Below, piece by piece: positions 1-64,000 of a stretch of 64,000 bases of DNA. The notes under the pieces are model-generated. The model saw only the letters and a program-made list of their open reading frames with translations. It searched no databases and was not told where the DNA came from. Source of the stretch: Geodermatophilus pulveris (GTDB lineage Bacteria > Actinomycetota > Actinomycetes > Mycobacteriales > Geodermatophilaceae); assembly GCF_900188375.1 (NCBI RefSeq), contig NZ_FZOO01000011.1, forward strand, positions 1-64,000, given 5' to 3'. The translations under genes and the position numbers were made by a program. Every line of letters starts with the position of its first letter. The stretch's first letter is position 1.

Positions 1-35
1 CATGGTCGAGCCTCGGCCCGTCGTCCGGCGTGACT

Positions 36-80
36 TGCGACATCAGTCCGGTATGTCGTGCGACATCTGTCCGGGATGTC
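36..80. repeat. two tandem 22-bp palindromic units at left edge
   Basis: Positions 36-57 and 59-80 carry two 22-base units that differ at only two positions (period 23). Each has an inner dyad; the second reads GACATC, seven bases, then GATGTC. Such tandem GACAT/ATGTC arrays resemble the terminal transposase-binding sites of actinobacterial IS481-type elements, but no transposase is in the window, so this could equally be a regulator-binding site for a gene to the left. The identity of the element is inference; the repeat itself is read directly. Confidence 0.5.
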
Positions 81-195
81 TTGAGCCAAGACACCGCCAC
101 CCCGACCACGGTCCGCCGTCCCTAGACTCGTGGGTCGACCCGGCGCCGCCCGGCGCCCGTCCCCGTCCGTCGATCGATCGAGGAGCACTGCCGCT

Positions 196-1692
196 GTGAA
201 GAGCACCATCGAGGAACTGGGCCCCACGCGGGTCCGGATGGCGATCGAGGTGCCGTGGGGGGACCTGGACCACGCCTTCGCCGAGGTCTACAAGGAGCTG
301 CGCAACCAGGTGCGCATCCCCGGCTTCCGCCCCGGCAAGGTGCCCAACCGGGTCATCGACACCCGCATCGGCCGCCCCGTGGTGCTCGAGCAGGTCGTCC
401 AGCACGCCATCCCGGAGGTCTACTCCGAGGTCGTGCGCGAGAACCAGGTGCGTGTGCTCGGCCAGCCCGACATCGAGGTGACCCGCCTCGACGACAACGA
501 CACCCTCGCCTTCACCGCGGAGGTCGAGGTCGCGCCCAAGGTCGAGCTGCCCCCGCTGGAGGACCTCGCGGTCACCGTCGACGACGTCGAGGTCACCGAC
601 GAGGAGATCGACCAGCAGATCTCGGTCATGCGCGAGCGCTTCGGCATGCTCACCGCCGTCGAGCGCGCCGCCCAGGACGGCGACTTCGTCTCCATCGACC
701 TCGAGGCCAAGCTCGACGGCGAGGTGCTCGAGGACGGCTCGACCACCGGGATGTCCTACGAGGTCGGCTCCGGCAACCTCATGGCCGGCCTGGACGACGC
801 CGTCCGCGGGCTGTCCGCCGACGGGTCCGCCACCTTCCGGACCGCGCTCCTGCAGGGCCCGAACGCCGGGGAGTCCGCCGACGTCACCGTCACGGTCCGC
901 TCGGTGAAGACCAAGGAGCTGCCGGAGCTGGACGACGAGTTCGCCTCCACCGCCAGCGAGTTCGACACCTTGGACGAGCTGCGGGACGACGTCCGCACCC
1001 GGCTGGCCCGCACCAAGGTGCTGCAGCAGGGCGCGCAGGCACGCGACAAGCTGGTCGAGCACCTGATCGCCACCGTCGAGGTGCCCATCCCGGAGAAGCT
1101 GGTCGAGCGCGAGATCGAGTGGCGCAACCAGGCCATGCAGAACGAGCTGCAGCAGGCCGGCATGGACTGGGACGGGTTCCTGCAGATGTCCGGCGTGGAG
1201 AGCCGCGAGGCCTACGAGGCTGACCAGCGCACGAACATCGAGCAGGCGGTGCGCACCCAGTTCATCCTGGACGCGATCGCCGACGCCCGTGAGGTCACCG
1301 TCGACAACGAGGACCTCTCCGCGCAGGTCATGGCCCAGGCCCAGCGCAACCGGATGAGCCCGGAGCAGTACGCCCAGCAGCTGCAGCAGGGCGGCAACAT
1401 CGCCGAGTTCGTCGCCGACGTCCGCCGCACCAAGACCCTCGCCCAGCTGCTCGAGCAGACCACCATCACCGACGCCTCCGGCAACGCCGTCGACCTGGAG
1501 GCGCTGCGCCCGCGCACGGTCCAGGCCCCGGCCGCCGAGGACGCCGGCACCCCGGGCGACGACGCCACCGGGGAGCCCGACCTCGGCGACGCCGAGCCCG
1601 AGGACGCGACCGAGGACGCCCTCGGCGGGGACGCCGGCGACCAGGCACCCGAGGTCGCCGGGCCCGCCGGCGGGGACACCGCCCGCGCCTGA
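196..1692 (+). CDS. tig: trigger factor, ribosome-associated chaperone and prolyl isomerase
   Basis: The 498-residue product has the trigger factor order: N-terminal ribosome-binding domain, with the signature region near residue 45 (GFRPGKVP), a central FKBP-type peptidyl-prolyl isomerase domain at about residues 150-245, and a helical C-terminal chaperone domain. It binds nascent chains at the ribosome exit. The last 60 or so residues are an acidic Ala/Gly/Asp/Glu tail, common in actinobacterial homologues. The GTG at 196 is chosen because GAGGAG lies about ten bases upstream and the family begins with a short MK-(S/T) segment. The gene is followed by a hairpin and by clpP1-clpP2-clpX, the usual actinobacterial order. 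Confidence 0.97.
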
Positions 1693-1711
1693 GCAGCCGC
1701 CCGCCGGCACC

Positions 1712-1751
1712 GACGCCGTCCCGCCCCGGACCCCCGGGGAGGGGCGGCGTC
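1712..1751 (+). terminator. hairpin downstream of tig
   Basis: A GC-rich inverted repeat with outer arms GACGCC/GGCGTC and inner arms CGCCCC/GGGGCG begins 20 bases after the tig stop. There is no T-tract, as is usual for actinobacterial terminators. It separates tig from clpP1, whose likely -10 (TAGGGT) lies near 1827. Confidence 0.6.
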
Positions 1752-1948
1752 GCCCGTCCCGGGGGGCCCCGCTGCGCCGTCGGCGAACACCCCCCGCGCC
1801 GGGACTGCCCCCTCCTGCCCGCGCGTTAGGGTCGACGCAGACCCAGGTCGGCCCCGGGACACCGCGTCCCAGCGACGCCCCCGGTCCGGCACCACCGCCC
1901 GCCCAGCGAGACCGACTGCCCGACAGTCCAACGGAGGTCACCGCACCC

Positions 1949-2584
1949 GTGAGCACCAACCCGAACCAGGTGAGCGCGCCGCTCATGCGTGGCGCTGCCG
2001 GGGGGATGAACCTCGGCGACTCGGTCTACGAGCGCCTGCTGCGCGAGCGCATCATCTTCCTGGGCACCCAGGTCGACGACGTCATCGCCAACCAGCTCGC
2101 CGCCCAGATGCTGCTGCTGTCCGCCGAGGACCCCAAGCGCGACATCCACCTGTACATCAACTCGCCCGGCGGCTCGGTCAGCGCCGGCATGGCCATCTAC
2201 GACACGATGCAGTTCATCGACTGCGACGTGGCCACCTACGGCATGGGCCTGGCCGCCTCGATGGGCCAGTTCCTGCTCACCGCCGGCACCAGCGGCAAGC
2301 GCTACGCCCTGCCGCACGCGCGGATCATGATGCACCAGCCCTCGGCCGGCGTCGGCGGCACCGCGGCCGACATCGCCATCCAGGCCGACCTGTTCCGGCG
2401 CACGAAGCGCGAGCTCAACGAGCTGCAGTCCTTCCACACCGGGCAGAGCATCGAGCAGATCGAGAAGGACTCCGACCGCGACCGCTGGTTCACCGCGCAG
2501 GAGGCCCTCGAGTACGGGTTCGTCGACCACGTGGTGAGCAAGGCGGCCATGACCGACAGCACCAACCCGGTCACCGACAACTGA
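1949..2584 (+). CDS. clpP1: ATP-dependent Clp protease proteolytic subunit 1
   Basis: The 211-residue serine protease subunit has the ClpP triad: Ser104 in the AASMGQF motif, His129 in MMHQPSAG and Asp178 in the DSDRD motif, with the spacing 25 and 49 found in E. coli ClpP. The extended N-terminus fits actinobacterial ClpP1. ACGGAGGT lies about ten bases before the GTG start. It is followed after 18 bases by clpP2; in actinobacteria the two subunits form a mixed tetradecamer that works with ClpX or ClpC1. Confidence 0.97.
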
Positions 2585-2602
2585 CGGTTCGGAGGAACTG
2601 AC

Positions 2603-3229
2603 GTGAGCTTCGAGATGCCCTCCAGCCGTTACATCCTGCCCTCCTTCGTGGAGCGCACGAGCTACGGCATGAAGGAGTCCAACCCCTACAACAAGCTCTT
2701 CGAGGAGCGCATCATCTTCCTCGGGGTGCAGATCGACGACGCGTCGGCCAACGACGTGATGGCCCAGCTCATCACGCTGGAGTCCGCCGACCCGGACCGC
2801 GACATCACCATCTACATCAACTCCCCGGGTGGCTCCTTCACCTCGCTGATGGCCATCTACGACACGATGATGTTCGTCCGGCCCGACATCCAGACCGTCT
2901 GCATGGGCCAGGCCGCCTCGGCCGCCGCCGTCCTGCTGGCCGCCGGCACCCCCGGCAAGCGGCTGGCGCTGCCGTACTCCCGCGTGCTCATCCACCAGCC
3001 CTCCGGTGAGGCCGGCGGGCAGGTCTCGGACCTGGAGATCCACGCAGCGGAGATCCAGCGGGTGCGCTCGCAGATGGAGGACATCCTGGCCCGGCACACC
3101 GGCCGGACCGCCGAGCAGGTCCGCGCCGACATCGACCGGGACAAGATCCTGACCGCCGAGGAGGCCAAGGCCTACGGGATCGTCGACCAGGTCATCCAGA
3201 GCCGGAAGCTGAACGCGCTCCCGGGCTGA
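2603..3229 (+). CDS. clpP2: ATP-dependent Clp protease proteolytic subunit 2
   Basis: The 208-residue ClpP paralogue has Ser106 (GQAASAAAV), His131 (LIHQPSG) and Asp180 (DIDRD). A strong GGAGGAA Shine-Dalgarno precedes the GTG start. It lies 18 bases after clpP1, so the two are expected to be cotranscribed and to assemble into one hetero-oligomeric protease. The Ala-rich active-site loop ([11 protein letters not shown]) differs from clpP1, consistent with separate substrate preferences; that last point is inference from the family. Confidence 0.97.
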
Positions 3230-3241
3230 CCCTCCGCATCG

Positions 3242-3281
3242 GGACGGGTCGAGTGCGCGCGTGTCGGGCGCTCGACCCGTA
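3242..3281 (+). terminator. hairpin after clpP2
   Basis: The arms GACGGGTCGAG and CTCGACCCGT form a hairpin about 12 bases after the clpP2 stop. The remaining 220 bases up to clpX hold no convincing gene; a promoter for clpX is expected there but no operator was recognised. Confidence 0.55.
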
Positions 3282-3508
3282 CCGTCGGAGGACGCGGGGT
3301 GCACCACTGTCGGCGCCGCACCCGCCGGGCGAGTCATCACCCGGCGGGGTCGGTACCGGGAGGTACGGTCGGCGAGCGTTCGACCCCGGCCCCGTCGCCG
3401 GGAGGAGGGCCTCGCCGAGAGCGGGGCCGAGCACGGGACACCAGCACCAGTTCACAGGCAGGCACCTGATCCGGGAGCCTGGAATCCCCCCGAGGTGGAG
3501 GTCAGCAG

Positions 3509-4780
3509 GTGGCACGAATCGGTGAGAGCGGTGACCTGCTCAAGTGCTCGTTCTGCGGGAAGAGCCAGAAGCAGGTCAAGAAGCTCATCGCTGGCCCCGG
3601 GGTCTACATCTGCGACGAGTGCATCGACCTCTGCAACGAGATCATCGAGGAGGAGCTCTCGGAGTCGTCGGACCTCAAGTTCGACGAGCTGCCGAAGCCC
3701 AAGGAGATCCACGACTTCCTCGAGCAGTACGTCATCGGGCAGGACAAGGCCAAGCGGGCCCTGTCGGTCGCGGTCTACAACCACTACAAGCGGGTGCAGG
3801 CCGGCGGCGCGGGCGGCCGCGACGACTCCGTCGAGCTGGCCAAGTCCAACATCCTGCTGATGGGCCCGACCGGCTGCGGCAAGACCCACCTCGCGCAGAC
3901 CCTGGCCCGGATGCTCAACGTCCCCTTCGCCATCGCCGACGCGACCGCGCTCACCGAGGCCGGCTACGTCGGTGAGGACGTCGAGAACATCCTGCTCAAG
4001 CTGATCCAGGCCGCCGACTACGACGTCAAGCGGGCCGAGACCGGGATCATCTACATCGACGAGGTCGACAAGATCGCCCGCAAGAGCGAGAACCCGTCGA
4101 TCACCCGCGACGTCTCCGGCGAGGGCGTGCAGCAGGCGCTGCTGAAGATCCTCGAGGGGACGACGGCCTCGGTGCCCCCGCAGGGCGGCCGCAAGCACCC
4201 GCACCAGGAGTTCATCCAGATCGACACGACGAACGTGCTGTTCATCGTGGGCGGCGCCTTCGCCGGGCTGGAGAAGATCATCGAGCAGCGGGCCGGCAAG
4301 CAGGGCATCGGCTTCGGCTCGGAGGTCCGCTCCAAGAAGGAGATGGACGAGGCCAACACCTTCGCCGAGGTCATGCCCGAGGACCTGCTGAAGTTCGGCA
4401 TGATCCCGGAGTTCATCGGCCGGCTGCCGGTCATCACCAGCGTCGAGAAGCTCGACCGCGACGCGCTGATGAACATCCTCACCGAGCCGAAGAACGCCCT
4501 GGTGCGCCAGTACCGGCGGCTGTTCGAGCTCGACGGGGTGGAGCTGGAGTTCACCGACGACGCGCTGGAGTCGATCGCCGACCAGGCCATCCTCCGCGGC
4601 ACCGGCGCCCGCGGCCTCCGCGCGATCATGGAGGAGGTGCTGCAGTCGGTGATGTACGACGTCCCCAGCCGCGACGACGTCGCCTCCGTGGTGATCACCC
4701 GGGAGGTCGTGCTGGAGCACGTCAACCCGACGATCGTGCCCCGCAAGCCCAGCCGCGCCCCCCGCGAGAAGTCGGCCTAG
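3509..4780 (+). CDS. clpX: ATP-dependent Clp protease ATP-binding subunit ClpX
   Basis: The 423-residue AAA+ unfoldase starts with a zinc-binding domain (Cys13, Cys16, Cys35, Cys38), followed by Walker A GPTGCGKT near residue 119, Walker [10 protein letters not shown] near residue 181 and the sensor and substrate-binding loops ([17 protein letters not shown]). It delivers substrates to ClpP1P2. The GTG start has GGAGGT 5' to it. The gene ends in TAG, which matters because this organism carries a tRNA predicted to read UAG. Confidence 0.97.
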
Positions 4781-4798
4781 CAGGCCGACCCCGCGCTG

Positions 4799-4835
4799 AG
4801 CGAGCCCGTCCCCGACCACCGGGGGCGGGCTCGCT
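4799..4835 (+). terminator. terminator of clpX
   Basis: The perfect arms AGCGAGCCCG and CGGGCTCGCT with a GC-rich loop start 19 bases after the clpX stop codon. Confidence 0.75.
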
Positions 4836-4853
4836 GTCGTCCGGGGCGGGAGC

Positions 4854-4902
4854 GTGTGCGCCGGGGCCCCGTTCCACCGTCGCGAGTGGGGCCCGGGCGC
4901 AC
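4854..4902. repeat. long GC palindrome, copy 1 of a shared hairpin
   Basis: The arms GTGCGCCGGGGCCCC and GGGGCCCGGGCGCAC form a long imperfect palindrome. Almost the same arm sequence recurs in the hairpin after rne at 22289-22335. It may be a second terminator or a small dispersed palindromic repeat. A single CCGTCCACAG motif follows at 4929-4938, close to the next gene. Confidence 0.45.
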
Positions 4903-4987
4903 TCCGTCGCTGTCCACCGCGCCGGCCGCCGTCCACAGACCCGCCGACGGCGACTCCCGCGGCCCCGGCCGTGCCGAGGCTCGGCGC

Positions 4988-5908
4988 ATGACCCACGACC
5001 CTGCTGCCCTCCTCGGCCCGGACGGGTGGGCCACCTGGGAGGCGCTCACCGCCCGCGTCGGGCGCGGGACCGTCACCCGCCTCGTCCGCTCGGGGCGGGT
5101 GGTCCGCCTCCAGCCCGGCGTCTACGCGCTGCCGGGCCCGGCCCGCGACTGGCGGCTCCGGATGGAGGCCGCGGTGCACGCCTGCGACGGCGTGGTCAGC
5201 CACCGGTCCGCCCTGGCGCTGTGGGGGCTCGCCCCGCCCGGTGGTTCGGTGCACCTGACGGTGGCGTGCACGCGGAGCGGCCGGGGCACCGCGGGCGTCG
5301 TCCTGCACCGCACGCGGCACCTCGACGACAGCACCCGGCGGGTCGACGGTCTGCCGGTGTCCTGCCCGGAGCGGGCCATCGTCGACGCCTGGGGCTCCCC
5401 GGCGGGCCTGAGCCGCGCCGACGTGCGGGCGGCCGCCATCGACGCCGTCCGACGGAGGCTGTGCGGGCCGCGCGAGCTGTGCCGGGAGGTCGAGCGCCGG
5501 CCGTGCCTGCCCGGGCGGGCCGAGCTGGTGGACCTGGTCCGGCTGCTGGCGGAGGGGTGCCGCAGCGAGCTGGAGATCTGGGGCTGCCTGAGGGTGCTGC
5601 GCGGGCCGGGCATGCCACGGTTCACCCAGCAGCGCCGGATCGAGGTGGCGGGGGAGACGTTCCTCCTGGACGCCGCCTACGACGAGGTGCAGCTCGCGGT
5701 CGAGATGGACGGCGCGGCCTGGCACGGCTCCCGGGCGCAGCGCGAGCAGGACATCCGGCGGGACGCGCTGGTGGCGACGGTCGGGTGGCAGACCCTGCGG
5801 TTCGGCTTCCGCCGGATGACCACCGAACCGCAGCGCTGCCGCGCGGAGGTCCTCGCCGTCCACACCGCCCGCCGGCGCCTGTTCGCCGCCGCCGAGCGTG
5901 GGCGCTGA
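4988..5908 (+). CDS. AbiEi-type antitoxin-domain / DUF559 nuclease-fold protein
   Basis: The 306-residue product has an N-terminal winged-helix-like segment (residues 8-45, ending VVRLQPGVYAL) typical of the AbiEi antitoxin domain family. A C-terminal DUF559 region follows (from about 215), with the endonuclease-like pattern VEMDG..WH....Q..DI.RDALV...GWQTLRF. DUF559 has a Vsr-like PD-(D/E)XK fold. Such proteins are common as stand-alone genes in actinobacteria and their role is unproven. No toxin partner is adjacent, so a toxin-antitoxin role is not supported. The ATG at 4988 begins the conserved region; an open frame extends farther upstream but through the palindrome. Confidence 0.75.
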   Translation: MTHDPAALLGPDGWATWEALTARVGRGTVTRLVRSGRVVRLQPGVYALPGPARDWRLRMEAAVHACDGVVSHRSALALWGLAPPGGSVHLTVACTRSGRGTAGVVLHRTRHLDDSTRRVDGLPVSCPERAIVDAWGSPAGLSRADVRAAAIDAVRRRLCGPRELCREVERRPCLPGRAELVDLVRLLAEGCRSELEIWGCLRVLRGPGMPRFTQQRRIEVAGETFLLDAAYDEVQLAVEMDGAAWHGSRAQREQDIRRDALVATVGWQTLRFGFRRMTTEPQRCRAEVLAVHTARRRLFAAAERGR

Positions 5909-6023
5909 CGCCCCCGTTCCCACCACCGGACGGGGCGACGGCGCACACCCTCGCGCGGGGAGGCCCGCCCAGAGCCGGTGTCGTGCGCGGCGCGGCCGGC
6001 GATCCGCTGGCACCCTCGGCGGG

Positions 6024-6956
6024 GTGCGCGCCCTCACCGCCCTGCCCGACGCCGCGCGCGCCGCCTTCCGCAGCCGCGTCTCCGGTGACCCGACCGGCGC
6101 GCCCGACTGGGTCCGGGACATCGCCCGCGTCGGCACCGGGCCGGGCTGGTTCGAGCCGGACGGCGTGGTGTGGCGGGTGCACGGCGACCTGTCCACGCTG
6201 GTCGGGGGAGTGGCCGCGCTGCTCGGCCAGGCCGCGCACCCGCTGGCCCTGGCCGGGGTGCAGCGGCACTCGGCCTACCGCGAGGACCCGTGGAAGCGGC
6301 TGGCCGGCACCGCCCGCTGGCTGGTGGTGAGCACCTTCGGCTCCGCCGAGCTGGCCGAGCGGGAGGCCGCCCGGGTGCGCGACATGCACGACAGCGTCCG
6401 CGGCCGGGTCGCCGGCCGCCCCTACTCCGCGTCGGACCCGGTGCTGCTGCGCTGGGTGCACCTGGCCTTCACCGACGCGTTCCTCGCCGCCCAGCAGGCC
6501 GTCGGCCGCGACCTCACCGCCCGCTTCGGCCGCGGCTGGCCGGACGTCTACGTCGCCGAGTGGGCCCGCAGCGCGCACGCCCTCGGCGCAACCGACCTCC
6601 CGGGCAGCGCGGCCGAGCTGGCCGAGGCCCTGGCCGCGCACCGCCCCGAGCTGGCCCCCGTGCCGGAGTCGCTGCGGGACTTCCTCGCCGCACCGCCGGG
6701 CCTGAGCCCGCCCGAGCGGGTGTTCTACCGGGGCCTGTCCGGTGCCGCGGCGCACCTGGTCTCCCCGGCGGTCGCGCCGTGCGCCGGCGTCCCCGGCCGC
6801 GGCAGCGGCGGGACCGGCCGGATCACCGCGGCCCGGCTGCAGCTGCGCACCCTGCAGCTGGCCCTCGGCGGCCACAGCCCCTCCGAGGAGGCGGCGCGCT
6901 GGCGGCTGGGGCTCGGACCGGCGCCGGCCTGGGCGGCCACCGGAACCGCGGCCTGA
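6024..6956 (+). CDS. oxygenase MpaB family protein (DUF2236)
   Basis: The 310-residue product matches the DUF2236/MpaB family: an N-terminal W-rich helix region, the conserved QAAHPLALAGVQRHS segment (residues about 72-86, with the presumed haem-ligand His), then Y.EDPWKRL and the WVHLAFTDAFL helix. The fungal MpaB enzyme cleaves a terpenoid double bond; bacterial members, related to latex-clearing proteins, mostly have unknown substrates. The GTG at 6024 has no Shine-Dalgarno, and CACCCT sits seven bases upstream, so a leaderless start is likely. It converges with valS. Confidence 0.75.
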   Translation: MRALTALPDAARAAFRSRVSGDPTGAPDWVRDIARVGTGPGWFEPDGVVWRVHGDLSTLVGGVAALLGQAAHPLALAGVQRHSAYREDPWKRLAGTARWLVVSTFGSAELAEREAARVRDMHDSVRGRVAGRPYSASDPVLLRWVHLAFTDAFLAAQQAVGRDLTARFGRGWPDVYVAEWARSAHALGATDLPGSAAELAEALAAHRPELAPVPESLRDFLAAPPGLSPPERVFYRGLSGAAAHLVSPAVAPCAGVPGRGSGGTGRITAARLQLRTLQLALGGHSPSEEAARWRLGLGPAPAWAATGTAA

Positions 6957-6962
6957 GGCGGG

Positions 6963-9545
6963 TCAGGCCCCCGCGGGCGCCAGCACCACGTCCACCGTCA
7001 GCGGGCCGTCCCCGGCGGCCACGGTCAGCGACGCGATCCGGCCGGCGTCCACCAGGTCGCCGCGGGCGGCCTCCAGCAGCGGCACCTGACCGGCCGGCGC
7101 GGTCACCGTCGCGGACTCCACATCCGCGCGCATCGACACCTTGGCGTCGGACTTCGCCTTGCGCACCCCGCCCAGCGCGGCGGCCACCAGCGGCAGCACC
7201 GCCGGGTCCCCACCCGCGGGCAGCTCGCCGGCGGCCGGCCACGGGGCACGGTGCACCGAGCCGGCCTGCCACCAGGACCAGACCTCCTCGGTGACGAACG
7301 GCAGCACCGGGGCGAACAGCCGCAGCTGCACCGACAGCGCCAGCGCCAGCGCAGCCCGGGCGGACTCCGCGGCCGACCCGGTCCCGTAGGCGCGGGACTT
7401 CACCAGCTCCACGTGGTCGTCGCAGAACGACCAGAAGAACGCCTCGGTGACCTCCAGCGCGCGGGTGTAGTTGTGGGCCTCCATCGCCGCGGTCGCCTCG
7501 TCGACGACGCCGGCCAGCCCGGCCAGCAGCGAGAGGTCCACCGGCTCGGTCACCGCGTCCGCCGACGCCGAGGCCGACGCCCCCAGCCCCAGCACGAACT
7601 TGCCCACGTTGAGGATCTTGATGGCCAGCCGGCGGCCGACCTTCATCTGCGCCTCGTCGAAGGGGGAGTCCGCGCCCGGCCGGGCGCCAGCGGCCCGCCA
7701 GCGCACCGCGTCGGTGCCGTAGCGCTCCAGCACGTCGATCGGGGTGACCACGTTGCCCTTGGACTTCGACATCTTCTTGCGGTCGGGGTCGACGACGAAG
7801 CCGGAGATGGTGGCGTGCGTCCAGGGCACCGTGCCGTGCTCGAAGTGCGAGCGGACGACGGTGGAGAACAGCCAGGTGCGGATGATGTCGTGCGCCTGCG
7901 GGCGCTGGTCCATCGGGAAGACGTGCGCGAACAGCTCCGGGTCGGTGTCCCAGCCGCAGGCCACCTGCGGCGACAGCGACGACGTGGCCCAGGTGTCCAT
8001 GACGTCGGGGTCGGCGGCGAACCCACCCGGCTTGCCGCGCTGGTCCTCGGTGTAGCCCTCCGGCACGTCGGACGACGGGTCGACCGGCAGCGCCGACTCC
8101 GGCGCCAGCAGGGGCTCGTCGAACACCGGCTCGCCGGCGTCGTCGAGGGCGTACCAGACCGGGAACGGGACGCCGAAGAACCGCTGCCGGCTGATCAGCC
8201 AGTCGCCGTTGAGGCCCTCGACCCAGTTCTCGTAGCGGTGCCGCATGTGCTCGGGCACCCAGCGGATCTCCCGGCCCCGGGCGAGCAGCGCCTCCCGCAG
8301 GTCGGCGTCCCGGCCGCCGTTGCGGATGTACCACTGCCGGGTGGTGACGATCTCCAGCGGCCGCTCGCCCTTCTCGAAGAACTTCACCGGGTGCGTGATC
8401 GGCCGCGGCTCGCCGTCGAGGTCACCGGACTCGCGCAGCAGCTCCACCATGCGGGCCTGCGCGCTGAACACGGTCTTGCCGGCCAGCTCGGCGTAGGGCG
8501 CCGCCGGGACGCCCGGCGGCGGCTCGGGCAGCAGCCGGCCGTCCCAGCCGACGACCGCGCGGGTGGGCAGCTGCAGCTCCCGCCACCAGGTGACGTCGTT
8601 GAGGTCGCCGAAGGTGCAGATCATCGCGATGCCCGAGCCCTTGTCCGGCTCGGCGAGGCGGTGGGCCACCACGGGCACCTCGACGCCGAACACCGGCGTC
8701 CGCACCGTGGAGCCGAACAGTGGCCGGTACCGCTCGTCGTCGGGGTGCGCGACCAGCGCGACGCAGGCGGGCAGCAGCTCCGGGCGGGTGGTCTCGATGA
8801 ACACCGGGCCGTCGGGGGAGGAGAAGGCGATCCGGTGGTAGGCGCCGGGGCGCTCGCGGTCCTCCAGCTCGGCCTGCGCGACCGCCGTCCGGAAGGTGAC
8901 GTCCCACAGCGTCGGCGCCTCCTGTGCGTAGGCCTCGCCGCGGGCCAGGTTGTGCAGGAAGGCGCGCTGCGCGGTCGCGCGGGAGGTCTCGGAGATCGTC
9001 CGGTACACGTTGGTCCAGTCCACCGACAGCCCGACGCGGCGCCACAGCTCGGCGAAGGCCTCCTCGTCCTCCGCCGTCAGCTGCTCGCACAGCTCGACGA
9101 AGTTGCGCCGGGACACCGGCACCTGCTCCTTGCCCGGCTTCGCGGGCGGGGCGAAGCCGTCGTCGTAGGGGAGCGAGGGATCGCAGCGCACGCCGTAGTA
9201 GTTCTGCACCCGCCGCTCGGTGGGCAGGCCGTTGTCGTCCCAGCCCATCGGGTAGAAGACGTGCCGGCCGCGCATCCGCTGGTAGCGGGCGACGATGTCG
9301 GTGTGCGTGTAGCTGAACACGTGCCCGACGTGCAGCGAGCCGCTGGCCGTCGGCGGCGGGGTGTCGATCGACCAGGTCTGCTCGCGCGGGGCGGCCAGCG
9401 CGGCCGCGCGGTCGAAGGCGTAGGTGCCGTCGGCCGCCCAGCGGGCGGTCCACCGCTCCTCGAGCCCGTCCAGCGACGGCTTGTCCGGTACGCCGGCCGA
9501 CGCTCCCGGCGCAGCGGTGTCCGGGGTCGTGGTGTCGGCAGCCAT
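6963..9545 (-). CDS. valS: valyl-tRNA synthetase
   Basis: The 860-residue class I synthetase has the HIGH-type motif HVGH near residue 60, the KMSKS motif (KKMSKSKGN) in the second half and an anticodon-binding C-terminal region. The [19 protein letters not shown] block is typical of the second ValS type found in many actinobacteria. It charges tRNA-Val. On the reverse strand TAGACT ends seven bases before the ATG (9553-9558), without Shine-Dalgarno, indicating leaderless transcription. It is divergent from folC with only 42 bases between start codons. Confidence 0.97.
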
Positions 9546-9587
9546 GGGGGTCAGTCTAGGAAGTCGGCGGCTGGCATCCTGGGCAGG

Positions 9588-10943
9588 ATGAGGAGCACCG
9601 GGACCGCCGACCTCGCCCGCGTCGAGGGCGAGCTGCTGGCCCGCTGGCCGGAGACCCGCCTGGAGCCCTCGCTCGGCCGGATCGCCGCCCTGGTGGACCT
9701 GCTCGGCTCCCCGCACCGGGCCTACCCCGTCGTCCAGGTGGCCGGCACCAACGGCAAGACGACGACGGCGCGGATGGTCGACGAGCTGCTGCGCGGCTTC
9801 GGCCTGCGGGTGGGCCGCTTCACCAGCCCGCACCTGCAGTCGGTGCGCGAGCGGATCGTGCTCGACGGCGAGCCGGTCAGCCCCGAGCGCTTCGTGGAGA
9901 CCCACGACGACGTCGCGCCCTACGTGCGGATGGTCGACGCCGCTGGCGGGCACCCGATGAGCTTCTTCGAGGTCATGGTGGGCATGGCCTACGCCACCTT
10001 CGCCGAGGCCCCGGTCGACGTCGCCGTCGTCGAGGTGGGCATGGGCGGCACCTGGGACGCCACCACCGTCGTCGACGCCCGCGTCGCCGTCGTCACCCCC
10101 GTGGCGCTGGACCACGCCGAGTACCTCGGCCCGGACGTCGGCACCATCGCCGGGGAGAAGGCCGGGGTGATCAAGCGCGACGCCGTCGCGGTGCTGGCCC
10201 GCCAGCAGCCCGCGGCGCTGGACGCGCTGGTCCGCCGGGCCGTCGAGGTGGAGGCGGTGGTCGCCCGGGAGGGCACCGAGTTCGGGGTGCTGGAGCGGCG
10301 GGTCGCCGTGGGCGGGCAGCAGGTGCGGCTGCAGGGCCTGGGCGGGGAGTACGCGGAGGTGTTCCTGCCGCTGTTCGGCGCCCACCAGGCGCAGAACGCC
10401 GCGACCGCGCTGGCCGCCGTCGAGGCGTTCCTCGGCGCGGGCGCGGGCACCGGGCCGATCGACCAGGAGACCGTGCGCGCCGCGTTCGCCGCCGTCCGGT
10501 CGCCGGGCCGCCTGGAGCGGGTGCGCACCAGCCCGACGGTGCTGGTGGACGCCGCGCACAACCCCGCCGGCATGGCCGCGACGGTCGAGGCGGTCCGCGA
10601 GTCCTTCGACTTCACCCGGCTGGTCGGGGTGGTCGGCGTGGTCCACGGCAAGGACGTCGAGGGGATGCTGCGCGAGCTGGAGGGCGTCTGCGCCGAGCTG
10701 GTGGTCACCCAGAACGCCTCGCCGCGGGCGATGCCGGCCGACGAGCTGGGCGCGCTGGCCGTCGACGTCTTCGGCGCCGGCCGGGTCAGCGTCTCCCCGC
10801 GGCTGCCCGAGGCCCTCAGCGAGGCGATCGAGCTGGCCGAGGCCGGCCCGGACGACGCCCTCGGCGGCTCCGGCGTGCTGGTCACCGGCAGCGTCGTCAC
10901 CGCCGGCGAGGCCCGCACGATCCTCGGCCGGAGCCAGGCGTGA
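9588..10943 (+). CDS. folC: folylpolyglutamate synthase / dihydrofolate synthase
   Basis: The 451-residue Mur-ligase-family enzyme has the P-loop GTNGKTTT near residue 49, the HYLG-related region HAEYLG after the FFEVMV block, and the C-terminal DAAHNPAGM motif near residue 325. It adds glutamate to folates. The ATG at 9588 follows CATCCT by seven bases and lacks a clear Shine-Dalgarno. The neighbours DUF4233 and ndk downstream are the conserved actinobacterial context. Confidence 0.95.
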
Positions 10944-11016
10944 CCGAGCTCGCGAGGTCACGCATGGGTGGAGCACCGCGCGGCACGGCGTCGACGAGCG
11001 CCAGCGAGGAGACGCC

Positions 11017-11400
11017 GTGACCGCGCCGGACCCGGTGCGGGCGGCCCGTGCGCTGCGCGGTGCCGCGGCCGCGGTGCTCGTGCTCGAGGGCATCGCCGTG
11101 CTGTTCGTGCCACGGGGCATCGCCCAGACCGGCGACGGTCTCGGCGGCCTGGAGCTGACCCTGCTGCTGGCGCTGGCTGCCGTCCTCGTGCTGGCCAGCG
11201 GGGTGCAGCGCCGTCCGCAGGGCCTGGTGGTGGGCACCGCGCTGCAGGTGCCGCTGCTGCTCACCGGTCTGATCAACGGCGCCATGTGGTTCGTCGGCGG
11301 CGTCTTCGTGCTCATCTGGCTGTACCTGCTGCAGATCCGCAAGGAGCTGCTGGGCTCCCCGTTCGGGGAGCCCGGCCCGCCGGTCAGCGGCGGGGCGTGA
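11017..11400 (+). CDS. DUF4233 membrane protein
   Basis: The 127-residue protein has about four hydrophobic segments (residues 13-32, 45-62, 70-88 and 91-108) and matches the DUF4233 family, which in actinobacteria sits between folC and ndk. The function is unknown. GCGAGGAG precedes the GTG start. Its last 17 bases overlap the convergent subtilase gene. Confidence 0.85.
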
Positions 11401-13165
11401 CCGTGGCGCTGCCCTTCGACCGGGGGCCGGCACCCGCCTCGTTGACCGCGGCGACCTTGAACCAGTAGCCGGTGCCGTTGCGCAGCCCGGTCACGGTGAC
11501 CCGGGTGGCGCTGCCGCGGGCGGTGACGGTCTTGACCAGGGTGCTGCCGCGGTAGGCGCGCACGGTGTACCCGGTGACCGGGGCGCCGCCGGTGACGGTG
11601 GGGGCGGCCCAGCGGACGACGACGGAACCGTCGCCGGCGAACGGCCGCCAGATGGCCGGGGCCCCGGGCACGGTGCGCGGGGTGGCCGTGGCGCTCAGCG
11701 CGGAGGGACGGCCGGCACCGGCGACGTTGACCGCGGTGACGGTGAACCGGTAGCCGGTGCCGTTCGTCAGGCCCGTCACGGTGACCCGGGTGGCGCTGCC
11801 GCCGGCGGTGACGGTCTTGACCAGGGTGCTGCCGCGGTGGGCGCGCACGGTGTACCCGGTGACCGGGGCGCCGCCGGTGACGGTGGGGGCGGCCCAGCGC
11901 ACGACGACCGAGCCCACGCCGGCGAACGGCTTCCAGATCGCGGGCGCACCGGGCGCCGAGGCCACCGTGCCGGTGGACTCCAGGCTGTTGCCGGCCTGCA
12001 CGGCGCGGACGGCATCGACCAGGCCGTGGCCGAACCAGTCGTCGCGGCCGGCGGTGCCCAGGTCGGTCGTGCTCGCGACCAGCGCCCGCTCCACCTGGTC
12101 GGGCGTGAGGCCGGGGGCGGCCGCCTCGACCAGCGCGGCCACGCCGGCCACGTGCGGGGACGCCATCGACGTGCCGTTCAGGGAGGCCAGGCTGCCGTCC
12201 AGGTGGGTGGACAGGATCCCGACGCCCGGCGCGGCGAGGTCGACGGTGCTGCCGGAGTTGGAGAACGAGGCCCGGGCCTGCTGCGCGTCCACGGCTGCCA
12301 CGCTGATGACCCCCGGCTCCGCGGCCGGGTAGGACGGGGTCGAGGTGTTGTCGTTGCCGGCCGCGGCGACGACCGTCACGCCCCTGGAACGCGCGTAGTC
12401 CACGGCGGAGGCGAACAGCCCGGCGCCGCCCGGCCCGCCCAGCGACATGTTGATGACGTCGGCGCCGTTCTCGGCGGCCCAGATGATCCCGCTGTTCACC
12501 GCGCTGGAGGAGCCGGACCCGTCGTCCCCGAGGACCTTGACCGGCATGACCCGCACCCCGTGCGCCACGCCCTCGACGTCGGACGCGGCGTCCGCGGCGA
12601 CGGTGCCGGCCACGTGCGTGCCGTGCCCCTGCCGGTCGGTGGTGTCCAGCTCCCCGCCCGGCGAGGTGGTGAAGTTGCGCCCCGGCACGAGGACGCCGGC
12701 CAGCTCCGGGTGCGGCGCGACACCGGTGTCCAGGACGGCGACGACGACGCCCGACAGCGGGCCGTCGACCCCGGCGCGGGCGGCCTCGGAGCGCACCATC
12801 TCGTTGCCGTACTGGCGGTGGGCGCCCCCCAGCGCGCGGACGACGACCGAGACGGCGGCGGACTCGACGGCCGGCTGGTCCTCGAGCAGCTCGGCGGCCG
12901 CGGCGGCGTCGGTGCGCGAGTCGGCGTCCAGCGTGACGATCTCCGGGCCGTCGGGCGTCACCACGAAGGCCTCGAGCGGGACGCCGGTCCCGGTGGTGAG
13001 CGTGGACAGCGCCTGCTCCTCGCTCGCGGAGAGCTCGGCGTCGAGCACCGCGGGGACGTCCACGCCGGCGCCGGCCGGCGTCTCGGCCAGGGCGGGTGCG
13101 ACCGGGGAGACCACGGTCAGGACCAGGGCCGTGCCGACGACGAGGGACCGCGCTCGGGTGCTCAC
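11384..13165 (-). CDS. secreted subtilisin-like serine protease with two FN3 domains
   Basis: The 593-residue S8 peptidase has a signal peptide (cleavage likely after Ala27), an I9-like propeptide at about 45-110 and the catalytic domain at 120-400. The triad residues are Asp146 (VAVLDTGV), His181 (GHGTHVAGT) and Ser333 (NGTSMASPH), with Asn271 as the oxyanion residue. Two fibronectin type III domains follow at about 404-495 and 499-590. They are nearly identical over most of their length, with an exact period of 95 residues, which points to a recent internal duplication. It is expected to be exported and to degrade extracellular protein. It is inserted between DUF4233 and ndk, which are usually neighbours. 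Confidence 0.95.
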
Positions 13166-13255
13166 CCGGTGGTCTTCGGCACGGGGACCCCCGACCTCCA
13201 TCCCCCGGACGAGGGAGCCGGGGCGTCCCCGGGCCACCGCGTAGGCTGCCCGCTC

Positions 13256-13678
13256 GTGTCCGCCCCCGCGCCCGAGCGCACCCTGGTCCTCGTCAAGCCC
13301 GACGGCGTCGCCCGCGGCCTGGTCGGCGAGGTGATCTCGCGCCTGGAGGCCAAGGGCCTGCGCCTGGTCGCCGCCGAGCTGCGCACGCTGACCCGCGACG
13401 TGGCCGAGGAGCACTACGGCGAGCACCGCGAGCGGCCGTTCTTCGGCTCGCTGGTCGACTTCATCACCGGCGGCCCGCTGCTCGCGCTCGTCGTCGAGGG
13501 CCCGCGGGCGGTCGAGGCCTTCCGCGCGCTGGCCGGCGCCACCGACCCGGTCACGGCTGCGCCCGGCACCATCCGCGGCGACCTCGGCCTCGAGGTGCAG
13601 GAGAACATCGTCCACGGCTCGGACTCCCCGGAGTCCGCGGCCCGCGAGATCGGCCTGTTCTTCCCCGGCCTCGGCTGA
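13256..13678 (+). CDS. ndk: nucleoside diphosphate kinase
   Basis: The 140-residue enzyme has the phospho-accepting His120 in NIVHGSDS and the N-terminal [10 protein letters not shown] strand of the family. It balances nucleoside triphosphates with ATP as donor. TAGGCT at 13242-13247 ends eight bases before the GTG and there is no Shine-Dalgarno, so the transcript is probably leaderless. Confidence 0.97.
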
Positions 13679-13739
13679 CCGGGCCACCGCGGTCCGGAAC
13701 CCGGTCGTTCCCGTCCCCGGCCGTCGCTACGGTGCGGGG

Positions 13740-14699
<960 letters not shown>

Positions 14700-14700
14700 C

Positions 14701-15492
14701 GTGGCGGCCCGCGACGCGATCATCAGCCCCGGCGCCCTCGCCGTCGCCGAGCAGCGGCTCACCGCCTACCGGCACTTCTGGCGCAGCAGCCTGGTCAGCA
14801 GCGTGCTGGAGCCCGCGCTGTTCCTCGCCGCCATGGGGCTGACCCTGGGCGTGCTGGTCGACCGGGGCACCGGGCTGCCGGACGGGGTGGCCTACCTGTC
14901 CTTCCTGGCGCCGGGCCTGCTCGCCGCGGCGGCGATGCAGCTGGGCAGCTTCGAGTCGACCTACCCGGTGCTCGGGGCGATCAAGTGGCAGAAGACCTAC
15001 GAGGCGGTGCTGGCGACGCCGGCCGGCGTCCGGGACCTGCTGGTCGGGCACCTGCTGTACGTCGCGTTCCGGGTGGGGACGTCGGCCGCGCTGTTCCTCG
15101 GCGTGCTGGTGCTCTTCGGGGCCGCCGACAGCCTGTTGGTGCTGCTCGCGCTGCCCGCGGCGCTGCTCACCGGCATGGCGTTCGCCGCCCCCGTCACGGC
15201 GTTCTCCGCGACGCTGGAGAACGACCCCGGCTTCGCCGCGCTGCAGCGGTTCGGCATCCTGCCGATGTTCCTGTTCTCCGGCACGTTCTTCCCGGTCGCC
15301 CAGCTGCCGGCCTTCTTCGAGGCGGTCGCGTACGCCACGCCGCTGTGGCACGGGGTCTCCCTCGCCCGGGGCCTGGCGCTGGGCACGATCGAGGCGGGGC
15401 CGGCGCTGCTGCACGTCGGCTACCTGCTCCTGTGGTCCGTGGTCGGGGCCGCGCTGGCCGTGCGCACCTTCACCCGGAGGCTCGTCACGTGA
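14701..15492 (+). CDS. ABC-2 type permease, subunit 1
   Basis: The 263-residue protein has six predicted membrane segments and ends with a short basic tail. Its layout (VLGAIKWQKTYEAVLATP loop, then LFLFSGTFFP-type segment) matches the ABC-2/NodJ family. It is the membrane partner of the preceding ATPase, and with the following paralogue could form a heterodimeric channel. Confidence 0.9.
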   Translation: MAARDAIISPGALAVAEQRLTAYRHFWRSSLVSSVLEPALFLAAMGLTLGVLVDRGTGLPDGVAYLSFLAPGLLAAAAMQLGSFESTYPVLGAIKWQKTYEAVLATPAGVRDLLVGHLLYVAFRVGTSAALFLGVLVLFGAADSLLVLLALPAALLTGMAFAAPVTAFSATLENDPGFAALQRFGILPMFLFSGTFFPVAQLPAFFEAVAYATPLWHGVSLARGLALGTIEAGPALLHVGYLLLWSVVGAALAVRTFTRRLVT

Positions 15493-16328
15493 CCGCCGTC
15501 GAGGTCGCCCCCGGCCCCCGGCCGCAGGCGCTGCTCTGGCGGGTCTTCCCGCTGTACCCGTTCTCCGCCCGTCGCGCCGGGCACCTGGTGTCCCGCAACC
15601 TGCTGGTCGCCCGCCGCACCTGGGTGCTGTTCGTCTCCGGGCTGTTCGAGCCGTTCTTCTACCTGCTCTCGATCGGCGTCGGCATCGGCGGCCTGGTGGG
15701 CACCGTCGTGACCGACGACGGCGCGGCGATCAGCTACCAGGCGTTCGTGGCGCCGGGCCTGATGGCCGCGGCGGCGATGAACGGCGCGATCTACGACTCG
15801 GTCTTCAACCTCTTCTTCAAGCTGAAGTACAGCAGGCTCTACGACGCCGTCCTCGCCACGCCGCTGTCCGCGGCCGACGCGGCGGTGGGGGAGACGGCCT
15901 GGTCGCTGATCCGCGGGGCCACCTACTCGGCGGCGTTCCTGGTGGTGATGACCCTGCTGGGGCTGGTCGGGTCGTGGTGGGCGCTGCTGGCCCTGCCCGC
16001 GGCGGTCCTCATCGGCTTCGCCTTCGCCGCGGTCGGCCTGACCGCGGCCACGTTCCTGCGCGGCTGGCAGGACTTCGAGTTCGTGCAGCTGGTGCTGCTG
16101 CCGCTGTTCCTGTTCTCGACCACCTTCTACCCGCTGTCGACCTATCCGGGGCCGCTGCAGGTCGTCGTCCAGTGCACGCCGCTCTACCACGGCATCGAGC
16201 TGGTCCGCGGCCTGGTCACCGGCGACGTCGGCTGGTCGCTGCTCGGCCACGTCGGCTACCTCGCCGGGATGGGCCTGGTCGCGCTGGCGATCGGCGCCCG
16301 GCGCCTGGGCGGCCTGCTGCTGAGGTGA
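15489..16328 (+). CDS. ABC-2 type permease, subunit 2
   Basis: The 279-residue paralogue of the preceding permease shares the motifs KLKYSRLYDAVLATPLS and LFLFSTTFYPLSTYP and has six membrane segments. The GTG start overlaps the previous stop in a GTGA, implying translational coupling. It completes a three-gene exporter placed between ndk and the radical SAM gene. Confidence 0.9.
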   Translation: MTAVEVAPGPRPQALLWRVFPLYPFSARRAGHLVSRNLLVARRTWVLFVSGLFEPFFYLLSIGVGIGGLVGTVVTDDGAAISYQAFVAPGLMAAAAMNGAIYDSVFNLFFKLKYSRLYDAVLATPLSAADAAVGETAWSLIRGATYSAAFLVVMTLLGLVGSWWALLALPAAVLIGFAFAAVGLTAATFLRGWQDFEFVQLVLLPLFLFSTTFYPLSTYPGPLQVVVQCTPLYHGIELVRGLVTGDVGWSLLGHVGYLAGMGLVALAIGARRLGGLLLR

Positions 16329-16365
16329 CGCCCGGCGGGAGCCGGCCGACTACCCTGGTCGGGTC

Positions 16366-18291
16366 ATGAACGGTGAATCGCTGTACCCCCGTCTCGAACC
16401 GCTGCTCGCCCAGGTGCAGAAGCCGATCCAGTACGTCGGCGGTGAGCTCAACGCGCAGGTCAAGGCGTGGGACGACGTCGCCGTCCGCTGGGCGCTGATG
16501 TACCCGGACGCCTACGAGGTGGGGCTGCCCAACCAGGGCCTCATGATCCTCTACGAGGTGCTCAACGAGCGGCCCGACGCCCTGGCCGAGCGCACCTACG
16601 CCGTCTGGCCCGACCTCGCCGCCCTCATGCGCGAGGCCGGCGTCGGCCAGTTCACCGTCGACCTCCACCGCGCCGTCCGCGACTTCGACGTCCTCGGCGT
16701 CAGCTTCGCCACCGAGCTCGGCTACACCAACCTGCTCGAGGCCCTCGACCTCGCCGGTGTCCCGCTGCACGCGGTCGACCGCGACGAGACGCACCCGGTC
16801 GTCGTCGCCGGCGGGCACGCCGCGTTCAACCCCGAGCCGGTGGCCGACTTCGTCGACTGCGCCGTCCTCGGCGACGGCGAGCAGGTCGTCGGCGACGTCA
16901 CCGACGTGGTCGCGGCGTGGAAGGAGCAGGGCCGCCCCGGCGGGCGGGTCGAGCTGCTGGCCCGGCTGGCCCGGGTGGACGGCGTCTACGTGCCGCGCTT
17001 CTACGCGGTCTCCTACGCACCCGACGGCGCCATCGCGGCCGTCACGCGCACCCGGGACGACGTCCCCGCGCGGGTCGGCAAGCGCACCGTCATGGACCTC
17101 GACGAGTGGCCCTACCCGAAGACCCCGCTGGTGCCGCTGGCCGAGTCCGTGCACGAGCGGATGAGCGTGGAGATCTTCCGCGGCTGCACCCGCGGCTGCC
17201 GGTTCTGCCAGGCCGGGATGATCACCCGCCCGGTGCGCGAGCGGACCATCACCGGCATCGGCTCGATGGTCGACCAGGGGCTGCGCGCCACCGGCTACGA
17301 GGAGGTCGGGCTGCTGTCGCTGTCCAGCGCCGACCACTCCGAGATCGGGCAGGTCGCCAAGGAGCTCGCCGACCGCTACGAGGGCACCAACACCGGGCTG
17401 TCGCTGCCGTCGACCCGGGTGGACGCCTTCAACGTCACCCTGGCCAACGAGCTGTCCCGCAACGGCCGCCGCTCCGGGCTGACCTTCGCCCCCGAGGGCG
17501 GCAGCGAGCGGATCCGCCGGGTGATCAACAAGACCGTGTCCAAGGAGGACCTGGTCCGCACGGTCACCACCGCCTACGCCAACGGCTGGCAGCAGGTGAA
17601 GCTCTACTTCATGTGCGGCCTGCCGACCGAGACCGACGAGGACGTGCTGGAGATCGCCGAGCTCGCCGTCGAGGTCATCCGCGCCGGCCGGGAGGCCAGC
17701 GGGCGCAGGGACATCCGCTGCACCGTCTCCATCGGCGGCTTCGTGCCCAAGCCGCACACGCCGTTCCAGTGGGCCGGGCAGGCCGGCGCGGACACCATCG
17801 ACCACCGGCTGCGGGTGCTGCGGCAGGCCATCAACGCCGACCGGCGCATCGGCCGCTCCATCGGCCTGCGCTACCACGACGGCAAGCCCGGGGTGGTCGA
17901 GGGCCTGCTGTCCCGCGGCGACCGCCGCGTCGGCCGGGTGATCGAGCGGGTGTGGCGCGAGGGCGGCCGGTTCGACGGCTGGAGCGAGCACTTCTCCTAC
18001 GAGCGCTGGACCGCCGCCGCGGCCGCGGAGCTGGCGCCGCTCGGCGTCGACCTGGACTGGTACACCACCCGCGAGCGCGGCCAGGACGAGGTGCTGCCCT
18101 GGGACCACCTGGACTCCGGGCTGGACAAGGAGTGGCTCTGGGACGACTGGCAGGACGCCCTGCGCGAGGAGGAGGTCGCCGACTGCCGGTGGACCCCCTG
18201 CTACGACTGCGGCGTCTGCCCGACCAACGGCACCGAGATCCAGACGGGGCCGACCGGGCGCAGCCTGCTGCCGCTCACGGTCGTCCGGTAG
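16366..18291 (+). CDS. radical SAM protein, TIGR03960 family
   Basis: The 641-residue protein has an N-terminal B12-binding-like segment (ALMYPDAYEVG region), then a radical SAM core with Cys274, Cys278 and Cys281 in FRGCTRGCRFC, followed by a methylthiotransferase-like region. It belongs to the TIGR03960 family, which is found next to the DUF2344 (TIGR03936) gene and ribonuclease E/G. A role in RNA or ribosome modification has been guessed but not proved. TACCCT at 16351-16356 lies nine bases before the ATG. The TAG stop overlaps the next GTG start by one base. Confidence 0.92.
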   Translation: MNGESLYPRLEPLLAQVQKPIQYVGGELNAQVKAWDDVAVRWALMYPDAYEVGLPNQGLMILYEVLNERPDALAERTYAVWPDLAALMREAGVGQFTVDLHRAVRDFDVLGVSFATELGYTNLLEALDLAGVPLHAVDRDETHPVVVAGGHAAFNPEPVADFVDCAVLGDGEQVVGDVTDVVAAWKEQGRPGGRVELLARLARVDGVYVPRFYAVSYAPDGAIAAVTRTRDDVPARVGKRTVMDLDEWPYPKTPLVPLAESVHERMSVEIFRGCTRGCRFCQAGMITRPVRERTITGIGSMVDQGLRATGYEEVGLLSLSSADHSEIGQVAKELADRYEGTNTGLSLPSTRVDAFNVTLANELSRNGRRSGLTFAPEGGSERIRRVINKTVSKEDLVRTVTTAYANGWQQVKLYFMCGLPTETDEDVLEIAELAVEVIRAGREASGRRDIRCTVSIGGFVPKPHTPFQWAGQAGADTIDHRLRVLRQAINADRRIGRSIGLRYHDGKPGVVEGLLSRGDRRVGRVIERVWREGGRFDGWSEHFSYERWTAAAAAELAPLGVDLDWYTTRERGQDEVLPWDHLDSGLDKEWLWDDWQDALREEEVADCRWTPCYDCGVCPTNGTEIQTGPTGRSLLPLTVVR

Positions 18292-19055
18292 TGGCCCGCC
18301 AGCCCGAGGGCCCGCCGCCGCCCCCGGCGGTGCAGAAGCTGCGGCTGCGCTACGCCAAGCGCGGGCCGCTGCGCTTCGCCTCGCACCGCGACCTGGCCCG
18401 GGCCCTGGAGCGGGCGCTGCGCCGGGCGCGGGTGCCCATGGCGTTCTCCGCCGGGTTCAGCCCGCACCCGAAGATCTCCTACGTGGGGGCCGCGCCCACG
18501 GGGGCGGCCAGCGAGGCCGAGTACGTGGAGATCGGCCTCACCGAGCGGTGCGACCCCGAGGCGGTGCGGGCCGCGCTGGACGCCTCGCTGCCCCCGGGCG
18601 TCGACGTCCTCGAGTGCGTGGAGGCCCTGGCACCGGGGTCGCTGGCCGACCGGATCGACGCCGCCGTCTGGCGGGTGGAGCTGCCCGGCGTGGCGCCCGC
18701 GGAGCTGGCCGCAGCGGTCGAGGCGCTCCTCGCCGCCGAGCAGGTCACCGTCGCCAAGCGCACCAAGAACGGCCTCCGGGACGTCGACGCGCGGCCCGCC
18801 GTGGCCGGCGCCTCGGCGGGCGGGGAGGCAGGTTGTGCCATACTGCACATGGTCGTCCGGCAGGTGACGCCCGCCGTTCGACCCGACGACGTGTTGGCCG
18901 CCCTGGCTGCCGTCGCCGGTCTGCGCCCGCCGTCGCCCCCACGGGCCGTGCGTGAGGCGCAAGGCCGGCTCGACGACAGTGGGACCGTGGCCGACCCGTT
19001 GGGCCCGGACCGCGACGCGGGCGCCCGCTGCCAGGGGGAGCCCGCCACGGTCTGA
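18291..19055 (+). CDS. DUF2344 / TIGR03936 family protein
   Basis: The 254-residue product carries the family hallmark at residues 17-65 (YAKRGPLRFASHRDLARA; FSAGFSPHPKISY). In some bacteria this domain is fused to the TIGR03960 radical SAM protein; here it is a separate gene whose start overlaps the stop of that partner by one base (TAGTG). The two are therefore likely to act together. The biochemical function is unknown. Confidence 0.88.
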   Translation: MARQPEGPPPPPAVQKLRLRYAKRGPLRFASHRDLARALERALRRARVPMAFSAGFSPHPKISYVGAAPTGAASEAEYVEIGLTERCDPEAVRAALDASLPPGVDVLECVEALAPGSLADRIDAAVWRVELPGVAPAELAAAVEALLAAEQVTVAKRTKNGLRDVDARPAVAGASAGGEAGCAILHMVVRQVTPAVRPDDVLAALAAVAGLRPPSPPRAVREAQGRLDDSGTVADPLGPDRDAGARCQGEPATV

Positions 19056-19307
19056 CCCGTGGACCCCGGGTCCGCACGCCGTCGAGCGGCACGGCTGCCA
19101 GACGTGACGCACCCCGAGATCTCGCACCACCCGCACCACCGGAGCCCGGCCGCGGCGACACCTCGCCCGGGCACCGGCCCCAGACTTCGCGGGACGGACC
19201 TGCCGCCGCACCCGGCGCGGGACCGACCCGCCCCACCCGTGCTCCTGCGCGGCCGCCCGTCCTCGCGATCGGGCGCCCGGGAGCACCACACAGGAGGCGA
19301 GCCACGC

Positions 19308-22265
19308 GTGGCCGACCAGACACCCGACAGCACCACCACCACCGACGAGGGCCTCGAGCCCGCGGCCCCGCCCCAGGGCGGTGAGACCCCGGCGGCCGAG
19401 GAGGAGCTCCTGGCCGCCGAGGCCGGCGAGGACGACGACGCGGGCGAGCAGGCCGCCGCCGAGGGGGAGGCGCCCGCGCAGGAGCCCGCGGCGGCGGGGC
19501 CCGTGACCGCCGAGCCCCCGGCCGCCGAGTCCGAGGAGCCCCCGGTCTCCCGCTTCGGCGCCCAGTTCAGCTCGCCGGAGCCGACCGCGGTCATCGCCCG
19601 CCCCCGCCGGCGGGCCACCCGGCCGGCCGCCGCGGCCGACCCGGACGTCGGCGCCGCCGCGCCGCCCGCCCCCGCCATCCCGGCGTTCGTCAGCTTCGTC
19701 GCGCCCACCGGGACCGACGTGCCGGCCCCGCCGCGCCGGCGCAGCCGCCGCCCGGTGGCCGAGTCGCCGACGGTGGAGGACACCGACGCCGAGCCGGCCG
19801 AGGACCTCGACGAGGAGACCCCGGCGCCCCGCTCCCGGCGCGGCCGCTCCCGCCGCCGCTCCGGTGCCGAGGACGCCCCCGCACCGGCCGAGGACACCCG
19901 GGCCGACGAGGACGTGGCCGAGGAGGACACGGCCGACGAGGACGCCACCGCCGGCGAGGACACCGACGACACCGGTGCCGGCAGCAGCCGGCGGCGCCGC
20001 CGGGGCCGCCGCGGCCGCGGCCGGGCCCGCACCGGCGAGGACGCCACGGACGGCGACGACGACACCGACGAGGACACCGGCGACGAGCGCGGTGCCGACG
20101 ACGCCGACGAGGACGCCGACACCGGCGAGGACACCGCCGAGGACGACGAGGGCGGGTCGAGCACCCGCCGCCGCCGCCGTCGCCGCCGCCGGGGCGGCAG
20201 CAGCGAGCCCGTGGAGGCCGCCGCCGACGGCGACGACGACCGCCCCGAGCGGGCCGGCCGCAACGGCCGCACCACCAGCGACGACGACGTCCGGGGCGTC
20301 GCCGGCTCCACCCGGCTGGAGGCCAAGCGGCAGCGCCGGCGCGACGGCCGGGACAGCGGCCGCCGCCGCGCGCCGATCCTCACCGAGTCGGAGTTCCTGG
20401 CCCGCCGCGAGGCCGTCGACCGCCGGATGGTCATCCGCCAGCGGGGCGAGCGCACCCAGATCGCCGTCCTCGAGGACGACGTGCTCGTCGAGCACTACGT
20501 GACCCAGGCGCAGGCGACGTCCTTCGCCGGCAACGTCTACCTCGGCCGGGTGCAGAACGTGCTGCCCAGCATGGAGGCGGCGTTCGTCGACATCGGCAAG
20601 GGCCGCAACGCGGTGCTCTACGCCGGCGAGGTCAACTGGGACGCCGCCGGCCTGTCCGGCAAGCAGCGCTCCATCGAGCAGGCGATGAAGTCCGGCGACA
20701 AGGTGCTCGTCCAGGTCACCAAGGACCCGATCGGCCACAAGGGCGCGCGGCTGACCCAGCAGGTCAACCTGCCCGGCCGGTTCCTGGTCTACGTGCCCGG
20801 CGGGTCGATGACCGGCATCAGCCGCAAGCTGCCCGACACCGAGCGCACCCGGCTCAAGGACATCCTCAAGAAGATCGTCCCCGAGGACGCCGGCGTCATC
20901 ATCCGCACCGCCGCCGAGGGCGCCTCGGCCGACGAGCTCACCCGCGACGTGGCCCGGCTGCAGGCGCAGTGGGAGGTCATCCGGACGAAGGCCGAGTCCT
21001 CCTCCAGCGCCCCGGCGCTGCTCTACGGCGAGCCGGACCTGGCCATCCGGGTCATCCGCGACGTCTTCAACGAGGACTTCAAGGAGCTCGTCGTCCAGGG
21101 CGACGACGCCTGGGACACCGTCGAGGCCTACGTCGCGCACGTCTCCCCCGAGCTGTCGGGGCGGCTGACCCGGCACACCGGCGAGGGCGACGTCTTCCGC
21201 GACCTGCGCATCGACGAGCAGCTGGCCAAGGCGCTGGACCGCAAGGTGTGGCTGCCGTCGGGCGGCTCGCTGGTCATCGACCGCACCGAGGCGATGACCG
21301 TCGTCGACGTCAACACCGGCAAGTTCACCGGCTCCGGCGGCAACCTCGAGCAGACCGTCACGCGCAACAACATGGAGGCGGCCGAGGAGATCGTCCGCCA
21401 GCTCCGGCTGCGCGACATCGGCGGCATGATCGTCATCGACTTCATCGACATGGTGCTGGAGAGCAACCGCGACCTGGTGCTGCGCCGGCTCACCGAGTGC
21501 CTGGGCCGCGACCGCACCAAGCACCAGGTCGCCGAGGTCACCTCGCTGGGCCTGGTGCAGATGACCCGCAAGCGGGTCGGCCAGGGCCTGCTGGAGGTCT
21601 TCTCCGAGCCGTGCGAGCACTGCCGCGGCCGGGGCGTCGTCGTGCACGTCGACCCGGTGGACGACAAGCGCCGCGGGGGCGGCGGGACGCCGGCGGCCAA
21701 CGGCAGCGGCAACGGCCGGCGCGAGCAGCCGCGCGGCGACCGTGGCCGCGACACCGGCGCCCGGCCCGCCGAGGAGACCCCCGACCCGGTGGCCGCGGCC
21801 CCCACGGCCCCCGCGGAGGGGGCCCCCGCGGTCGACGGCTCCGACGGCGACGGCCAGCGCTCCGGCGGCGGCCGACGCAACCGGGGACGGCGCAACCGCG
21901 GCCAGTCCGGCGAGGACCGTGCCGCCGAGGACGCCGCCGTCCTCACCGCGACCCTCGACGAGGACACCGACGGGGTCGCCGAGCCCGACGCCGCGCCGGA
22001 GGAGGCGGTGGAGCCGGTGGAGCCGGTGGCCGAGCAGATCGGCACCCCGTTCGCCGCCGAGCCGGCCGCCGGGCAGCCCGCGCCGCCGGCCGACGACGAG
22101 GCCGTCCCGGCCGGCGCCGGTCCCGACGACCCCGGCCCGGTGGACGCCGACGAGGAGCCGGAGGCCGGGCAGGCGGTGGCCGAGGAGCCGGCCGCCGAGG
22201 CGCCGGTCACCCGCCCGCGCCGGCGCCGGGCCGCCAGCCGACCGGCGGGCCCGCCGGCGTCCTGA
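19308..22265 (+). CDS. rne: ribonuclease E/G with long disordered N- and C-terminal tails
   Basis: The 985-residue endoribonuclease has a catalytic core from about residue 355 to 790: S1-like segment [19 protein letters not shown] near 407, metal-binding Asp residues in VVDVNTGKF near 667 and in IDFIDM near 710, and the zinc-link CEHC near 770. About 350 N-terminal residues alternate acidic (DEDT, EDT) and Arg-rich (RRRRRR) blocks, and about 195 C-terminal residues are Pro/Ala/Glu-rich. Both regions should be disordered and are the usual RNA- and partner-binding arms of actinobacterial RNase E. AGGAGG lies ten bases before the GTG start. The 250 bases upstream hold no gene. Confidence 0.95.
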
Positions 22266-22288
22266 CACCTGCACCCCGCGCCGAGCGG

Positions 22289-22335
22289 GTGCGCCGGGGC
22301 TCCCTTCCCCGCCCGGGAGCGGGGCCCCGGCGCAC
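22289..22335. terminator. terminator of rne; copy 2 of a shared palindrome
   Basis: The arms begin GTGCGCCGGGGC and end GGGGCCCCGGCGCAC, 24 bases after the rne stop. On the opposite strand the first 15 bases match the palindrome at 4854. A strong stem is certain; the terminator function is inferred from position. Confidence 0.65.
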
Positions 22336-22394
22336 ACGCTGCCGGTCGGGCGGAGGAGCCGGGACCGTGTTCGACCCCCTTCCGGCCGCTCGGG

Positions 22395-22443
22395 TACGCT
22401 GGTCGGGTTGCACCGCCCCGGTACGGCGCACCCGCGGGTGCGC
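22395..22443 (+). promoter_or_regulatory. rplU promoter and leader hairpin
   Basis: TACGCT at 22395-22400 is a good -10 hexamer. The leader of about 125 bases contains a perfect 8-bp palindrome (GCGCACCC/GGGTGCGC) at 22426-22443. Ribosomal protein leaders are often autoregulated, but no known L21 leader motif was recognised. Confidence 0.4.
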
Positions 22444-22531
22444 ACCTGGGAGGCGGGCAGCCCGTCCAGCACCCGGCGCGCAGCGTCCGGGCGCACGCAG
22501 GACACGACAGAGGCGATCGAGGAGTCTAGTG

Positions 22532-22843
22532 GTGTACGCAGTCGTCAAGGCCGGTGGCCGGCAGCACAAGGTCGCCGTGGGCGACCGGTTCACGGTCAAC
22601 CGTCTCGTGGGTGAGGCGGGCGACTCCGTCACCCTCCCGGCCCTGCTCCTGGTCGACGGCGAGACCGTCACCAGCGACGCGGAGACCCTGGCCGGCGTGA
22701 CCGTGACCGGCGAGATCGTCGGCCACGGCAAGGGCCCGAAGATCCGCATCCACAAGTTCAAGAACAAGACCGGCTACCACAAGCGCCAGGGGCACCGTCA
22801 GCCGCTGACCGACGTGGTCGTCCGCGACATCACGAAGGGCTGA
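22532..22843 (+). CDS. rplU: 50S ribosomal protein L21
   Basis: The 103-residue protein has the L21 start ([14 protein letters not shown]) and the C-terminal RNA-binding [11 protein letters not shown] motif. Of two adjacent GTG codons, the second (22532) gives the family N-terminus and better spacing from GAGGAG at 22519-22524. rpmA follows after seven bases. Confidence 0.96.
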
Positions 22844-22850
22844 CGCCGAC

Positions 22851-23108
22851 ATGGCACACAAGAAGGGCGCCTCGTCGTCCCGGAACGGCCGCGACTCCAA
22901 CGCCCAGCGCCTGGGCGTCAAGCGCTTCGGCGGCCAGGTCGTGAAGGCCGGCGAGATCATCGTCCGCCAGCGCGGCACCCACTTCCACCCGGGCCTGGGC
23001 GTCGGCCGCGGCAACGACGACACCCTGTTCGCGCTGCAGCCCGGCTCGGTCACCTTCGGCACCAAGCGGGGGCGCAAGACCGTCTCCATCACCGCCGTCG
23101 GCGCCTAG
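22851..23108 (+). CDS. rpmA: 50S ribosomal protein L27
   Basis: The 85-residue protein begins [16 protein letters not shown], the conserved flexible N-terminus that reaches the peptidyl-transferase centre, without the cleavable extension of Firmicutes. It ends in TAG. It is cotranscribed with rplU. Confidence 0.97.
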
Positions 23109-23125
23109 GCACCCGCAGCTGACGC

Positions 23126-23162
23126 CCACGAGCGCACGGGCCCCCGGCCCGTGCGCTCGTGG
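23126..23162 (+). terminator. terminator of rplU-rpmA
   Basis: The perfect 15-bp arms CCACGAGCGCACGGG and CCCGTGCGCTCGTGG lie 17 bases after the rpmA stop. Confidence 0.8.
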
Positions 23163-23194
23163 CACGTGACAACGAGGAAAGAGGCGGCGCGGAC

Positions 23195-24682
23195 ATGGCC
23201 GCTTTCGTCGACCGCGTGGTCGTGCACGTGGCCGCCGGCAACGGCGGGCACGGGGTCGCGTCGGTCCACCGGGAGAAGTTCAAGCCCCTCGGCGGCCCCG
23301 ACGGGGGCAACGGCGGCAACGGCGGGGACGTCGTCCTCGAGGTCGACCCCAGCGTGCACACGCTGCTGGACTTCCACCACCGGCCGCACCAGAAGGCCGG
23401 CAACGGCCGCCCCGGCGAGGGCAGCAACCGGCACGGCGCCCGCGGGGAGGACCGCGTGCTGCGGGTCCCCGCCGGCACCGTGGTCAGCACCCCCGACGGC
23501 CGGGTGGTCGCCGACCTCATCGGCGCCGGCACCCGCGTCGTCCTCGCGCACGGCGGCAAGGGCGGCCTGGGCAACGCCGCGCTGGCCAACGCCCGCCGCA
23601 AGGCGCCCGGGTTCGCGCTGCTCGGCGAACCCGGCGAGGCTCTCGACGCGGTCATCGAGCTCAAGAGCATCGCCGACGTCGGCCTCGTCGGGTTCCCGTC
23701 GGCCGGCAAGTCCTCGCTGATCGCCGCCATGTCCGCGGCCCGGCCCAAGATCGCCGACTACCCGTTCACCACGCTGGTGCCCAACCTCGGCGTGGTCCGC
23801 GCCGGCGACACCGTCTTCACGATGGCCGACGTCCCCGGCCTGATCCCCGGCGCCTCGGAGGGCCGCGGGCTGGGCCTGGAGTTCCTCCGCCACATCGAGC
23901 GCTGCGCGGTCCTGGTGCACGTCGTCGACATGGCGACGATGGAGCCCGGCCGCGACCCGGAGAGCGACATCGAGGCCCTGCAGCACGAGCTGGCCCAGTA
24001 CCGCGCCGACCTCGTCGACCGGCTGCGGGTCGCCGTCCTCAACAAGGTGGACGTGCCCGACGGCCGGGAGCTGGTCGACCTGGTGCGCGAGCCGCTGGAG
24101 CAGCGCGGCCTGCAGGTGTTCCCGCTGAGCGCGGCGACCGGCGAGGGGCTGCGCGAGCTCGGCTTCGCGCTGGCCGCCGCCGTCGAGGAGCACCGGGCCG
24201 CGCTGCCCGAGCCCGAGCCGGTGCGGGTCACCCTCACCCCGCGCGCCGTCGACGACAGCGGCTTCACCGTCGCGCGCGACCCCGAGGACGACGGGGTGTT
24301 CGTCGTCCGCGGCGTCAAGCCCGAGCGCTGGGTGCGCCAGACCGACTTCACCAACGACGAGGCCGTCGGCTTCCTCGCCGACCGGCTCAACCGGCTCGGC
24401 GTCGAGGACGCGCTGGCCGAGGCCGGCGCGGAGGAGGGCGACACCATCGTCATCGGCGACGTCGCCTTCGACTTCGTCCCGACGCTGCTGGCCGGCACGC
24501 TCAGCGTCGAGGAGACCGCGGGACTCGGCGGGCGCGGCACCGACGCGCGCATCGACGCCCCGCACCGGGTGCGTGCCGAGGAGCGGCTGGCCGCCAAGAA
24601 GGCCCGCCGGGTGCCCTACGAGCTCAGCGAGGCGGCGCTTCCAGGGACGTGGACCGACGACGACCTGCCGCAGGACGACTGA
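23195..24682 (+). CDS. obgE: GTPase Obg, ribosome assembly and stress regulator
   Basis: The 495-residue protein has a glycine-rich Obg fold (residues 1-158), a G domain with [10 protein letters not shown], the DVPGLIPGA switch and NKVD near 289, and a C-terminal OCT domain (about 340-425) with an extra tail. The ATG at 23195 begins the conserved [12 protein letters not shown] and follows GAGG. The genes downstream (proB) and upstream (rpmA) are the conserved context. Confidence 0.96.
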
Positions 24683-24684
24683 CC

Positions 24685-25800
24685 GTGCGCGCGGAGATCG
24701 GCGGCGCGCGGCGGGTCGTGGTCAAGGTCGGCTCCTCCTCGCTCACCACCGTGCCCGGCGGCCTGGACGAGGCCCGGCTCACCGCGCTGGTCGACGTCCT
24801 CGGGGCGGTGCACGCCGGGGGCCGGGAGGTCGTGCTGGTCTCCTCCGGCGCGATCGCCGCCGGCCTGGCCCCCCTCGGCGTCACCGGCCGCCCCCGGGAC
24901 CTCGCCACCGCCCAGGCCGCGGCCAGCGTCGGCCAGCTGCGGCTGGTGCAGACCTACGCCGACGCCTTCGCGCGGCACGACGTCACCGTCGGGCAGGTGC
25001 TGCTCACCGCCGACGACCTCACCCGGCGCAGCCACTACCGCAACGCCCAGCGCACCCTGGACCGGCTGCTCACCCTCGGGGTCTTGCCGATCGTCAACGA
25101 GAACGACACGGTGGCCACCGAGGAGATCCGGTTCGGCGACAACGACCGGCTGGCCGCCCTGGTCGCGCACGTGGCCCGGGCCGACGCGCTGCTGCTGCTC
25201 TCCGACGTCGACGGCGTCTACGACGGCGACCCGCGCCGCGGCCCCGCTCGGCTGCTGGACACCGTGCGGGACCCCGCCGACCTGGGCGAGGTGGTCCTCG
25301 GCACGGCCAGCCGCAACGGCGTGGGCACCGGCGGGATGGCCACCAAGGTGGAGGCCGCGCTGATCGCCGCGCGCTCCGGGGTGCCCGTCGTCGTCACCTC
25401 CACCGCCCAGGCCGCCGCCGCGCTGGCCGGGGGACCGGTGGGCACCCGGTTCGCCGTCATGGGGCCGCGGCCGCGCGCCCGGCAGTTCTGGCTGCGCTTC
25501 GCCACCCGGCCGCGCGGCCGGCTGGTGCTCGACGCGGGCGCGGTGCAGGCGGTGCGCGAGCGGCACGCCTCGCTGCTGCCCGCCGGCGTCACCGGCGTGG
25601 TGGGGGAGTTCCTCGCCGACGACCCGGTCGAGCTGGTCGGCCCGGACGGCGTCGTGGTCGCCCGCGGGCTGGTCGCCTACGACGCCCGCGAGCTGCCCCC
25701 GCTGCTGGGCCGCAAGACCGGCGACCTGGACCCGGAGTACCGCCGCGAGATCGTGCACCGCGACGAGATGGTGCTCCTCCGCCGCCCCGCGCTCGGCTGA
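24685..25800 (+). CDS. proB: glutamate 5-kinase
   Basis: The 371-residue enzyme has an amino-acid kinase domain (VVKVGSSSLT near residue 10; NENDTV near 137; SDVDGVYDGDPR near 173) and a C-terminal PUA domain from about 280. It phosphorylates glutamate in proline synthesis. It starts two bases after obg. Its pathway partner proA is about 14 kb downstream, although the two are normally adjacent. Confidence 0.96.
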   Translation: MRAEIGGARRVVVKVGSSSLTTVPGGLDEARLTALVDVLGAVHAGGREVVLVSSGAIAAGLAPLGVTGRPRDLATAQAAASVGQLRLVQTYADAFARHDVTVGQVLLTADDLTRRSHYRNAQRTLDRLLTLGVLPIVNENDTVATEEIRFGDNDRLAALVAHVARADALLLLSDVDGVYDGDPRRGPARLLDTVRDPADLGEVVLGTASRNGVGTGGMATKVEAALIAARSGVPVVVTSTAQAAAALAGGPVGTRFAVMGPRPRARQFWLRFATRPRGRLVLDAGAVQAVRERHASLLPAGVTGVVGEFLADDPVELVGPDGVVVARGLVAYDARELPPLLGRKTGDLDPEYRREIVHRDEMVLLRRPALG

Positions 25801-25858
25801 CCGCCCGGCGGGACCGGGCCGGTCGGGGCGGGGGAGGGGCTTGAGAGACTGCCGGACC

Positions 25859-26341
25859 GTGACGACCCGCCCGATCCGCGAGCTCGGCGACCCGGTCCTG
25901 CGCACGCCCGCCGACGAGGTGCGCAGCTTCGACCGGGAGCTGGCCGCGCTCGTCCGCGACCTGGAGGACACCGTCGCCGACCCCGGCCGCGCGGGGGTGG
26001 CCGCGCCGCAGATCGGCGTCGGCCTGCGGGTGTTCTCCTACAACGTGGACGGCGTCATCGGGCACGTGGTGAACCCGCGCATCGTCGAGCTGTCCGAGGA
26101 GACCCAGGACGGCGACGAGGGGTGCCTGTCCATCCCCGGCATCTGGGCGCCCACCGTGCGGGCGGTGCGCGCCGTCGTCGAGGGCGTGGACGTGCGCGGC
26201 GAGCCGCTGCGGCTGGAGGGCACCGGGCTCATGGCGCGGGCGCTGCAGCACGAGGTGGACCACCTCGACGGGAAGCTGTACCTCGACCGGCTCACCGGCG
26301 AGGCGCGCAAGGCCGCGCTCCGGGCACTGCGCGAGCGTTAG
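25859..26341 (+). CDS. def: peptide deformylase
   Basis: The 160-residue metalloenzyme has the three family motifs: GVAAPQIG near residue 46, EGCLSIPG near 87 with the metal-ligand Cys, and QHEVDHLDG near 131 with two His ligands and the catalytic Glu. It removes the N-formyl group from nascent proteins. The GTG start lacks a good Shine-Dalgarno. The stop is TAG. Confidence 0.95.
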   Translation: MTTRPIRELGDPVLRTPADEVRSFDRELAALVRDLEDTVADPGRAGVAAPQIGVGLRVFSYNVDGVIGHVVNPRIVELSEETQDGDEGCLSIPGIWAPTVRAVRAVVEGVDVRGEPLRLEGTGLMARALQHEVDHLDGKLYLDRLTGEARKAALRALRER

Positions 26342-26364
26342 GCCACCCCGCTACGGTCGCGGCC

Positions 26365-27147
26365 GTGACCGACCTCGCCACCCGCGCCCGCACCCTGCTC
26401 GACCTGCACACGGCCCCGGAGATCCTCGTCCTCGCCAACGTGTGGGACGTCGTCTCCGCCCGGGTGGTGGCCGCCACCGACGGCGTCCGGGCGCTGGCCA
26501 CGGCCAGCCACGGCATCGCGTCCACCTTCGGCTACCCGGACGGCGAGCACATCCCGCTGGACCTGCACCTGGACATGGTGGCCCGCATCGCCGCCGCCGT
26601 GGACCTGCCGGTGAGCATGGACATGGAGGCCGGCTACGGGGACCCCGGCGAGACCACCCGCCGCGCGCTCGCGGCCGGCGTCGTGGGCGGCAACCTCGAG
26701 GACCAGCTGCGGCCCCTGGACGAGGCGGTGGCCGCGGTCGAGGCGGTGCTGCGCGCCGGCCGGGACGCCGGCGTCGACTTCGTGCTCAACGCCCGCACCG
26801 ACACCTTCGTGCGCGCCGCCGCCGACGCCGACCGCGGCGAGCTGGTCGCCGAGACCGTCCGCCGGGGACGGGCCTTCCTGGAGGCGGGGGCCCCGGTGGT
26901 CTTCGTGCCCCGGCTGGTCGACCGCGAGGAGATCGCCGCCGTGGTCGAGGGCCTCGGGCGCAACCGGCTGACCCTGATCAGCGTCCCCGGCACCTCGCTG
27001 CCCGCCCGGGAGATGCAGGAGCTCGGCGTGGCCCGCGTGTCCACCGGCCCGTTCACCCAGCGGGTGGCGCTGACCGCCCTGCAGGACGCCGCGGCCGGCA
27101 TGGTCGCCGGCGGGACCCTGCCGGCCGGGACCCGCGCCCTCAACTGA
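26365..27147 (+). CDS. isocitrate lyase / PEP mutase family protein
   Basis: The 260-residue TIM-barrel protein has the ICL/PEPM family pattern: NVWDVVSARV near residue 26, SMDMEAGYGDP near 80 (metal site), GNLEDQ near 109 and NARTDTF near 134. Close relatives include carboxyphosphonoenolpyruvate mutase-like and methylisocitrate-lyase-like enzymes. The classic lyase KKCGH motif is absent, so the substrate is uncertain. TACGGT at 26352-26357 lies seven bases before the GTG, which suggests a leaderless start. Confidence 0.85.
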   Translation: MTDLATRARTLLDLHTAPEILVLANVWDVVSARVVAATDGVRALATASHGIASTFGYPDGEHIPLDLHLDMVARIAAAVDLPVSMDMEAGYGDPGETTRRALAAGVVGGNLEDQLRPLDEAVAAVEAVLRAGRDAGVDFVLNARTDTFVRAAADADRGELVAETVRRGRAFLEAGAPVVFVPRLVDREEIAAVVEGLGRNRLTLISVPGTSLPAREMQELGVARVSTGPFTQRVALTALQDAAAGMVAGGTLPAGTRALN

Positions 27148-27152
27148 ACGGA

Positions 27153-27210
27153 GGCCCCCTCGCCCCCACCGCTCGCGGCGGCCCCTGCGAGGGCGTCGGG
27201 CGAGGGGGCC
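27153..27210. terminator. bidirectional terminator between convergent genes
   Basis: The perfect 13-bp arms GGCCCCCTCGCCC and GGGCGAGGGGGCC enclose a second small stem. It separates the PEP-mutase-family gene from the reverse-strand remnant. Confidence 0.75.
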
Positions 27211-27218
27211 GTGCCCTC

Positions 27219-27444
27219 CCTCGGACGGTCACGCCGGTCCGCGGCAGCACCAGGCCGCGGACCTCGAACTCGGTGACCACCGAGGGCGGAGCTGGCCGAC
27301 CGTCCAGACCTCGGCGAGCACCGGCCCGACCACCTCGCGGGTCCCGCGCTCGAGCTGCGCGCGCGACTCCCACACCTCGACCACCTGGACCCCGTCGTAG
27401 AGCTCGACCGGTGCTGCGACGTCGAACACCACACCCAGGGTCAC
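27219..27444 (-). pseudogene. frameshifted, internally deleted remnant of a small (~100 aa) protein gene
   Basis: From the GTG at 27444 the frame reads VVFDVAAPVELYDG, then VQVVEVWESRAQLERG and REVVGPVLAEV. It then loses homology-like character; the continuation SVVTEFEVRGLVLPR is found one frame over. The layout suggests a gene of about 100 codons that lost a central part and suffered a frameshift near 27295. It starts inside the stop of the upstream mycothiol-enzyme gene (4-base overlap). The family is not named with confidence. Confidence 0.55.
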
Positions 27445-28097
27445 GACGTCCCCCTCCTCTCCTCCCGGCGACCCGGTGTCGCCGGCAGCCGTCGCACCCC
27501 CTCACCGGCGAGCCGGTGCACCGTGGCGGTGCGGCCGGTGAGCAGGAGCAGCAGGTCGCCGGTCGTGCCCTCCACCGGCGCCCCCTCGCCCAGCACCAGG
27601 TCGCCGTCCGTGGCTCGCAGCTGCAGGCCGACCAGCCGCCTCCGGGCCCGGAACGGGAAACCCGTCGCCCAGACCCGCCGCGCCGCCATGGCGGCCGGGG
27701 CGGGCGGCACCGGTCGCGCCCGGCCCAGCGGTACGGCGATGTCCTGACCGTGCACGAGGACGTCGGTGAGCGGCTCGACCGGACCGACCATCGGTGCCCG
27801 CCGCCGCGAGCCGACCATCGCCCGCAGCCGCCGGCTGCACTCCTCCGGCGGCAGCGGACCGGCGCGCAGCGCCGCGTCGCGGACCATCCGGTCGAAGCTG
27901 CCGCCGGCTCGAACGGCGGCGACGAGGGCCTCCCGGTACCCCATGTGCGCCTGGGTCAGGTGGGCCGCCACGTCCCGCACCCGCCAACCGGCGCACAGGG
28001 ACGGCGCCTCCCACTCGGCGGGGGAGAGGTCGTCGAGCAGGTCGGCCAGGCTCGCCCGCTGGGTGTCGGTGCTCCGCCACACGTCGCCGACGTCCAT
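27441..28097 (-). CDS. maleylpyruvate isomerase family mycothiol-dependent enzyme
   Basis: The 218-residue DinB-like helical bundle has the MDMPI N-terminal pattern (LSPAEWEAPSLCAGWRVRDVAAHL, residues 23-46) with metal-ligand His45. A later HGQDIAVPLGR segment near 133 is also typical. These proteins use mycothiol, the thiol of actinobacteria; the specific substrate is unknown. It is divergent from a marR gene with a shared operator-like palindrome, so control by that regulator is likely. Confidence 0.82.
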   Translation of the reverse strand: MDVGDVWRSTDTQRASLADLLDDLSPAEWEAPSLCAGWRVRDVAAHLTQAHMGYREALVAAVRAGGSFDRMVRDAALRAGPLPPEECSRRLRAMVGSRRRAPMVGPVEPLTDVLVHGQDIAVPLGRARPVPPAPAAMAARRVWATGFPFRARRRLVGLQLRATDGDLVLGEGAPVEGTTGDLLLLLTGRTATVHRLAGEGVRRLPATPGRREERRGTS

Positions 28098-28116
28098 GAC
28101 CCCTCCACCGAGGTTG

Positions 28117-28136
28117 GTACGATGCTCGTACTAGTA
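28117..28136. promoter_or_regulatory. MarR-type operator between divergent genes
   Basis: GTACGATGCTCGTAC (28117-28131) is a perfect 6-3-6 palindrome, and TACTAGTA overlaps it. It sits midway between the divergent starts at 28097 and 28170, the expected place for a MarR autoregulatory site. Confidence 0.6.
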
Positions 28137-28169
28137 AGTCAGAGAGACTGACCATCGTCAAGGGGTGCC

Positions 28170-28604
28170 GTGACCGACCGCCAGAACCTCGGGCTGCTCT
28201 GCTTCTACCCGTCCCGGGCGATGGAGGCCCGGCTCATGCAGGAGCTGGTCGCCGCCGGATTCGACGACATCACCACGGCGCAGGGGCGCATCGCCGCCCG
28301 GATCGGCCCGCACGGCACCCGGCTCACCGACCTGGCCGCGCAGGCCCTGGTGACCAAGCAGACCGCGAACCACCTGGTCGACCAGCTGCAGCGGGCCGGC
28401 TACGTGCACCGGGTCCCCGATCCGACCGACGGGCGGGCGCGGCTGGTGCAGATGGCCGAGCGTGGCCGGGCCGCCGTGGCGCTCGCCCGCCGGGTCGAGG
28501 CCGAGGTCGAGGCAGAGTGGACGGCGCACCTCGGGGAGGAGGCCACCGCGCAGCTGCGCGCGGCCCTCGAACGGCTCCGGGAGGTCACCGACCCGTACCG
28601 CTGA
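28170..28604 (+). CDS. MarR family transcriptional regulator
   Basis: The 144-residue protein has a winged-helix core: recognition segment LVTKQTANHLVDQLQRAGYV (residues 68-88) and wing RVPDPTDGRARLVQM. It presumably represses itself and the divergent mycothiol-enzyme operon. The ligand is unknown. Confidence 0.9.
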   Translation: MTDRQNLGLLCFYPSRAMEARLMQELVAAGFDDITTAQGRIAARIGPHGTRLTDLAAQALVTKQTANHLVDQLQRAGYVHRVPDPTDGRARLVQMAERGRAAVALARRVEAEVEAEWTAHLGEEATAQLRAALERLREVTDPYR

Positions 28605-28649
28605 AGCGGGCCACTGGGCAGGAGCGGCCTCGGCCCCCGCCTGCACTGA

Positions 28650-28671
28650 TGAGCATCGTTCCCAGTAGCGT
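28650..28671 (+). promoter_or_regulatory. pacL-ctpC promoter with Zur-box-like sequence
   Basis: TAGCGT (28666-28671) is a likely -10. Immediately upstream, TGAGCATCGTTCCCA (28650-28664) resembles the two zinc-regulon palindromes of this window (TGAGAACGATTCCCA and TGAGAATCATTCTCC) but is less symmetric. It may bind Zur or another metal sensor; this is inference. Confidence 0.4.
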
Positions 28672-28707
28672 CGGGACGAGGTCCGGCGAGGTCAGTGGAG
28701 GGGCACA

Positions 28708-29028
28708 GTGGCGGAGTCTGAACACACCGGGCGGCGGGGCGCGGGCGCGGGGCGCCTGGTCCGCAAGGCGGCGGGCGTGGTCGCGACCGGGGTGACCGGC
28801 GTGCTCGTCGTCCGCCTGGTCGAGGGGCGGGAGCCGGGCAGCCTGCCCCGCAAGGTCGCCGTCCGGGTCACCCGCTGGGGCATCGTGGGCACCCGGCGGG
28901 CCGAGGCCGCCGTCGAGCGGGCCCGGCTGGCCGCCGGCGACGTCCGCGCGCAGGCCTACGCCGACCTCGGCGAGCAGGCCCCGCCCCCGGCCAGCCGCGG
29001 CGCCGGCGGCCACGACCACCCGCACTGA
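28708..29028 (+). CDS. DUF1490 / PacL-like small membrane metallochaperone
   Basis: The 106-residue protein has one N-terminal membrane helix (AAGVVATGVTGVLVVRLV, residues 21-38), a basic and amphipathic middle, and an Asp/His C-terminus ending GGHDHPH. In mycobacteria PacL1 (DUF1490) precedes the P-ATPase CtpC, forms membrane platforms with it and binds zinc through a C-terminal Asp/His motif. The same gene order and a comparable tail are seen here. GGAGGGG precedes the GTG, and the stop overlaps the ATPase ATG by one base. Confidence 0.88.
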   Translation: MAESEHTGRRGAGAGRLVRKAAGVVATGVTGVLVVRLVEGREPGSLPRKVAVRVTRWGIVGTRRAEAAVERARLAAGDVRAQAYADLGEQAPPPASRGAGGHDHPH

Positions 29029-31220
29029 TGCAGCCGGTCGTCGTCGCCCCGGTCGTCGTCACGGACGCCGGGGGGCGGGTGCGCCTGGCCGTGCCCTGGC
29101 TGACCGGCTCGCCGTCGCGGGCGGTGCTCGCCGAGGACCGGCTGGACGACGTCCCCGGCGTGCTGGCCGTGCAGGCCTTCCCGGTCACCGGGCACGTCGT
29201 GGTGTGGGCCGGCGCCGGCACCGACCGCGCCCGCCTGCTGGAGGAGGTGGCCGCGGTGGCCGCGGCCCCGGCCGACGCGCCGGTCGCCCGCGCCCCCCGC
29301 TCGGCCGACGTCGCCAACCGGGAGCTGGTGCGCATCGCCGTGGGCGGCGCGGCCCTGCTGCTGCTCGGCGTCCGCCGCTACGGGCTGGGCCGCCCCCCGG
29401 CGCTGTCGCCGCGCAGCCGGTTCGCCGTGTCCGCGGTCACCGTCTTCACCGGCTTCCCGTTCGCCAAGGGGGCGCTGGGCGCCCTGGCCGGCCGGCGCAC
29501 CGCGGGCACCGACGCCCTGGTCACCGCCGCCACCGTGGCCAGCCTGCTGCTGCGCGAGAACGTCGTCGCCCTCACCGTGCTGTGGCTGCTCAACATCGGC
29601 GAGTGGCTGCAGACGCTCACCCTGCGCCGCACCCGGCGGGCCATCTCCGCGCTGCTGGCCGGCGCGGAGACCACCGCCTGGGTGCGGCTGCCCGACGGCA
29701 CCGAGGTGCAGGTCGACCTGGCCCGCCTGCAGGTCGGCGACCTCGTGGTGCTGCACGACCAGGTCACCGTGCCGGTCGACGGCGAGGTGGTGGAGGGCGC
29801 CGGCGTCGTCGACCAGGCGGCGATCACCGGCGAGCCGCTGCCGGCGGCGAAGGCCGTGGGCGACCGGGTGCACGCCGGGTCGGTGAACCTGCGCGGCCGG
29901 CTGGTGGTGCGCGCCTCGGCCACCGGCGAGGACACCGCCATCGGCCGGATCATCGCCCGGGTGGAGCGGGCGCAGGACGACCGCGCGCCGATCCAGACGG
30001 TGGGGGAGACCTTCTCCCGCCGCTTCGTGCCCGCCTCCTTCGCGCTGGCCACCCTGACCTGGCTGGTCACCGGCGACGTCCGCCGCGCGATGACCATGCT
30101 GCTCATCGCCTGCCCCTGCGCGGTCGGGCTGTCCACGCCCACCGCGGTCAGCGCGGCCATCGGCAACGGCGCCTCCCGCGGCGTGCTCATCAAGGGCGGC
30201 GCCCACCTGGAGGCGGCCGGGCGGGTCGACGCCGTCGTCTTCGACAAGACCGGCACGCTCACCGTGGGCCGCCCGGTGGTCACCAACGTCGTCTCCTTCA
30301 GCGACCGCTGGTCGCCGGAGCAGGTGCTCGGCTACGCGGCCAGCTCCGAGGTGCACTCCCGGCACCCGCTGGCGCAGGCGGTCATCCGCTCCACCGAGGA
30401 GCGGCACATCCACATCCCGCCGCACGAGGAGTGCGAGGTGCTGCTCGGCCTGGGCATGCGCACCCAGGCCGACGGGCGGGTGCTGCTGCTCGGCAGCGAG
30501 GCGCTCATGGCCAGCGAGGGCGTCGCCGTCGGCGACGAGGCGCTGGACTGGCTGACCCGGCTCCGCGAGGCCACCGAGACCCCGCTCCTGCTGGCCGTGG
30601 ACGGCGAGCTGGTCGGGCTGGTCAGCCTGCGCGACGAGCTGCGGCCGGAGGCCCGCGCGGTGGTCGACGCGCTGCGCGCCGACGGGGTGCGCCGGGTGGT
30701 CATGCTCACCGGCGACCACCGGACGGCGGCCGCCGCCGTCGCCGCGGCGCTCGACATCGACGAGTGGCGGGCCGAGACGCTGCCCGAGCACAAGCAGGAC
30801 GTCGTCGACCGGCTGCGCGCCGAGGGGCACACCGTGGCCGTGGTCGGCGACGGCACCAACGACGCCCCGGCGCTGGCCGCCGCCGACATCGGCATCGCGA
30901 TGGGGCTGTCCGGCACCGACGTCGCCGTCGAGACCGCCGACGTGGCGCTGGTCGGCGACGACCTGCGGCACCTGCTGGACCTGCGCCAGCTCGGCGGGCG
31001 CACCCTGGACGTGGTCCGGCAGAACTACGGCATGTCGATCGCGGTCAACGGCGCCGGGCTGCTCGCCGGCGCCGGCGGGGCGCTGTCCCCGGTGCTGGCC
31101 GCCGTCCTGCACAACGCCTCGTCGGTGGCGGTGGCGCTCAACTCCTCGCGGCTGGTCCGCTACCGCGGCGTCCGGCGGGCCGACCCCCGGATCGAGCCCG
31201 ACGGGGTCGGGCCGTCGTGA
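29028..31220 (+). CDS. ctpC: heavy-metal P1B-type ATPase, CtpC-like
   Basis: The 730-residue pump has the transmembrane metal motif CPC (Cys362, Cys364), phosphorylated Asp406 in DKTGTLT, the P1B HP motif (SRHPLAQ) and the hinge GDGTNDAPAL. The N-terminus is not a canonical CxxC heavy-metal domain. With the PacL-like partner it resembles mycobacterial CtpC, which protects against zinc and has also been linked to manganese. The metal here is inferred, not shown. It is translationally coupled to both neighbours (TGATG upstream, GTGA downstream). Confidence 0.9.
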   Translation: MQPVVVAPVVVTDAGGRVRLAVPWLTGSPSRAVLAEDRLDDVPGVLAVQAFPVTGHVVVWAGAGTDRARLLEEVAAVAAAPADAPVARAPRSADVANRELVRIAVGGAALLLLGVRRYGLGRPPALSPRSRFAVSAVTVFTGFPFAKGALGALAGRRTAGTDALVTAATVASLLLRENVVALTVLWLLNIGEWLQTLTLRRTRRAISALLAGAETTAWVRLPDGTEVQVDLARLQVGDLVVLHDQVTVPVDGEVVEGAGVVDQAAITGEPLPAAKAVGDRVHAGSVNLRGRLVVRASATGEDTAIGRIIARVERAQDDRAPIQTVGETFSRRFVPASFALATLTWLVTGDVRRAMTMLLIACPCAVGLSTPTAVSAAIGNGASRGVLIKGGAHLEAAGRVDAVVFDKTGTLTVGRPVVTNVVSFSDRWSPEQVLGYAASSEVHSRHPLAQAVIRSTEERHIHIPPHEECEVLLGLGMRTQADGRVLLLGSEALMASEGVAVGDEALDWLTRLREATETPLLLAVDGELVGLVSLRDELRPEARAVVDALRADGVRRVVMLTGDHRTAAAAVAAALDIDEWRAETLPEHKQDVVDRLRAEGHTVAVVGDGTNDAPALAAADIGIAMGLSGTDVAVETADVALVGDDLRHLLDLRQLGGRTLDVVRQNYGMSIAVNGAGLLAGAGGALSPVLAAVLHNASSVAVALNSSRLVRYRGVRRADPRIEPDGVGPS

Positions 31221-32026
31221 CCGCGGCCGAGCCGTCGCCCGCCCGCTGGGCCGGGGCCTCCGACGACGCGGCGGCCGACTTCGCCCGGCTCGGCCCGCTG
31301 CTGTGGGACCCGGTCGGGCGGGCCACCGTGGCCGCGGTCGACCTGCGGCCCGGGCAGCGGGTGCTCGACGCCTGCTGCGGGGACGGCGCATCGGCGGTGC
31401 CCGCGGCGCACGCCGTCGGGTCTCCCGGGCACGTGGACGCCGTCGACCTGTCCCCGGTGATGGTCGGCCTGCTGCGCCGCCGCGCCGGCGACCTGCCGCA
31501 GCTGACCGGCACCGCCGCCGACGTCACCACGTGGGCGGGGGAGGGCTACGACGCCGTGCTGTGCGTGCTCGGCGCGTTCTCCCTCCCCGACATGGACGCC
31601 GGCACCGCGCACCTGGTGCGGCGCCCGCGGCCCGGCGGCCTGGTCTCGGTCACCTCCTGGCGGCCCGGCGCCATGGTCGCGCCCGGGATGGCGCTGGCCC
31701 GCGCGGTGGCCCGCGAGCGCGGCGAGCCGGTGCCCGGCGACCCGCCCCGCGGGCGGCTGCAGGAGCTCGGCGCGCCGGACGCGCTGGCCGGCTGGTTCGC
31801 CGGCCGCGGCGCGGCCGGCGTCGAGGTCACCACCGTGCCGCACACCCTGCCGGCGACCGACGACGCGCTGTGGCTGCTGGTCCTGGGCTCGGCGTTCCGC
31901 GGCATGCTGGCCGGCCTGGACGACGACGCGGTCGGCCGGGTGCGGGCCGACTACCTCGGGCAGCTGGCCGGCGGGCCGCCGGTGGACGCGACCACGCTGG
32001 TCGCCGTCGGCTCCCGCGCGGGCTGA
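31217..32026 (+). CDS. SAM-dependent class I methyltransferase
   Basis: The 269-residue protein has a Rossmann methyltransferase core: RVLDACCGDGASAVPAA (motif I, near residue 49), VDAVDLSPVM (acidic loop) and YDAVLCVLGAFSLPD. It starts inside the ctpC stop codon (GTGA), so it is the third gene of the metal operon. The substrate is unknown. Confidence 0.85.
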   Translation: MTAAEPSPARWAGASDDAAADFARLGPLLWDPVGRATVAAVDLRPGQRVLDACCGDGASAVPAAHAVGSPGHVDAVDLSPVMVGLLRRRAGDLPQLTGTAADVTTWAGEGYDAVLCVLGAFSLPDMDAGTAHLVRRPRPGGLVSVTSWRPGAMVAPGMALARAVARERGEPVPGDPPRGRLQELGAPDALAGWFAGRGAAGVEVTTVPHTLPATDDALWLLVLGSAFRGMLAGLDDDAVGRVRADYLGQLAGGPPVDATTLVAVGSRAG

Positions 32027-32331
32027 GCCCGGTGCCCGCGGGCCCGCTGCCCGCCGTGGACGACCCGTTCGCTCCCTGGGCGTCGGCGCCGTCCCGGAGC
32101 AGCCGCCGTCACGAAGGCGCGCCGGCGGTCGGCCTGGCGCTGCCAGGTGTCGTGAGCGGCGTGCTGCGCAGGCAGAGCCGAGGACCCCACCGTGCCCCTG
32201 AGGGCTACCGCCCGGACGGGGGAGTCACAGGGACCGCGCCCTCCCGACTCTGGCTCTGACCTGCGGTTTCTGTCGTACCCCGGCCGTATGTTCCACCCGT
32301 CGATCCGGTGCCGGTGGGAGGGGAGGGCGGG
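32027..32331. other. 305-base intergenic region
   Basis: No gene is supported here. The left two thirds show only GC-rich sequence. The right end holds the promoter motif listed at 32270-32292. Confidence 0.6.
32270..32292 (+). promoter_or_regulatory. RecA-NDp / PafBC-type DNA-damage promoter
   Basis: CTGTCGTAC, eight bases, then TATGTT fits the actinobacterial LexA-independent DNA-damage promoter pattern (TTGTCRGTG-N8-TANNNT) with exact spacing and the core TGTCR. The predicted start lies about 30 bases before the GTG of the DUF222 gene. The match is read directly; damage induction is inferred. Confidence 0.55.
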
Positions 32332-33546
32332 GTGTCCGAGCTGCGTTCCGCCCTGGACGGCCTGGCCGGGGTCGACCCGGCCGCGATGTCCGATGATGCG
32401 CTGCTGGATCTGGTGGGGGAGCTGTCGGTGGCGGCGAACCGGGTGGCCGCGGTGTTGACCTCGGCGGTGCGGGCGGTCGAGTGCCGGGAGGCCCACCGCC
32501 GGGACGGCGCGGTGTCGGTGAAGGGCTGGCTGGTGGGCAGCTGCCGGCTGGCGCCGGCGGAGGCCACCGTGATCGTGTCGACCGGGCGGCGGCTGGAGCA
32601 GTTGCCCGCCGTCGCCGCCGCGTTCGCCGCCGGGGAGATCACCGCCACCCACGCCCGGGTGATCACCGGGTCCATGACGCCGAAGCGGGTGGCCAGGGCC
32701 GCCGCGGCCGGGATCGACCTGGCCGAGACCGACGCCATCCTGGCCGGCCTGGCCCGCGCGACCGGGCCGAAGGAGACCGCCCGCGGGGTGGCCCGCTGGG
32801 TGGCCGGCGTCGACCCCGACGGCACGCTGGCCGACGCCGCCGACACCCGCCGCCGCTTCACGATGGCCGCCGGCCTGGACGGCCGGGTGCACCTGCGCGG
32901 TGAGCTGGACGCCGTGGGCGGGGAGTACCTGCACGCCGCGCTCGGGGCGCTGGTGAACGGCGACCGCCCCGCCGGGGACCCGCGCGGGCACGCCGAGCGG
33001 TAGGGGGACGCGCTGGTGGCCCTGGCCCGCGGCGCGCTGGACGCCGGTGCGCTGCCCGACGTGCGCGGGGAGCGCCCGCACGTGCGGGTCACCATCGACT
33101 GGCAGGCGCTGTGCGCAGAGCGCGGCGCCCCCGGCGTGGCCGGCGGTGCACTGGGCTGGGCCGGGCCGATCGGCCCGGAGACCGCGCGGCGGCTGGCCTG
33201 CGACGCCGCCGTCGCGCGGGTGATCACCGGCCCGGACGGGCTGCCGCTTGACGTGGGCCGAGCCCAGCGCACCGCCACCGCCGCGATCCGCCGGGCCGTG
33301 GAGCTGCGCGACGGGCACTGCGTGTTCGCCGGCTGCGACGCCCCGCCCGAGTGGTGCGACGTGCACCACGTCGTGCACTGGGCCCACGGCGGGCCGACGT
33401 CCTGCGACAACGGCGCGCTGCTGTGCGAACGCCACCACACCGCCGTCCACGAGGGCGGCTTCACGATCACCCGGGACCGGGGCACCAGCCGCTGGCACAC
33501 CCGGCGGCCCGACGGCGCCGAGGTCCTCAGCCGCGCCGGCCCCTGA
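32332..33546 (+). pseudogene. DUF222-HNH endonuclease gene split by an in-frame TAG
   Basis: The frame encodes a DUF222 domain (13E12-repeat type; MSDDALLDLVGEL start, ITATHARVI near residue 105). It meets TAG at 33001-33003 and continues in the same frame without any shift through an intact HNH domain (CVFAGCDAPPEWCDVHHV; NGALLCERHH). Both halves look unmutated, so a single CAG-to-TAG change is the simplest cause. Because the tRNA-Sec of this window has anticodon CUA, read-through as selenocysteine must be considered, but the position is not a conserved Cys and no evident SECIS stem follows. The GTG at 32332 fits the family start. Confidence 0.85.
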
Positions 33547-33656
33547 CCCACCGGCGGCCCGCCGCCCGGTTCACGACCAGCCGGCTGGCACGGGTACTCG
33601 AGCTGCGTGTGGGATCAGCCCCTGTTGTCATGAGGCGCGACCGCGAGCCCGCTCGG

Positions 33657-33959
33657 TCACCAGCTGGACGTGCGGATGCCGGGCAGCTCGCCGTCGTGGG
33701 CCATCTGCCGGAAGCGGACCCGGGACAGGCCGAACTCCCGCAGGTGCCCCCGCGGCCGGCCGTCGGCGGCGTCGCGGTTGCGCAGCCGGGTCGGGCTGGC
33801 GTCGCGGGGCAGCCGCTGCAGGGCCGCCTGCGCCTCCGCCCGCGCCTCGGGGGTGGCCGCGGTGCGCGCGGCCTCCTTGAGCCCCGCGCGGCGCTCGGCG
33901 TACCGGGCGACGACCTCCCGGCGCTGCCGGTCGCGGACGATCTTCGAGGTCTTGGCCAC
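33657..33959 (-). CDS. rpsN: 30S ribosomal protein S14, zinc-independent type
   Basis: The 100-residue S14 has no CxxC zinc motif and keeps the RNA-binding end ([20 protein letters not shown]). This long C-minus form replaces the zinc-binding S14 under zinc limitation. It is the last gene of the reverse operon rpmB-rpmG-rpsN, one base after rpmG, which is controlled from the box at 34442. Confidence 0.95.
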
Positions 33960-33960
33960 C

Positions 33961-34128
33961 TCAGCGCTCCTCGCGGGAGTCGACGTGCCGGCGCACGACC
34001 GGGTCGTACGTGCGCAGCACCAGGCGGTCGGGGTCGTCGCGCCGGTTCCTGCGGGTGACGTGGGTGTAGCCGGTCCCGGCGGTGGACCTCAGCTCCACGA
34101 GCGGCCGGGCGTCGGTGGCGCGGGCCAT
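33961..34128 (-). CDS. rpmG: 50S ribosomal protein L33, zinc-independent type
   Basis: The 55-residue protein has the L33 pattern [19 protein letters not shown] and YDPVVRRHV with no cysteine, whereas the zinc form has two CxxC pairs. The ATG overlaps the rpmB stop by one base. Confidence 0.95.
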
Positions 34129-34394
34129 CAGCGCGACCGCCCCGGGCCCAGGCGGCGGCGGACGTCGGGGTCGGTGGCCCGCAGCCGCGCGACCACCGAC
34201 TCGATGCCCTGCCCGTCGATGGTCTTGATGCCCTTGGTCGAGACGGTGAGCCGGATCCACCGGTTCTCGCTGGCCAGGAAGAAGCGCCGGCGCTGCAGGT
34301 TCGGGTCGAAGCGGCGGCTGGTGCGCCGTTGGGAGTGGCTGACGGACCTGCCGAACGCGGGACGGCGGCCGGTCACCTCGCAGTAGGTGGCCAT
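34128..34394 (-). CDS. rpmB: 50S ribosomal protein L28, zinc-independent type
   Basis: The 88-residue protein begins [14 protein letters not shown] and continues with the L28 core ([12 protein letters not shown]). It has only one Cys and thus no zinc ribbon. It is first in the operon; on the reverse strand TATGGT (34433-34438) is a likely -10, next to the Zur-like box, and GGAGG precedes the ATG by 11 bases. Confidence 0.94.
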
Positions 34395-34441
34395 GCGGCT
34401 CGTGACCTCCGGGTCGGGGACGGGGAGCACCGACCATAGCT

Positions 34442-34456
34442 TGAGAACGATTCCCA
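34442..34456. promoter_or_regulatory. Zur box between rpmB operon and mrf operon
   Basis: TGAGAACGATTCCCA is a Fur/Zur-type dyad. It lies just upstream of the rpmB -10 on the reverse strand and ten bases before TAGGGT (34466-34471), the -10 of mrf, so one site can repress both operons. It resembles the box at znuA (39735). Confidence 0.7.
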
Positions 34457-34478
34457 GTCGCGCGATAGGGTGTCGCCC

Positions 34479-35768
34479 ATGGACCACCCCCGGACCCCGC
34501 TGGTCCTCGTGACCGGCCTGCACCGCGACCTCACCGCCCACGCGGCCGAGGCCCTCCTGGACCGGACCGGCACCGTGGTCGTGCACCACGACGTGAGCGC
34601 GCTGGGGCAGGGCGTCGTCGTCCGCACCGAGCGGGGACGCACCGCCACCGGGGTGACCGAGGCGACCACGGCCGTCGAGCTGGCGCACGGGTGCCTGTCC
34701 TGCACGCTGCGGTGCGACCTGCTGCCGCTGCTGCGCGCGCTGGCCCGCCGCGACGACGTGCAGCGCATCGTGCTGCACCTGGACCCCGCCCTGGAGCCCG
34801 AGCACCTGTGCTGGGCGATCGCCGAGGTGGTGCTCGACCCGGAGCCCGCCGCGGAGCCCGAGACGGCGGGGGACTGGGTGCAGGTGGAGGCCGTCCTGGC
34901 CGTCGTGGCGGCAGCGAGCTGGCTGGCCGACGCGAGCGGGGACGACGACCTCGCCGACCGCGGCCTGGCCGCCACGCCGGACGACGAGCGCACCCTCGCC
35001 CAGGTCGCCGTCGGCCAGGTGGCCTGCGCCGACGCGGTGCTGCTCGCGGGACCGCCCGCCGGGGCGTGGGAGCGCGCCCGGCTCGACGCCGTCCTCGACC
35101 GCCTGGTCCCGGTCGCCCTGCGGGCCGACCCGGGCGTCCCGGTGGAGCGCGTCCTCGCGGAGCTCGGCCCGGACGCCCGCCGCGGCCGCGGTGTCTCGCC
35201 ACACGACCCGCTCCTGACCGGGCAGCCGCCGCTGGGCGAGGACTGCGGCGTGCAGCTGGTGCACGTCGTCGCCGACCGCCCGTTCCACCCCGCACGGCTG
35301 CACGACGCCCTGGACACCGTCCTCGACGGGGTGGTGTGCAGCCGCGGGCGGCTGTGGCTGGCCACCCAGCACGACCGGGTGCTCTGGCTGGAGTCGGCCG
35401 GCTCCGGCCTGCGCATCGGCGACAGCGGGCCGTGGCTGGCCACGCTGCCCGACGACGCCGGGGAGTGGGCGGCCGTGGGACCCCAGCGGCGGGTCGCCGC
35501 CACGCTGCGCTGGGACCCGGTCCACGGCGACCGGCACAGCGAGCTGGTCGTCCTGGCCCACCGGCGGCCGGCCGGGGCGGTCACCACGGCGCTGACCGCC
35601 GCGCTGCTCACCGACGCCGAGCTGGCGGGCGGCCCCGCGGCCTGGTCCACCCTGCCCGACCCGTTCGGCAGCCGGCACGAGGACCCCTGCGAGGCCACGA
35701 CGCCCGTAGACCCGACCCCCGCCGACCCGACCACCCCGCACGTCACTCCCCGAGAGGAGCGCTCCTGA
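34479..35768 (+). CDS. mrf: Mrf-like CobW/COG0523 family protein, ribosome hibernation factor
   Basis: The 429-residue protein matches the mycobacterial Mrf (Rv0106) type: [11 protein letters not shown] with Cys72 and Cys75 near the N-terminus, [37 protein letters not shown] and [11 protein letters not shown] near the C-terminus. The CobW P-loop is lost ([16 protein letters not shown] has no GKT), as in Rv0106. In mycobacteria Mrf recruits the hibernation factor to zinc-independent ribosomes. Its place beside four C-minus ribosomal proteins and a Zur box fits this. TAGGGT seven bases before the ATG suggests a leaderless start. Confidence 0.85.
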
Positions 35769-36019
35769 TGCGCCAGGGCATCCACCCCGAGTACCGCACC
35801 GTCGTCTTCCGCGACGCGGCCAGCGGTGCGCTCTACCGCACCCGGTCGACCGTGGCGACCGGCCAGACCATCGAGCTGGACGGCGAGACGCTGCCGCTGG
35901 TCGTGGTCGACATCTCCGCCGCCTCGCACCCCTTCTGGACCGGGAACCAGCGGGTGCTGGACACGGCGGGCCGCGTCGAGCGGTTCAACCAGCGGTACGG
36001 CCGACGGTCGAGGGGCTGA
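35768..36019 (+). CDS. rpmE2: 50S ribosomal protein L31 type B (zinc-independent)
   Basis: The 83-residue L31 begins [16 protein letters not shown] and ends with the type B pattern [19 protein letters not shown]. The CxxC of type A is absent. It overlaps the mrf stop by one base (TGATG), so it is cotranscribed with mrf. Confidence 0.96.
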
Positions 36020-36022
36020 CCG

Positions 36023-36433
36023 GTGGCCGTCCCCGACCGCACCGATCCCGGCGGCCCCCTCGTGGCCGTCTGCGTCGGGCACCGGTGCGCGGCCCTCTGC
36101 ACCCTCGCCGGCACCGAGGACCTGGTGCCGCGGCTGCGCCGGGCCGTCCGGGAGACCGCCGGGGCGGTGCTGGTGACCGCCGACTGCACGGGCGTGTGTG
36201 CGCTGGGCACCGTCGCCGCCGTGGCCCACCGGGACGGCCCCACGCTGCGCACGAGGGACGCCGTGTGGCTCACCGGGGTGCAGGACGCCGAGCGTGCCGC
36301 GGCCCTGGCCGACTGGGTCCGGGCCGGCGGTCCCGGCCCGGTCCGCGACCCGCACCTCGAGGTGCCCGGGCCGCTGGCCGACGCGGTGGCCGGGCTCGGC
36401 CGCCCGCCGCGGCTGGAGCCGCGCGGGTCCTGA
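36023..36433 (+). CDS. thioredoxin-like (2Fe-2S) ferredoxin-type protein
   Basis: The 136-residue product has two Cys pairs, CVGHRC near residue 17 and CTGVC near 54, in the order of thioredoxin-fold [2Fe-2S] proteins (VLVTADCTGVCALG). It is three bases after rpmE2, third in the mrf operon, so it is probably zinc-responsive. A role in metal homeostasis is inferred only from context. Confidence 0.7.
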   Translation: MAVPDRTDPGGPLVAVCVGHRCAALCTLAGTEDLVPRLRRAVRETAGAVLVTADCTGVCALGTVAAVAHRDGPTLRTRDAVWLTGVQDAERAAALADWVRAGGPGPVRDPHLEVPGPLADAVAGLGRPPRLEPRGS

Positions 36434-36469
36434 GCACGGCGGCCTGCCCCGCCGGCGGGTGGGGGTGCG

Positions 36470-36880
36470 CTAGTTCGTCGCGACGCAGGTCGAGCACGTG
36501 CCGAACACCTCGAGCTGGTGCCCGACGTCGGCGAAGCCGTGCTCGGCGGCCACCCGCGCCGCCCACCGCTCGACCGGCGGGGCGGCGACCTCGACGGTGC
36601 GCCGGCAGGAGCGGCAGGTCAGGTGGTGGTGGTGCGCGGGGGAGCAGTGCCGGTAGGAGGCCTCGCCGTCGTCCCCGCGGAGCACGTCGACCTGCCCCTC
36701 GTCGACCAGCGACTGCAGCGTGCGGTACACCGTGGCCAGGCCCACGCCGTCCCCGCGCTGGCGCAGCAGGGCGTGCAGGTCCTGGGCGCTGCGGAACTCG
36801 TCCAGCTCGGCGAGCAGCGCGACCAGGGCGCTGCGCTGCCGGGTGACGCGGCGGGGTGCCGTGGTCTCCTGCTCGGTCAC
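36470..36880 (-). CDS. zur: zinc uptake regulator (Fur family)
   Basis: The 136-residue Fur-family repressor has a winged-helix N-domain (VGLATVYRTLQSLVDEG), the HHHHL metal site near residue 87, and two Cys pairs, CRSC and CSTC, for structural zinc. Its genes of context (znuABC, C-minus ribosomal proteins) identify it as the zinc sensor. It is the last gene of the znuA-znuC-znuB-zur operon and overlaps znuB by four bases. It ends in TAG. Confidence 0.92.
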   Translation of the reverse strand: MTEQETTAPRRVTRQRSALVALLAELDEFRSAQDLHALLRQRGDGVGLATVYRTLQSLVDEGQVDVLRGDDGEASYRHCSPAHHHHLTCRSCRRTVEVAAPPVERWAARVAAEHGFADVGHQLEVFGTCSTCVATN

Positions 36881-37899
36881 GGGCGGTTCCCCCTCTGCGC
36901 TCGCACGGTGCCGTGCTCGCCGTGCTCGTCGTAGTGGACGCCGGACCCGGTCGGGTGCGCCGCGTGCAGGTGGCCGTCGTGGTCGTAGTCCACGTGGTCC
37001 CCGTGCGGCACCTCCCGGTGGCCGCAGCCGGTGCCGTGGTCGTGCGGGTGCGCCGCGTGGATCGCCGCGCGGCGCCGGTGCCGCCGGTGCCCGGTCGCCT
37101 CGCGCACCGCCACGGCGGCGGAGACGACGAGGAACAGGGCGATGGCCAGCAGCACGATCGTCCCACCCGACGGGGTGCCGGTGTAGTAGGAGGCCGTGGT
37201 GCCGCTCACGCTCACCACCAGCCCCAGCGAGCAGGCCAGCAGCAGCGCCTGGCGGAAGCTGCGCGCCAGCAGCTGGGCCACCGCGCTCGGCACGATCATC
37301 AGCGCGCTGACCAGCAGCAGCCCCACCACGCGCATCGACAGCACGACGGTGGCCGCGACCAGGCCGGCGAGCACCAGGTTGAGCGCGAGGACGGGCAGCC
37401 CGACCGCGCGGGCGTACTCCTCGTCGTCGCTGACGGCGTACAGCCGCTGGCCGAGCAGCGCCACCAGGCCCAGCACGACGACGGTGATCACCGCGAAGGC
37501 GGCGACGTCCCCGGGGCTGGTGGTGGTGATCGCGCCGAACAGGTAGGACTCGAGGTTGGTCGCCTGCCCGCGCGGGGCGAGGCTGAGCAGCACCACCCCG
37601 CCGGCGATGCCGCCGTAGAACAGGACGGCGAGGGCGACGTCGCCGCTGGTGCGGCCGCGCGCGCGGACCAGCTCGATGAGCACGGCGCCGAGGACGGCCG
37701 CGACCAGCGCCGCCCCGACCGGGGCGGTGGAGGTGAGCACCCCGACCGCCACGCCGGTCAGCGCGACGTGCCCCAGGCCGTCACCGAGCAGCGACAGCCG
37801 CCGCTGCACCAGGAAGACGCCCACGGCGGGCGCGACCGCCCCGACCATGAGCGAGGCCAGCAGGGCCCGCTGCATGAAGGCGTACTCGAGCACCTCCAC
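36877..37899 (-). CDS. znuB: zinc ABC transporter permease with His-rich tail
   Basis: The 340-residue permease of the ABC-3 family has about eight membrane segments (LGDGLGHVALTGVAVG near residue 40; LPVLALNLVLAGLVAATVV). From about residue 275 a cytoplasmic tail rich in His, Asp and Gly (HAAHPHDHGTGCGH; HGDHVDYDHDGHLH) follows, likely to bind zinc. It overlaps zur by four bases and is separated from znuC by one base. Confidence 0.93.
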   Translation of the reverse strand: MEVLEYAFMQRALLASLMVGAVAPAVGVFLVQRRLSLLGDGLGHVALTGVAVGVLTSTAPVGAALVAAVLGAVLIELVRARGRTSGDVALAVLFYGGIAGGVVLLSLAPRGQATNLESYLFGAITTTSPGDVAAFAVITVVVLGLVALLGQRLYAVSDDEEYARAVGLPVLALNLVLAGLVAATVVLSMRVVGLLLVSALMIVPSAVAQLLARSFRQALLLACSLGLVVSVSGTTASYYTGTPSGGTIVLLAIALFLVVSAAVAVREATGHRRHRRRAAIHAAHPHDHGTGCGHREVPHGDHVDYDHDGHLHAAHPTGSGVHYDEHGEHGTVRAQRGNRP

Positions 37900-37900
37900 C

Positions 37901-38704
37901 TCAGCGGCCTCCTCCGCGCAGGCCCGGCGCGGGGGGCGCGAGCCCGCCGGTGGGGCCGTGCCGGTCGGCGTGGTGGTGCCCGCCGCCGAGCCCGGTGACG
38001 ACCGCCCCCGCGCCCGCGAGCGGGCCGTCGTAGGCGATGCAGCCGTGGTCGGCGACCACCCCGCGGGTGAGGACGCCGGCCAGCGCGCCGAGCTCGTGGG
38101 TCACGACGACCAGTGTGGTCCCCGTCGCCGCGACAGCGGCGAGCACCTCGGCCAGCGCGTCCTGGCTGGCCGCGTCGACCCCCGCCGTCGGCTCGTCCAT
38201 GACGAGCAGCTCGGGCTCGGCGGCCAGCGCGCGCGCCACCAGCACGCGGCGCTGCTGCCCGCCGGACAGCGCGGCGACCGGCTCGGTCAGCCGGTCGGCG
38301 AGCCCGACCGCGGCGACCGCCTCGGTGACCGCCGCCCGGTCGGCCGCCCCGGGCCGCCGCAGCACGCCGAGGCGGGCCAGCCGGCCCACCGACACCACCT
38401 CGCGGACCGTCGCCGGGACCGCCCCGCTGACCGTGTGCCGCTGCGGCACGTATCCGACCCGGCCGCGCACTCGGCGGTCGCCGACCGGGCGGCCCAGCAC
38501 CTCGACGTGCCCGCCGAGCACGGCGGCCAGGCCGAGGACGCCGCGGACCAGCGTCGTCTTGCCCGACCCGTTGGAGCCCAGCACGGCGACGGCCTCGCCG
38601 CGCGCGACGTGCAGGTCGACGCCCTGGACGACCGGCACGTCGCCGTAGCCGATGCTGGCGCGGACGAGCCGGATCGCCGGCCCGTCCGCGTCGCCGGGGG
38701 TCAT
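37901..38704 (-). CDS. znuC: zinc ABC transporter ATP-binding protein
   Basis: The 267-residue ATPase has Walker A GSNGSGKTT near residue 43, signature LSGGQQRR, Walker B LLVMDEPTAGVD and the H-loop VTHE. The C-terminus has a small HHH cluster. It starts inside the znuA stop region (ATGA overlap). Confidence 0.93.
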   Translation of the reverse strand: MTPGDADGPAIRLVRASIGYGDVPVVQGVDLHVARGEAVAVLGSNGSGKTTLVRGVLGLAAVLGGHVEVLGRPVGDRRVRGRVGYVPQRHTVSGAVPATVREVVSVGRLARLGVLRRPGAADRAAVTEAVAAVGLADRLTEPVAALSGGQQRRVLVARALAAEPELLVMDEPTAGVDAASQDALAEVLAAVAATGTTLVVVTHELGALAGVLTRGVVADHGCIAYDGPLAGAGAVVTGLGGGHHHADRHGPTGGLAPPAPGLRGGGR

Positions 38705-39735
38705 CCGCAGGACTGGCCCTGGCGCAGCGTCTCCAGGTTGGCCTGCATCACCTCGAGGTAGTCGCTGCCGGCCGACTCGTCGGTGAGGCCCTCCACCGGG
38801 TCGAGGACGGCGGTCTGCACGCCGGCCTCGGTGGCGACCGTCTCGGCCACGGCCGGGTCGACGAGGGTCTCGGTGTAGACGGTGGTCACCCCGCGCTCCT
38901 CCACCAGCTCGGTGATCTCGGCCAGGTCCGCGGCCGAGGGCTCCTCGGAGGGCTCCAGCCCGGCGATGCCGACGACCTCGAGACCGTACCGGTCACCGAG
39001 GTAGCCGAAGGCGTCGTGCGAGGTGACCAGGGTGTCCACCGCGCAGCCGGCCAGCGTCTCCTGCATCTCGGTGTCCAACTGCTCGAGGTCCGCGCGCAGC
39101 GCCTCGGCGTTGGCGCGGAGGGTGTCGGCCTCCTCGGGGGCGAGCTCGGCCATCCGGTCGGCGAGCGCGTCACCGACGTCGGCCAGCCGGGTGGGGTCGA
39201 GCCAGAAGTGCGGGTCGACGGCCTCGACGCCCTCGCCGGCGTGGGCCTCGTCCTCGGCGTGCGCCTCCTCCTCGGCATGCGCCTCCTCGGCGTGCGCACC
39301 CTCGTCCGCGTGGGCCTCCTCCTCCGCGCCGTGCCCGTGGCCGTCGTCCGCCGCGGTCAGCGTCAGCCGGGCGGCCTGCCCCGCGTCCCAGGCCGCGTCG
39401 CCGGCCTCGGACGTCACGGCCTCGTCGACGGCCGGCTGGAAGCCCTCGAGGTGGACCACCAGGTCGGCCTCGCCGACCGCCGCGACGTCCTGCGGGGTCA
39501 GCTCGGCGTCGTGGGCCTCCGCCCCGGGCGGGGTGAGCGACGTGACCGAGGCGAGGTCGCCGGCGACCCGGGCGGCCGCCCACTCCAGCGGGTAGAAGCC
39601 GGCGAGGACGGTCAGGCCGTCGCCGCCGGCCGCCGTCTCCGTCCCGCTGCCGCCGCCCTGGCCGCAGCCGGCCACCAGCAGGGTGGCGGCGGACCCGGCG
39701 GCGAGCACCCGCCAACGTGTCGTGGGGGAAGTCAT
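38701..39735 (-). CDS. znuA: zinc ABC transporter substrate-binding lipoprotein
   Basis: The 344-residue cluster A-I binding protein has a lipobox with Cys24 (LLVAGC), metal ligands near His75, His176 (DPHFWLDP) and the His of TSHDAFGYL, and the Asp of ETLVDP. A charged His/Glu/Ala loop (residues about 130-168, nine His) is typical of zinc-binding ZnuA. The ATG at 39735 is favoured because it gives a normal lipoprotein signal; an in-frame ATG at 39744 lies inside the Zur box. GAGAAT ends seven bases before the ATG, within the box. Confidence 0.94.
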
Positions 39736-39749
39736 GAGAATCATTCTCC
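39735..39749. promoter_or_regulatory. Zur box overlapping the znuA start
   Basis: TGAGAATCATTCTCC contains the perfect dyad GAGAAT-C-ATTCTC (39736-39748). It overlaps both the presumed -10 and the first base of the znuA start codon, so bound Zur would block transcription initiation directly. Confidence 0.75.
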
Positions 39750-39883
39750 CACAACGACCAGCCCGGACTCCACGGCGTAGGCCGTGGTGGTGCCCGGTCG
39801 CTGCGGACCGTCCCGTGAGAACGGTCCCCGGGTGGACCCGCGGTCGAGCCGCTGGGCCGGGGCTCCCGCGTAGGCTCGCGGGC

Positions 39884-41137
39884 GTGTCCGACGTCTCCGG
39901 CCTGCCGCTGATCGGGGCCGCGGCGCTGCGCGCCCGCGCCGCCGCCCGGGTGCTGCGCACCCTGCCCACCGACACCAAGGACGCCGCGCTGCGCACCATG
40001 GCCGACGCGCTGGTCGAGCGCGCCGACGAGGTGCTCGCCGCCAACGCCGCCGACGTCGAGGCGGCCGCGGCCGACGGCACCTCGGCCGCCATCCTGGACC
40101 GGCTGCGCCTGGACGCCGGCCGCATCGCCGGCGTCGCCGACGCGCTGCGCCATCTGGTCGCGCTGCCCGACCCGGTGGGCGACGTGGTCCGCGGGTCGAC
40201 GCTGGCCAACGGCCTGCAGCTGCGCCAGGTGCGGGTGCCCCTCGGCGTCGTCGGCATCGTCTACGAGGCCCGGCCCAACGTGACCGTGGACGCGGCCGGC
40301 CTGTGCCTCAAGAGCGGCAACGCGGCGCTGCTGCGCGGCTCGGCGTCGGCGCACCGCACCAACACCGCGCTGGTCGCCGTCCTCACCGAGGCCGCGCAGA
40401 AGGCCGGGCTGCCCGAGGGCTCGGTCGAGCTGCTGCCCGCCGACCGCGCCTCGGTGGGCGAGCTGCTGAACGCCCGCGGCCTGGTCGACGTGGTGATCCC
40501 GCGCGGCGGGGCGTCGCTGATCCAGCGGGTGGTGCGCGAGGCGCGGGTGCCGGTGATCGAGACCGGCGAGGGCAACTGCCACGTCTACGTGGACGCCTCG
40601 GCCGACCCGGCGACCGCCGAGGCCGTCGTGCTCAACGCCAAGACGCACCGGGTGAGCGTCTGCAACTCCGCGGAGACCCTGCTGGTGCACCGGGACGTGC
40701 CGTTCCTGCCGCGGCTGCTGTCCGCGCTCGCGGACGCCGGCGTGACGCTGCACGGGGACGCCGCCGTGCAGGCCGCCCACGACGCCGTCGTCCCCGCGAC
40801 CGACGAGGACTGGGCGACCGAGTACCTGTCGATGGACCTGGCGGTGCGCGTGGTCGACGACCTCCCGGCGGCGCTGGACCACATCGAGCGGTGGGGGACC
40901 GGGCACTCCGAGGCGATCGTCGCCGACTCCGCGCGCGCCGTCGCCGACTTCACCGCCGGCGTGGACGCCGCCGCGGTGCTGGTCAACGCCTCCACCCGGT
41001 TCACCGACGGCGGGGAGTTCGGCTTCGGCGCCGAGATCGGCATCTCCACGCAGAAGCTGCACGCCCGCGGCCCGCTGGGCCTGCCGGAGCTGACCAGCAC
41101 CACCTACGTCGTCACCGGCCGCGGCCACACCCGCTGA
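39884..41137 (+). CDS. proA: glutamate-5-semialdehyde dehydrogenase (gamma-glutamyl phosphate reductase)
   Basis: The 417-residue aldehyde-dehydrogenase-fold enzyme has catalytic Cys260 ([13 protein letters not shown]) and the family signature [21 protein letters not shown] near residue 125. It reduces gamma-glutamyl phosphate in proline synthesis. TAGGCT at 39871-39876 lies seven bases before the GTG, without Shine-Dalgarno. It is divergent from znuA. Confidence 0.96.
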
Positions 41138-41173
41138 GCTCCCACCCACCCCGCCGCCCCAGCCAGGAGCCCG

Positions 41174-42052
41174 ATGCCCCGCCCGCCGTCGCAGTCCCCG
41201 CAGTTCTCCTCGGTCTCCGACGTCGGCAAGCGGCTGGCGAGCGCCGGCTACCTGCCCGACGCGCAGATCTCCACGACGGTCTTCCTCGCCGACCGGCTGG
41301 GCAAGCCGCTGCTGGTCGAGGGGCCGGCCGGCACCGGCAAGACCGAGCTGGCCAAGGCGCTGGCCGCGGCCACCGGGTCGGAGCTGATCCGGCTGCAGTG
41401 CTACGAGGGCCTGGACGAGGCGCGGGCGCTGTACGAGTGGAACTACAAGAAGCAGCTGCTGCGCATCCAGGCCGGGCGGGGGGCGGACTGGGAGTCCCTC
41501 TCCGACGACGTCTTCGGCGAGGAGTTCCTGCTCGCCCGGCCGCTGCTCACCGCCATCCGGCGCAGCGACCCGACCGTGCTGCTCGTCGACGAGACCGACA
41601 AGGCCGACGTCGAGGTGGAGGGGCTGCTGCTGGAGGTGCTCAGCGACTTCCAGGTGACCATCCCCGAGCTCGGCACGGTGACCGCGGTGCGCCGGCCGAT
41701 GGTGGTGCTCACCTCCAACGCCACCCGGGAGCTGTCCGAGGCGCTCAAGCGGCGCTGCCTGTACCTGGCGCTGGACTACCCGTCGGCCGAGCGCGAGCGG
41801 GAGATCGTGCTGTCCCGGGTGCCCGACCTCGCCCCGGGCCTGGCCGAGCAGCTGGTGCGCACCGTCCGGGCGCTGCGCGCGCTGGAGCTGAAGAAGTCGC
41901 CGTCGATCTCCGAGACCCTCGACTGGGCGCAGACCCTGCTGGAGCTCGGCCTGGACACCCTGGACGAGGACGCCGTGCGGTCCACCCTGGGCGTGGTGCT
42001 CAAGCACGCCAGCGACCAGCAGCGGGCCGCGGCCGAGCTGCGGCTGAACTGA
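41174..42052 (+). CDS. MoxR-family AAA+ ATPase
   Basis: The 292-residue ATPase has Walker [10 protein letters not shown] near residue 49, Walker [12 protein letters not shown] near 136 and sensor [16 protein letters not shown]. MoxR proteins paired with VWA proteins act as chaperone pairs that insert metals or assemble complexes. The ATG follows AGGAGC and its stop overlaps the CoxE-like gene by one base. Confidence 0.9.
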
Positions 42053-43461
42053 TGAGCGCGGCGGGCGGGCTGGCGGGCCACCTCGACGGGTTCGTCCGCG
42101 CGGTGCGCGACGCCGGCATCCCGGTCGGCATCAGCCAGGCCGTGGACGCCGCGGAGGTGCTCACCGTGGTCGACCTGCTCGACCGCGAGCAGCTGCGGCA
42201 CGGCCTGGCCGCGGTGCTCCTGCAGCGGGGCGCCCAGCGCGCGGCCTACGACGTGCTGTTCGACCTGTGGTGGCCGCTGGGCGACCGGCCCGAGCCGGAG
42301 GCCGGGCCGGCCGGCGACGGGGAGAGCGCCCCGCCCGGGTCCACCCTCGACCTGCCCGGCGGCGCGGACCTCGCCGAGCTGATGCGCGAGGAGCTGGCTC
42401 GGCTGCTGCTGTCCGGCGACGAGGAGGCCCTGCGCCGCCTCGCCCGCGACGCCGTCGACCGGCTGGGCCGCGCGGCGCCCCAGATCCCGTCCGGCCAGTC
42501 CTTCTTCAGCTACCGGGTGATGCGGGCGCTGTCCCCGGACACCCTGGTCGCCCGGCTGCTGGCCGGGCTGATGGACGGCGCCGACCGCGGCGGGCTGGCC
42601 GAGCAGGTGGCCCGCCAGACCGTGCGGGAGCGGATGGCCGCCTTCCGGGCCGCGGTGGAGGCGGAGGTCCGGCGGCGGACGGCGGCCGAGCGCGGCCGGG
42701 ACAAGGTGGCGGCCAACGCCGTCCGCCCGCTGGCCGACCAGGTCGACTTCCTGCGCGCCCAGGCCGCCGACCTCGCCGAGCTGCGGCGCACCGTCGCCCC
42801 GCTGGCCCGGCGGCTGGCGGTGCGGCTGTCCGCCCGGCGCCGGATGGGCCGGCAGGGCCGGCTGGACTTCCGCCGGACCGTGCGCGCCTCGCTGGGCACC
42901 GGCGGGGTCCCCGTGGTCACCCACCACCGGCCGCGGCGGGTGCACAAGCCCGAGCTGGTGGTGCTGTGCGACGTCAGCGGCTCGGTCGCCGGGTTCAGCC
43001 ACTTCACGCTGATGCTCACCCAGGCGCTGCGCGAGCACTTCTCGGGCGTGCGGGCGTTCGCCTTCGTCGACTCCACCGACGAGGTCACCCGGTTCTTCCG
43101 CTCCGGCGTCGACGTCGCCGACGCCGTCGCCCGGATCGGCCGGGAGGCCGCCGTCGTGGGCTTCGACGGGCACAGCGACTACGGCACCGCCCTGGAGGTG
43201 TTCGCCGACCGCTGGCCCTCCGCGGTCGGGCCGAAGACGTCGCTGCTGGTGCTGGGGGACGGGCGCACCAACTACCGCCCGCCGGGGGTGCCGGTGCTGG
43301 CCGACCTGGTCCGGCGGGCCCGCTCCGCGCACTGGCTCAACCCCGAGCCGCGCCGGACGTGGGGCAGCGGGGACTCCGCCGCCGACCGCTACGGCGAGGT
43401 GGTCGACATGGTCGAGTGCCGCAACGCCGCCCAGCTCGCCGACTTCGTGACCACGCTCTGA
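42052..43461 (+). CDS. VWA domain-containing CoxE-like protein
   Basis: The 469-residue protein has a C-terminal von Willebrand A domain of the CoxE type (about 285-465) with the MIDAS motif [10 protein letters not shown]. An Arg-rich linker ([19 protein letters not shown]) precedes it. With the adjoining MoxR ATPase it forms a typical pair. No CO dehydrogenase genes are nearby, so the client is unknown. Confidence 0.9.
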
Positions 43462-43523
43462 AGGAGGACCCCGTCCCCGCAGCGGCGCCACGCGGCCCGG
43501 CGCCGCCCGGATACCCTCGGCCG

Positions 43524-44222
43524 GTGGCGGGTCGGCGGGTCGGGGTGATGGGCGGGACGTTCGACCCCGTCCACCACGGGCACCTGGTGGCGGCCAGCGA
43601 GGCGGCCAGCCTGTTCGGCCTGGACGAGGTGGTGTTCGTGCCCACCGGCCAGCCGTGGCAGAAGACCGACCGCGACGTCGCCCCCGCCGAGGACCGCTAC
43701 CTCATGACCGTCATCGCCACCGCCTCCAACCCGCGGTTCTCCGTCAGCCGGGTGGACGTCGACCGCGGCGGGCCGACCTACACGATCGACACGCTCACCG
43801 ACCTCGCGCGGCAGCGACCCGACGACGAGCTGTTCTTCATCACCGGCGCCGACGCGCTGTCCCAGATCCTCACCTGGCGGGACAGCGCGGCCTGCTTCGC
43901 CCTGGCGCACTTCGTCGGCGTCACCCGCCCGGGGTTCGACCTGGGCGCCGCGCACCTGCCGGAGGGCGCCGTCAGCCTGGTCGAGGTGCCGGCGCTGGCG
44001 ATCAGCTCCAGCGACTGCCGCGCCCGGGTCGGCCGGGGGATGCCGGTCTGGTACCTGGTGCCCGACGGCGTCGTGCAGTACATCGAGAAGCGCGGGCTCT
44101 ACCGGACGCCCGTCGGCGCGCGGACCACCGCCCGCGAGGGCGTGCCCGGCCGCGACGCGGCGCCGTCCGGCGACCGGCCTCCCGAACCACCGACCACCGA
44201 TCTCCAGGAGGTACCCCGATGA
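43524..44222 (+). CDS. nadD: nicotinate-nucleotide adenylyltransferase
   Basis: The 232-residue nucleotidyltransferase has [12 protein letters not shown] near residue 10 and the ISSSDCRAR motif near 157. It makes NaAD in NAD synthesis. The last 35 residues are a Pro-rich tail. TACCCT at 43512-43517 lies six bases before the GTG. A strong AAGGAGG at 43461-43467 is followed at normal spacing only by an in-frame GTC, so the GTG is preferred. The stop overlaps rsfS (ATGA). Confidence 0.93.
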
Positions 44223-44719
44223 CCGCCTCGACCGAGGCGCGGGAGACCGCACTGCTGGCCGCCCAGGCCGCAGCGGACAAGCTGGCGACCAACGTCGCCA
44301 TCGTCGACGTCAGCGAGCGCCTCGCCATCACCGACGCCTTCGTGCTGGCCTCGGCGCCCAACGAGCGCCAGGTGCAGGCGATCGTCGACGAGGTGGAGGA
44401 GCGCCTGCGGGAGCACGGCGTCAAGCCGGTGCGCCGCGAGGGCGTGGCCGAGGCGCGCTGGGTGCTGCTGGACTTCGTCGACGTCGTGGTGCACGTGCAG
44501 CACGCCGAGGAGCGCGCCTACTACGCCCTGGAGCGGCTGTGGAAGGACTGCCCGACGATCCCCTTCGTCGACCGCGCCGCCCCGGGCACCCCGCCCGGCG
44601 GGGCGGCCCCCGGCACCGCGACGCCATCGGCCGACGACGTCGACCCGGCGAGCGCCGACCCCACGCCGCTGCGCGCGGAGCCGGCCGACGGGGACGAGCC
44701 GGGGGCGACCGGCCCGTGA
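44219..44719 (+). CDS. rsfS: ribosomal silencing factor RsfS
   Basis: The 166-residue protein has the RsfS/DUF143 core (residues 10-120; [46 protein letters not shown]), which binds L14 and blocks subunit joining when nutrients are scarce. A 45-residue Ala/Pro/Asp tail is appended. AGGAGGT precedes the ATG, which overlaps the nadD stop. Confidence 0.95.
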
Positions 44720-45432
44720 GCACCCCGGCGCTGCCGGTGCCCCGGGTGGTCCTCTGGCGGCACGGGCGCACCGCCTGGAACGCCGCGGGCCGCTTCCAGG
44801 GCCAGCTGGACCCGCCGCTGGACGAGGTCGGCCGCCGGCAGGCGGTGCAGGCCGCCCCGCACCTGGCCCGGCCGCTCCCGCCGGGCACGCTCGTGGTCTC
44901 CAGCGACCTGGTGCGCGCGGCGGAGACCGCGGCCGCGCTCACCGACGTCCTCGGCGTCCCGCTGCGGCTGGACGCCCGGCTGCGCGAGGTGGCCATGGGC
45001 TCCTGGGAGGGGCTCACCCGCGAGGAGGTCGCCGAGCGCCACCCCGGGCAGTACGCCGACTGGATGGCCGGGCGGCCGGTCACCGGGCGGGGCGGCGAGG
45101 ACTCCGCCGACGTGCCGGAGCGGGCCCTGGCCGCGCTGCGCGACCTCCCCGAGGCGCCGGCCGCGGTGGTCGTCACCCACGGCGGCACGTCCGCCCGGGT
45201 GATCGAGGCGATGTTGGGGCTGGGGCCCGAGCACCGCCGGGTGTTCGGCCCGCTGGCCAACTGCGCCTGGAGCGAGCTCGCCGAGCAGAGCGGGCGGTGG
45301 CGGCTGCTGCGGCACAACACCGCGGCACCGGAGCTCCCCGAGGGTGCGGCGCCGCGGGCCGGCGCCCGCCGCCCGGACGCCGGGGCCAGCCCCGAGGAGG
45401 GCGCGCCGGCGCAGGACGCCGACGCTCTGTGA
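44716..45432 (+). CDS. histidine phosphatase family protein (phosphoglycerate mutase-like)
   Basis: The 238-residue protein has the phospho-accepting His in LWRHGRTAWN near residue 15, the SSDLVRAAETA segment, and the second catalytic His in VVVTHGGTS. Actinobacterial homologues next to rsfS include glucosyl-3-phosphoglycerate phosphatases, but the substrate is not fixed by sequence. The start overlaps rsfS (GTGA). Confidence 0.88.
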   Translation: MSTPALPVPRVVLWRHGRTAWNAAGRFQGQLDPPLDEVGRRQAVQAAPHLARPLPPGTLVVSSDLVRAAETAAALTDVLGVPLRLDARLREVAMGSWEGLTREEVAERHPGQYADWMAGRPVTGRGGEDSADVPERALAALRDLPEAPAAVVVTHGGTSARVIEAMLGLGPEHRRVFGPLANCAWSELAEQSGRWRLLRHNTAAPELPEGAAPRAGARRPDAGASPEEGAPAQDADAL

Positions 45433-46346
45433 CCCCGGTCGTGGACCCGCCCCGGCCGCAGCCCGTGGCGGTGGTCACCGACTCGTCGGCCTACCTCCCC
45501 GCCCGGCTGGTCGAGCAGTACGCGGTCGAGGTCGTCCCGCTGTACGTGGTGCTGGCCGGGCGCTCCGGCCGCGAGGGCGATGACATCGGACCGGCCGACG
45601 TCGCCCGCGCGCTCGGGGCCCGCGGGCAGCGGGTGTCCACGTCCCGGCCGACCCCGGGTGACTTCGTCGCCGCCTACCGCCGGCGGCTGGCCGCCGGGGC
45701 CGACCGGATCGTGTCGGTGCACCTGTCCGCGGAGCTCTCCGGCACCGTGGACGCCGCCCGGCTGGCCGCCGCCCAGGTCGGCGAGCACGTCGTGACGGTG
45801 GTCGACTCCCGCTCGGCGGCGATGGGCAACGGGTTCGCCGTGCTCGCCGCCGCGCGGGCGGCCGCGCGGGGTCAGGACGCGGCCGCCGTGGCCACGGCCG
45901 CCCGGGACACCGCCGCCGCGACCCGCACGCTGTTCGTCGTCGACACCCTCGAGCACCTGCGCCGCGGCGGACGGATCGGGCACGCCGCCTCGATGATCGG
46001 CACCGCCCTGTCGGTCAAGCCGCTGCTGCACGTCGCCGACGGCCGGGTGGTGCCGCTGGAGAAGGTCCGCACCACCGGCCGGGCCCTCGTCCGGCTGGTG
46101 CAGCGCGGGGTCGAGGCCGCCGCCGGCGGGCCGGTGCGGGTGGCCGTGCACCACCTGGCCGCGCCCGAGCGCGCCCAGCGGCTGGCCGCTCAGCTCGAGC
46201 AGGCGCTGCCCGGGCTGCGCGAGCTGCACGTCAGCGAGCTCGGTGCGGCCATCGGCGCGCACGTCGGCCCCGGCGCCGTGGGCCTGGTCGTGGCGCCGGC
46301 CGGGCCGCCGGACGGCGCGCAGCCGGAGGAGGCGCCGGAGCAGTAG
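45429..46346 (+). CDS. DegV family fatty-acid-binding protein
   Basis: The 305-residue protein has the DegV pattern: VVTDSSAYLP near residue 15, STSRPTPGDF near 69, LSGTVDAA, and the C-domain block VDTLEHLRRGGRIG near 177. DegV-type (FakB) proteins carry fatty acids to a kinase. It overlaps the phosphatase stop by four bases and ends in TAG. Confidence 0.93.
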   Translation: MTPVVDPPRPQPVAVVTDSSAYLPARLVEQYAVEVVPLYVVLAGRSGREGDDIGPADVARALGARGQRVSTSRPTPGDFVAAYRRRLAAGADRIVSVHLSAELSGTVDAARLAAAQVGEHVVTVVDSRSAAMGNGFAVLAAARAAARGQDAAAVATAARDTAAATRTLFVVDTLEHLRRGGRIGHAASMIGTALSVKPLLHVADGRVVPLEKVRTTGRALVRLVQRGVEAAAGGPVRVAVHHLAAPERAQRLAAQLEQALPGLRELHVSELGAAIGAHVGPGAVGLVVAPAGPPDGAQPEEAPEQ

Positions 46347-46404
46347 CCGGCAGGAGGGAGGCACCGGCGCAGGGTGCCCCGCCGGACCGACGTCCGGTCG
46401 CCCG

Positions 46405-46433
46405 CCGTCCACAGGCCGCGGCGCCGTCCACAG
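46405..46433. repeat. two CCGTCCACAG motifs upstream of comEA
   Basis: CCGTCCACAG occurs at 46405-46414 and 46424-46433, and once more at 4929-4938 before the AbiEi/DUF559 gene. The motif resembles a shortened high-GC DnaA box (TTGTCCACA). Whether it binds anything is unknown. Confidence 0.35.
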
Positions 46434-46483
46434 AACCGCCCGAGGCCGCCGGCCGGGGGCCGCCGCTGCCTAGCGTCCCGCCG

Positions 46484-47284
46484 GTGCGCCTCCCTCCCCG
46501 CCGCAGCGACGACGCCGACCTCATCCGGGACCGGCTGCGGGCCCTGCTGCACGAGAGCCACCCCCCGGGCTGGGTCCCCGGCGGCGACGAGGACGCCCCG
46601 GTCGACCTGCCGGACGCCGACGGCGGGGACCTGCCCGCCGGCCTCGGCCGGCACCGCGCCCCCGGCACCGCCGTCCGGGTGGCCCCCACGCGCCGCGCCG
46701 CGTGGTCGCTGTGGGTCGCCGGCGTGCTCGCCGCGCTCCTGGTCGCCGGGGGCACCTGGCTGGGCCGCCCGCAGGTCCAGCCCGTCCCGGTCCCCCTGAC
46801 GTCCCCGGCCGAGGAGCCGCCGGCGCCGGCGCCGGAGGTCGGCGTCGCGGCCGGGACCGCCACCACGGTCGTCGTGTCGGTGGTCGGGCAGGTGGCCCGG
46901 CCGGGCCTGGTCACCCTCCCGGAGGGCGCCCGCGTGGCCGATGCCGTCGACGCCGCCGGTGGCCTGCTGCCCGACGCGGACCCGGCGTCGGTCAACCTCG
47001 CGGCGGTCGTCTCCGACGGCCAGCAGGTCGCGGTCGGCCTGCCCGGCGCGGCGGCAGCCGGCCCGGCCGCCGGCGGGGCACCCGGGGGGCCGGGCCTGCT
47101 GGACCTCAACGCGGCCGCGGCGGCCGACCTCGACGCGCTGCCCGGCATCGGCCCGGTGCTCGCGCAGCGGATCGTCGAGCACCGCGATCGCAGCGGGCCG
47201 TTCCGGAGCGTCGAGCAGCTGGACGACGTGCCCGGGATCGGCCCGACCACCTACGCCGAGCTGGCCGAGCTGGTGACCGTGTGA
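46484..47284 (+). CDS. comEA: ComEA-like DNA-binding protein (SLBB + HhH)
   Basis: The 266-residue protein has a single membrane helix (residues about 72-92), a SLBB domain (VSVVGQVARPGLVTLPEGARV) and two C-terminal helix-hairpin-helix motifs (LDLNAAAAADLDALPGIGP; LDDVPGIGPTTY). It is expected to bind incoming DNA at the membrane. TAGCGT seven bases before the GTG suggests a leaderless start. It overlaps comEC by four bases. Confidence 0.92.
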   Translation: MRLPPRRSDDADLIRDRLRALLHESHPPGWVPGGDEDAPVDLPDADGGDLPAGLGRHRAPGTAVRVAPTRRAAWSLWVAGVLAALLVAGGTWLGRPQVQPVPVPLTSPAEEPPAPAPEVGVAAGTATTVVVSVVGQVARPGLVTLPEGARVADAVDAAGGLLPDADPASVNLAAVVSDGQQVAVGLPGAAAAGPAAGGAPGGPGLLDLNAAAAADLDALPGIGPVLAQRIVEHRDRSGPFRSVEQLDDVPGIGPTTYAELAELVTV

Positions 47285-49923
47285 GCGGTGCCCCGGCGCG
47301 GTGGAGCTGGTTGGACCTGCGGCTCGTCCCGGCCGCCGCCACGGTGTGGGCCGGCACCCTGCTGGCCCCGCTGGTGGGAGTCCCGGTGCTCGCCGCCGCC
47401 GTGCCGGCCGCGGTGGGCACCGCGCTGCTCGTCGCCCGGCGGCGCCGGTCGGCCGGGTCGGTCGTGCTGCTGGTCGTCCTGGCGGCGCTGGCGGTCACCG
47501 CGGCCTCCGCGGCGGTGCGGGAGGCCGCGCGGGCGGCCTCCCCCCTGGCCGGTGCCGCCGAGGGACGCCGGACGGTCGAGCTGGTCCTGGAGCTGGACGG
47601 CGACCCGGCCGCGGTGCGCGGGGCGGGCCCGCCGCGGGTGGTGGTGGAGGCCACGGCCGCCGTCCTGGAGGACGGCGCGACGCGCACCCGGCTGGACGAC
47701 GCCGTCGTGCTGTTCGGCCCCGCCGACGAGTGGCGGGGGCTGCTGCCGGGCCAGGTGGTGCGCGTCCGGGCTGCGGTCTCCCCGGCGTCCGCCGACGAGG
47801 GCCTGGTCGCCCGGCTGTCGGCGCGGGCGCCCCCGGTGCTGCTGGGGGAGCCGTCCCGGGTGCAGCGGGCCGCCGGGGGCCTGCGGGAGGGGCTGCGCGA
47901 CACCGCCGTCCGGGTGCTCGGGCCGCAGGCCGGTGGCCTGCTGCCGGGCCTGGCCGTCGGGGACACCACCGCCATGGACCCGGTGCTGGTCGAGGACTTC
48001 CGCCGTGCCGGTCTGGCCCACCTGACGGCCGTCTCCGGCGCCAACGTGGCCATCGTGCTGGCCGGGGTGCTGGCGCCGCTGCGGCGCCGGGCCGTGGACC
48101 GGCGGGTGCAGGCGCTGGTCGCGCTGGCCGCCCTCGCCGGCTTCGTGGTGCTGGCCCGGCCCAGCGCCAGCGTCGTGCGGGCGGCGGCCATGGGGGCGGT
48201 CACGCTGCTGGCGCTGGCCACCGGCCGCTCCCGCGCGGCGGTGCCGGCCCTGGGTGGTGCCGTGGTCGTGCTGCTGCTGGCCGACCCCCGCCTGGCGCGG
48301 GACGCCGGCTTCGCGCTGTCCGTCGCCGCCACCGCGGCCATCGTGCTCCTGGCGCCGGGCTGGTCCCGCCGGCTGCGCGGCCGCGGCTGGCCCCAGCTGC
48401 CGGCCGACGCGGTCGCGGTCGCCGCGGCGGCCGGCCTGGCCACCGCCCCGCTGGTGGCCGGGCTCTCCGGCCTGGTGAGCCCGGTGTCGCTGCCGGTGAA
48501 CCTGCTCGCCGCGCCGGCCGTGGCACCGGCGACCGTGCTCGGTCTGCTGGCCGCGCTCGCCGTGCCGGTGCTGCCCCCGCTGGGCGAGGCGCTGGTCTGG
48601 GCCGCAGGCTGGCCGGTGCGCTGGCTGGTCGCCGTGGCGCAGGGCGCGGCGGCTCTGCCCGACGCGGCCACCGGCTGGCCGGCCGGCGTCCGCGGGGCGG
48701 TGCTCCTGACGGTGCTGCTGGTGGCGGCCGGCTGGCTGCTCTGGCGCTTCCCCCGGGCCAGGGCGCCGGCCGTCGCGGCACTGGTCGGCGCCGTGGTGCT
48801 GGGCTGGCCGCTGCGCCAGGCCGCGCGGGGTTGGCCGCCGGAGGACACCGTCGTGGTCGCCTGCGACGTCGGGCAGGGCGACGCCCTGGTGCTGCCGACC
48901 GCGCCGGGGGAGGGGCTGCTCGTGGACGCCGGCCCGGACGTCGGCCCGGTGGACCGCTGCCTGGACCGGCTCGGCATCGACACGCTGCCGCTGGTGCTGC
49001 TCACCCACCTCGACGCCGACCACGCCGGCGGCCTGGCCGGGGCGCTGTCCGGCCGGGCGGTCGGCGTCGTGGCGACCGGCACCCTCTCGCCGGCCGAGGA
49101 CCGGGTGGCCCGGCTGGACGACGCGGTGCGCCGGGCCGGGGCGCAGCGGGCCGTCCTCGTGCCGGGGGACCGGCGGACGGTGGGCAGCGCGACGGTCGAG
49201 GTGCTCGCCCCGCCTCCGGAGACCGCCACCGCGGCCCAGCCGGCCAACGACCTGTCCCTGGTGGTCCGCGTGACCCAGCGCGGCGTCCGCGTGCTGCTCA
49301 CCGGCGACCTCAGCGGCGCGGCGGAGGCACGGATCGTGGCCCGCGGGGTGGACCTGCGGGCCGACGTGCTCAAGGTGCCGCACCACGGCAGCGCCGACGC
49401 CGACCGCGGCTTCTTCGCCGCCACGGGTGCCCGGGTCGCGCTGGTGTCGGTCGGCGCGGGCAACTCCTACGGCCACCCCGCGCCTCGGGTGCTGTCCTGG
49501 CTGGCCCAGGACGGCGTGCGGGTGCACCGAACCGACACCGACGGCGACGTGGCCGTCGCCGGGGACGCCGCCGCGTGGGGTGTCGCCGTCCGCGGCCCTG
49601 GCGAGGGTGGGTCCGCGGCCGGCGGCGCCGGTGCGACCGCCGAGCCGGCCGTGCCCCTGCGCGGGCCGTCGGGGACGTCGGTCCCGCGTGCCACCATGCC
49701 CGGGTGGCTGCAGCACCCCCCGCGCCGACCTCCCGCCTGCGCGCCGTGGTGGGGGAGGAGGAGCTGCTGCGCGCCCGCGCCGTCTCGGCCGTGCGGGCCG
49801 CGGTGCTCGAGCGCCACCCCGACGCCGAGCTGCACGAGCTGGCCGCGCAGGGGCTCCCGGTCGGCGAGCTCGCCGACGTGCTGGCCCCCTCGCTGTTCGG
49901 CGCGCACCGGGTGGTGGTGGTGA
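47281..49923 (+). CDS. comEC: ComEC/Rec2 DNA-uptake channel with C-terminal metallo-beta-lactamase domain
   Basis: The 880-residue protein has N-terminal membrane helices, a DUF4131-type region, the competence core (LTAVSGANVAIVLAG near residue 240) with many helices, and a metallo-beta-lactamase domain with THLDADHAGG near 580 and KVPHHGS. The domain should end near residue 775. No stop occurs until 49923, so the last 75 or so residues are read out of frame with holA and are Pro/Arg/Cys-rich. Either that tail is real or the annotated end is formal only. It starts by overlapping comEA (GTGA). Confidence 0.92.
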   Translation: MSGAPARWSWLDLRLVPAAATVWAGTLLAPLVGVPVLAAAVPAAVGTALLVARRRRSAGSVVLLVVLAALAVTAASAAVREAARAASPLAGAAEGRRTVELVLELDGDPAAVRGAGPPRVVVEATAAVLEDGATRTRLDDAVVLFGPADEWRGLLPGQVVRVRAAVSPASADEGLVARLSARAPPVLLGEPSRVQRAAGGLREGLRDTAVRVLGPQAGGLLPGLAVGDTTAMDPVLVEDFRRAGLAHLTAVSGANVAIVLAGVLAPLRRRAVDRRVQALVALAALAGFVVLARPSASVVRAAAMGAVTLLALATGRSRAAVPALGGAVVVLLLADPRLARDAGFALSVAATAAIVLLAPGWSRRLRGRGWPQLPADAVAVAAAAGLATAPLVAGLSGLVSPVSLPVNLLAAPAVAPATVLGLLAALAVPVLPPLGEALVWAAGWPVRWLVAVAQGAAALPDAATGWPAGVRGAVLLTVLLVAAGWLLWRFPRARAPAVAALVGAVVLGWPLRQAARGWPPEDTVVVACDVGQGDALVLPTAPGEGLLVDAGPDVGPVDRCLDRLGIDTLPLVLLTHLDADHAGGLAGALSGRAVGVVATGTLSPAEDRVARLDDAVRRAGAQRAVLVPGDRRTVGSATVEVLAPPPETATAAQPANDLSLVVRVTQRGVRVLLTGDLSGAAEARIVARGVDLRADVLKVPHHGSADADRGFFAATGARVALVSVGAGNSYGHPAPRVLSWLAQDGVRVHRTDTDGDVAVAGDAAAWGVAVRGPGEGGSAAGGAGATAEPAVPLRGPSGTSVPRATMPGWLQHPPRRPPACAPWWGRRSCCAPAPSRPCGPRCSSATPTPSCTSWPRRGSRSASSPTCWPPRCSARTGWWW

Positions 49924-50687
49924 CCGGGGTGCACGAGGCCGCCGGCGCGCTCGTCGACGCGCTCACCGGCTACGCCCGGGACCCCGACCCGGACCTCACG
50001 CTCGTCGTCGTCCACCACGGCGGCAAGCGCAACGAGGCCCTGGTCAAGGCGTTCACCGCCGCGGGAGCGGCGGTCGACGACTGCCCGAAGGTCACCTCCG
50101 TGAGCGACCGGATCGCCTTCGTGCGCAACGAGGTCCGCTCGGCCGGCGGCCGGGTCACCGCCGACGCCGCCGCCGCGCTCGTCGAGGCGGTCGGCGCGGA
50201 CCTGCGGCAGCTGTCCTCGGCCGCCACCCAGCTGGTCTCGGACTTCGGCGGCACCGTCGACGCCGACGCGGTCGCCCGGTTCCACCGCGGCCAGGCCGAG
50301 GTCACCGGCTTCAGCGTCGCCGAGCGGGTGCTGGTCGGCGACCGGCAGGGTTCCCTGGAGCTGCTGCGCTGGGCGCTGCAGCGCGGCGTCGCCCACGTGC
50401 TGATCGCCGACGCCATCGCCGACGGGGTGCGCACCGCGGCGCGGGTGTCCTCGGTGCGCAGCAGCAACCCCGGCGACCTCGCCCGCACGCTGAAGATGCC
50501 GCCCTGGAAGGTGAGGAAGGCCCAGGCGCAGGCCCGGGGCTGGAGCATCGAGGGCCTGCAGCAGGCGATCGGCGTGGCCGCGGAGCTCAACGCCGACGTC
50601 AAGGGCGCCGCCGCCAGCGCCGACTACGCCCTGGAGCGGGCGATCCGCCGGATCGTCGCCATCCGCCGGGAGACCGGCCGCCGCTGA
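49704..50687 (+). CDS. holA: DNA polymerase III delta subunit
   Basis: The 327-residue clamp-loader subunit has the HolA pattern: LRAVVGEEELLRARAV at the start, VTGVHEA, and the C-terminal LARTLKMPPWKVRKAQAQARGW. The GTG at 49704 lies 220 bases inside the comEC reading frame in another frame. CACCAT lies six bases before it, fitting the leaderless pattern. Confidence 0.92.
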   Translation: MAAAPPAPTSRLRAVVGEEELLRARAVSAVRAAVLERHPDAELHELAAQGLPVGELADVLAPSLFGAHRVVVVTGVHEAAGALVDALTGYARDPDPDLTLVVVHHGGKRNEALVKAFTAAGAAVDDCPKVTSVSDRIAFVRNEVRSAGGRVTADAAAALVEAVGADLRQLSSAATQLVSDFGGTVDADAVARFHRGQAEVTGFSVAERVLVGDRQGSLELLRWALQRGVAHVLIADAIADGVRTAARVSSVRSSNPGDLARTLKMPPWKVRKAQAQARGWSIEGLQQAIGVAAELNADVKGAAASADYALERAIRRIVAIRRETGRR

Positions 50688-50703
50688 GGGTCTCCGCGAG
50701 ACG

Positions 50704-50739
50704 CGACGAGCCCCGTCCCGCGGGGGGAGGGGCTCGTCG
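50704..50739. terminator. bidirectional terminator between holA and rpsT
   Basis: The arms CGACGAGCCCC and GGGGCTCGTCG flank a GC loop between the convergent holA and rpsT genes. Confidence 0.75.
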
Positions 50740-50765
50740 GAGACCGCGCGGGCGCGGCCGACAGG

Positions 50766-51032
50766 TCAGCTGGCGAGGTCGGTCAGCCGCCTGGCCATGC
50801 CGGACTTGCGGTTCGCGGCCTGGTTCTTGTGGATGACGCCCTTGCTGGCGGCCTTGTCCAGCGCCTTGCTGGCCGTCTGCAGCGCGGTCGTGGCGGCGGC
50901 GGCGTCACCGGCGTCGGCGGCGGTGCGGAAGCGGCGGACGGCCGTCTTCAGCGCGGACTTGACCGCGACGTTGCGCTGGCGCGCCTTCTCGTTGGTCTTG
51001 TTCCGCTTGATCTGGGACTTGATGTTCGCCAC
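50766..51032 (-). CDS. rpsT: 30S ribosomal protein S20
   Basis: The 88-residue basic helical protein begins [20 protein letters not shown] and ends [20 protein letters not shown], the S20 signature. It lies on the strand opposite to holA and lepA, as in other actinobacteria. The start is GTG, with GAGGCTC upstream. Confidence 0.97.
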
Positions 51033-51209
51033 GCGTGAGCCTCGGGTGTCTCGCAGGGAGTGGGGTCTGACGTGCGTCCGGACGGCGTGCGTCAGCGGAC
51101 CGGCCTGCCAGGCTACCAGCGCCCTCCGCGCCGACCCACCCGGCGGGTACGCGCCCGCCCGGCATCGGTGGCGCGACGACGCGACGGGCCGTGGGACGAT
51201 GGGCGCACT

Positions 51210-53036
51210 GTGACGACTCCCGCCTCCACCGATCCCGCCCGGATCCGGAACTTCTGCATCATCGCCCACATCGACCACGGCAAGTCGACGCTGGCCGACC
51301 GGATGCTCGAGGTGACCGGGATCGTCGAGGGACGGCAGATGCGGGCCCAGTACCTCGACCGGATGGACATCGAGCGCGAGCGCGGCATCACCATCAAGGC
51401 GCAGAACGTTCGCCTGCCGTGGACGGTCGGGGAGACCGACCACGTGCTGCACATGATCGACACCCCGGGCCACGTGGACTTCACCTACGAGGTGTCCCGG
51501 TCACTGGCGGCCTGCGAGGGCGCGGTGCTGCTGGTCGACGCCGCCCAGGGCATCGAGGCGCAGACGCTGGCCAACCTGTACCTGGCGCTGGAGAACGACC
51601 TCACCATCATCCCGGTGCTCAACAAGATCGACCTGCCGGCGGCCCAGCCGGAGCGGTACGCCGCGGAGATCGCGCACATCATCGGCTGCGACCCCGACGA
51701 GGTGCTGCGGGTCAGCGGCAAGACCGGCGAGGGCGTGCCCGAGCTGCTCGACCAGATCGTCGCGCAGGTCCCGGCGCCGGAGGGCGAGGCCGAGGCCCCC
51801 GCCCGGGCGATGATCTTCGACTCGGTCTACGACATCTACCGCGGCGTCATCACCTACGTCCGCGTGGTCGACGGCCGGATCTCCGCCCGCGAGCGGATCA
51901 AGATGATGTCCACCGGCGCCACGCACGAGCTGCTGGAGATCGGCGTCATCTCCCCGGAGCCCAAGCCGGTCGCCAGCCTCGGGGTCGGCGAGGTCGGCTA
52001 CTTCATCACCGGGGTGAAGGACGTCCGCCAGTCCCGCGTCGGCGACACCGTGACGCTGCAGCACCGGCCGGCCGCCGAGCCGATCGGCGGGTACAGCGAC
52101 CCCAGGCCGATGGTCTACTCCGGCCTGTACCCGATCGACGGCAGCGAGTACCCGCTGCTGCGCGAGTCGCTGGACAAGCTGCTGCTCAACGACGCCGCGC
52201 TGACCTACGAGCCGGAGACCTCCGCCGCGCTCGGCTTCGGCTTCCGGGTCGGCTTCCTCGGCCTGCTGCACCTGGAGATCGTCCGCGAGCGGCTGGAGCG
52301 CGAGGCGGGCATCAGCCTGATCTCCACCGCGCCCAACGTCGTCTACCGGGTGGTCATGGAGGACGGCACGGAGATCACCGTGACCAACCCCAGCGACTGG
52401 CCCAGCGGCAAGATCGACCGGGTCTACGAGCCGATCGTCAACGCCACGATCATCGCGCCGACCGACTACACCGGCGCGATCATGGAGCTGTGCCAGAGCC
52501 GGCGCGGCCAGCTCGGCGGCATGGACTACCTGAGCGAGTCCCGGGTCGAGCTGCGCTACACGCTGCCCCTCGGCGAGATCATCTTCGACTTCTTCGACGC
52601 GCTGAAGTCGCGCACCCGCGGCTACGCCAGCCTGGACTACTCCGAGGCCGGCGAGCAGGAGTCCTCGCTGGTCAAGGTGGACATCCTGCTGCAGGGCGAG
52701 GCCGTCGACGCGTTCAGCGCGATCGTGCACAAGGACAAGGCGTACGGCTACGGCGTGATGATGGCCGGCAAGCTGCGCGAGCTCATCCCGCGCCAGCAGT
52801 TCGAGGTGCCCATCCAGGCCGCCGTCGGCTCCCGGGTGATCGCCCGCGAGACCGTCCGCGCCATCCGCAAGGACGTGCTGGCCAAGTGCTACGGCGGTGA
52901 CATCACCCGCAAGCGCAAGCTGCTGGAGAAGCAGAAGGAGGGCAAGAAGCGGATGAAGATGGTCGGCCGGGTCGAGGTCCCGCAGGAGGCGTTCGTGGCC
53001 GCGCTGTCCACCGCCGAGCCCACCAAGGGCAAGTGA
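51210..53036 (+). CDS. lepA: elongation factor 4 (LepA)
   Basis: The 608-residue GTPase has [10 protein letters not shown] near residue 19, [16 protein letters not shown], and the LepA-specific C-terminal domain ending [19 protein letters not shown]. It remodels stalled or initiating ribosomes. The GTG start lacks a Shine-Dalgarno; GACGAT is nine bases upstream. Confidence 0.97.
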
Positions 53037-53683
53037 CTGCCCGCGTCGAGGCCGTCTGCGTGGCCGCCGCCGGGGTGCTGGAGATCCCCGGCCGCGGCCC
53101 GACGCGCAGCGCCATCGACAAGCGGCCGGTGCCCGGGCGGGTCGCCGTCGGTCCGCTCGGCCTGGACGGCGACACCCAGGTCAACCGCAAGCACCACGGC
53201 GGCGAGGGGCAGGCGGTCTACGCCTACGCCGGTGAGGACGCCGCCTGGTGGGAGCGGGAGCTGGGCCGCGACCTGCCGGCCGGCCGGTTCGGGGAGAACC
53301 TCCGGACGGCGGGCATCGACCTGACCGCCGCGCTGCTGGGGGAGTGCTGGGAGGTCGGCACCGCGCTGGTCGAGGTGACCGCCCCGCGCACCCCGTGCGC
53401 CAAGTTCCAAGCGTACTGGGGGGTGCCCCGGCTGGTGCGGCGGTTCACCGGGCGCGGCGCGCCCGGGGCCTACCTGCGCGTGCTGCGCCCCGGTGACGTC
53501 GGCGCCGGCGACCCGCTCACCGTCGTCTCCCGCCCGGACCACGGGGTGACCATCGGCCTGGCGTTCCGGGCGCTGCTGACCGAGCGCGACCGGCTGCCCG
53601 AGCTGCTCCCGGCGCTGTCCGCCCTGCCGCACAAGGACCAGCCGGCCGTCGCCGAGGCGATCGCGGCCCGCACCACGCCGTAG
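53033..53683 (+). CDS. MOSC domain-containing protein
   Basis: The 216-residue protein of the YiiM type has a MOSC core ([24 protein letters not shown] near residue 41) and the conserved Cys in [14 protein letters not shown] proteins bind molybdenum cofactor or carry sulfur. The GTG start overlaps the lepA stop, and the gene ends in TAG. Confidence 0.9.
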
Positions 53684-53722
53684 CCCCGCGCGGCGGGGGG
53701 CCACCGCGCAGGACGTCCTCCG

Positions 53723-54262
53723 TCACGCGGCCAGCGCCGCGACGAGGTCGCGGCGCAGCGCGGTGAGGTCCACGCCGCGGGCGCGCAGCACCTCCGCCGC
53801 CGGGCCCCGGTCCTCGCGGAGCAGTCCGAGCAGGACGTGCGTGTCGGTGATGCGGTCGTGCCGCAGCGCCAGCGCCTCGCGCAGCGACAGCTCGAGGGCC
53901 TTCTTCGCCCCCGGGGTGAACCGCAGGTGGGCGCGGCCCGCCCGCTGCCCGCCGCGCCGGGCCTCCAGCGCGCCCGGCCCGAAGGCCGCCTCCACGACGT
54001 CCCGGACGGCGTCCAGGTCGATGCCCAGCGTGCGCAGCGCGTCGGCGTCCAGGTCGCCCCCGCCCGCCCGCTGCCGGACGGCGGCCGCCACCCCGTCGCG
54101 GGTCAGCCCGTACCGGCCCAGGACGACGGCCGCCGGCGTGTCCTGGCCGAGCAGCGCCAGCAGCAGGTGCTCGGTGCCGACGGAGTCGTGCCGCAGCGTG
54201 CGGGCCTCCTCCTGCGCCGAGACGACGACCTGCCGGGCCTCGGCCGTGAACCTGTCGAACAC
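53723..54262 (-). CDS. double Clp_N-domain protein without ATPase
   Basis: The 179-residue protein consists of ClpC/ClpA N-domain repeats (FDRFTAEARQVVVSAQEEAR and DSVGTEHLLLALL; then FTPGAKKALELSLREA and ITDTHVLLGLL). There is no AAA+ module. It resembles stand-alone ClpC N-domain proteins of actinobacteria, which may sequester Clp adaptors, substrates or damaging ligands. It follows the HTH gene by three bases, so it is in one operon with it. Confidence 0.88.
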   Translation of the reverse strand: MFDRFTAEARQVVVSAQEEARTLRHDSVGTEHLLLALLGQDTPAAVVLGRYGLTRDGVAAAVRQRAGGGDLDADALRTLGIDLDAVRDVVEAAFGPGALEARRGGQRAGRAHLRFTPGAKKALELSLREALALRHDRITDTHVLLGLLREDRGPAAEVLRARGVDLTALRRDLVAALAA

Positions 54263-54265
54263 CGG

Positions 54266-54499
54266 TCATCCCTCCCGTCGGAGCAGCCGCCGGCCGCCCG
54301 CGTGCTTCTTGTGCACCGCCTGCCGGGTGACGCCCAGGTGCTGGGCGACCTGCTCCCACGTCCAGCCCTGGCCGCGGGCGTTGTCCACCTGCAGGGCCTC
54401 CAGCCGCTCGACCAGGTCGCGCAGCGCCCGGACCGCCCGCAGCCCGACCGCCGGGTCCCGGCTGCTGGCCGCGGAGGCCACCTGTGCCGTGTCTGCCAT
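54266..54499 (-). CDS. small helix-turn-helix DNA-binding protein
   Basis: The 77-residue protein has a single HTH (GWTWEQVAQHLGVTRQAVHKKH) near the C-terminus. It is the first gene of the pair with the Clp_N protein. Two palindromes directly upstream of its ATG are probably its own operator. A longer start (GTG at 54529) would lie within the palindromes and is less likely. Confidence 0.82.
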   Translation of the reverse strand: MADTAQVASAASSRDPAVGLRAVRALRDLVERLEALQVDNARGQGWTWEQVAQHLGVTRQAVHKKHAGGRRLLRREG

Positions 54500-54502
54500 G
54501 CC

Positions 54503-54547
54503 GTCAACTGTGGTTGACGTGCGGGACATCTGTCAACCTGCTTTGAC
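54503..54547. promoter_or_regulatory. tandem GTCAA-N6-TTGAC palindromes
   Basis: GTCAACTGTGGTTGAC (54503-54518) and GTCAACCTGCTTTGAC (54532-54547) share arms GTCAA and TTGAC, with centres 29 bases apart. They lie just upstream of the HTH gene and overlap TTGACA, a possible -35. Autoregulation by the HTH protein is the likeliest reading. Confidence 0.65.
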
Positions 54548-54553
54548 GCGCGG

Positions 54554-55005
54554 TCAGCGGCGGCGGATGTCGTGCCGGCCGCCCCGCGGGGAGCGCCGCG
54601 GCGGCCGCCGCCCCGCGGCGTCCTGCCGGGTCACCCGCTGCTGGACGACCGTCCACGCCAGGTCGTGCCAGACCGTGCCGGTCGCCCCGACCCGCGCGCC
54701 GCGGTGCCGCCGCCACAAGCCGCGCAACGGGCCGGACGCCGGTGCGGAGCCGGCCGGGTCGTCGGCCAGGCCGAGCAGCCGGGGGGCCCGCTCGAGCAGC
54801 CAGCCCGCCCCGTCACCGGGGGCGGTGACGTCCACCTGCGTGCAGCCGGCGTCCCAGGCCACGCGCGGCACGCCGGGCCCCTGCGGGTCGGCGTCGCGCG
54901 GGTGACGGCGCCGGTCCCCAGGCGCACCGTCGGGTCGCCCGGCAGCGCGGCCAGGGGGCCGAGCACCAGCCGCGGGTGGACGCCGTCCAGGGCCAGGACC
55001 GTCAC
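54554..55005 (-). pseudogene. truncated, frameshifted DNA-3-methyladenine glycosylase (AlkA-like) remnant
   Basis: From the GTG at 55005 the frame reads LALDGVHPRLVLGPLAAL and LGTGAVTRA. Near 54900 the reading shifts one frame to GVPRVAWDAGCTQVDVTA, LLERAPRLLGL and VWHDLAWTVVQQRVTR, the N-terminal half of AlkA-like glycosylases. It ends soon after, so the catalytic HhH-GPD part is missing. The gene is thus broken twice. Confidence 0.65.
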
Positions 55006-55039
55006 CGGGCGAGGATGGCAGCACCCGGTGACCGACGGG

Positions 55040-56017
55040 TCAGAGCGTGAAGACGATCTTCCCCGCGGTACGTCCCTCGTGCATCCGCGCGAAGCCCTCG
55101 CGGGCCTGCGCCAGTGGCAGCTCGACGTCGATGACCGGGCGGACGCCGGTCACCGCGCACATCCGCACCAGCGACTCGAGCTCCTCGCGGGTGCCCATCG
55201 TCGACCCGATCACCGACAGCTGGGTGAAGAAGACCCGGTTGAGCTCGGCGCCGGGGTTGAAGCCGGTGGTCGCGCCCGAGGTGACGATGACGCCGCCGGG
55301 CCGCAGCGACTTCACGCTGTGGCTCCAGGTCGCCTCGCCGACGGTCTCCATGACGCCGTCCACCCGCTCGGGCACCCGCGCGCCGGTCTCGAACGCCTGG
55401 TCCGCGCCGAGGGCCAGCGCGGCCTGCCGCTTCTCCTGACTGCGCCCGGTCACCCACATCCGGAAGCCGGCCGCCCGCCCCAGCACGACCAGCGCGGTGG
55501 CCACGCCACCGCTGGCGCCCTGCACGAGCACCGTCGCGCCCGGCCGCAGGCCGGACTTCACGAACAGCATCCGGTAGGCGGTGAGCCACGCGGTGGGCAG
55601 GCAGGCGGCCTCGGCGAAGGACAGCTCGGCCGGCTTGGGCACCAGGTTGCCCCGCGGGACGGTGACCCGCTCGGCCATCGTGCCCTGGTGCAGCTCGGAG
55701 AACAGCGTCCGCTTGGGGTCCAGCGTCTCGTCGCCGCGCCAGCCGGGGCTGGCCACGACGCCGTGCACGATCACCTCGTTGCCGTCCTCGTCCAGCCCGG
55801 CCGCGTCGGTGCCCAGCACCATCGGCATCCGCTCGGCCGGCAGGCCCACCCCGCGCAGGCTGAACAGGTCGTGGTGGTTGAGCGAGGCGGCCCGCACCTG
55901 CACCGTCGTCCAGCCGTCGGGCACCTCCGGCTCGGGCCGGTCGCCGACCTCCAGGACGGAGAGCGGGTCCTCGGGGGCGGGCGTCGAGACGAAGGCGGCG
56001 AGCATGGTCGCGAGCAT
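55040..56017 (-). CDS. medium-chain dehydrogenase/reductase, zinc-independent type
   Basis: The 325-residue protein has a GroES-like N-domain (AASLNHHDLFSLRG) in which the usual catalytic Cys is Asn, no structural zinc Cys cluster, and a Rossmann motif VQGASGGVATAL. It is therefore probably an NADPH-dependent quinone-oxidoreductase-like enzyme. The substrate is unknown. It starts two bases after the upstream fusion gene. Confidence 0.88.
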   Translation of the reverse strand: MLATMLAAFVSTPAPEDPLSVLEVGDRPEPEVPDGWTTVQVRAASLNHHDLFSLRGVGLPAERMPMVLGTDAAGLDEDGNEVIVHGVVASPGWRGDETLDPKRTLFSELHQGTMAERVTVPRGNLVPKPAELSFAEAACLPTAWLTAYRMLFVKSGLRPGATVLVQGASGGVATALVVLGRAAGFRMWVTGRSQEKRQAALALGADQAFETGARVPERVDGVMETVGEATWSHSVKSLRPGGVIVTSGATTGFNPGAELNRVFFTQLSVIGSTMGTREELESLVRMCAVTGVRPVIDVELPLAQAREGFARMHEGRTAGKIVFTL

Positions 56018-56018
56018 G

Positions 56019-56816
56019 TCACCGCGGCCTGGGGGGTCGCACGGCGACAGCGGCGGCGGGGCCGGCGGCCGCCCGCCGGTCGAGGACGGCCCGCTCGGCC
56101 GGGTTGCCGCTGAGCTCGGCGGCCCGCCGCCAGGCCGCGGCCGCGCCGGCGGCGTCCCCGGCCCGCTCCAGCAGGTCGGCGTGCGCGGCGTGCAGCGGCA
56201 CGTACCCGGCCAGCCGGCCGTCGGCGAGCACCGGCGCCAGCAGCGCCAGCCCCGCCTCCGGGCCCTCGGCCCGCCCGACGGCGACCGCGCGGTTGACCGT
56301 GACGACCGGGGAGGGCGCCAGCCGGTCCAGCAGCCGGTAGAGGTCGGCGATGCGCGCCCAGTCGACCCCCGCGGCGTCCGGCGCGGCCGCGTGCAGGGCG
56401 GCGATGACGGCCTGCACCTGGTACGGGCCGACCGGGGACCGGCCGGTGGTGGCCAGCAGCGCCCGGGCCTCGGCGACGGCGGCGGCGTCCCACCGGCTGC
56501 GGTCCTGCTCGGCGAACGGGACGGGGCGTCCCTCGCCGTCCTCGCGGGCCGCCGCGCGCGAGTGCTGCAGCAGCATCAGCGCGAGCAGCCCGGTCGTCTC
56601 GGCGTCCCCGTCGGCGAACGGGCCGTCGGTGAGCAGCCGCTGCCCGTCGCGCACCCGCACGGTGGTCGCCGTCCCGCTGTCCTGCAGGCCGGCGCCGCCG
56701 ACCAGGATGGCGGCCTCGTGCAGCGCGAGGGTGTAGGCGGCCCAGTCGGCGGGCTGCGCGGCCTGCGGGTCGTCCCAGGCGGCGGGGTCGTGCGCCAGGA
56801 CCATCAGGTACTGCAT
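56019..56816 (-). CDS. DGPF (YCII)-domain fused to ECF42-type sigma C-terminal extension
   Basis: The 265-residue product joins two normally separate neighbours. Residues 1-69 are the N-terminal part of a YCII/DGPF protein (MQYLMVLAHDP to LLTDGPFAD). From residue 70 on it is the TPR-like C-terminal extension of ECF42 sigma factors (ETTGLLALMLL; VPFAEQDRSRWD; PSPVVTVNRAVAVG). The rest of the DGPF domain and sigma regions 2 and 4 are absent. An in-frame deletion across two adjacent genes explains this best. It cannot act as a sigma factor; whether it is functional is unknown. Confidence 0.8.
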   Translation of the reverse strand: MQYLMVLAHDPAAWDDPQAAQPADWAAYTLALHEAAILVGGAGLQDSGTATTVRVRDGQRLLTDGPFADGDAETTGLLALMLLQHSRAAAREDGEGRPVPFAEQDRSRWDAAAVAEARALLATTGRSPVGPYQVQAVIAALHAAAPDAAGVDWARIADLYRLLDRLAPSPVVTVNRAVAVGRAEGPEAGLALLAPVLADGRLAGYVPLHAAHADLLERAGDAAGAAAAWRRAAELSGNPAERAVLDRRAAAGPAAAVAVRPPRPR

Positions 56817-56930
56817 CGTCGTCCTCCTCGGTCGGGGGACGCCCCGGTCGGTGCGTCCTGCCCTGACGACGCGCCGCGGGAGCTCCGGAGGACACCCTGC
56901 CGCCGATCCCCCCGGTGTGGGCGGATCGAC

Positions 56931-57938
56931 TCAGCGGACGACGACCACGTGCTCCCCGCGCGGGACGAACTCGCCGATCACCGGGGCACCGGGGACCTCG
57001 CCGCCGAGCAGCAGCCCCCCGGAGGTCTGCGCGTCGGCCAGCAGCAGCGCCTCGTCCTCGCCGACGGCGGACAGGTCGGCGTGCGGCCGCACCCAGTCCA
57101 GGTTGCGCCGGGTGCCGCCGGAGACGAAGCCCTCGGCCAGCGCCGCCCGCGCCCCGGCCAGGTAGGGGACGGCGGCGGCGTCGACCACCGCGGTCACCCC
57201 GCTGGCCCGGGCCATCTTGTACAGGTGGCCGAGCAGGCCGAACCCGGTCACGTCGGTGCCCGCGCGGATCCCGGCGGCCACCGCGGCGCGGCCGGCCTCC
57301 CGGTTCAGCGCCGTCATGGCGGCCACCGCCTCCTCCGACACCTCGCCGGTGGCCTTCATCCGGTTGTTGAGCACGCCGATGCCCAGCGGCTTGGTCAGCG
57401 ACAGGGCCGTCCCGGCGACGGCGGCGGAGTTGGTGATCACGCGGTCGACGTCGACGACGCCGGTGACCGCCATGCCGTACTTGGGCTCGGGGTCGTCGAT
57501 GGAGTGCCCGCCGCCGACGTGGCAGCCGGCCTCCTGGGCGGCCGCCAGCCCGCCGCGCAGCACCTCGGCGGCGAGCTCGGCGGGCAGCACGTCGCGCGGC
57601 CAGCCGAGCAGGTTGACCGCGACCACCGGGGTGCCGCCCATGGCGTAGACGTCGGACAGCGCGTTGGCCGCCGCGATCCGGCCGAAGGTGTGGGCGTCGT
57701 CGACGACGGGGGTGAAGAAGTCGGTGGTGAGCACGATGCCCTGCCCCCCGGCGATCCGGACGACGGCCGCGTCGTCGCCGTCGTCCAGGCCGACGACCAG
57801 CTCGGCGGCCGGGTCGGTGGGGCCGGTCGCGGTCAGGCCGGCCACCACCGCCTCCAGCTCCCCGGGCGGGATCTTGCAGGCGCAGCCGCCCCCGTGGGCG
57901 TACTGGGTGAGCCGGGTGCGTGCGGGCGCGGTGGTCAC
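56931..57938 (-). CDS. selD: selenide, water dikinase (selenophosphate synthase)
   Basis: The 335-residue enzyme has the active-site loop GGGCACK with Cys19 at the position of the catalytic Cys/Sec and Lys22, the VVGLDDGDDAAV metal site, and LTTDFFTPVVDD. It makes selenophosphate for Sec-tRNA. It uses Cys rather than Sec at the catalytic position. On the reverse strand TACGGT (57945-57950) lies six bases before the GTG, overlapping the selC promoter. Confidence 0.96.
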   Translation of the reverse strand: MTTAPARTRLTQYAHGGGCACKIPPGELEAVVAGLTATGPTDPAAELVVGLDDGDDAAVVRIAGGQGIVLTTDFFTPVVDDAHTFGRIAAANALSDVYAMGGTPVVAVNLLGWPRDVLPAELAAEVLRGGLAAAQEAGCHVGGGHSIDDPEPKYGMAVTGVVDVDRVITNSAAVAGTALSLTKPLGIGVLNNRMKATGEVSEEAVAAMTALNREAGRAAVAAGIRAGTDVTGFGLLGHLYKMARASGVTAVVDAAAVPYLAGARAALAEGFVSGGTRRNLDWVRPHADLSAVGEDEALLLADAQTSGGLLLGGEVPGAPVIGEFVPRGEHVVVVR

Positions 57939-57944
57939 GGCTCC

Positions 57945-57954
57945 ACCGTAGGCT
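57945..57954. promoter_or_regulatory. overlapping bidirectional -10 elements for selD and selC
   Basis: ACCGTAGGCT holds TACGGT on the reverse strand (57945-57950) and TAGGCT on the forward strand (57949-57954). Each lies six or seven bases from the selD start or the selC 5' end, so both transcripts would start at the first base of the gene. Confidence 0.6.
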
Positions 57955-57961
57955 CGGCGGT

Positions 57962-58057
57962 GGAGGCGTCAGGGCGCCTGGTGGCCCCCGCGGCCTCTAA
58001 AGCCGACGTGGCCGAGCACCTCGGTCAGGCGGGTTCGATTCCCGTCCGCCTCCGCCA
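57962..58057 (+). tRNA. selC: tRNA-Sec with anticodon CUA (predicted to decode UAG)
   Basis: The 96-base gene includes CCA. The acceptor arms are GGAGGCG and CGCCUCC, followed by discriminator G. The D arm is extended with loop UGGU, the variable arm is 7 bp (GGCCGAG/CUCGGUC), and the T arm is GCGGG-UUCGAUU-CCCGU; together these mark it as tRNA-Sec. The anticodon loop is CUCUAAA (57995-58001), so bases 34-36 are CUA, not UCA. UAG-reading tRNA-Sec is known from Geodermatophilus and Blastococcus. The anticodon stem has a G-A mismatch at its outer pair and the D stem a C-C mismatch. It lies between selD and selA-selB. Confidence 0.93.
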
Positions 58058-58082
58058 GCTCGTCGTCGTCCGGGACGGCGAC

Positions 58083-58121
58083 GTCCGTCGCGGAGCCGGC
58101 CCGCCCGGCTCCGCGACGGAC
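58083..58121 (+). terminator. terminator of selC
   Basis: A perfect 17-bp stem (arms GTCCGTCGCGGAGCCGG and its complement, loop CCCGC) lies 25 bases after selC and just before TACCCT (58127-58132), the -10 of selA. Confidence 0.8.
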
Positions 58122-58140
58122 CCACCTACCCTCGGCGGCG

Positions 58141-59451
58141 ATGAGCACCGACCCCCGCCGGCGGGTGCCGCGCACCGACACGCTGCTGGCCGACCCCCAG
58201 CTGGCCGCCGCCGCCGGCCGGCTGGGCCGCGACCTGGTCAAGGCCGCCGTCCAGGAGGTCCAGCAGCGCGTCCGGGACGGCGCCGTCGCCCCGGACGACG
58301 CCGTGGGCGCCGTGCTGGCCGGCCTGCCGGCGACGCCGAGCAGCCTGCGGCCGGTGCTCAACGCGACCGGCGTGCTGGTGCACACCAACCTCGGCCGGGC
58401 ACCGCTGTCGGAGGCCGCGGTCCAGGCGGTCGTCGCCGCCAGCGGCACCACCGACGTGGAGCTGGACCTGGCCACCGGCCGCCGCGGCCCGCGCGGGGAG
58501 GCGGCGCTGGCCGCGCTGCGCGAGGCCGTCCCGGCCGCGGAGGCCGCGCTGGTGGTCAACAACTGCGCCGCGGCCCTGGCCCTGGTGGCCACCGCCCTGG
58601 GCGGGGAGCTGGTCATCGCCCGGGGCGAGCTGGTCGAGATCGGCGACGGCTTCCGCATCCCCGAGCTGCTGGAGGCCACCGGGGCCCGGCTGCGCGAGGT
58701 CGGCACCACCAACCGGGTGGCGCTCGGGGACTACACCCGCGCCCTCGGCCCGGGCACCGGCGCGGTGCTCAAGGTGCACCCGTCGAACTTCGTCGTCCGC
58801 GGCTTCACCCGGGCGGTCGAGGTGGCCGAGCTGGCCGCCGGCCTGGCCGGCACCGGAGTCCCCCTGGTCGCCGACGTCGGGTCCGGCCTGCTGCGCCCGC
58901 ACCCGGTGCTGCCCGGGGAGCCGGACCTGCAGACCGCGCTGGCCGACGGCGCGGACCTGGTGCTGTCCAGCGGCGACAAGCTGCTCGGCGGGCCGCAGGC
59001 CGGGCTGGTGCTCGGCCGCGCCGACCTGGTGCAGCGGCTGCGTCGGCACCCGCTCCACCGGGCGTTCCGGGTCGACAAGACGACCCTCGCCGCGCTGGAG
59101 GCCACGCTGCGCGGCCCGCGGCCGCCGGTGCAGCGGATGCTCGCCGCCGACCCCGCCGGGCTGCGCACCCGGGCCGCCGCGCTCGCCGCCCGGCTGGCCG
59201 CGGCCGGCCTGGACGCGGTCGCGGTCGACGCGCAGGCCCGCGTCGGCGGGGGAGGGGCGCCGGAGCACCCGCTGCCCAGCGCCGCCGTCTCCCTGCCCGC
59301 GGAGTTCGCCGCCCCGCTGCGCGCGGGCACCCCGCCGGTGGTCGGGTACGTCGCGGACGGCCGCACCCTGCTCGACCTGCGCAGCCTGGCGCCGGCGGAC
59401 GACGACGCGCTCGCGGCCGCGGTGCTGGAGGTGGCCCGCCGGTGGACGTGA
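58141..59451 (+). CDS. selA: L-seryl-tRNA(Sec) selenium transferase
   Basis: The 436-residue PLP enzyme has its Schiff-base Lys280 in LSSGDKLLGGPQAG, the VLNATGVLVHTNLGR block near residue 75 and VNNCAAAL. It converts Ser-tRNA-Sec to Sec-tRNA-Sec with selenophosphate. The start follows TACCCT by eight bases with no Shine-Dalgarno. It overlaps selB. Confidence 0.96.
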   Translation: MSTDPRRRVPRTDTLLADPQLAAAAGRLGRDLVKAAVQEVQQRVRDGAVAPDDAVGAVLAGLPATPSSLRPVLNATGVLVHTNLGRAPLSEAAVQAVVAASGTTDVELDLATGRRGPRGEAALAALREAVPAAEAALVVNNCAAALALVATALGGELVIARGELVEIGDGFRIPELLEATGARLREVGTTNRVALGDYTRALGPGTGAVLKVHPSNFVVRGFTRAVEVAELAAGLAGTGVPLVADVGSGLLRPHPVLPGEPDLQTALADGADLVLSSGDKLLGGPQAGLVLGRADLVQRLRRHPLHRAFRVDKTTLAALEATLRGPRPPVQRMLAADPAGLRTRAAALAARLAAAGLDAVAVDAQARVGGGGAPEHPLPSAAVSLPAEFAAPLRAGTPPVVGYVADGRTLLDLRSLAPADDDALAAAVLEVARRWT

Positions 59452-61214
59452 CGGGGATGCAGGTCATCGCCACCGCCGGGCACGTCGACCACGGCAAGTC
59501 CACGCTGGTCCGCGCGCTCACCGGCATGGAGCCCGACCGGTGGGAGGAGGAGCGCCGCCGCGGGCTGACCATCGACCTCGGCTTCGCCTGGACGACGCTG
59601 CCCTCGGGCCGCCGGCTCGCCGTCGTCGACGTGCCCGGGCACGAGCGCTTCGTCGGCAACATGCTCGCCGGCGTGGGCTCGGTGCCGGCCGCCCTGGTGG
59701 TGGTCGCGGCCGACGACGGCTGGTCGGCGCAGACGGCCGAGCACGTCGCCGTCCTGGACGCCCTCGGCGTGCGGCACGCGCTGCTCGCGGTCACCAAGGC
59801 CGACCTCGCCGACCCGGGGCCGGTGCTCGCCGACGTCCGGGAGCGGCTGGCGGGCACGTCGATGGGTGCGGTGCCTGGGGTGGCCGTGAGCGCGCCCACC
59901 GGGCGCGGCGTGCCCGAGCTGGCCGCCTCCCTGGAGGCGCTGCTGGCCGGGCTGCCCGCGCCGGACCGGGACGCGCCGGTGCGGCTGTGGGTGGACCGCG
60001 CCTTCCCGGTGAAGGGCGCCGGCACGGTGGTCACCGGCACCCTCGCCGCGGGCCGGGTCGCCGCCGGGGACCGGCTGACCCTGGGCGGCCGGGAGGTCGG
60101 CGTGCGCGGCGTGCACTCCCTCGGCCGGCCGGTCGAGCGGGCCGAGGCGACCGCGCGGGTGGCTCTGAACCTGCGCGGCACCTCCGTCGAGGAGGTCGCC
60201 CGCGGCGACGCGCTGCTCACCCCCGGCGCGTTCCGCGACACCGGCGAGCTGGACGTCACGCTGGCCCGCGAGGTCGACGACCGGCTGCCCGCCGAGGTCG
60301 TCGTGCACGTGGGCTCCGCGGCGGTCGCCGCGCGGCTGCGCCCGCTGGAGGGGTCGGCGGTCCGGCTGCGGCTGGCCGCGCCGCTGCCGCTGCGGGTCGG
60401 CGACCGGTTGCTGCTCCGGGATCCGGGTGCCCGCCGGGTGCACGGCGCCGACGTCCGGGACGTCGACCCGCCGGAGCTGCGCCGCCGCGGCGCGGCCCGC
60501 CGGCGCGCCGAGGAGCTGGCCGCCCGGCCGGACGGCGCGGCGGGGGCGGCCGCCGAGCTCGCCCGGCGGCGGTTCGTCCGCGCCCAGGACTTCGCCGCGA
60601 TGGGCTGGTCGGTGCCACCGGACGCGGCGACCGTGGGCCCCTGGCTGCTCGCCCCCGGGCTCGTGGACGAGCTGGCCGCCGCGCTGCCCGGGATCGTCGC
60701 CCGCTACCGGCAGCTGCGCCCGCTGGAGCCCGGGCCGCCGGTCGCCGTCGCCCGCCGGGCGCTGGAGCTGCCCGACGACGAGCTGGTGCCCGCCGCCGTC
60801 CGCCCCCCGCTCGCCCTGCGGGAGGGCCGGGTCGTCGCGGCGACCGCCGGCCTGCCCGGACCGGTGCAGCGGGTCGTCGACGCCGTCCGCGCCCGGCTGG
60901 CCGCCGACCCCTTCGCCGCGCCGGACGCCGAGGAGCTGCGCGCCGCCGGGCTCGGACCGCGGGAGCTGGCCGCCGCCGTGCGCGACGGGCAGCTGGTGCG
61001 GATCGCCGACGGCGTGTACCTCGCGCCCGGGGTCGCCGAGCAGGCGCGGGCCCGGCTGGCCGCCGTCCCCGCGCCGTTCACGCTGAGCCAGGCCCGCTCG
61101 GCGTGGGGGACCAGCCGGCGGGTCGCCGTCCCGCTGATGGAGTGGCTGGACGCCCGCGGCGTCACCGAGCGGCTGCCGGACAGCACCCGCCGGCTGCGGT
61201 CGTCGCCCGGCTGA
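59442..61214 (+). CDS. selB: selenocysteine-specific elongation factor SelB
   Basis: The protein of about 590 residues has an EF-Tu-like G domain (TAGHVDHGKSTL; DVPGHERFV; TKAD), beta-barrel domains (FPVKGAGTVVTGTL) and a C-terminal winged-helix region ending near ARGVTERLPDSTRRL, which should bind the SECIS hairpin. It delivers Sec-tRNA, here to UAG if the tRNA reading is right. GGAGG lies ten bases before GTG 59442; GTG 59448, giving a 4-base overlap with selA, is an alternative start. Confidence 0.95.
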   Translation: MDVTGMQVIATAGHVDHGKSTLVRALTGMEPDRWEEERRRGLTIDLGFAWTTLPSGRRLAVVDVPGHERFVGNMLAGVGSVPAALVVVAADDGWSAQTAEHVAVLDALGVRHALLAVTKADLADPGPVLADVRERLAGTSMGAVPGVAVSAPTGRGVPELAASLEALLAGLPAPDRDAPVRLWVDRAFPVKGAGTVVTGTLAAGRVAAGDRLTLGGREVGVRGVHSLGRPVERAEATARVALNLRGTSVEEVARGDALLTPGAFRDTGELDVTLAREVDDRLPAEVVVHVGSAAVAARLRPLEGSAVRLRLAAPLPLRVGDRLLLRDPGARRVHGADVRDVDPPELRRRGAARRRAEELAARPDGAAGAAAELARRRFVRAQDFAAMGWSVPPDAATVGPWLLAPGLVDELAAALPGIVARYRQLRPLEPGPPVAVARRALELPDDELVPAAVRPPLALREGRVVAATAGLPGPVQRVVDAVRARLAADPFAAPDAEELRAAGLGPRELAAAVRDGQLVRIADGVYLAPGVAEQARARLAAVPAPFTLSQARSAWGTSRRVAVPLMEWLDARGVTERLPDSTRRLRSSPG

Positions 61215-61226
61215 CCAGCTCTCCGG

Positions 61227-64000
61227 TCAGCCCTCGCCGAGTGGCGTCAACCCGATGATGCGGTCGGGCTCGCTGCCCTCCGCGCCGTCGGTCGCCCGGT
61301 GGGTGATCCAGTCCTCCACCGCGGCCAGCGCCTGCTCGACGAACGGGTGGACGGCGGCACCGCCGTGGCCCATCTCGGGGATCAGGTAGGTGCGCAGCAG
61401 GGCGTCGTCGCCCGACCGGGCGACCAGTTCCTCGTAGGCGCCGGCCTCCTTCGGCGTGACGATGGTGTCGGCCGTGCCGTGGCCGACGACGACCGGCCGG
61501 CGGAGGTCGCCGGTGAGGTCGAGCAGGCGCATCTCGGCCTGCGCTGCGGCCGGCGCCGCGTGGGCGTCCCAGGCCTTCAGCTCGTCGAGGGAGACCGTGC
61601 CGTCGCCGTCCGGGTCGTAGGTGGGGTCCCACTCGCCGATCGAGTCGCCGAGGTAGCCGACGGCGGACACGTACGCCTCCGGCCACTCGCGCTCGGAGCC
61701 CGGTGCACGGCCGACGTCGTAGGTGGAGCCCCCGCGCAGCTCGGCCGGGATCGAGTAGATGGCCGCCAGCGCGTCGGACTGCTCCGGGGTCAGCGGCGGG
61801 TCCACGTCGCCCCCGCCGGCGGCGATGACGTCGCCGATGCGCGGCTCGATGACGTCGTAGTTGCGCAGGAAGACCGGGAAGGCGCCCCACATCTCCAGGC
61901 CGGAGTTGTAGCCGTACATGCTCACCCCGCCGTCGTAGAGCTCGGGGAACGACTCGACCAGCCACTTGGTGTGGTGCCCGCCGTTGGAACCGCCGGCCAG
62001 CAGGCTGCGGTCGGGCTGCTGCCCGTAGTGGGCGGTCACCACGCCGGTGGCGTGCTGGGTCAGCTCCGCGAGGCGACGGCGGGACTCGTGGTAGGAGTCC
62101 TCCGGCTCGTCCGCGATGGTGTACCGGTTCCAGCCCTCGTCGCTGGCGGCGTAGGCGTAACCCTGGCGCAGCGCGATGTCCTTGTAGACCGCGTCGTTGC
62201 TGAACTCGTCGCCGGAGAACCCCCGGCTGGAGGTCAGCAGGCCGCCGTTCCAGTCCTCGGGCAGGGCGAGCTGGTAGGCGGCGTCACCGATGCTGCCGTG
62301 GACGTAGCGGTGACCGACCGGGTCGGCCCGGCGTTCGTCGGCGTCGACCACCGGCGTCTGGTCGGCCAGCGCCGACCCGGGGTCCACGCCCGGGCCGTCC
62401 GGCACCACGAGGACGCGCAGCCCCGGCCGGTCCCGGCCGGGGGTGGCGAACCCGACGACGTGGGCGGTCTGGTGCGAGCCGGCTCCCGCGACCACGTCGC
62501 CGACCACGGCGAGCACCTCGTCACTGCCGGCGGCCAGCAGGCGCACGTCGTGGGTCCCAGCGTCCAGGCGCAGGAGACCGCTGTCCTCACCGGTGGCGAT
62601 CCCGGTGGCGACCGTGGCCCACTCCCCGTCCGGCGTGGCGCGGACCTGGACGTCCACGGCACCCAGGTCGGGGCCGGCGTGCGCGACGCGCAGTCCCGCG
62701 GACGGTGCCCCGGGGTCGGCGGGAGCGTCCAGCACCGACAGCGCCAGCGGCACGCCGTCGCCGGTCGCCGAGCCCACGACGCCCACCGTCACCGGTTCCG
62801 CCCCGGCGGAGACGGTCCCCGCGAGCAGGGCGTGGTCGGCGGTGGTCGACGGTGCGGCCCGCACCTCGACGCGGTGCCGGCCGGGGGCCACGGGTACCAG
62901 GTCACCGAGGGTCCCGAACTCCGCCGACTCGACGACCCGCTCGCCGTCGACCCACACGTCCACCGGACCGGCGTCCGGGGCGGCGTGCACCACCCACAGC
63001 GCCCCGCTGCGGCTGGTACCGGGCAGGACGTCGCTCAGGTAGGCGGCCTGCACCGCACTGCGGGCGTCGGCGGGCAGGAGCAGCCGGTCGGCGACCAGCG
63101 CGTCGGCCGCGGCGCGCACGGCCTGCACGTACCCCTCGTGGGTGCCGTACAGGTCCTGCAGGGTGGGCCGCTCGTCGCCGTCGACGGCGTCCGCGGCGGT
63201 GCCCGCCAGCGGGACCTGCATGCCGGTCAGGCCGCACACGTCGCCGACGGTGTAGGGCTCGGCCTGCAGGTTCCACCCGGTCAGCGTCGCGGTCGGGGCG
63301 GCCACCTCGGGCAGCTCCAGGCCGCCTTCGTCGATGCCGACCGCGTCGACGCTCGGGACGCGCACGTCGTAGGGCTGCACGACGTCGGCGTGCCGCCAGT
63401 CGTCGATGATGCCCGCGTTGCCCACCACCCGGGGGCCGAAGTCACGCTCGGCCGCGGCGTTGTACAGCCCGGTGTACCCGACGCCCGGGATCGCCGGGAA
63501 CCCGGTGGCGTCCCGGTCGCTCGCGACCAGCGTCCCGCCCGCGATGGACGGCGCACGGCTCGCGGGCGGTTCCGTGCCGTCGACCACCCACTCGTCCAGC
63601 GAGACGAGCAGGGCGCGCAGCGCCGGCCCGACGTGCGTGGGGTTGCTCGCCTGCTGGCAGGTGCCGGGCGTGGGCTCCGCGTTCGCGGCCGCGAAGTGCT
63701 GGGAGCCGGAGAGCAGGTACTGGCGCACCGTGTCCGGGAGCGCGACGTCGTGGCCGAACCCGTCGGTGCTCACCAGGGACGCCTGGAACTGCCAGTACTC
63801 CGTCGAGCTGTCGGTGTGCACCACGAGGGGGTCGGTGGCCGGCCGCGTGAGGATGCCGTCCGTCCGCCCCGAGACCGGGTCCTGCCGGACCCCGTAGTTG
63901 AACGGGAAGCCGACGTAGGGCATGTAGCGGTCGCGGTGCTGCGTGGAGAACGGGTTGGGCTGGGCGAAGCGGTAGTTCAGGAACAGCTTCTGCGCCCCGG
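61227..64000 (-). CDS. large alpha/beta-hydrolase: Abhydrolase_10 + DUF4397 + esterase domain (5' end beyond window)
   Basis: The frame is open past the right edge; upstream of the first internal ATG it still reads QKLFLNYRFAQPNPFSTQHR, so the true start is outside. The visible 924 residues comprise an Abhydrolase_10-like region (PYVGFPFNYGV), two DUF4397-like beta segments (LWVVHAAPDAGPVDVWVDG; GLRVAHAGPDLGAVDV) and a C-terminal alpha/beta-hydrolase with nucleophile Ser in AGGSNGGHH, Asp in GTADTIV and His in PEMGHGG. An EF-hand-like loop (DPDGDGTVSLDEL) lies between. It is probably secreted; the substrate is unknown. Confidence 0.8.
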   Translation of the reverse strand, partial: GAQKLFLNYRFAQPNPFSTQHRDRYMPYVGFPFNYGVRQDPVSGRTDGILTRPATDPLVVHTDSSTEYWQFQASLVSTDGFGHDVALPDTVRQYLLSGSQHFAAANAEPTPGTCQQASNPTHVGPALRALLVSLDEWVVDGTEPPASRAPSIAGGTLVASDRDATGFPAIPGVGYTGLYNAAAERDFGPRVVGNAGIIDDWRHADVVQPYDVRVPSVDAVGIDEGGLELPEVAAPTATLTGWNLQAEPYTVGDVCGLTGMQVPLAGTAADAVDGDERPTLQDLYGTHEGYVQAVRAAADALVADRLLLPADARSAVQAAYLSDVLPGTSRSGALWVVHAAPDAGPVDVWVDGERVVESAEFGTLGDLVPVAPGRHRVEVRAAPSTTADHALLAGTVSAGAEPVTVGVVGSATGDGVPLALSVLDAPADPGAPSAGLRVAHAGPDLGAVDVQVRATPDGEWATVATGIATGEDSGLLRLDAGTHDVRLLAAGSDEVLAVVGDVVAGAGSHQTAHVVGFATPGRDRPGLRVLVVPDGPGVDPGSALADQTPVVDADERRADPVGHRYVHGSIGDAAYQLALPEDWNGGLLTSSRGFSGDEFSNDAVYKDIALRQGYAYAASDEGWNRYTIADEPEDSYHESRRRLAELTQHATGVVTAHYGQQPDRSLLAGGSNGGHHTKWLVESFPELYDGGVSMYGYNSGLEMWGAFPVFLRNYDVIEPRIGDVIAAGGGDVDPPLTPEQSDALAAIYSIPAELRGGSTYDVGRAPGSEREWPEAYVSAVGYLGDSIGEWDPTYDPDGDGTVSLDELKAWDAHAAPAAAQAEMRLLDLTGDLRRPVVVGHGTADTIVTPKEAGAYEELVARSGDDALLRTYLIPEMGHGGAAVHPFVEQALAAVEDWITHRATDGAEGSEPDRIIGLTPLGEG

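Follow-up and report, generated by a model that had tools for sequence, protein, structure and literature searches.

The question raised by this locus is which codon is read by the selenocysteine tRNA (tRNA-Sec) encoded within 64,000 nucleotides of Geodermatophilus pulveris (NZ_FZOO01000011.1, positions 1 to 64,000; hereafter the window), for which a first-pass annotation, made from the letters alone, had proposed the anticodon CUA and UAG as the Sec codon. The features from which the answer is built are listed below.

56931..57938, minus strand: selD, selenide, water dikinase, Cys form (HGGGCACK); TIGR00476, 380.8 bits, cut-off 125
57962..58057, plus strand: selC, tRNA-Sec with anticodon CUA, encoded CCA included; RF01852, 64.2 bits; boundaries and anticodon cta from ARAGORN
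57997..57999, plus strand: anticodon CTA (CUA); Infernal alignment, ARAGORN position 36
58141..59451, plus strand: selA, L-seryl-tRNA(Sec) selenium transferase; TIGR00474, 413.8 bits, cut-off 267.9; PF03841
59457..61214, plus strand: selB, Sec-specific elongation factor; TIGR00475, 288.2 bits, cut-off 242.25; SelB winged-helix PF09107

As had been claimed, selC combines the long variable arm and the extended D arm of a tRNA-Sec with sel neighbors, and cmscan matched RF01852 at 57962-58053 over model positions 1-91 of 91, above the gathering score of 47 (E 2e-11). In the Infernal alignment, the 7-base anticodon loop reads CUCUAAA, which places CUA at 57997-57999; the covariance model run on 57962-58057, which the annotation had proposed as a check, therefore returned a tRNA-Sec in which UCA does not occupy the anticodon, and ARAGORN likewise reads cta. 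The anticodon is thus CUA in place of the canonical UCA, and because CUA is a published variant of tRNA-Sec, this does not exclude selC from the family. The discriminator G73 and then the encoded CCA can be read from the sequence. Genome-wide, RF01852 gave eight matches at E <= 0.001, two of them above the cut-off, and the seven besides selC are named by ARAGORN as tRNAs for Ser (three), Tyr, Leu, Thr, and Met; selC is the only tRNA-Sec that RF01852 and ARAGORN found in the G. pulveris genome. The mismatches in the D and anticodon stems, singled out earlier as deserving attention, are indeed present, but they occur at the same positions in the UCA tRNAs of all three family members checked (G066, G070, and G072), which rules them out as a mark of recoding. 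Elsewhere in the window, a weak Rfam AsrC match (51243-51304; 22.2 bits, gathering score 111) lies inside an ORF that, from its translation, we take to be lepA, and it was set aside as chance.

The complete sel module was also found in one place as described: selC sits between selD, on the opposite strand, and the downstream selA-selB, and all three proteins exceed their NCBIfam cut-offs. The start of selB was placed at the ATG at 59457, a GTG at 59442 also being possible, and its product is the one SelB match over the cut-off in the genome, which thus holds selA, selB, selD, and, as its sole tRNA-Sec, one with CUA. By established Sec biology, SelA would turn Ser-tRNA-Sec into Sec-tRNA-Sec with selenophosphate supplied by SelD, SelB would bring the product to a UAG with a SECIS hairpin close behind, and a UAG without a hairpin would end translation; charging, the identity of the inserted residue, and SECIS dependence are all expected on this same footing. 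From the genomic evidence presented here, we consider it highly probable that selC belongs to a complete bacterial Sec system with anticodon CUA, in which SelB would deliver Sec at hairpin-followed UAG codons and other UAGs would serve as stops.

If UAG encodes Sec, then in-frame TAG codons would be expected at the Sec sites of selenoprotein genes, and a search of the G. pulveris genome for five families or domains yielded four such candidates in formate dehydrogenase, UGSC, and AhpC genes. The molybdopterin oxidoreductase match on contig C18 (FdhA) contains one in-frame TAG, in the context IENQARI-U-HSATVPGLGATFGRG, which we take to be the Sec site of formate dehydrogenases; the same position holds TGA in two plasmid relatives. 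One of the five AhpC/TSA matches carries a TAG, at GDW-U-PYC (AhpC-like, contig C9), and both UGSC-family matches carry one TAG each, at LAD-U-GSC and VGD-U-GSC. The latter domain (C6:14697-15104) stands in frame behind a stretch that is presumably FAD-oxidoreductase-like. An AhpD-like query also matched the genome, in a gene with no internal stop. A predicted hairpin with a stem of 7-8 bp and GU in its loop, as expected of a bacterial SECIS element, lies behind all four Sec-site TAGs, and no TGA was seen at the Sec sites of FdhA, the AhpC-like gene, or the two UGSC genes. The in-frame TAGs that the annotation had suggested looking for were therefore found, and the finding it had named as fatal, use of TGA by all selenoprotein genes of the genome, did not materialize: all four candidates from the five families or domains use TAG. 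Together with the family and plasmid comparisons described below, these sites bear out its assignment of Sec to UAG.

We also asked how UAG behaves elsewhere, using as a control the following feature of the window.

4778..4780, plus strand: TAG ending clpX; GC3-selected ORF 3470-4780 with ClpX zinc finger and AAA_2; no SECIS-like hairpin behind

Among 26 GC3-selected ORFs of the window, 23 end in TGA and three in TAG, clpX being one of the three. When a hairpin rule (stem of at least 7 bp, GU in the loop) was applied to the window, it was passed by 6 of 233 TAG triplets and by none of the three terminal TAGs. Further, in the 30 AhpC-like loci read across the family, all of which have TAG at the Sec site, the terminal stop is TAG in 14 and TGA in 16 (the latter including two loci frameshifted just behind the TAG, which were kept in this tally and left out of the hairpin listing). 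The G. pulveris gene and 13 relatives thus appear to use TAG both for Sec and as the stop within one gene. Behind 13 of these 14 terminal TAGs there is no stem of at least 7 bp; in the G. pulveris gene, an 18-bp stem behind the terminal TAG satisfies the hairpin rule and looks like a transcription terminator. Because clpX ends in TAG, and 14 of 30 AhpC-like genes do so as well, the data support the view that UAG is recoded in context rather than reassigned.

We then compared the system across 112 genomes of the Geodermatophilaceae. At E <= 1e-9, tRNA-Sec was matched in 108 genomes, with 110 matches in total; 102 were caught by one pattern, all with G after the acceptor stem, and the other eight were read separately. 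The anticodon could be read in every case and is CUA in 102 and UCA in 8, seven of the latter being in genera g5, g6, and g7 (G066, G068, G069, G070, G072, G073, and G074) and the eighth in G058, discussed below. The UCA and CUA arms differ in two anticodon bases and in the loop-closing pair (U-A versus C-G), and no intermediates were seen among the 110. Two CUA tRNAs, both counted, come from G037 (88% complete); the second of these (C25:205-296) is identical to tRNAs from genus g8 genomes and is probably contamination.

On the protein side, FdhA was found in 100 of the 112 genomes, and 118 of its 123 matches contain exactly one TAG; of the remaining five, one is a G034 fragment not covering the site, and four come from G079. 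In G079, the stretch that would contain the Sec site and the hairpin is missing from both FdhA copies (C12 and C4), with an identical right-hand border; either the assembly dropped it at a strong hairpin, or the loss is real. In the 30 FdhA loci that were read, TAG occupies the Sec codon in all 30, and the frame remains open for about 700 codons past it in every one. Similarly, 72 of 94 UGSC matches in the family have one TAG, 22 have no stop, and none has TGA; one UGSC site that was read encodes Cys. In the nine genomes of g5-g7, no FdhA match was obtained at E <= 1e-60, the UGSC matches of G066 and G072 have no internal stop, and a scan of four g5-g7 contigs for coding-like frames with one TGA returned nothing convincing, so that FdhA and UGSC searches and the four-contig scan found no TGA selenoprotein partner for the seven UCA tRNAs.

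The hairpin behind the FdhA site was compared in a covariation set of 21 distinct sequences, 19 of them from 31 family sites (the 30 loci and that of G058) and two from plasmids. All 147 cells of the 7-bp stem are paired. Pair 18-30 occurs as GU, GC, CG, and UA, and a change of GTG to GTC accompanied by GGY to GGG keeps both amino acids, as would be expected if selection acts on the RNA. Of the seven pairs, five are invariant and only one changes on both sides, and two of five measures fail to beat shuffles; given this invariance and these two measures, the evidence is good but narrow.

A further comparison is provided by homologous, canonical UGA-Sec modules on plasmids. Arthrobacter sp. YA7-1 pYA7-1a and Tsukamurella tyrosinosolvens plasmid 17 (NZ_CP110115.1 and NZ_LR134459.1, one of them typed as conjugative) share the gene order fdh, selD, selC, selA, selB and a nearly identical FdhA hairpin, and differ in that their tRNA-Sec has UCA and their FdhA has TGA. 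Identity to the window proteins is 55-62% for SelA, 49-54% for SelB, and 67-69% for SelD. Codon and anticodon differ together between the plasmids and G. pulveris, with everything else conserved. Such plasmid modules suggest that the Sec trait can move as a block. A Streptomyces anthocyanicus plasmid also has a UCA tRNA-Sec, selD, selA, and a SelB-like gene, and a pattern search found no FdhA site within 8 kb. With respect to viral carriage of the CUA tRNA, a 21-base pattern had no exact match in viral contigs, and a search of phages likewise gave no match.

Three other explanations of the locus can be weighed against these results. One is that selC encodes a tRNA-Pyl or suppresses amber codons in general, UAG being read as another amino acid throughout. 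This is suggested by ARAGORN, whose only tRNA call in the window (57962-58057, cta) is tRNA-Pyl, a label that we infer to be a consequence of the anticodon. However, selC scores as a tRNA-Sec, stands between selD and selA-selB, and does not have the structure of a pyrrolysine tRNA; Rfam ranks tRNA-Sec first, and within 50000-64000 no match to another tRNA family, Pyl included, was listed at E <= 1 when overlapping clan members were reduced to the best. Because clpX still ends in TAG, suppression throughout fits poorly as well, and we regard this explanation as exceedingly improbable.

Equally hard to credit is that the selC tRNA reads UAG and inserts serine or some other residue in place of Sec. 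tRNA-Sec is charged first with serine, and the evidence here is genomic; against this, selA and selD exceed their family cut-offs, and the two plasmid FdhA genes have Sec (TGA) at the aligned position. A decayed system, with tRNA and TAGs left over as relics, TAG acting as a plain stop, and FdhA, AhpC-like, and UGSC genes no longer intact, would accord with the use of TAG as a stop elsewhere, with the frameshifts behind the TAG in 2 of 30 AhpC-like loci, and with the absence of the site from both G079 FdhA copies. Nevertheless, TAG and hairpin are kept in all 30 FdhA loci, with compensating changes in the latter, the long open frames past the TAG are equally constant, and selA, selB, and selD are intact, which makes decay very unlikely.

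The first-pass annotation described this recoding as known, and it is indeed published for the Geodermatophilaceae: the excerpt of PMC5330540 that bears on it, citing Mukai et al. 2016 (Angew. Chem.), describes CUA tRNA-Sec in three genomes of the family, together with formate dehydrogenase, UGSC, and AhpC selenoproteins. The selC of the window joins this known type, which it resembles in its CUA tRNA-Sec, in TAG-Sec in formate dehydrogenase, UGSC-motif, and AhpC genes, and in family. What is added here is matched comparative evidence and the case of Geodermatophilus marinus described below: compared with the three genomes in that excerpt, the present survey covers 102 CUA and 8 UCA tRNA-Sec genes in 108 genomes, and it extends beyond the excerpt to a UCA/CUA border inside the family, to single genes in which TAG takes both roles, Sec codon and stop, and to a relative with both anticodons. 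In the excerpts of two further papers, UAG or Cys codons are reported to specify Sec in some bacteria (PMC8124441), and UAG-Sec is mentioned only as engineering (PMC13188914, a 2026 review). The tRNA-Sec of Aeromonas salmonicida, from another lineage, likewise has a changed anticodon but reads Cys (sense) codons, the anticodon being GCA according to the relevant part of PMC11415595 and ACA according to that of PMC5756416. In the pyrrolysine system, a CUA tRNA reads UAG as in the window, but the tRNA is a different one and SelA and SelB are absent; according to the part of PMC10778597 concerned, all UAGs are reassigned there, rather than chosen ones recoded.

The eighth UCA tRNA-Sec belongs to G058, Geodermatophilus sp. 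LHW52908 (Geodermatophilus marinus in the NCBI taxonomy), a member of the same genus as G. pulveris. This genome has a CUA tRNA-Sec on contig C11, which also carries the sole SelB match above the cut-off, as well as FdhA and UGSC genes with TAG. The UCA tRNA-Sec (81.8 bits) lies on C17 (NZ_QVQH01000024.1) in the following island.

1169-5320 of the stretch of NZ_QVQH01000024.1 examined: UCA tRNA-Sec, AhpD-like gene with TGA, JAB-domain gene, two further ORFs, and adjoining transposases

The AhpD-like gene, 315 bases from the tRNA, has TGA in CFY-U-MESH and matches TIGR01926 above its cut-off (112.6 bits) and NF041238 below its cut-off (51.7 bits against 175); the two further ORFs gave no Pfam or NCBIfam match. 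GC3 of the island genes is 0.67-0.75, compared with 0.91 for the transposase ORF that opens the contig, and further along the contig several pieces match a genome of the same genus (G053) at 79-92%. We found 67 AhpD-like relatives, G. marinus included, mostly acidobacterial and most with a closely similar hairpin; 61 of the 62 readable sites have TGA and one has TGC. A tRNA-Sec within the flank (up to 6 kb) was found in G. marinus only, and the other family genomes gave no AhpD-like match above 40% identity. Plasmids matched the island in short pieces only, the IS256 transposase and the tRNA-Sec being among the matches listed (20 of 31 records), and seven plasmid records matched the UCA tRNA alone. 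AhpD-like relatives on plasmids (130 records) are all below 60% identity and, among the 20 matches listed, at most 34%.

An acquired UGA gene that arrived with its own tRNA would be the simplest reading of this island. We lean, by a little, toward the view that G. marinus writes Sec with two stop codons, the native CUA tRNA serving its UAG genes, the UCA tRNA of the foreign-looking island serving the UGA AhpD-like gene, and both sharing one SelB; insertion sequences flank the island, which sits at the end of a contig, a setting in which misassembly or contamination can arise. If true, a selenoprotein gene would have crossed from one genetic code to another in the company of the tRNA needed to read it. 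Among the matches listed from the open-licence literature, no report was found of a single genome with both UAG- and UGA-reading tRNA-Sec, and the case is possibly new. A two-code G. marinus would allow a direct test of whether a single SelB can serve both Sec codons, and of whether differing codes block gene transfer or the barrier is circumvented when a tRNA moves as well.

UAG-Sec indicates that the Sec codon can shift while SECIS, SelA, and SelB remain, and the family offers a natural experiment in this respect, with adjacent UCA and CUA lineages, UCA/TGA modules on plasmids for comparison, and genes in which UAG would stand for Sec early and for stop late. Such tRNAs are easily missed, as ARAGORN calls selC a pyrrolysine tRNA and TAG reads as a stop.
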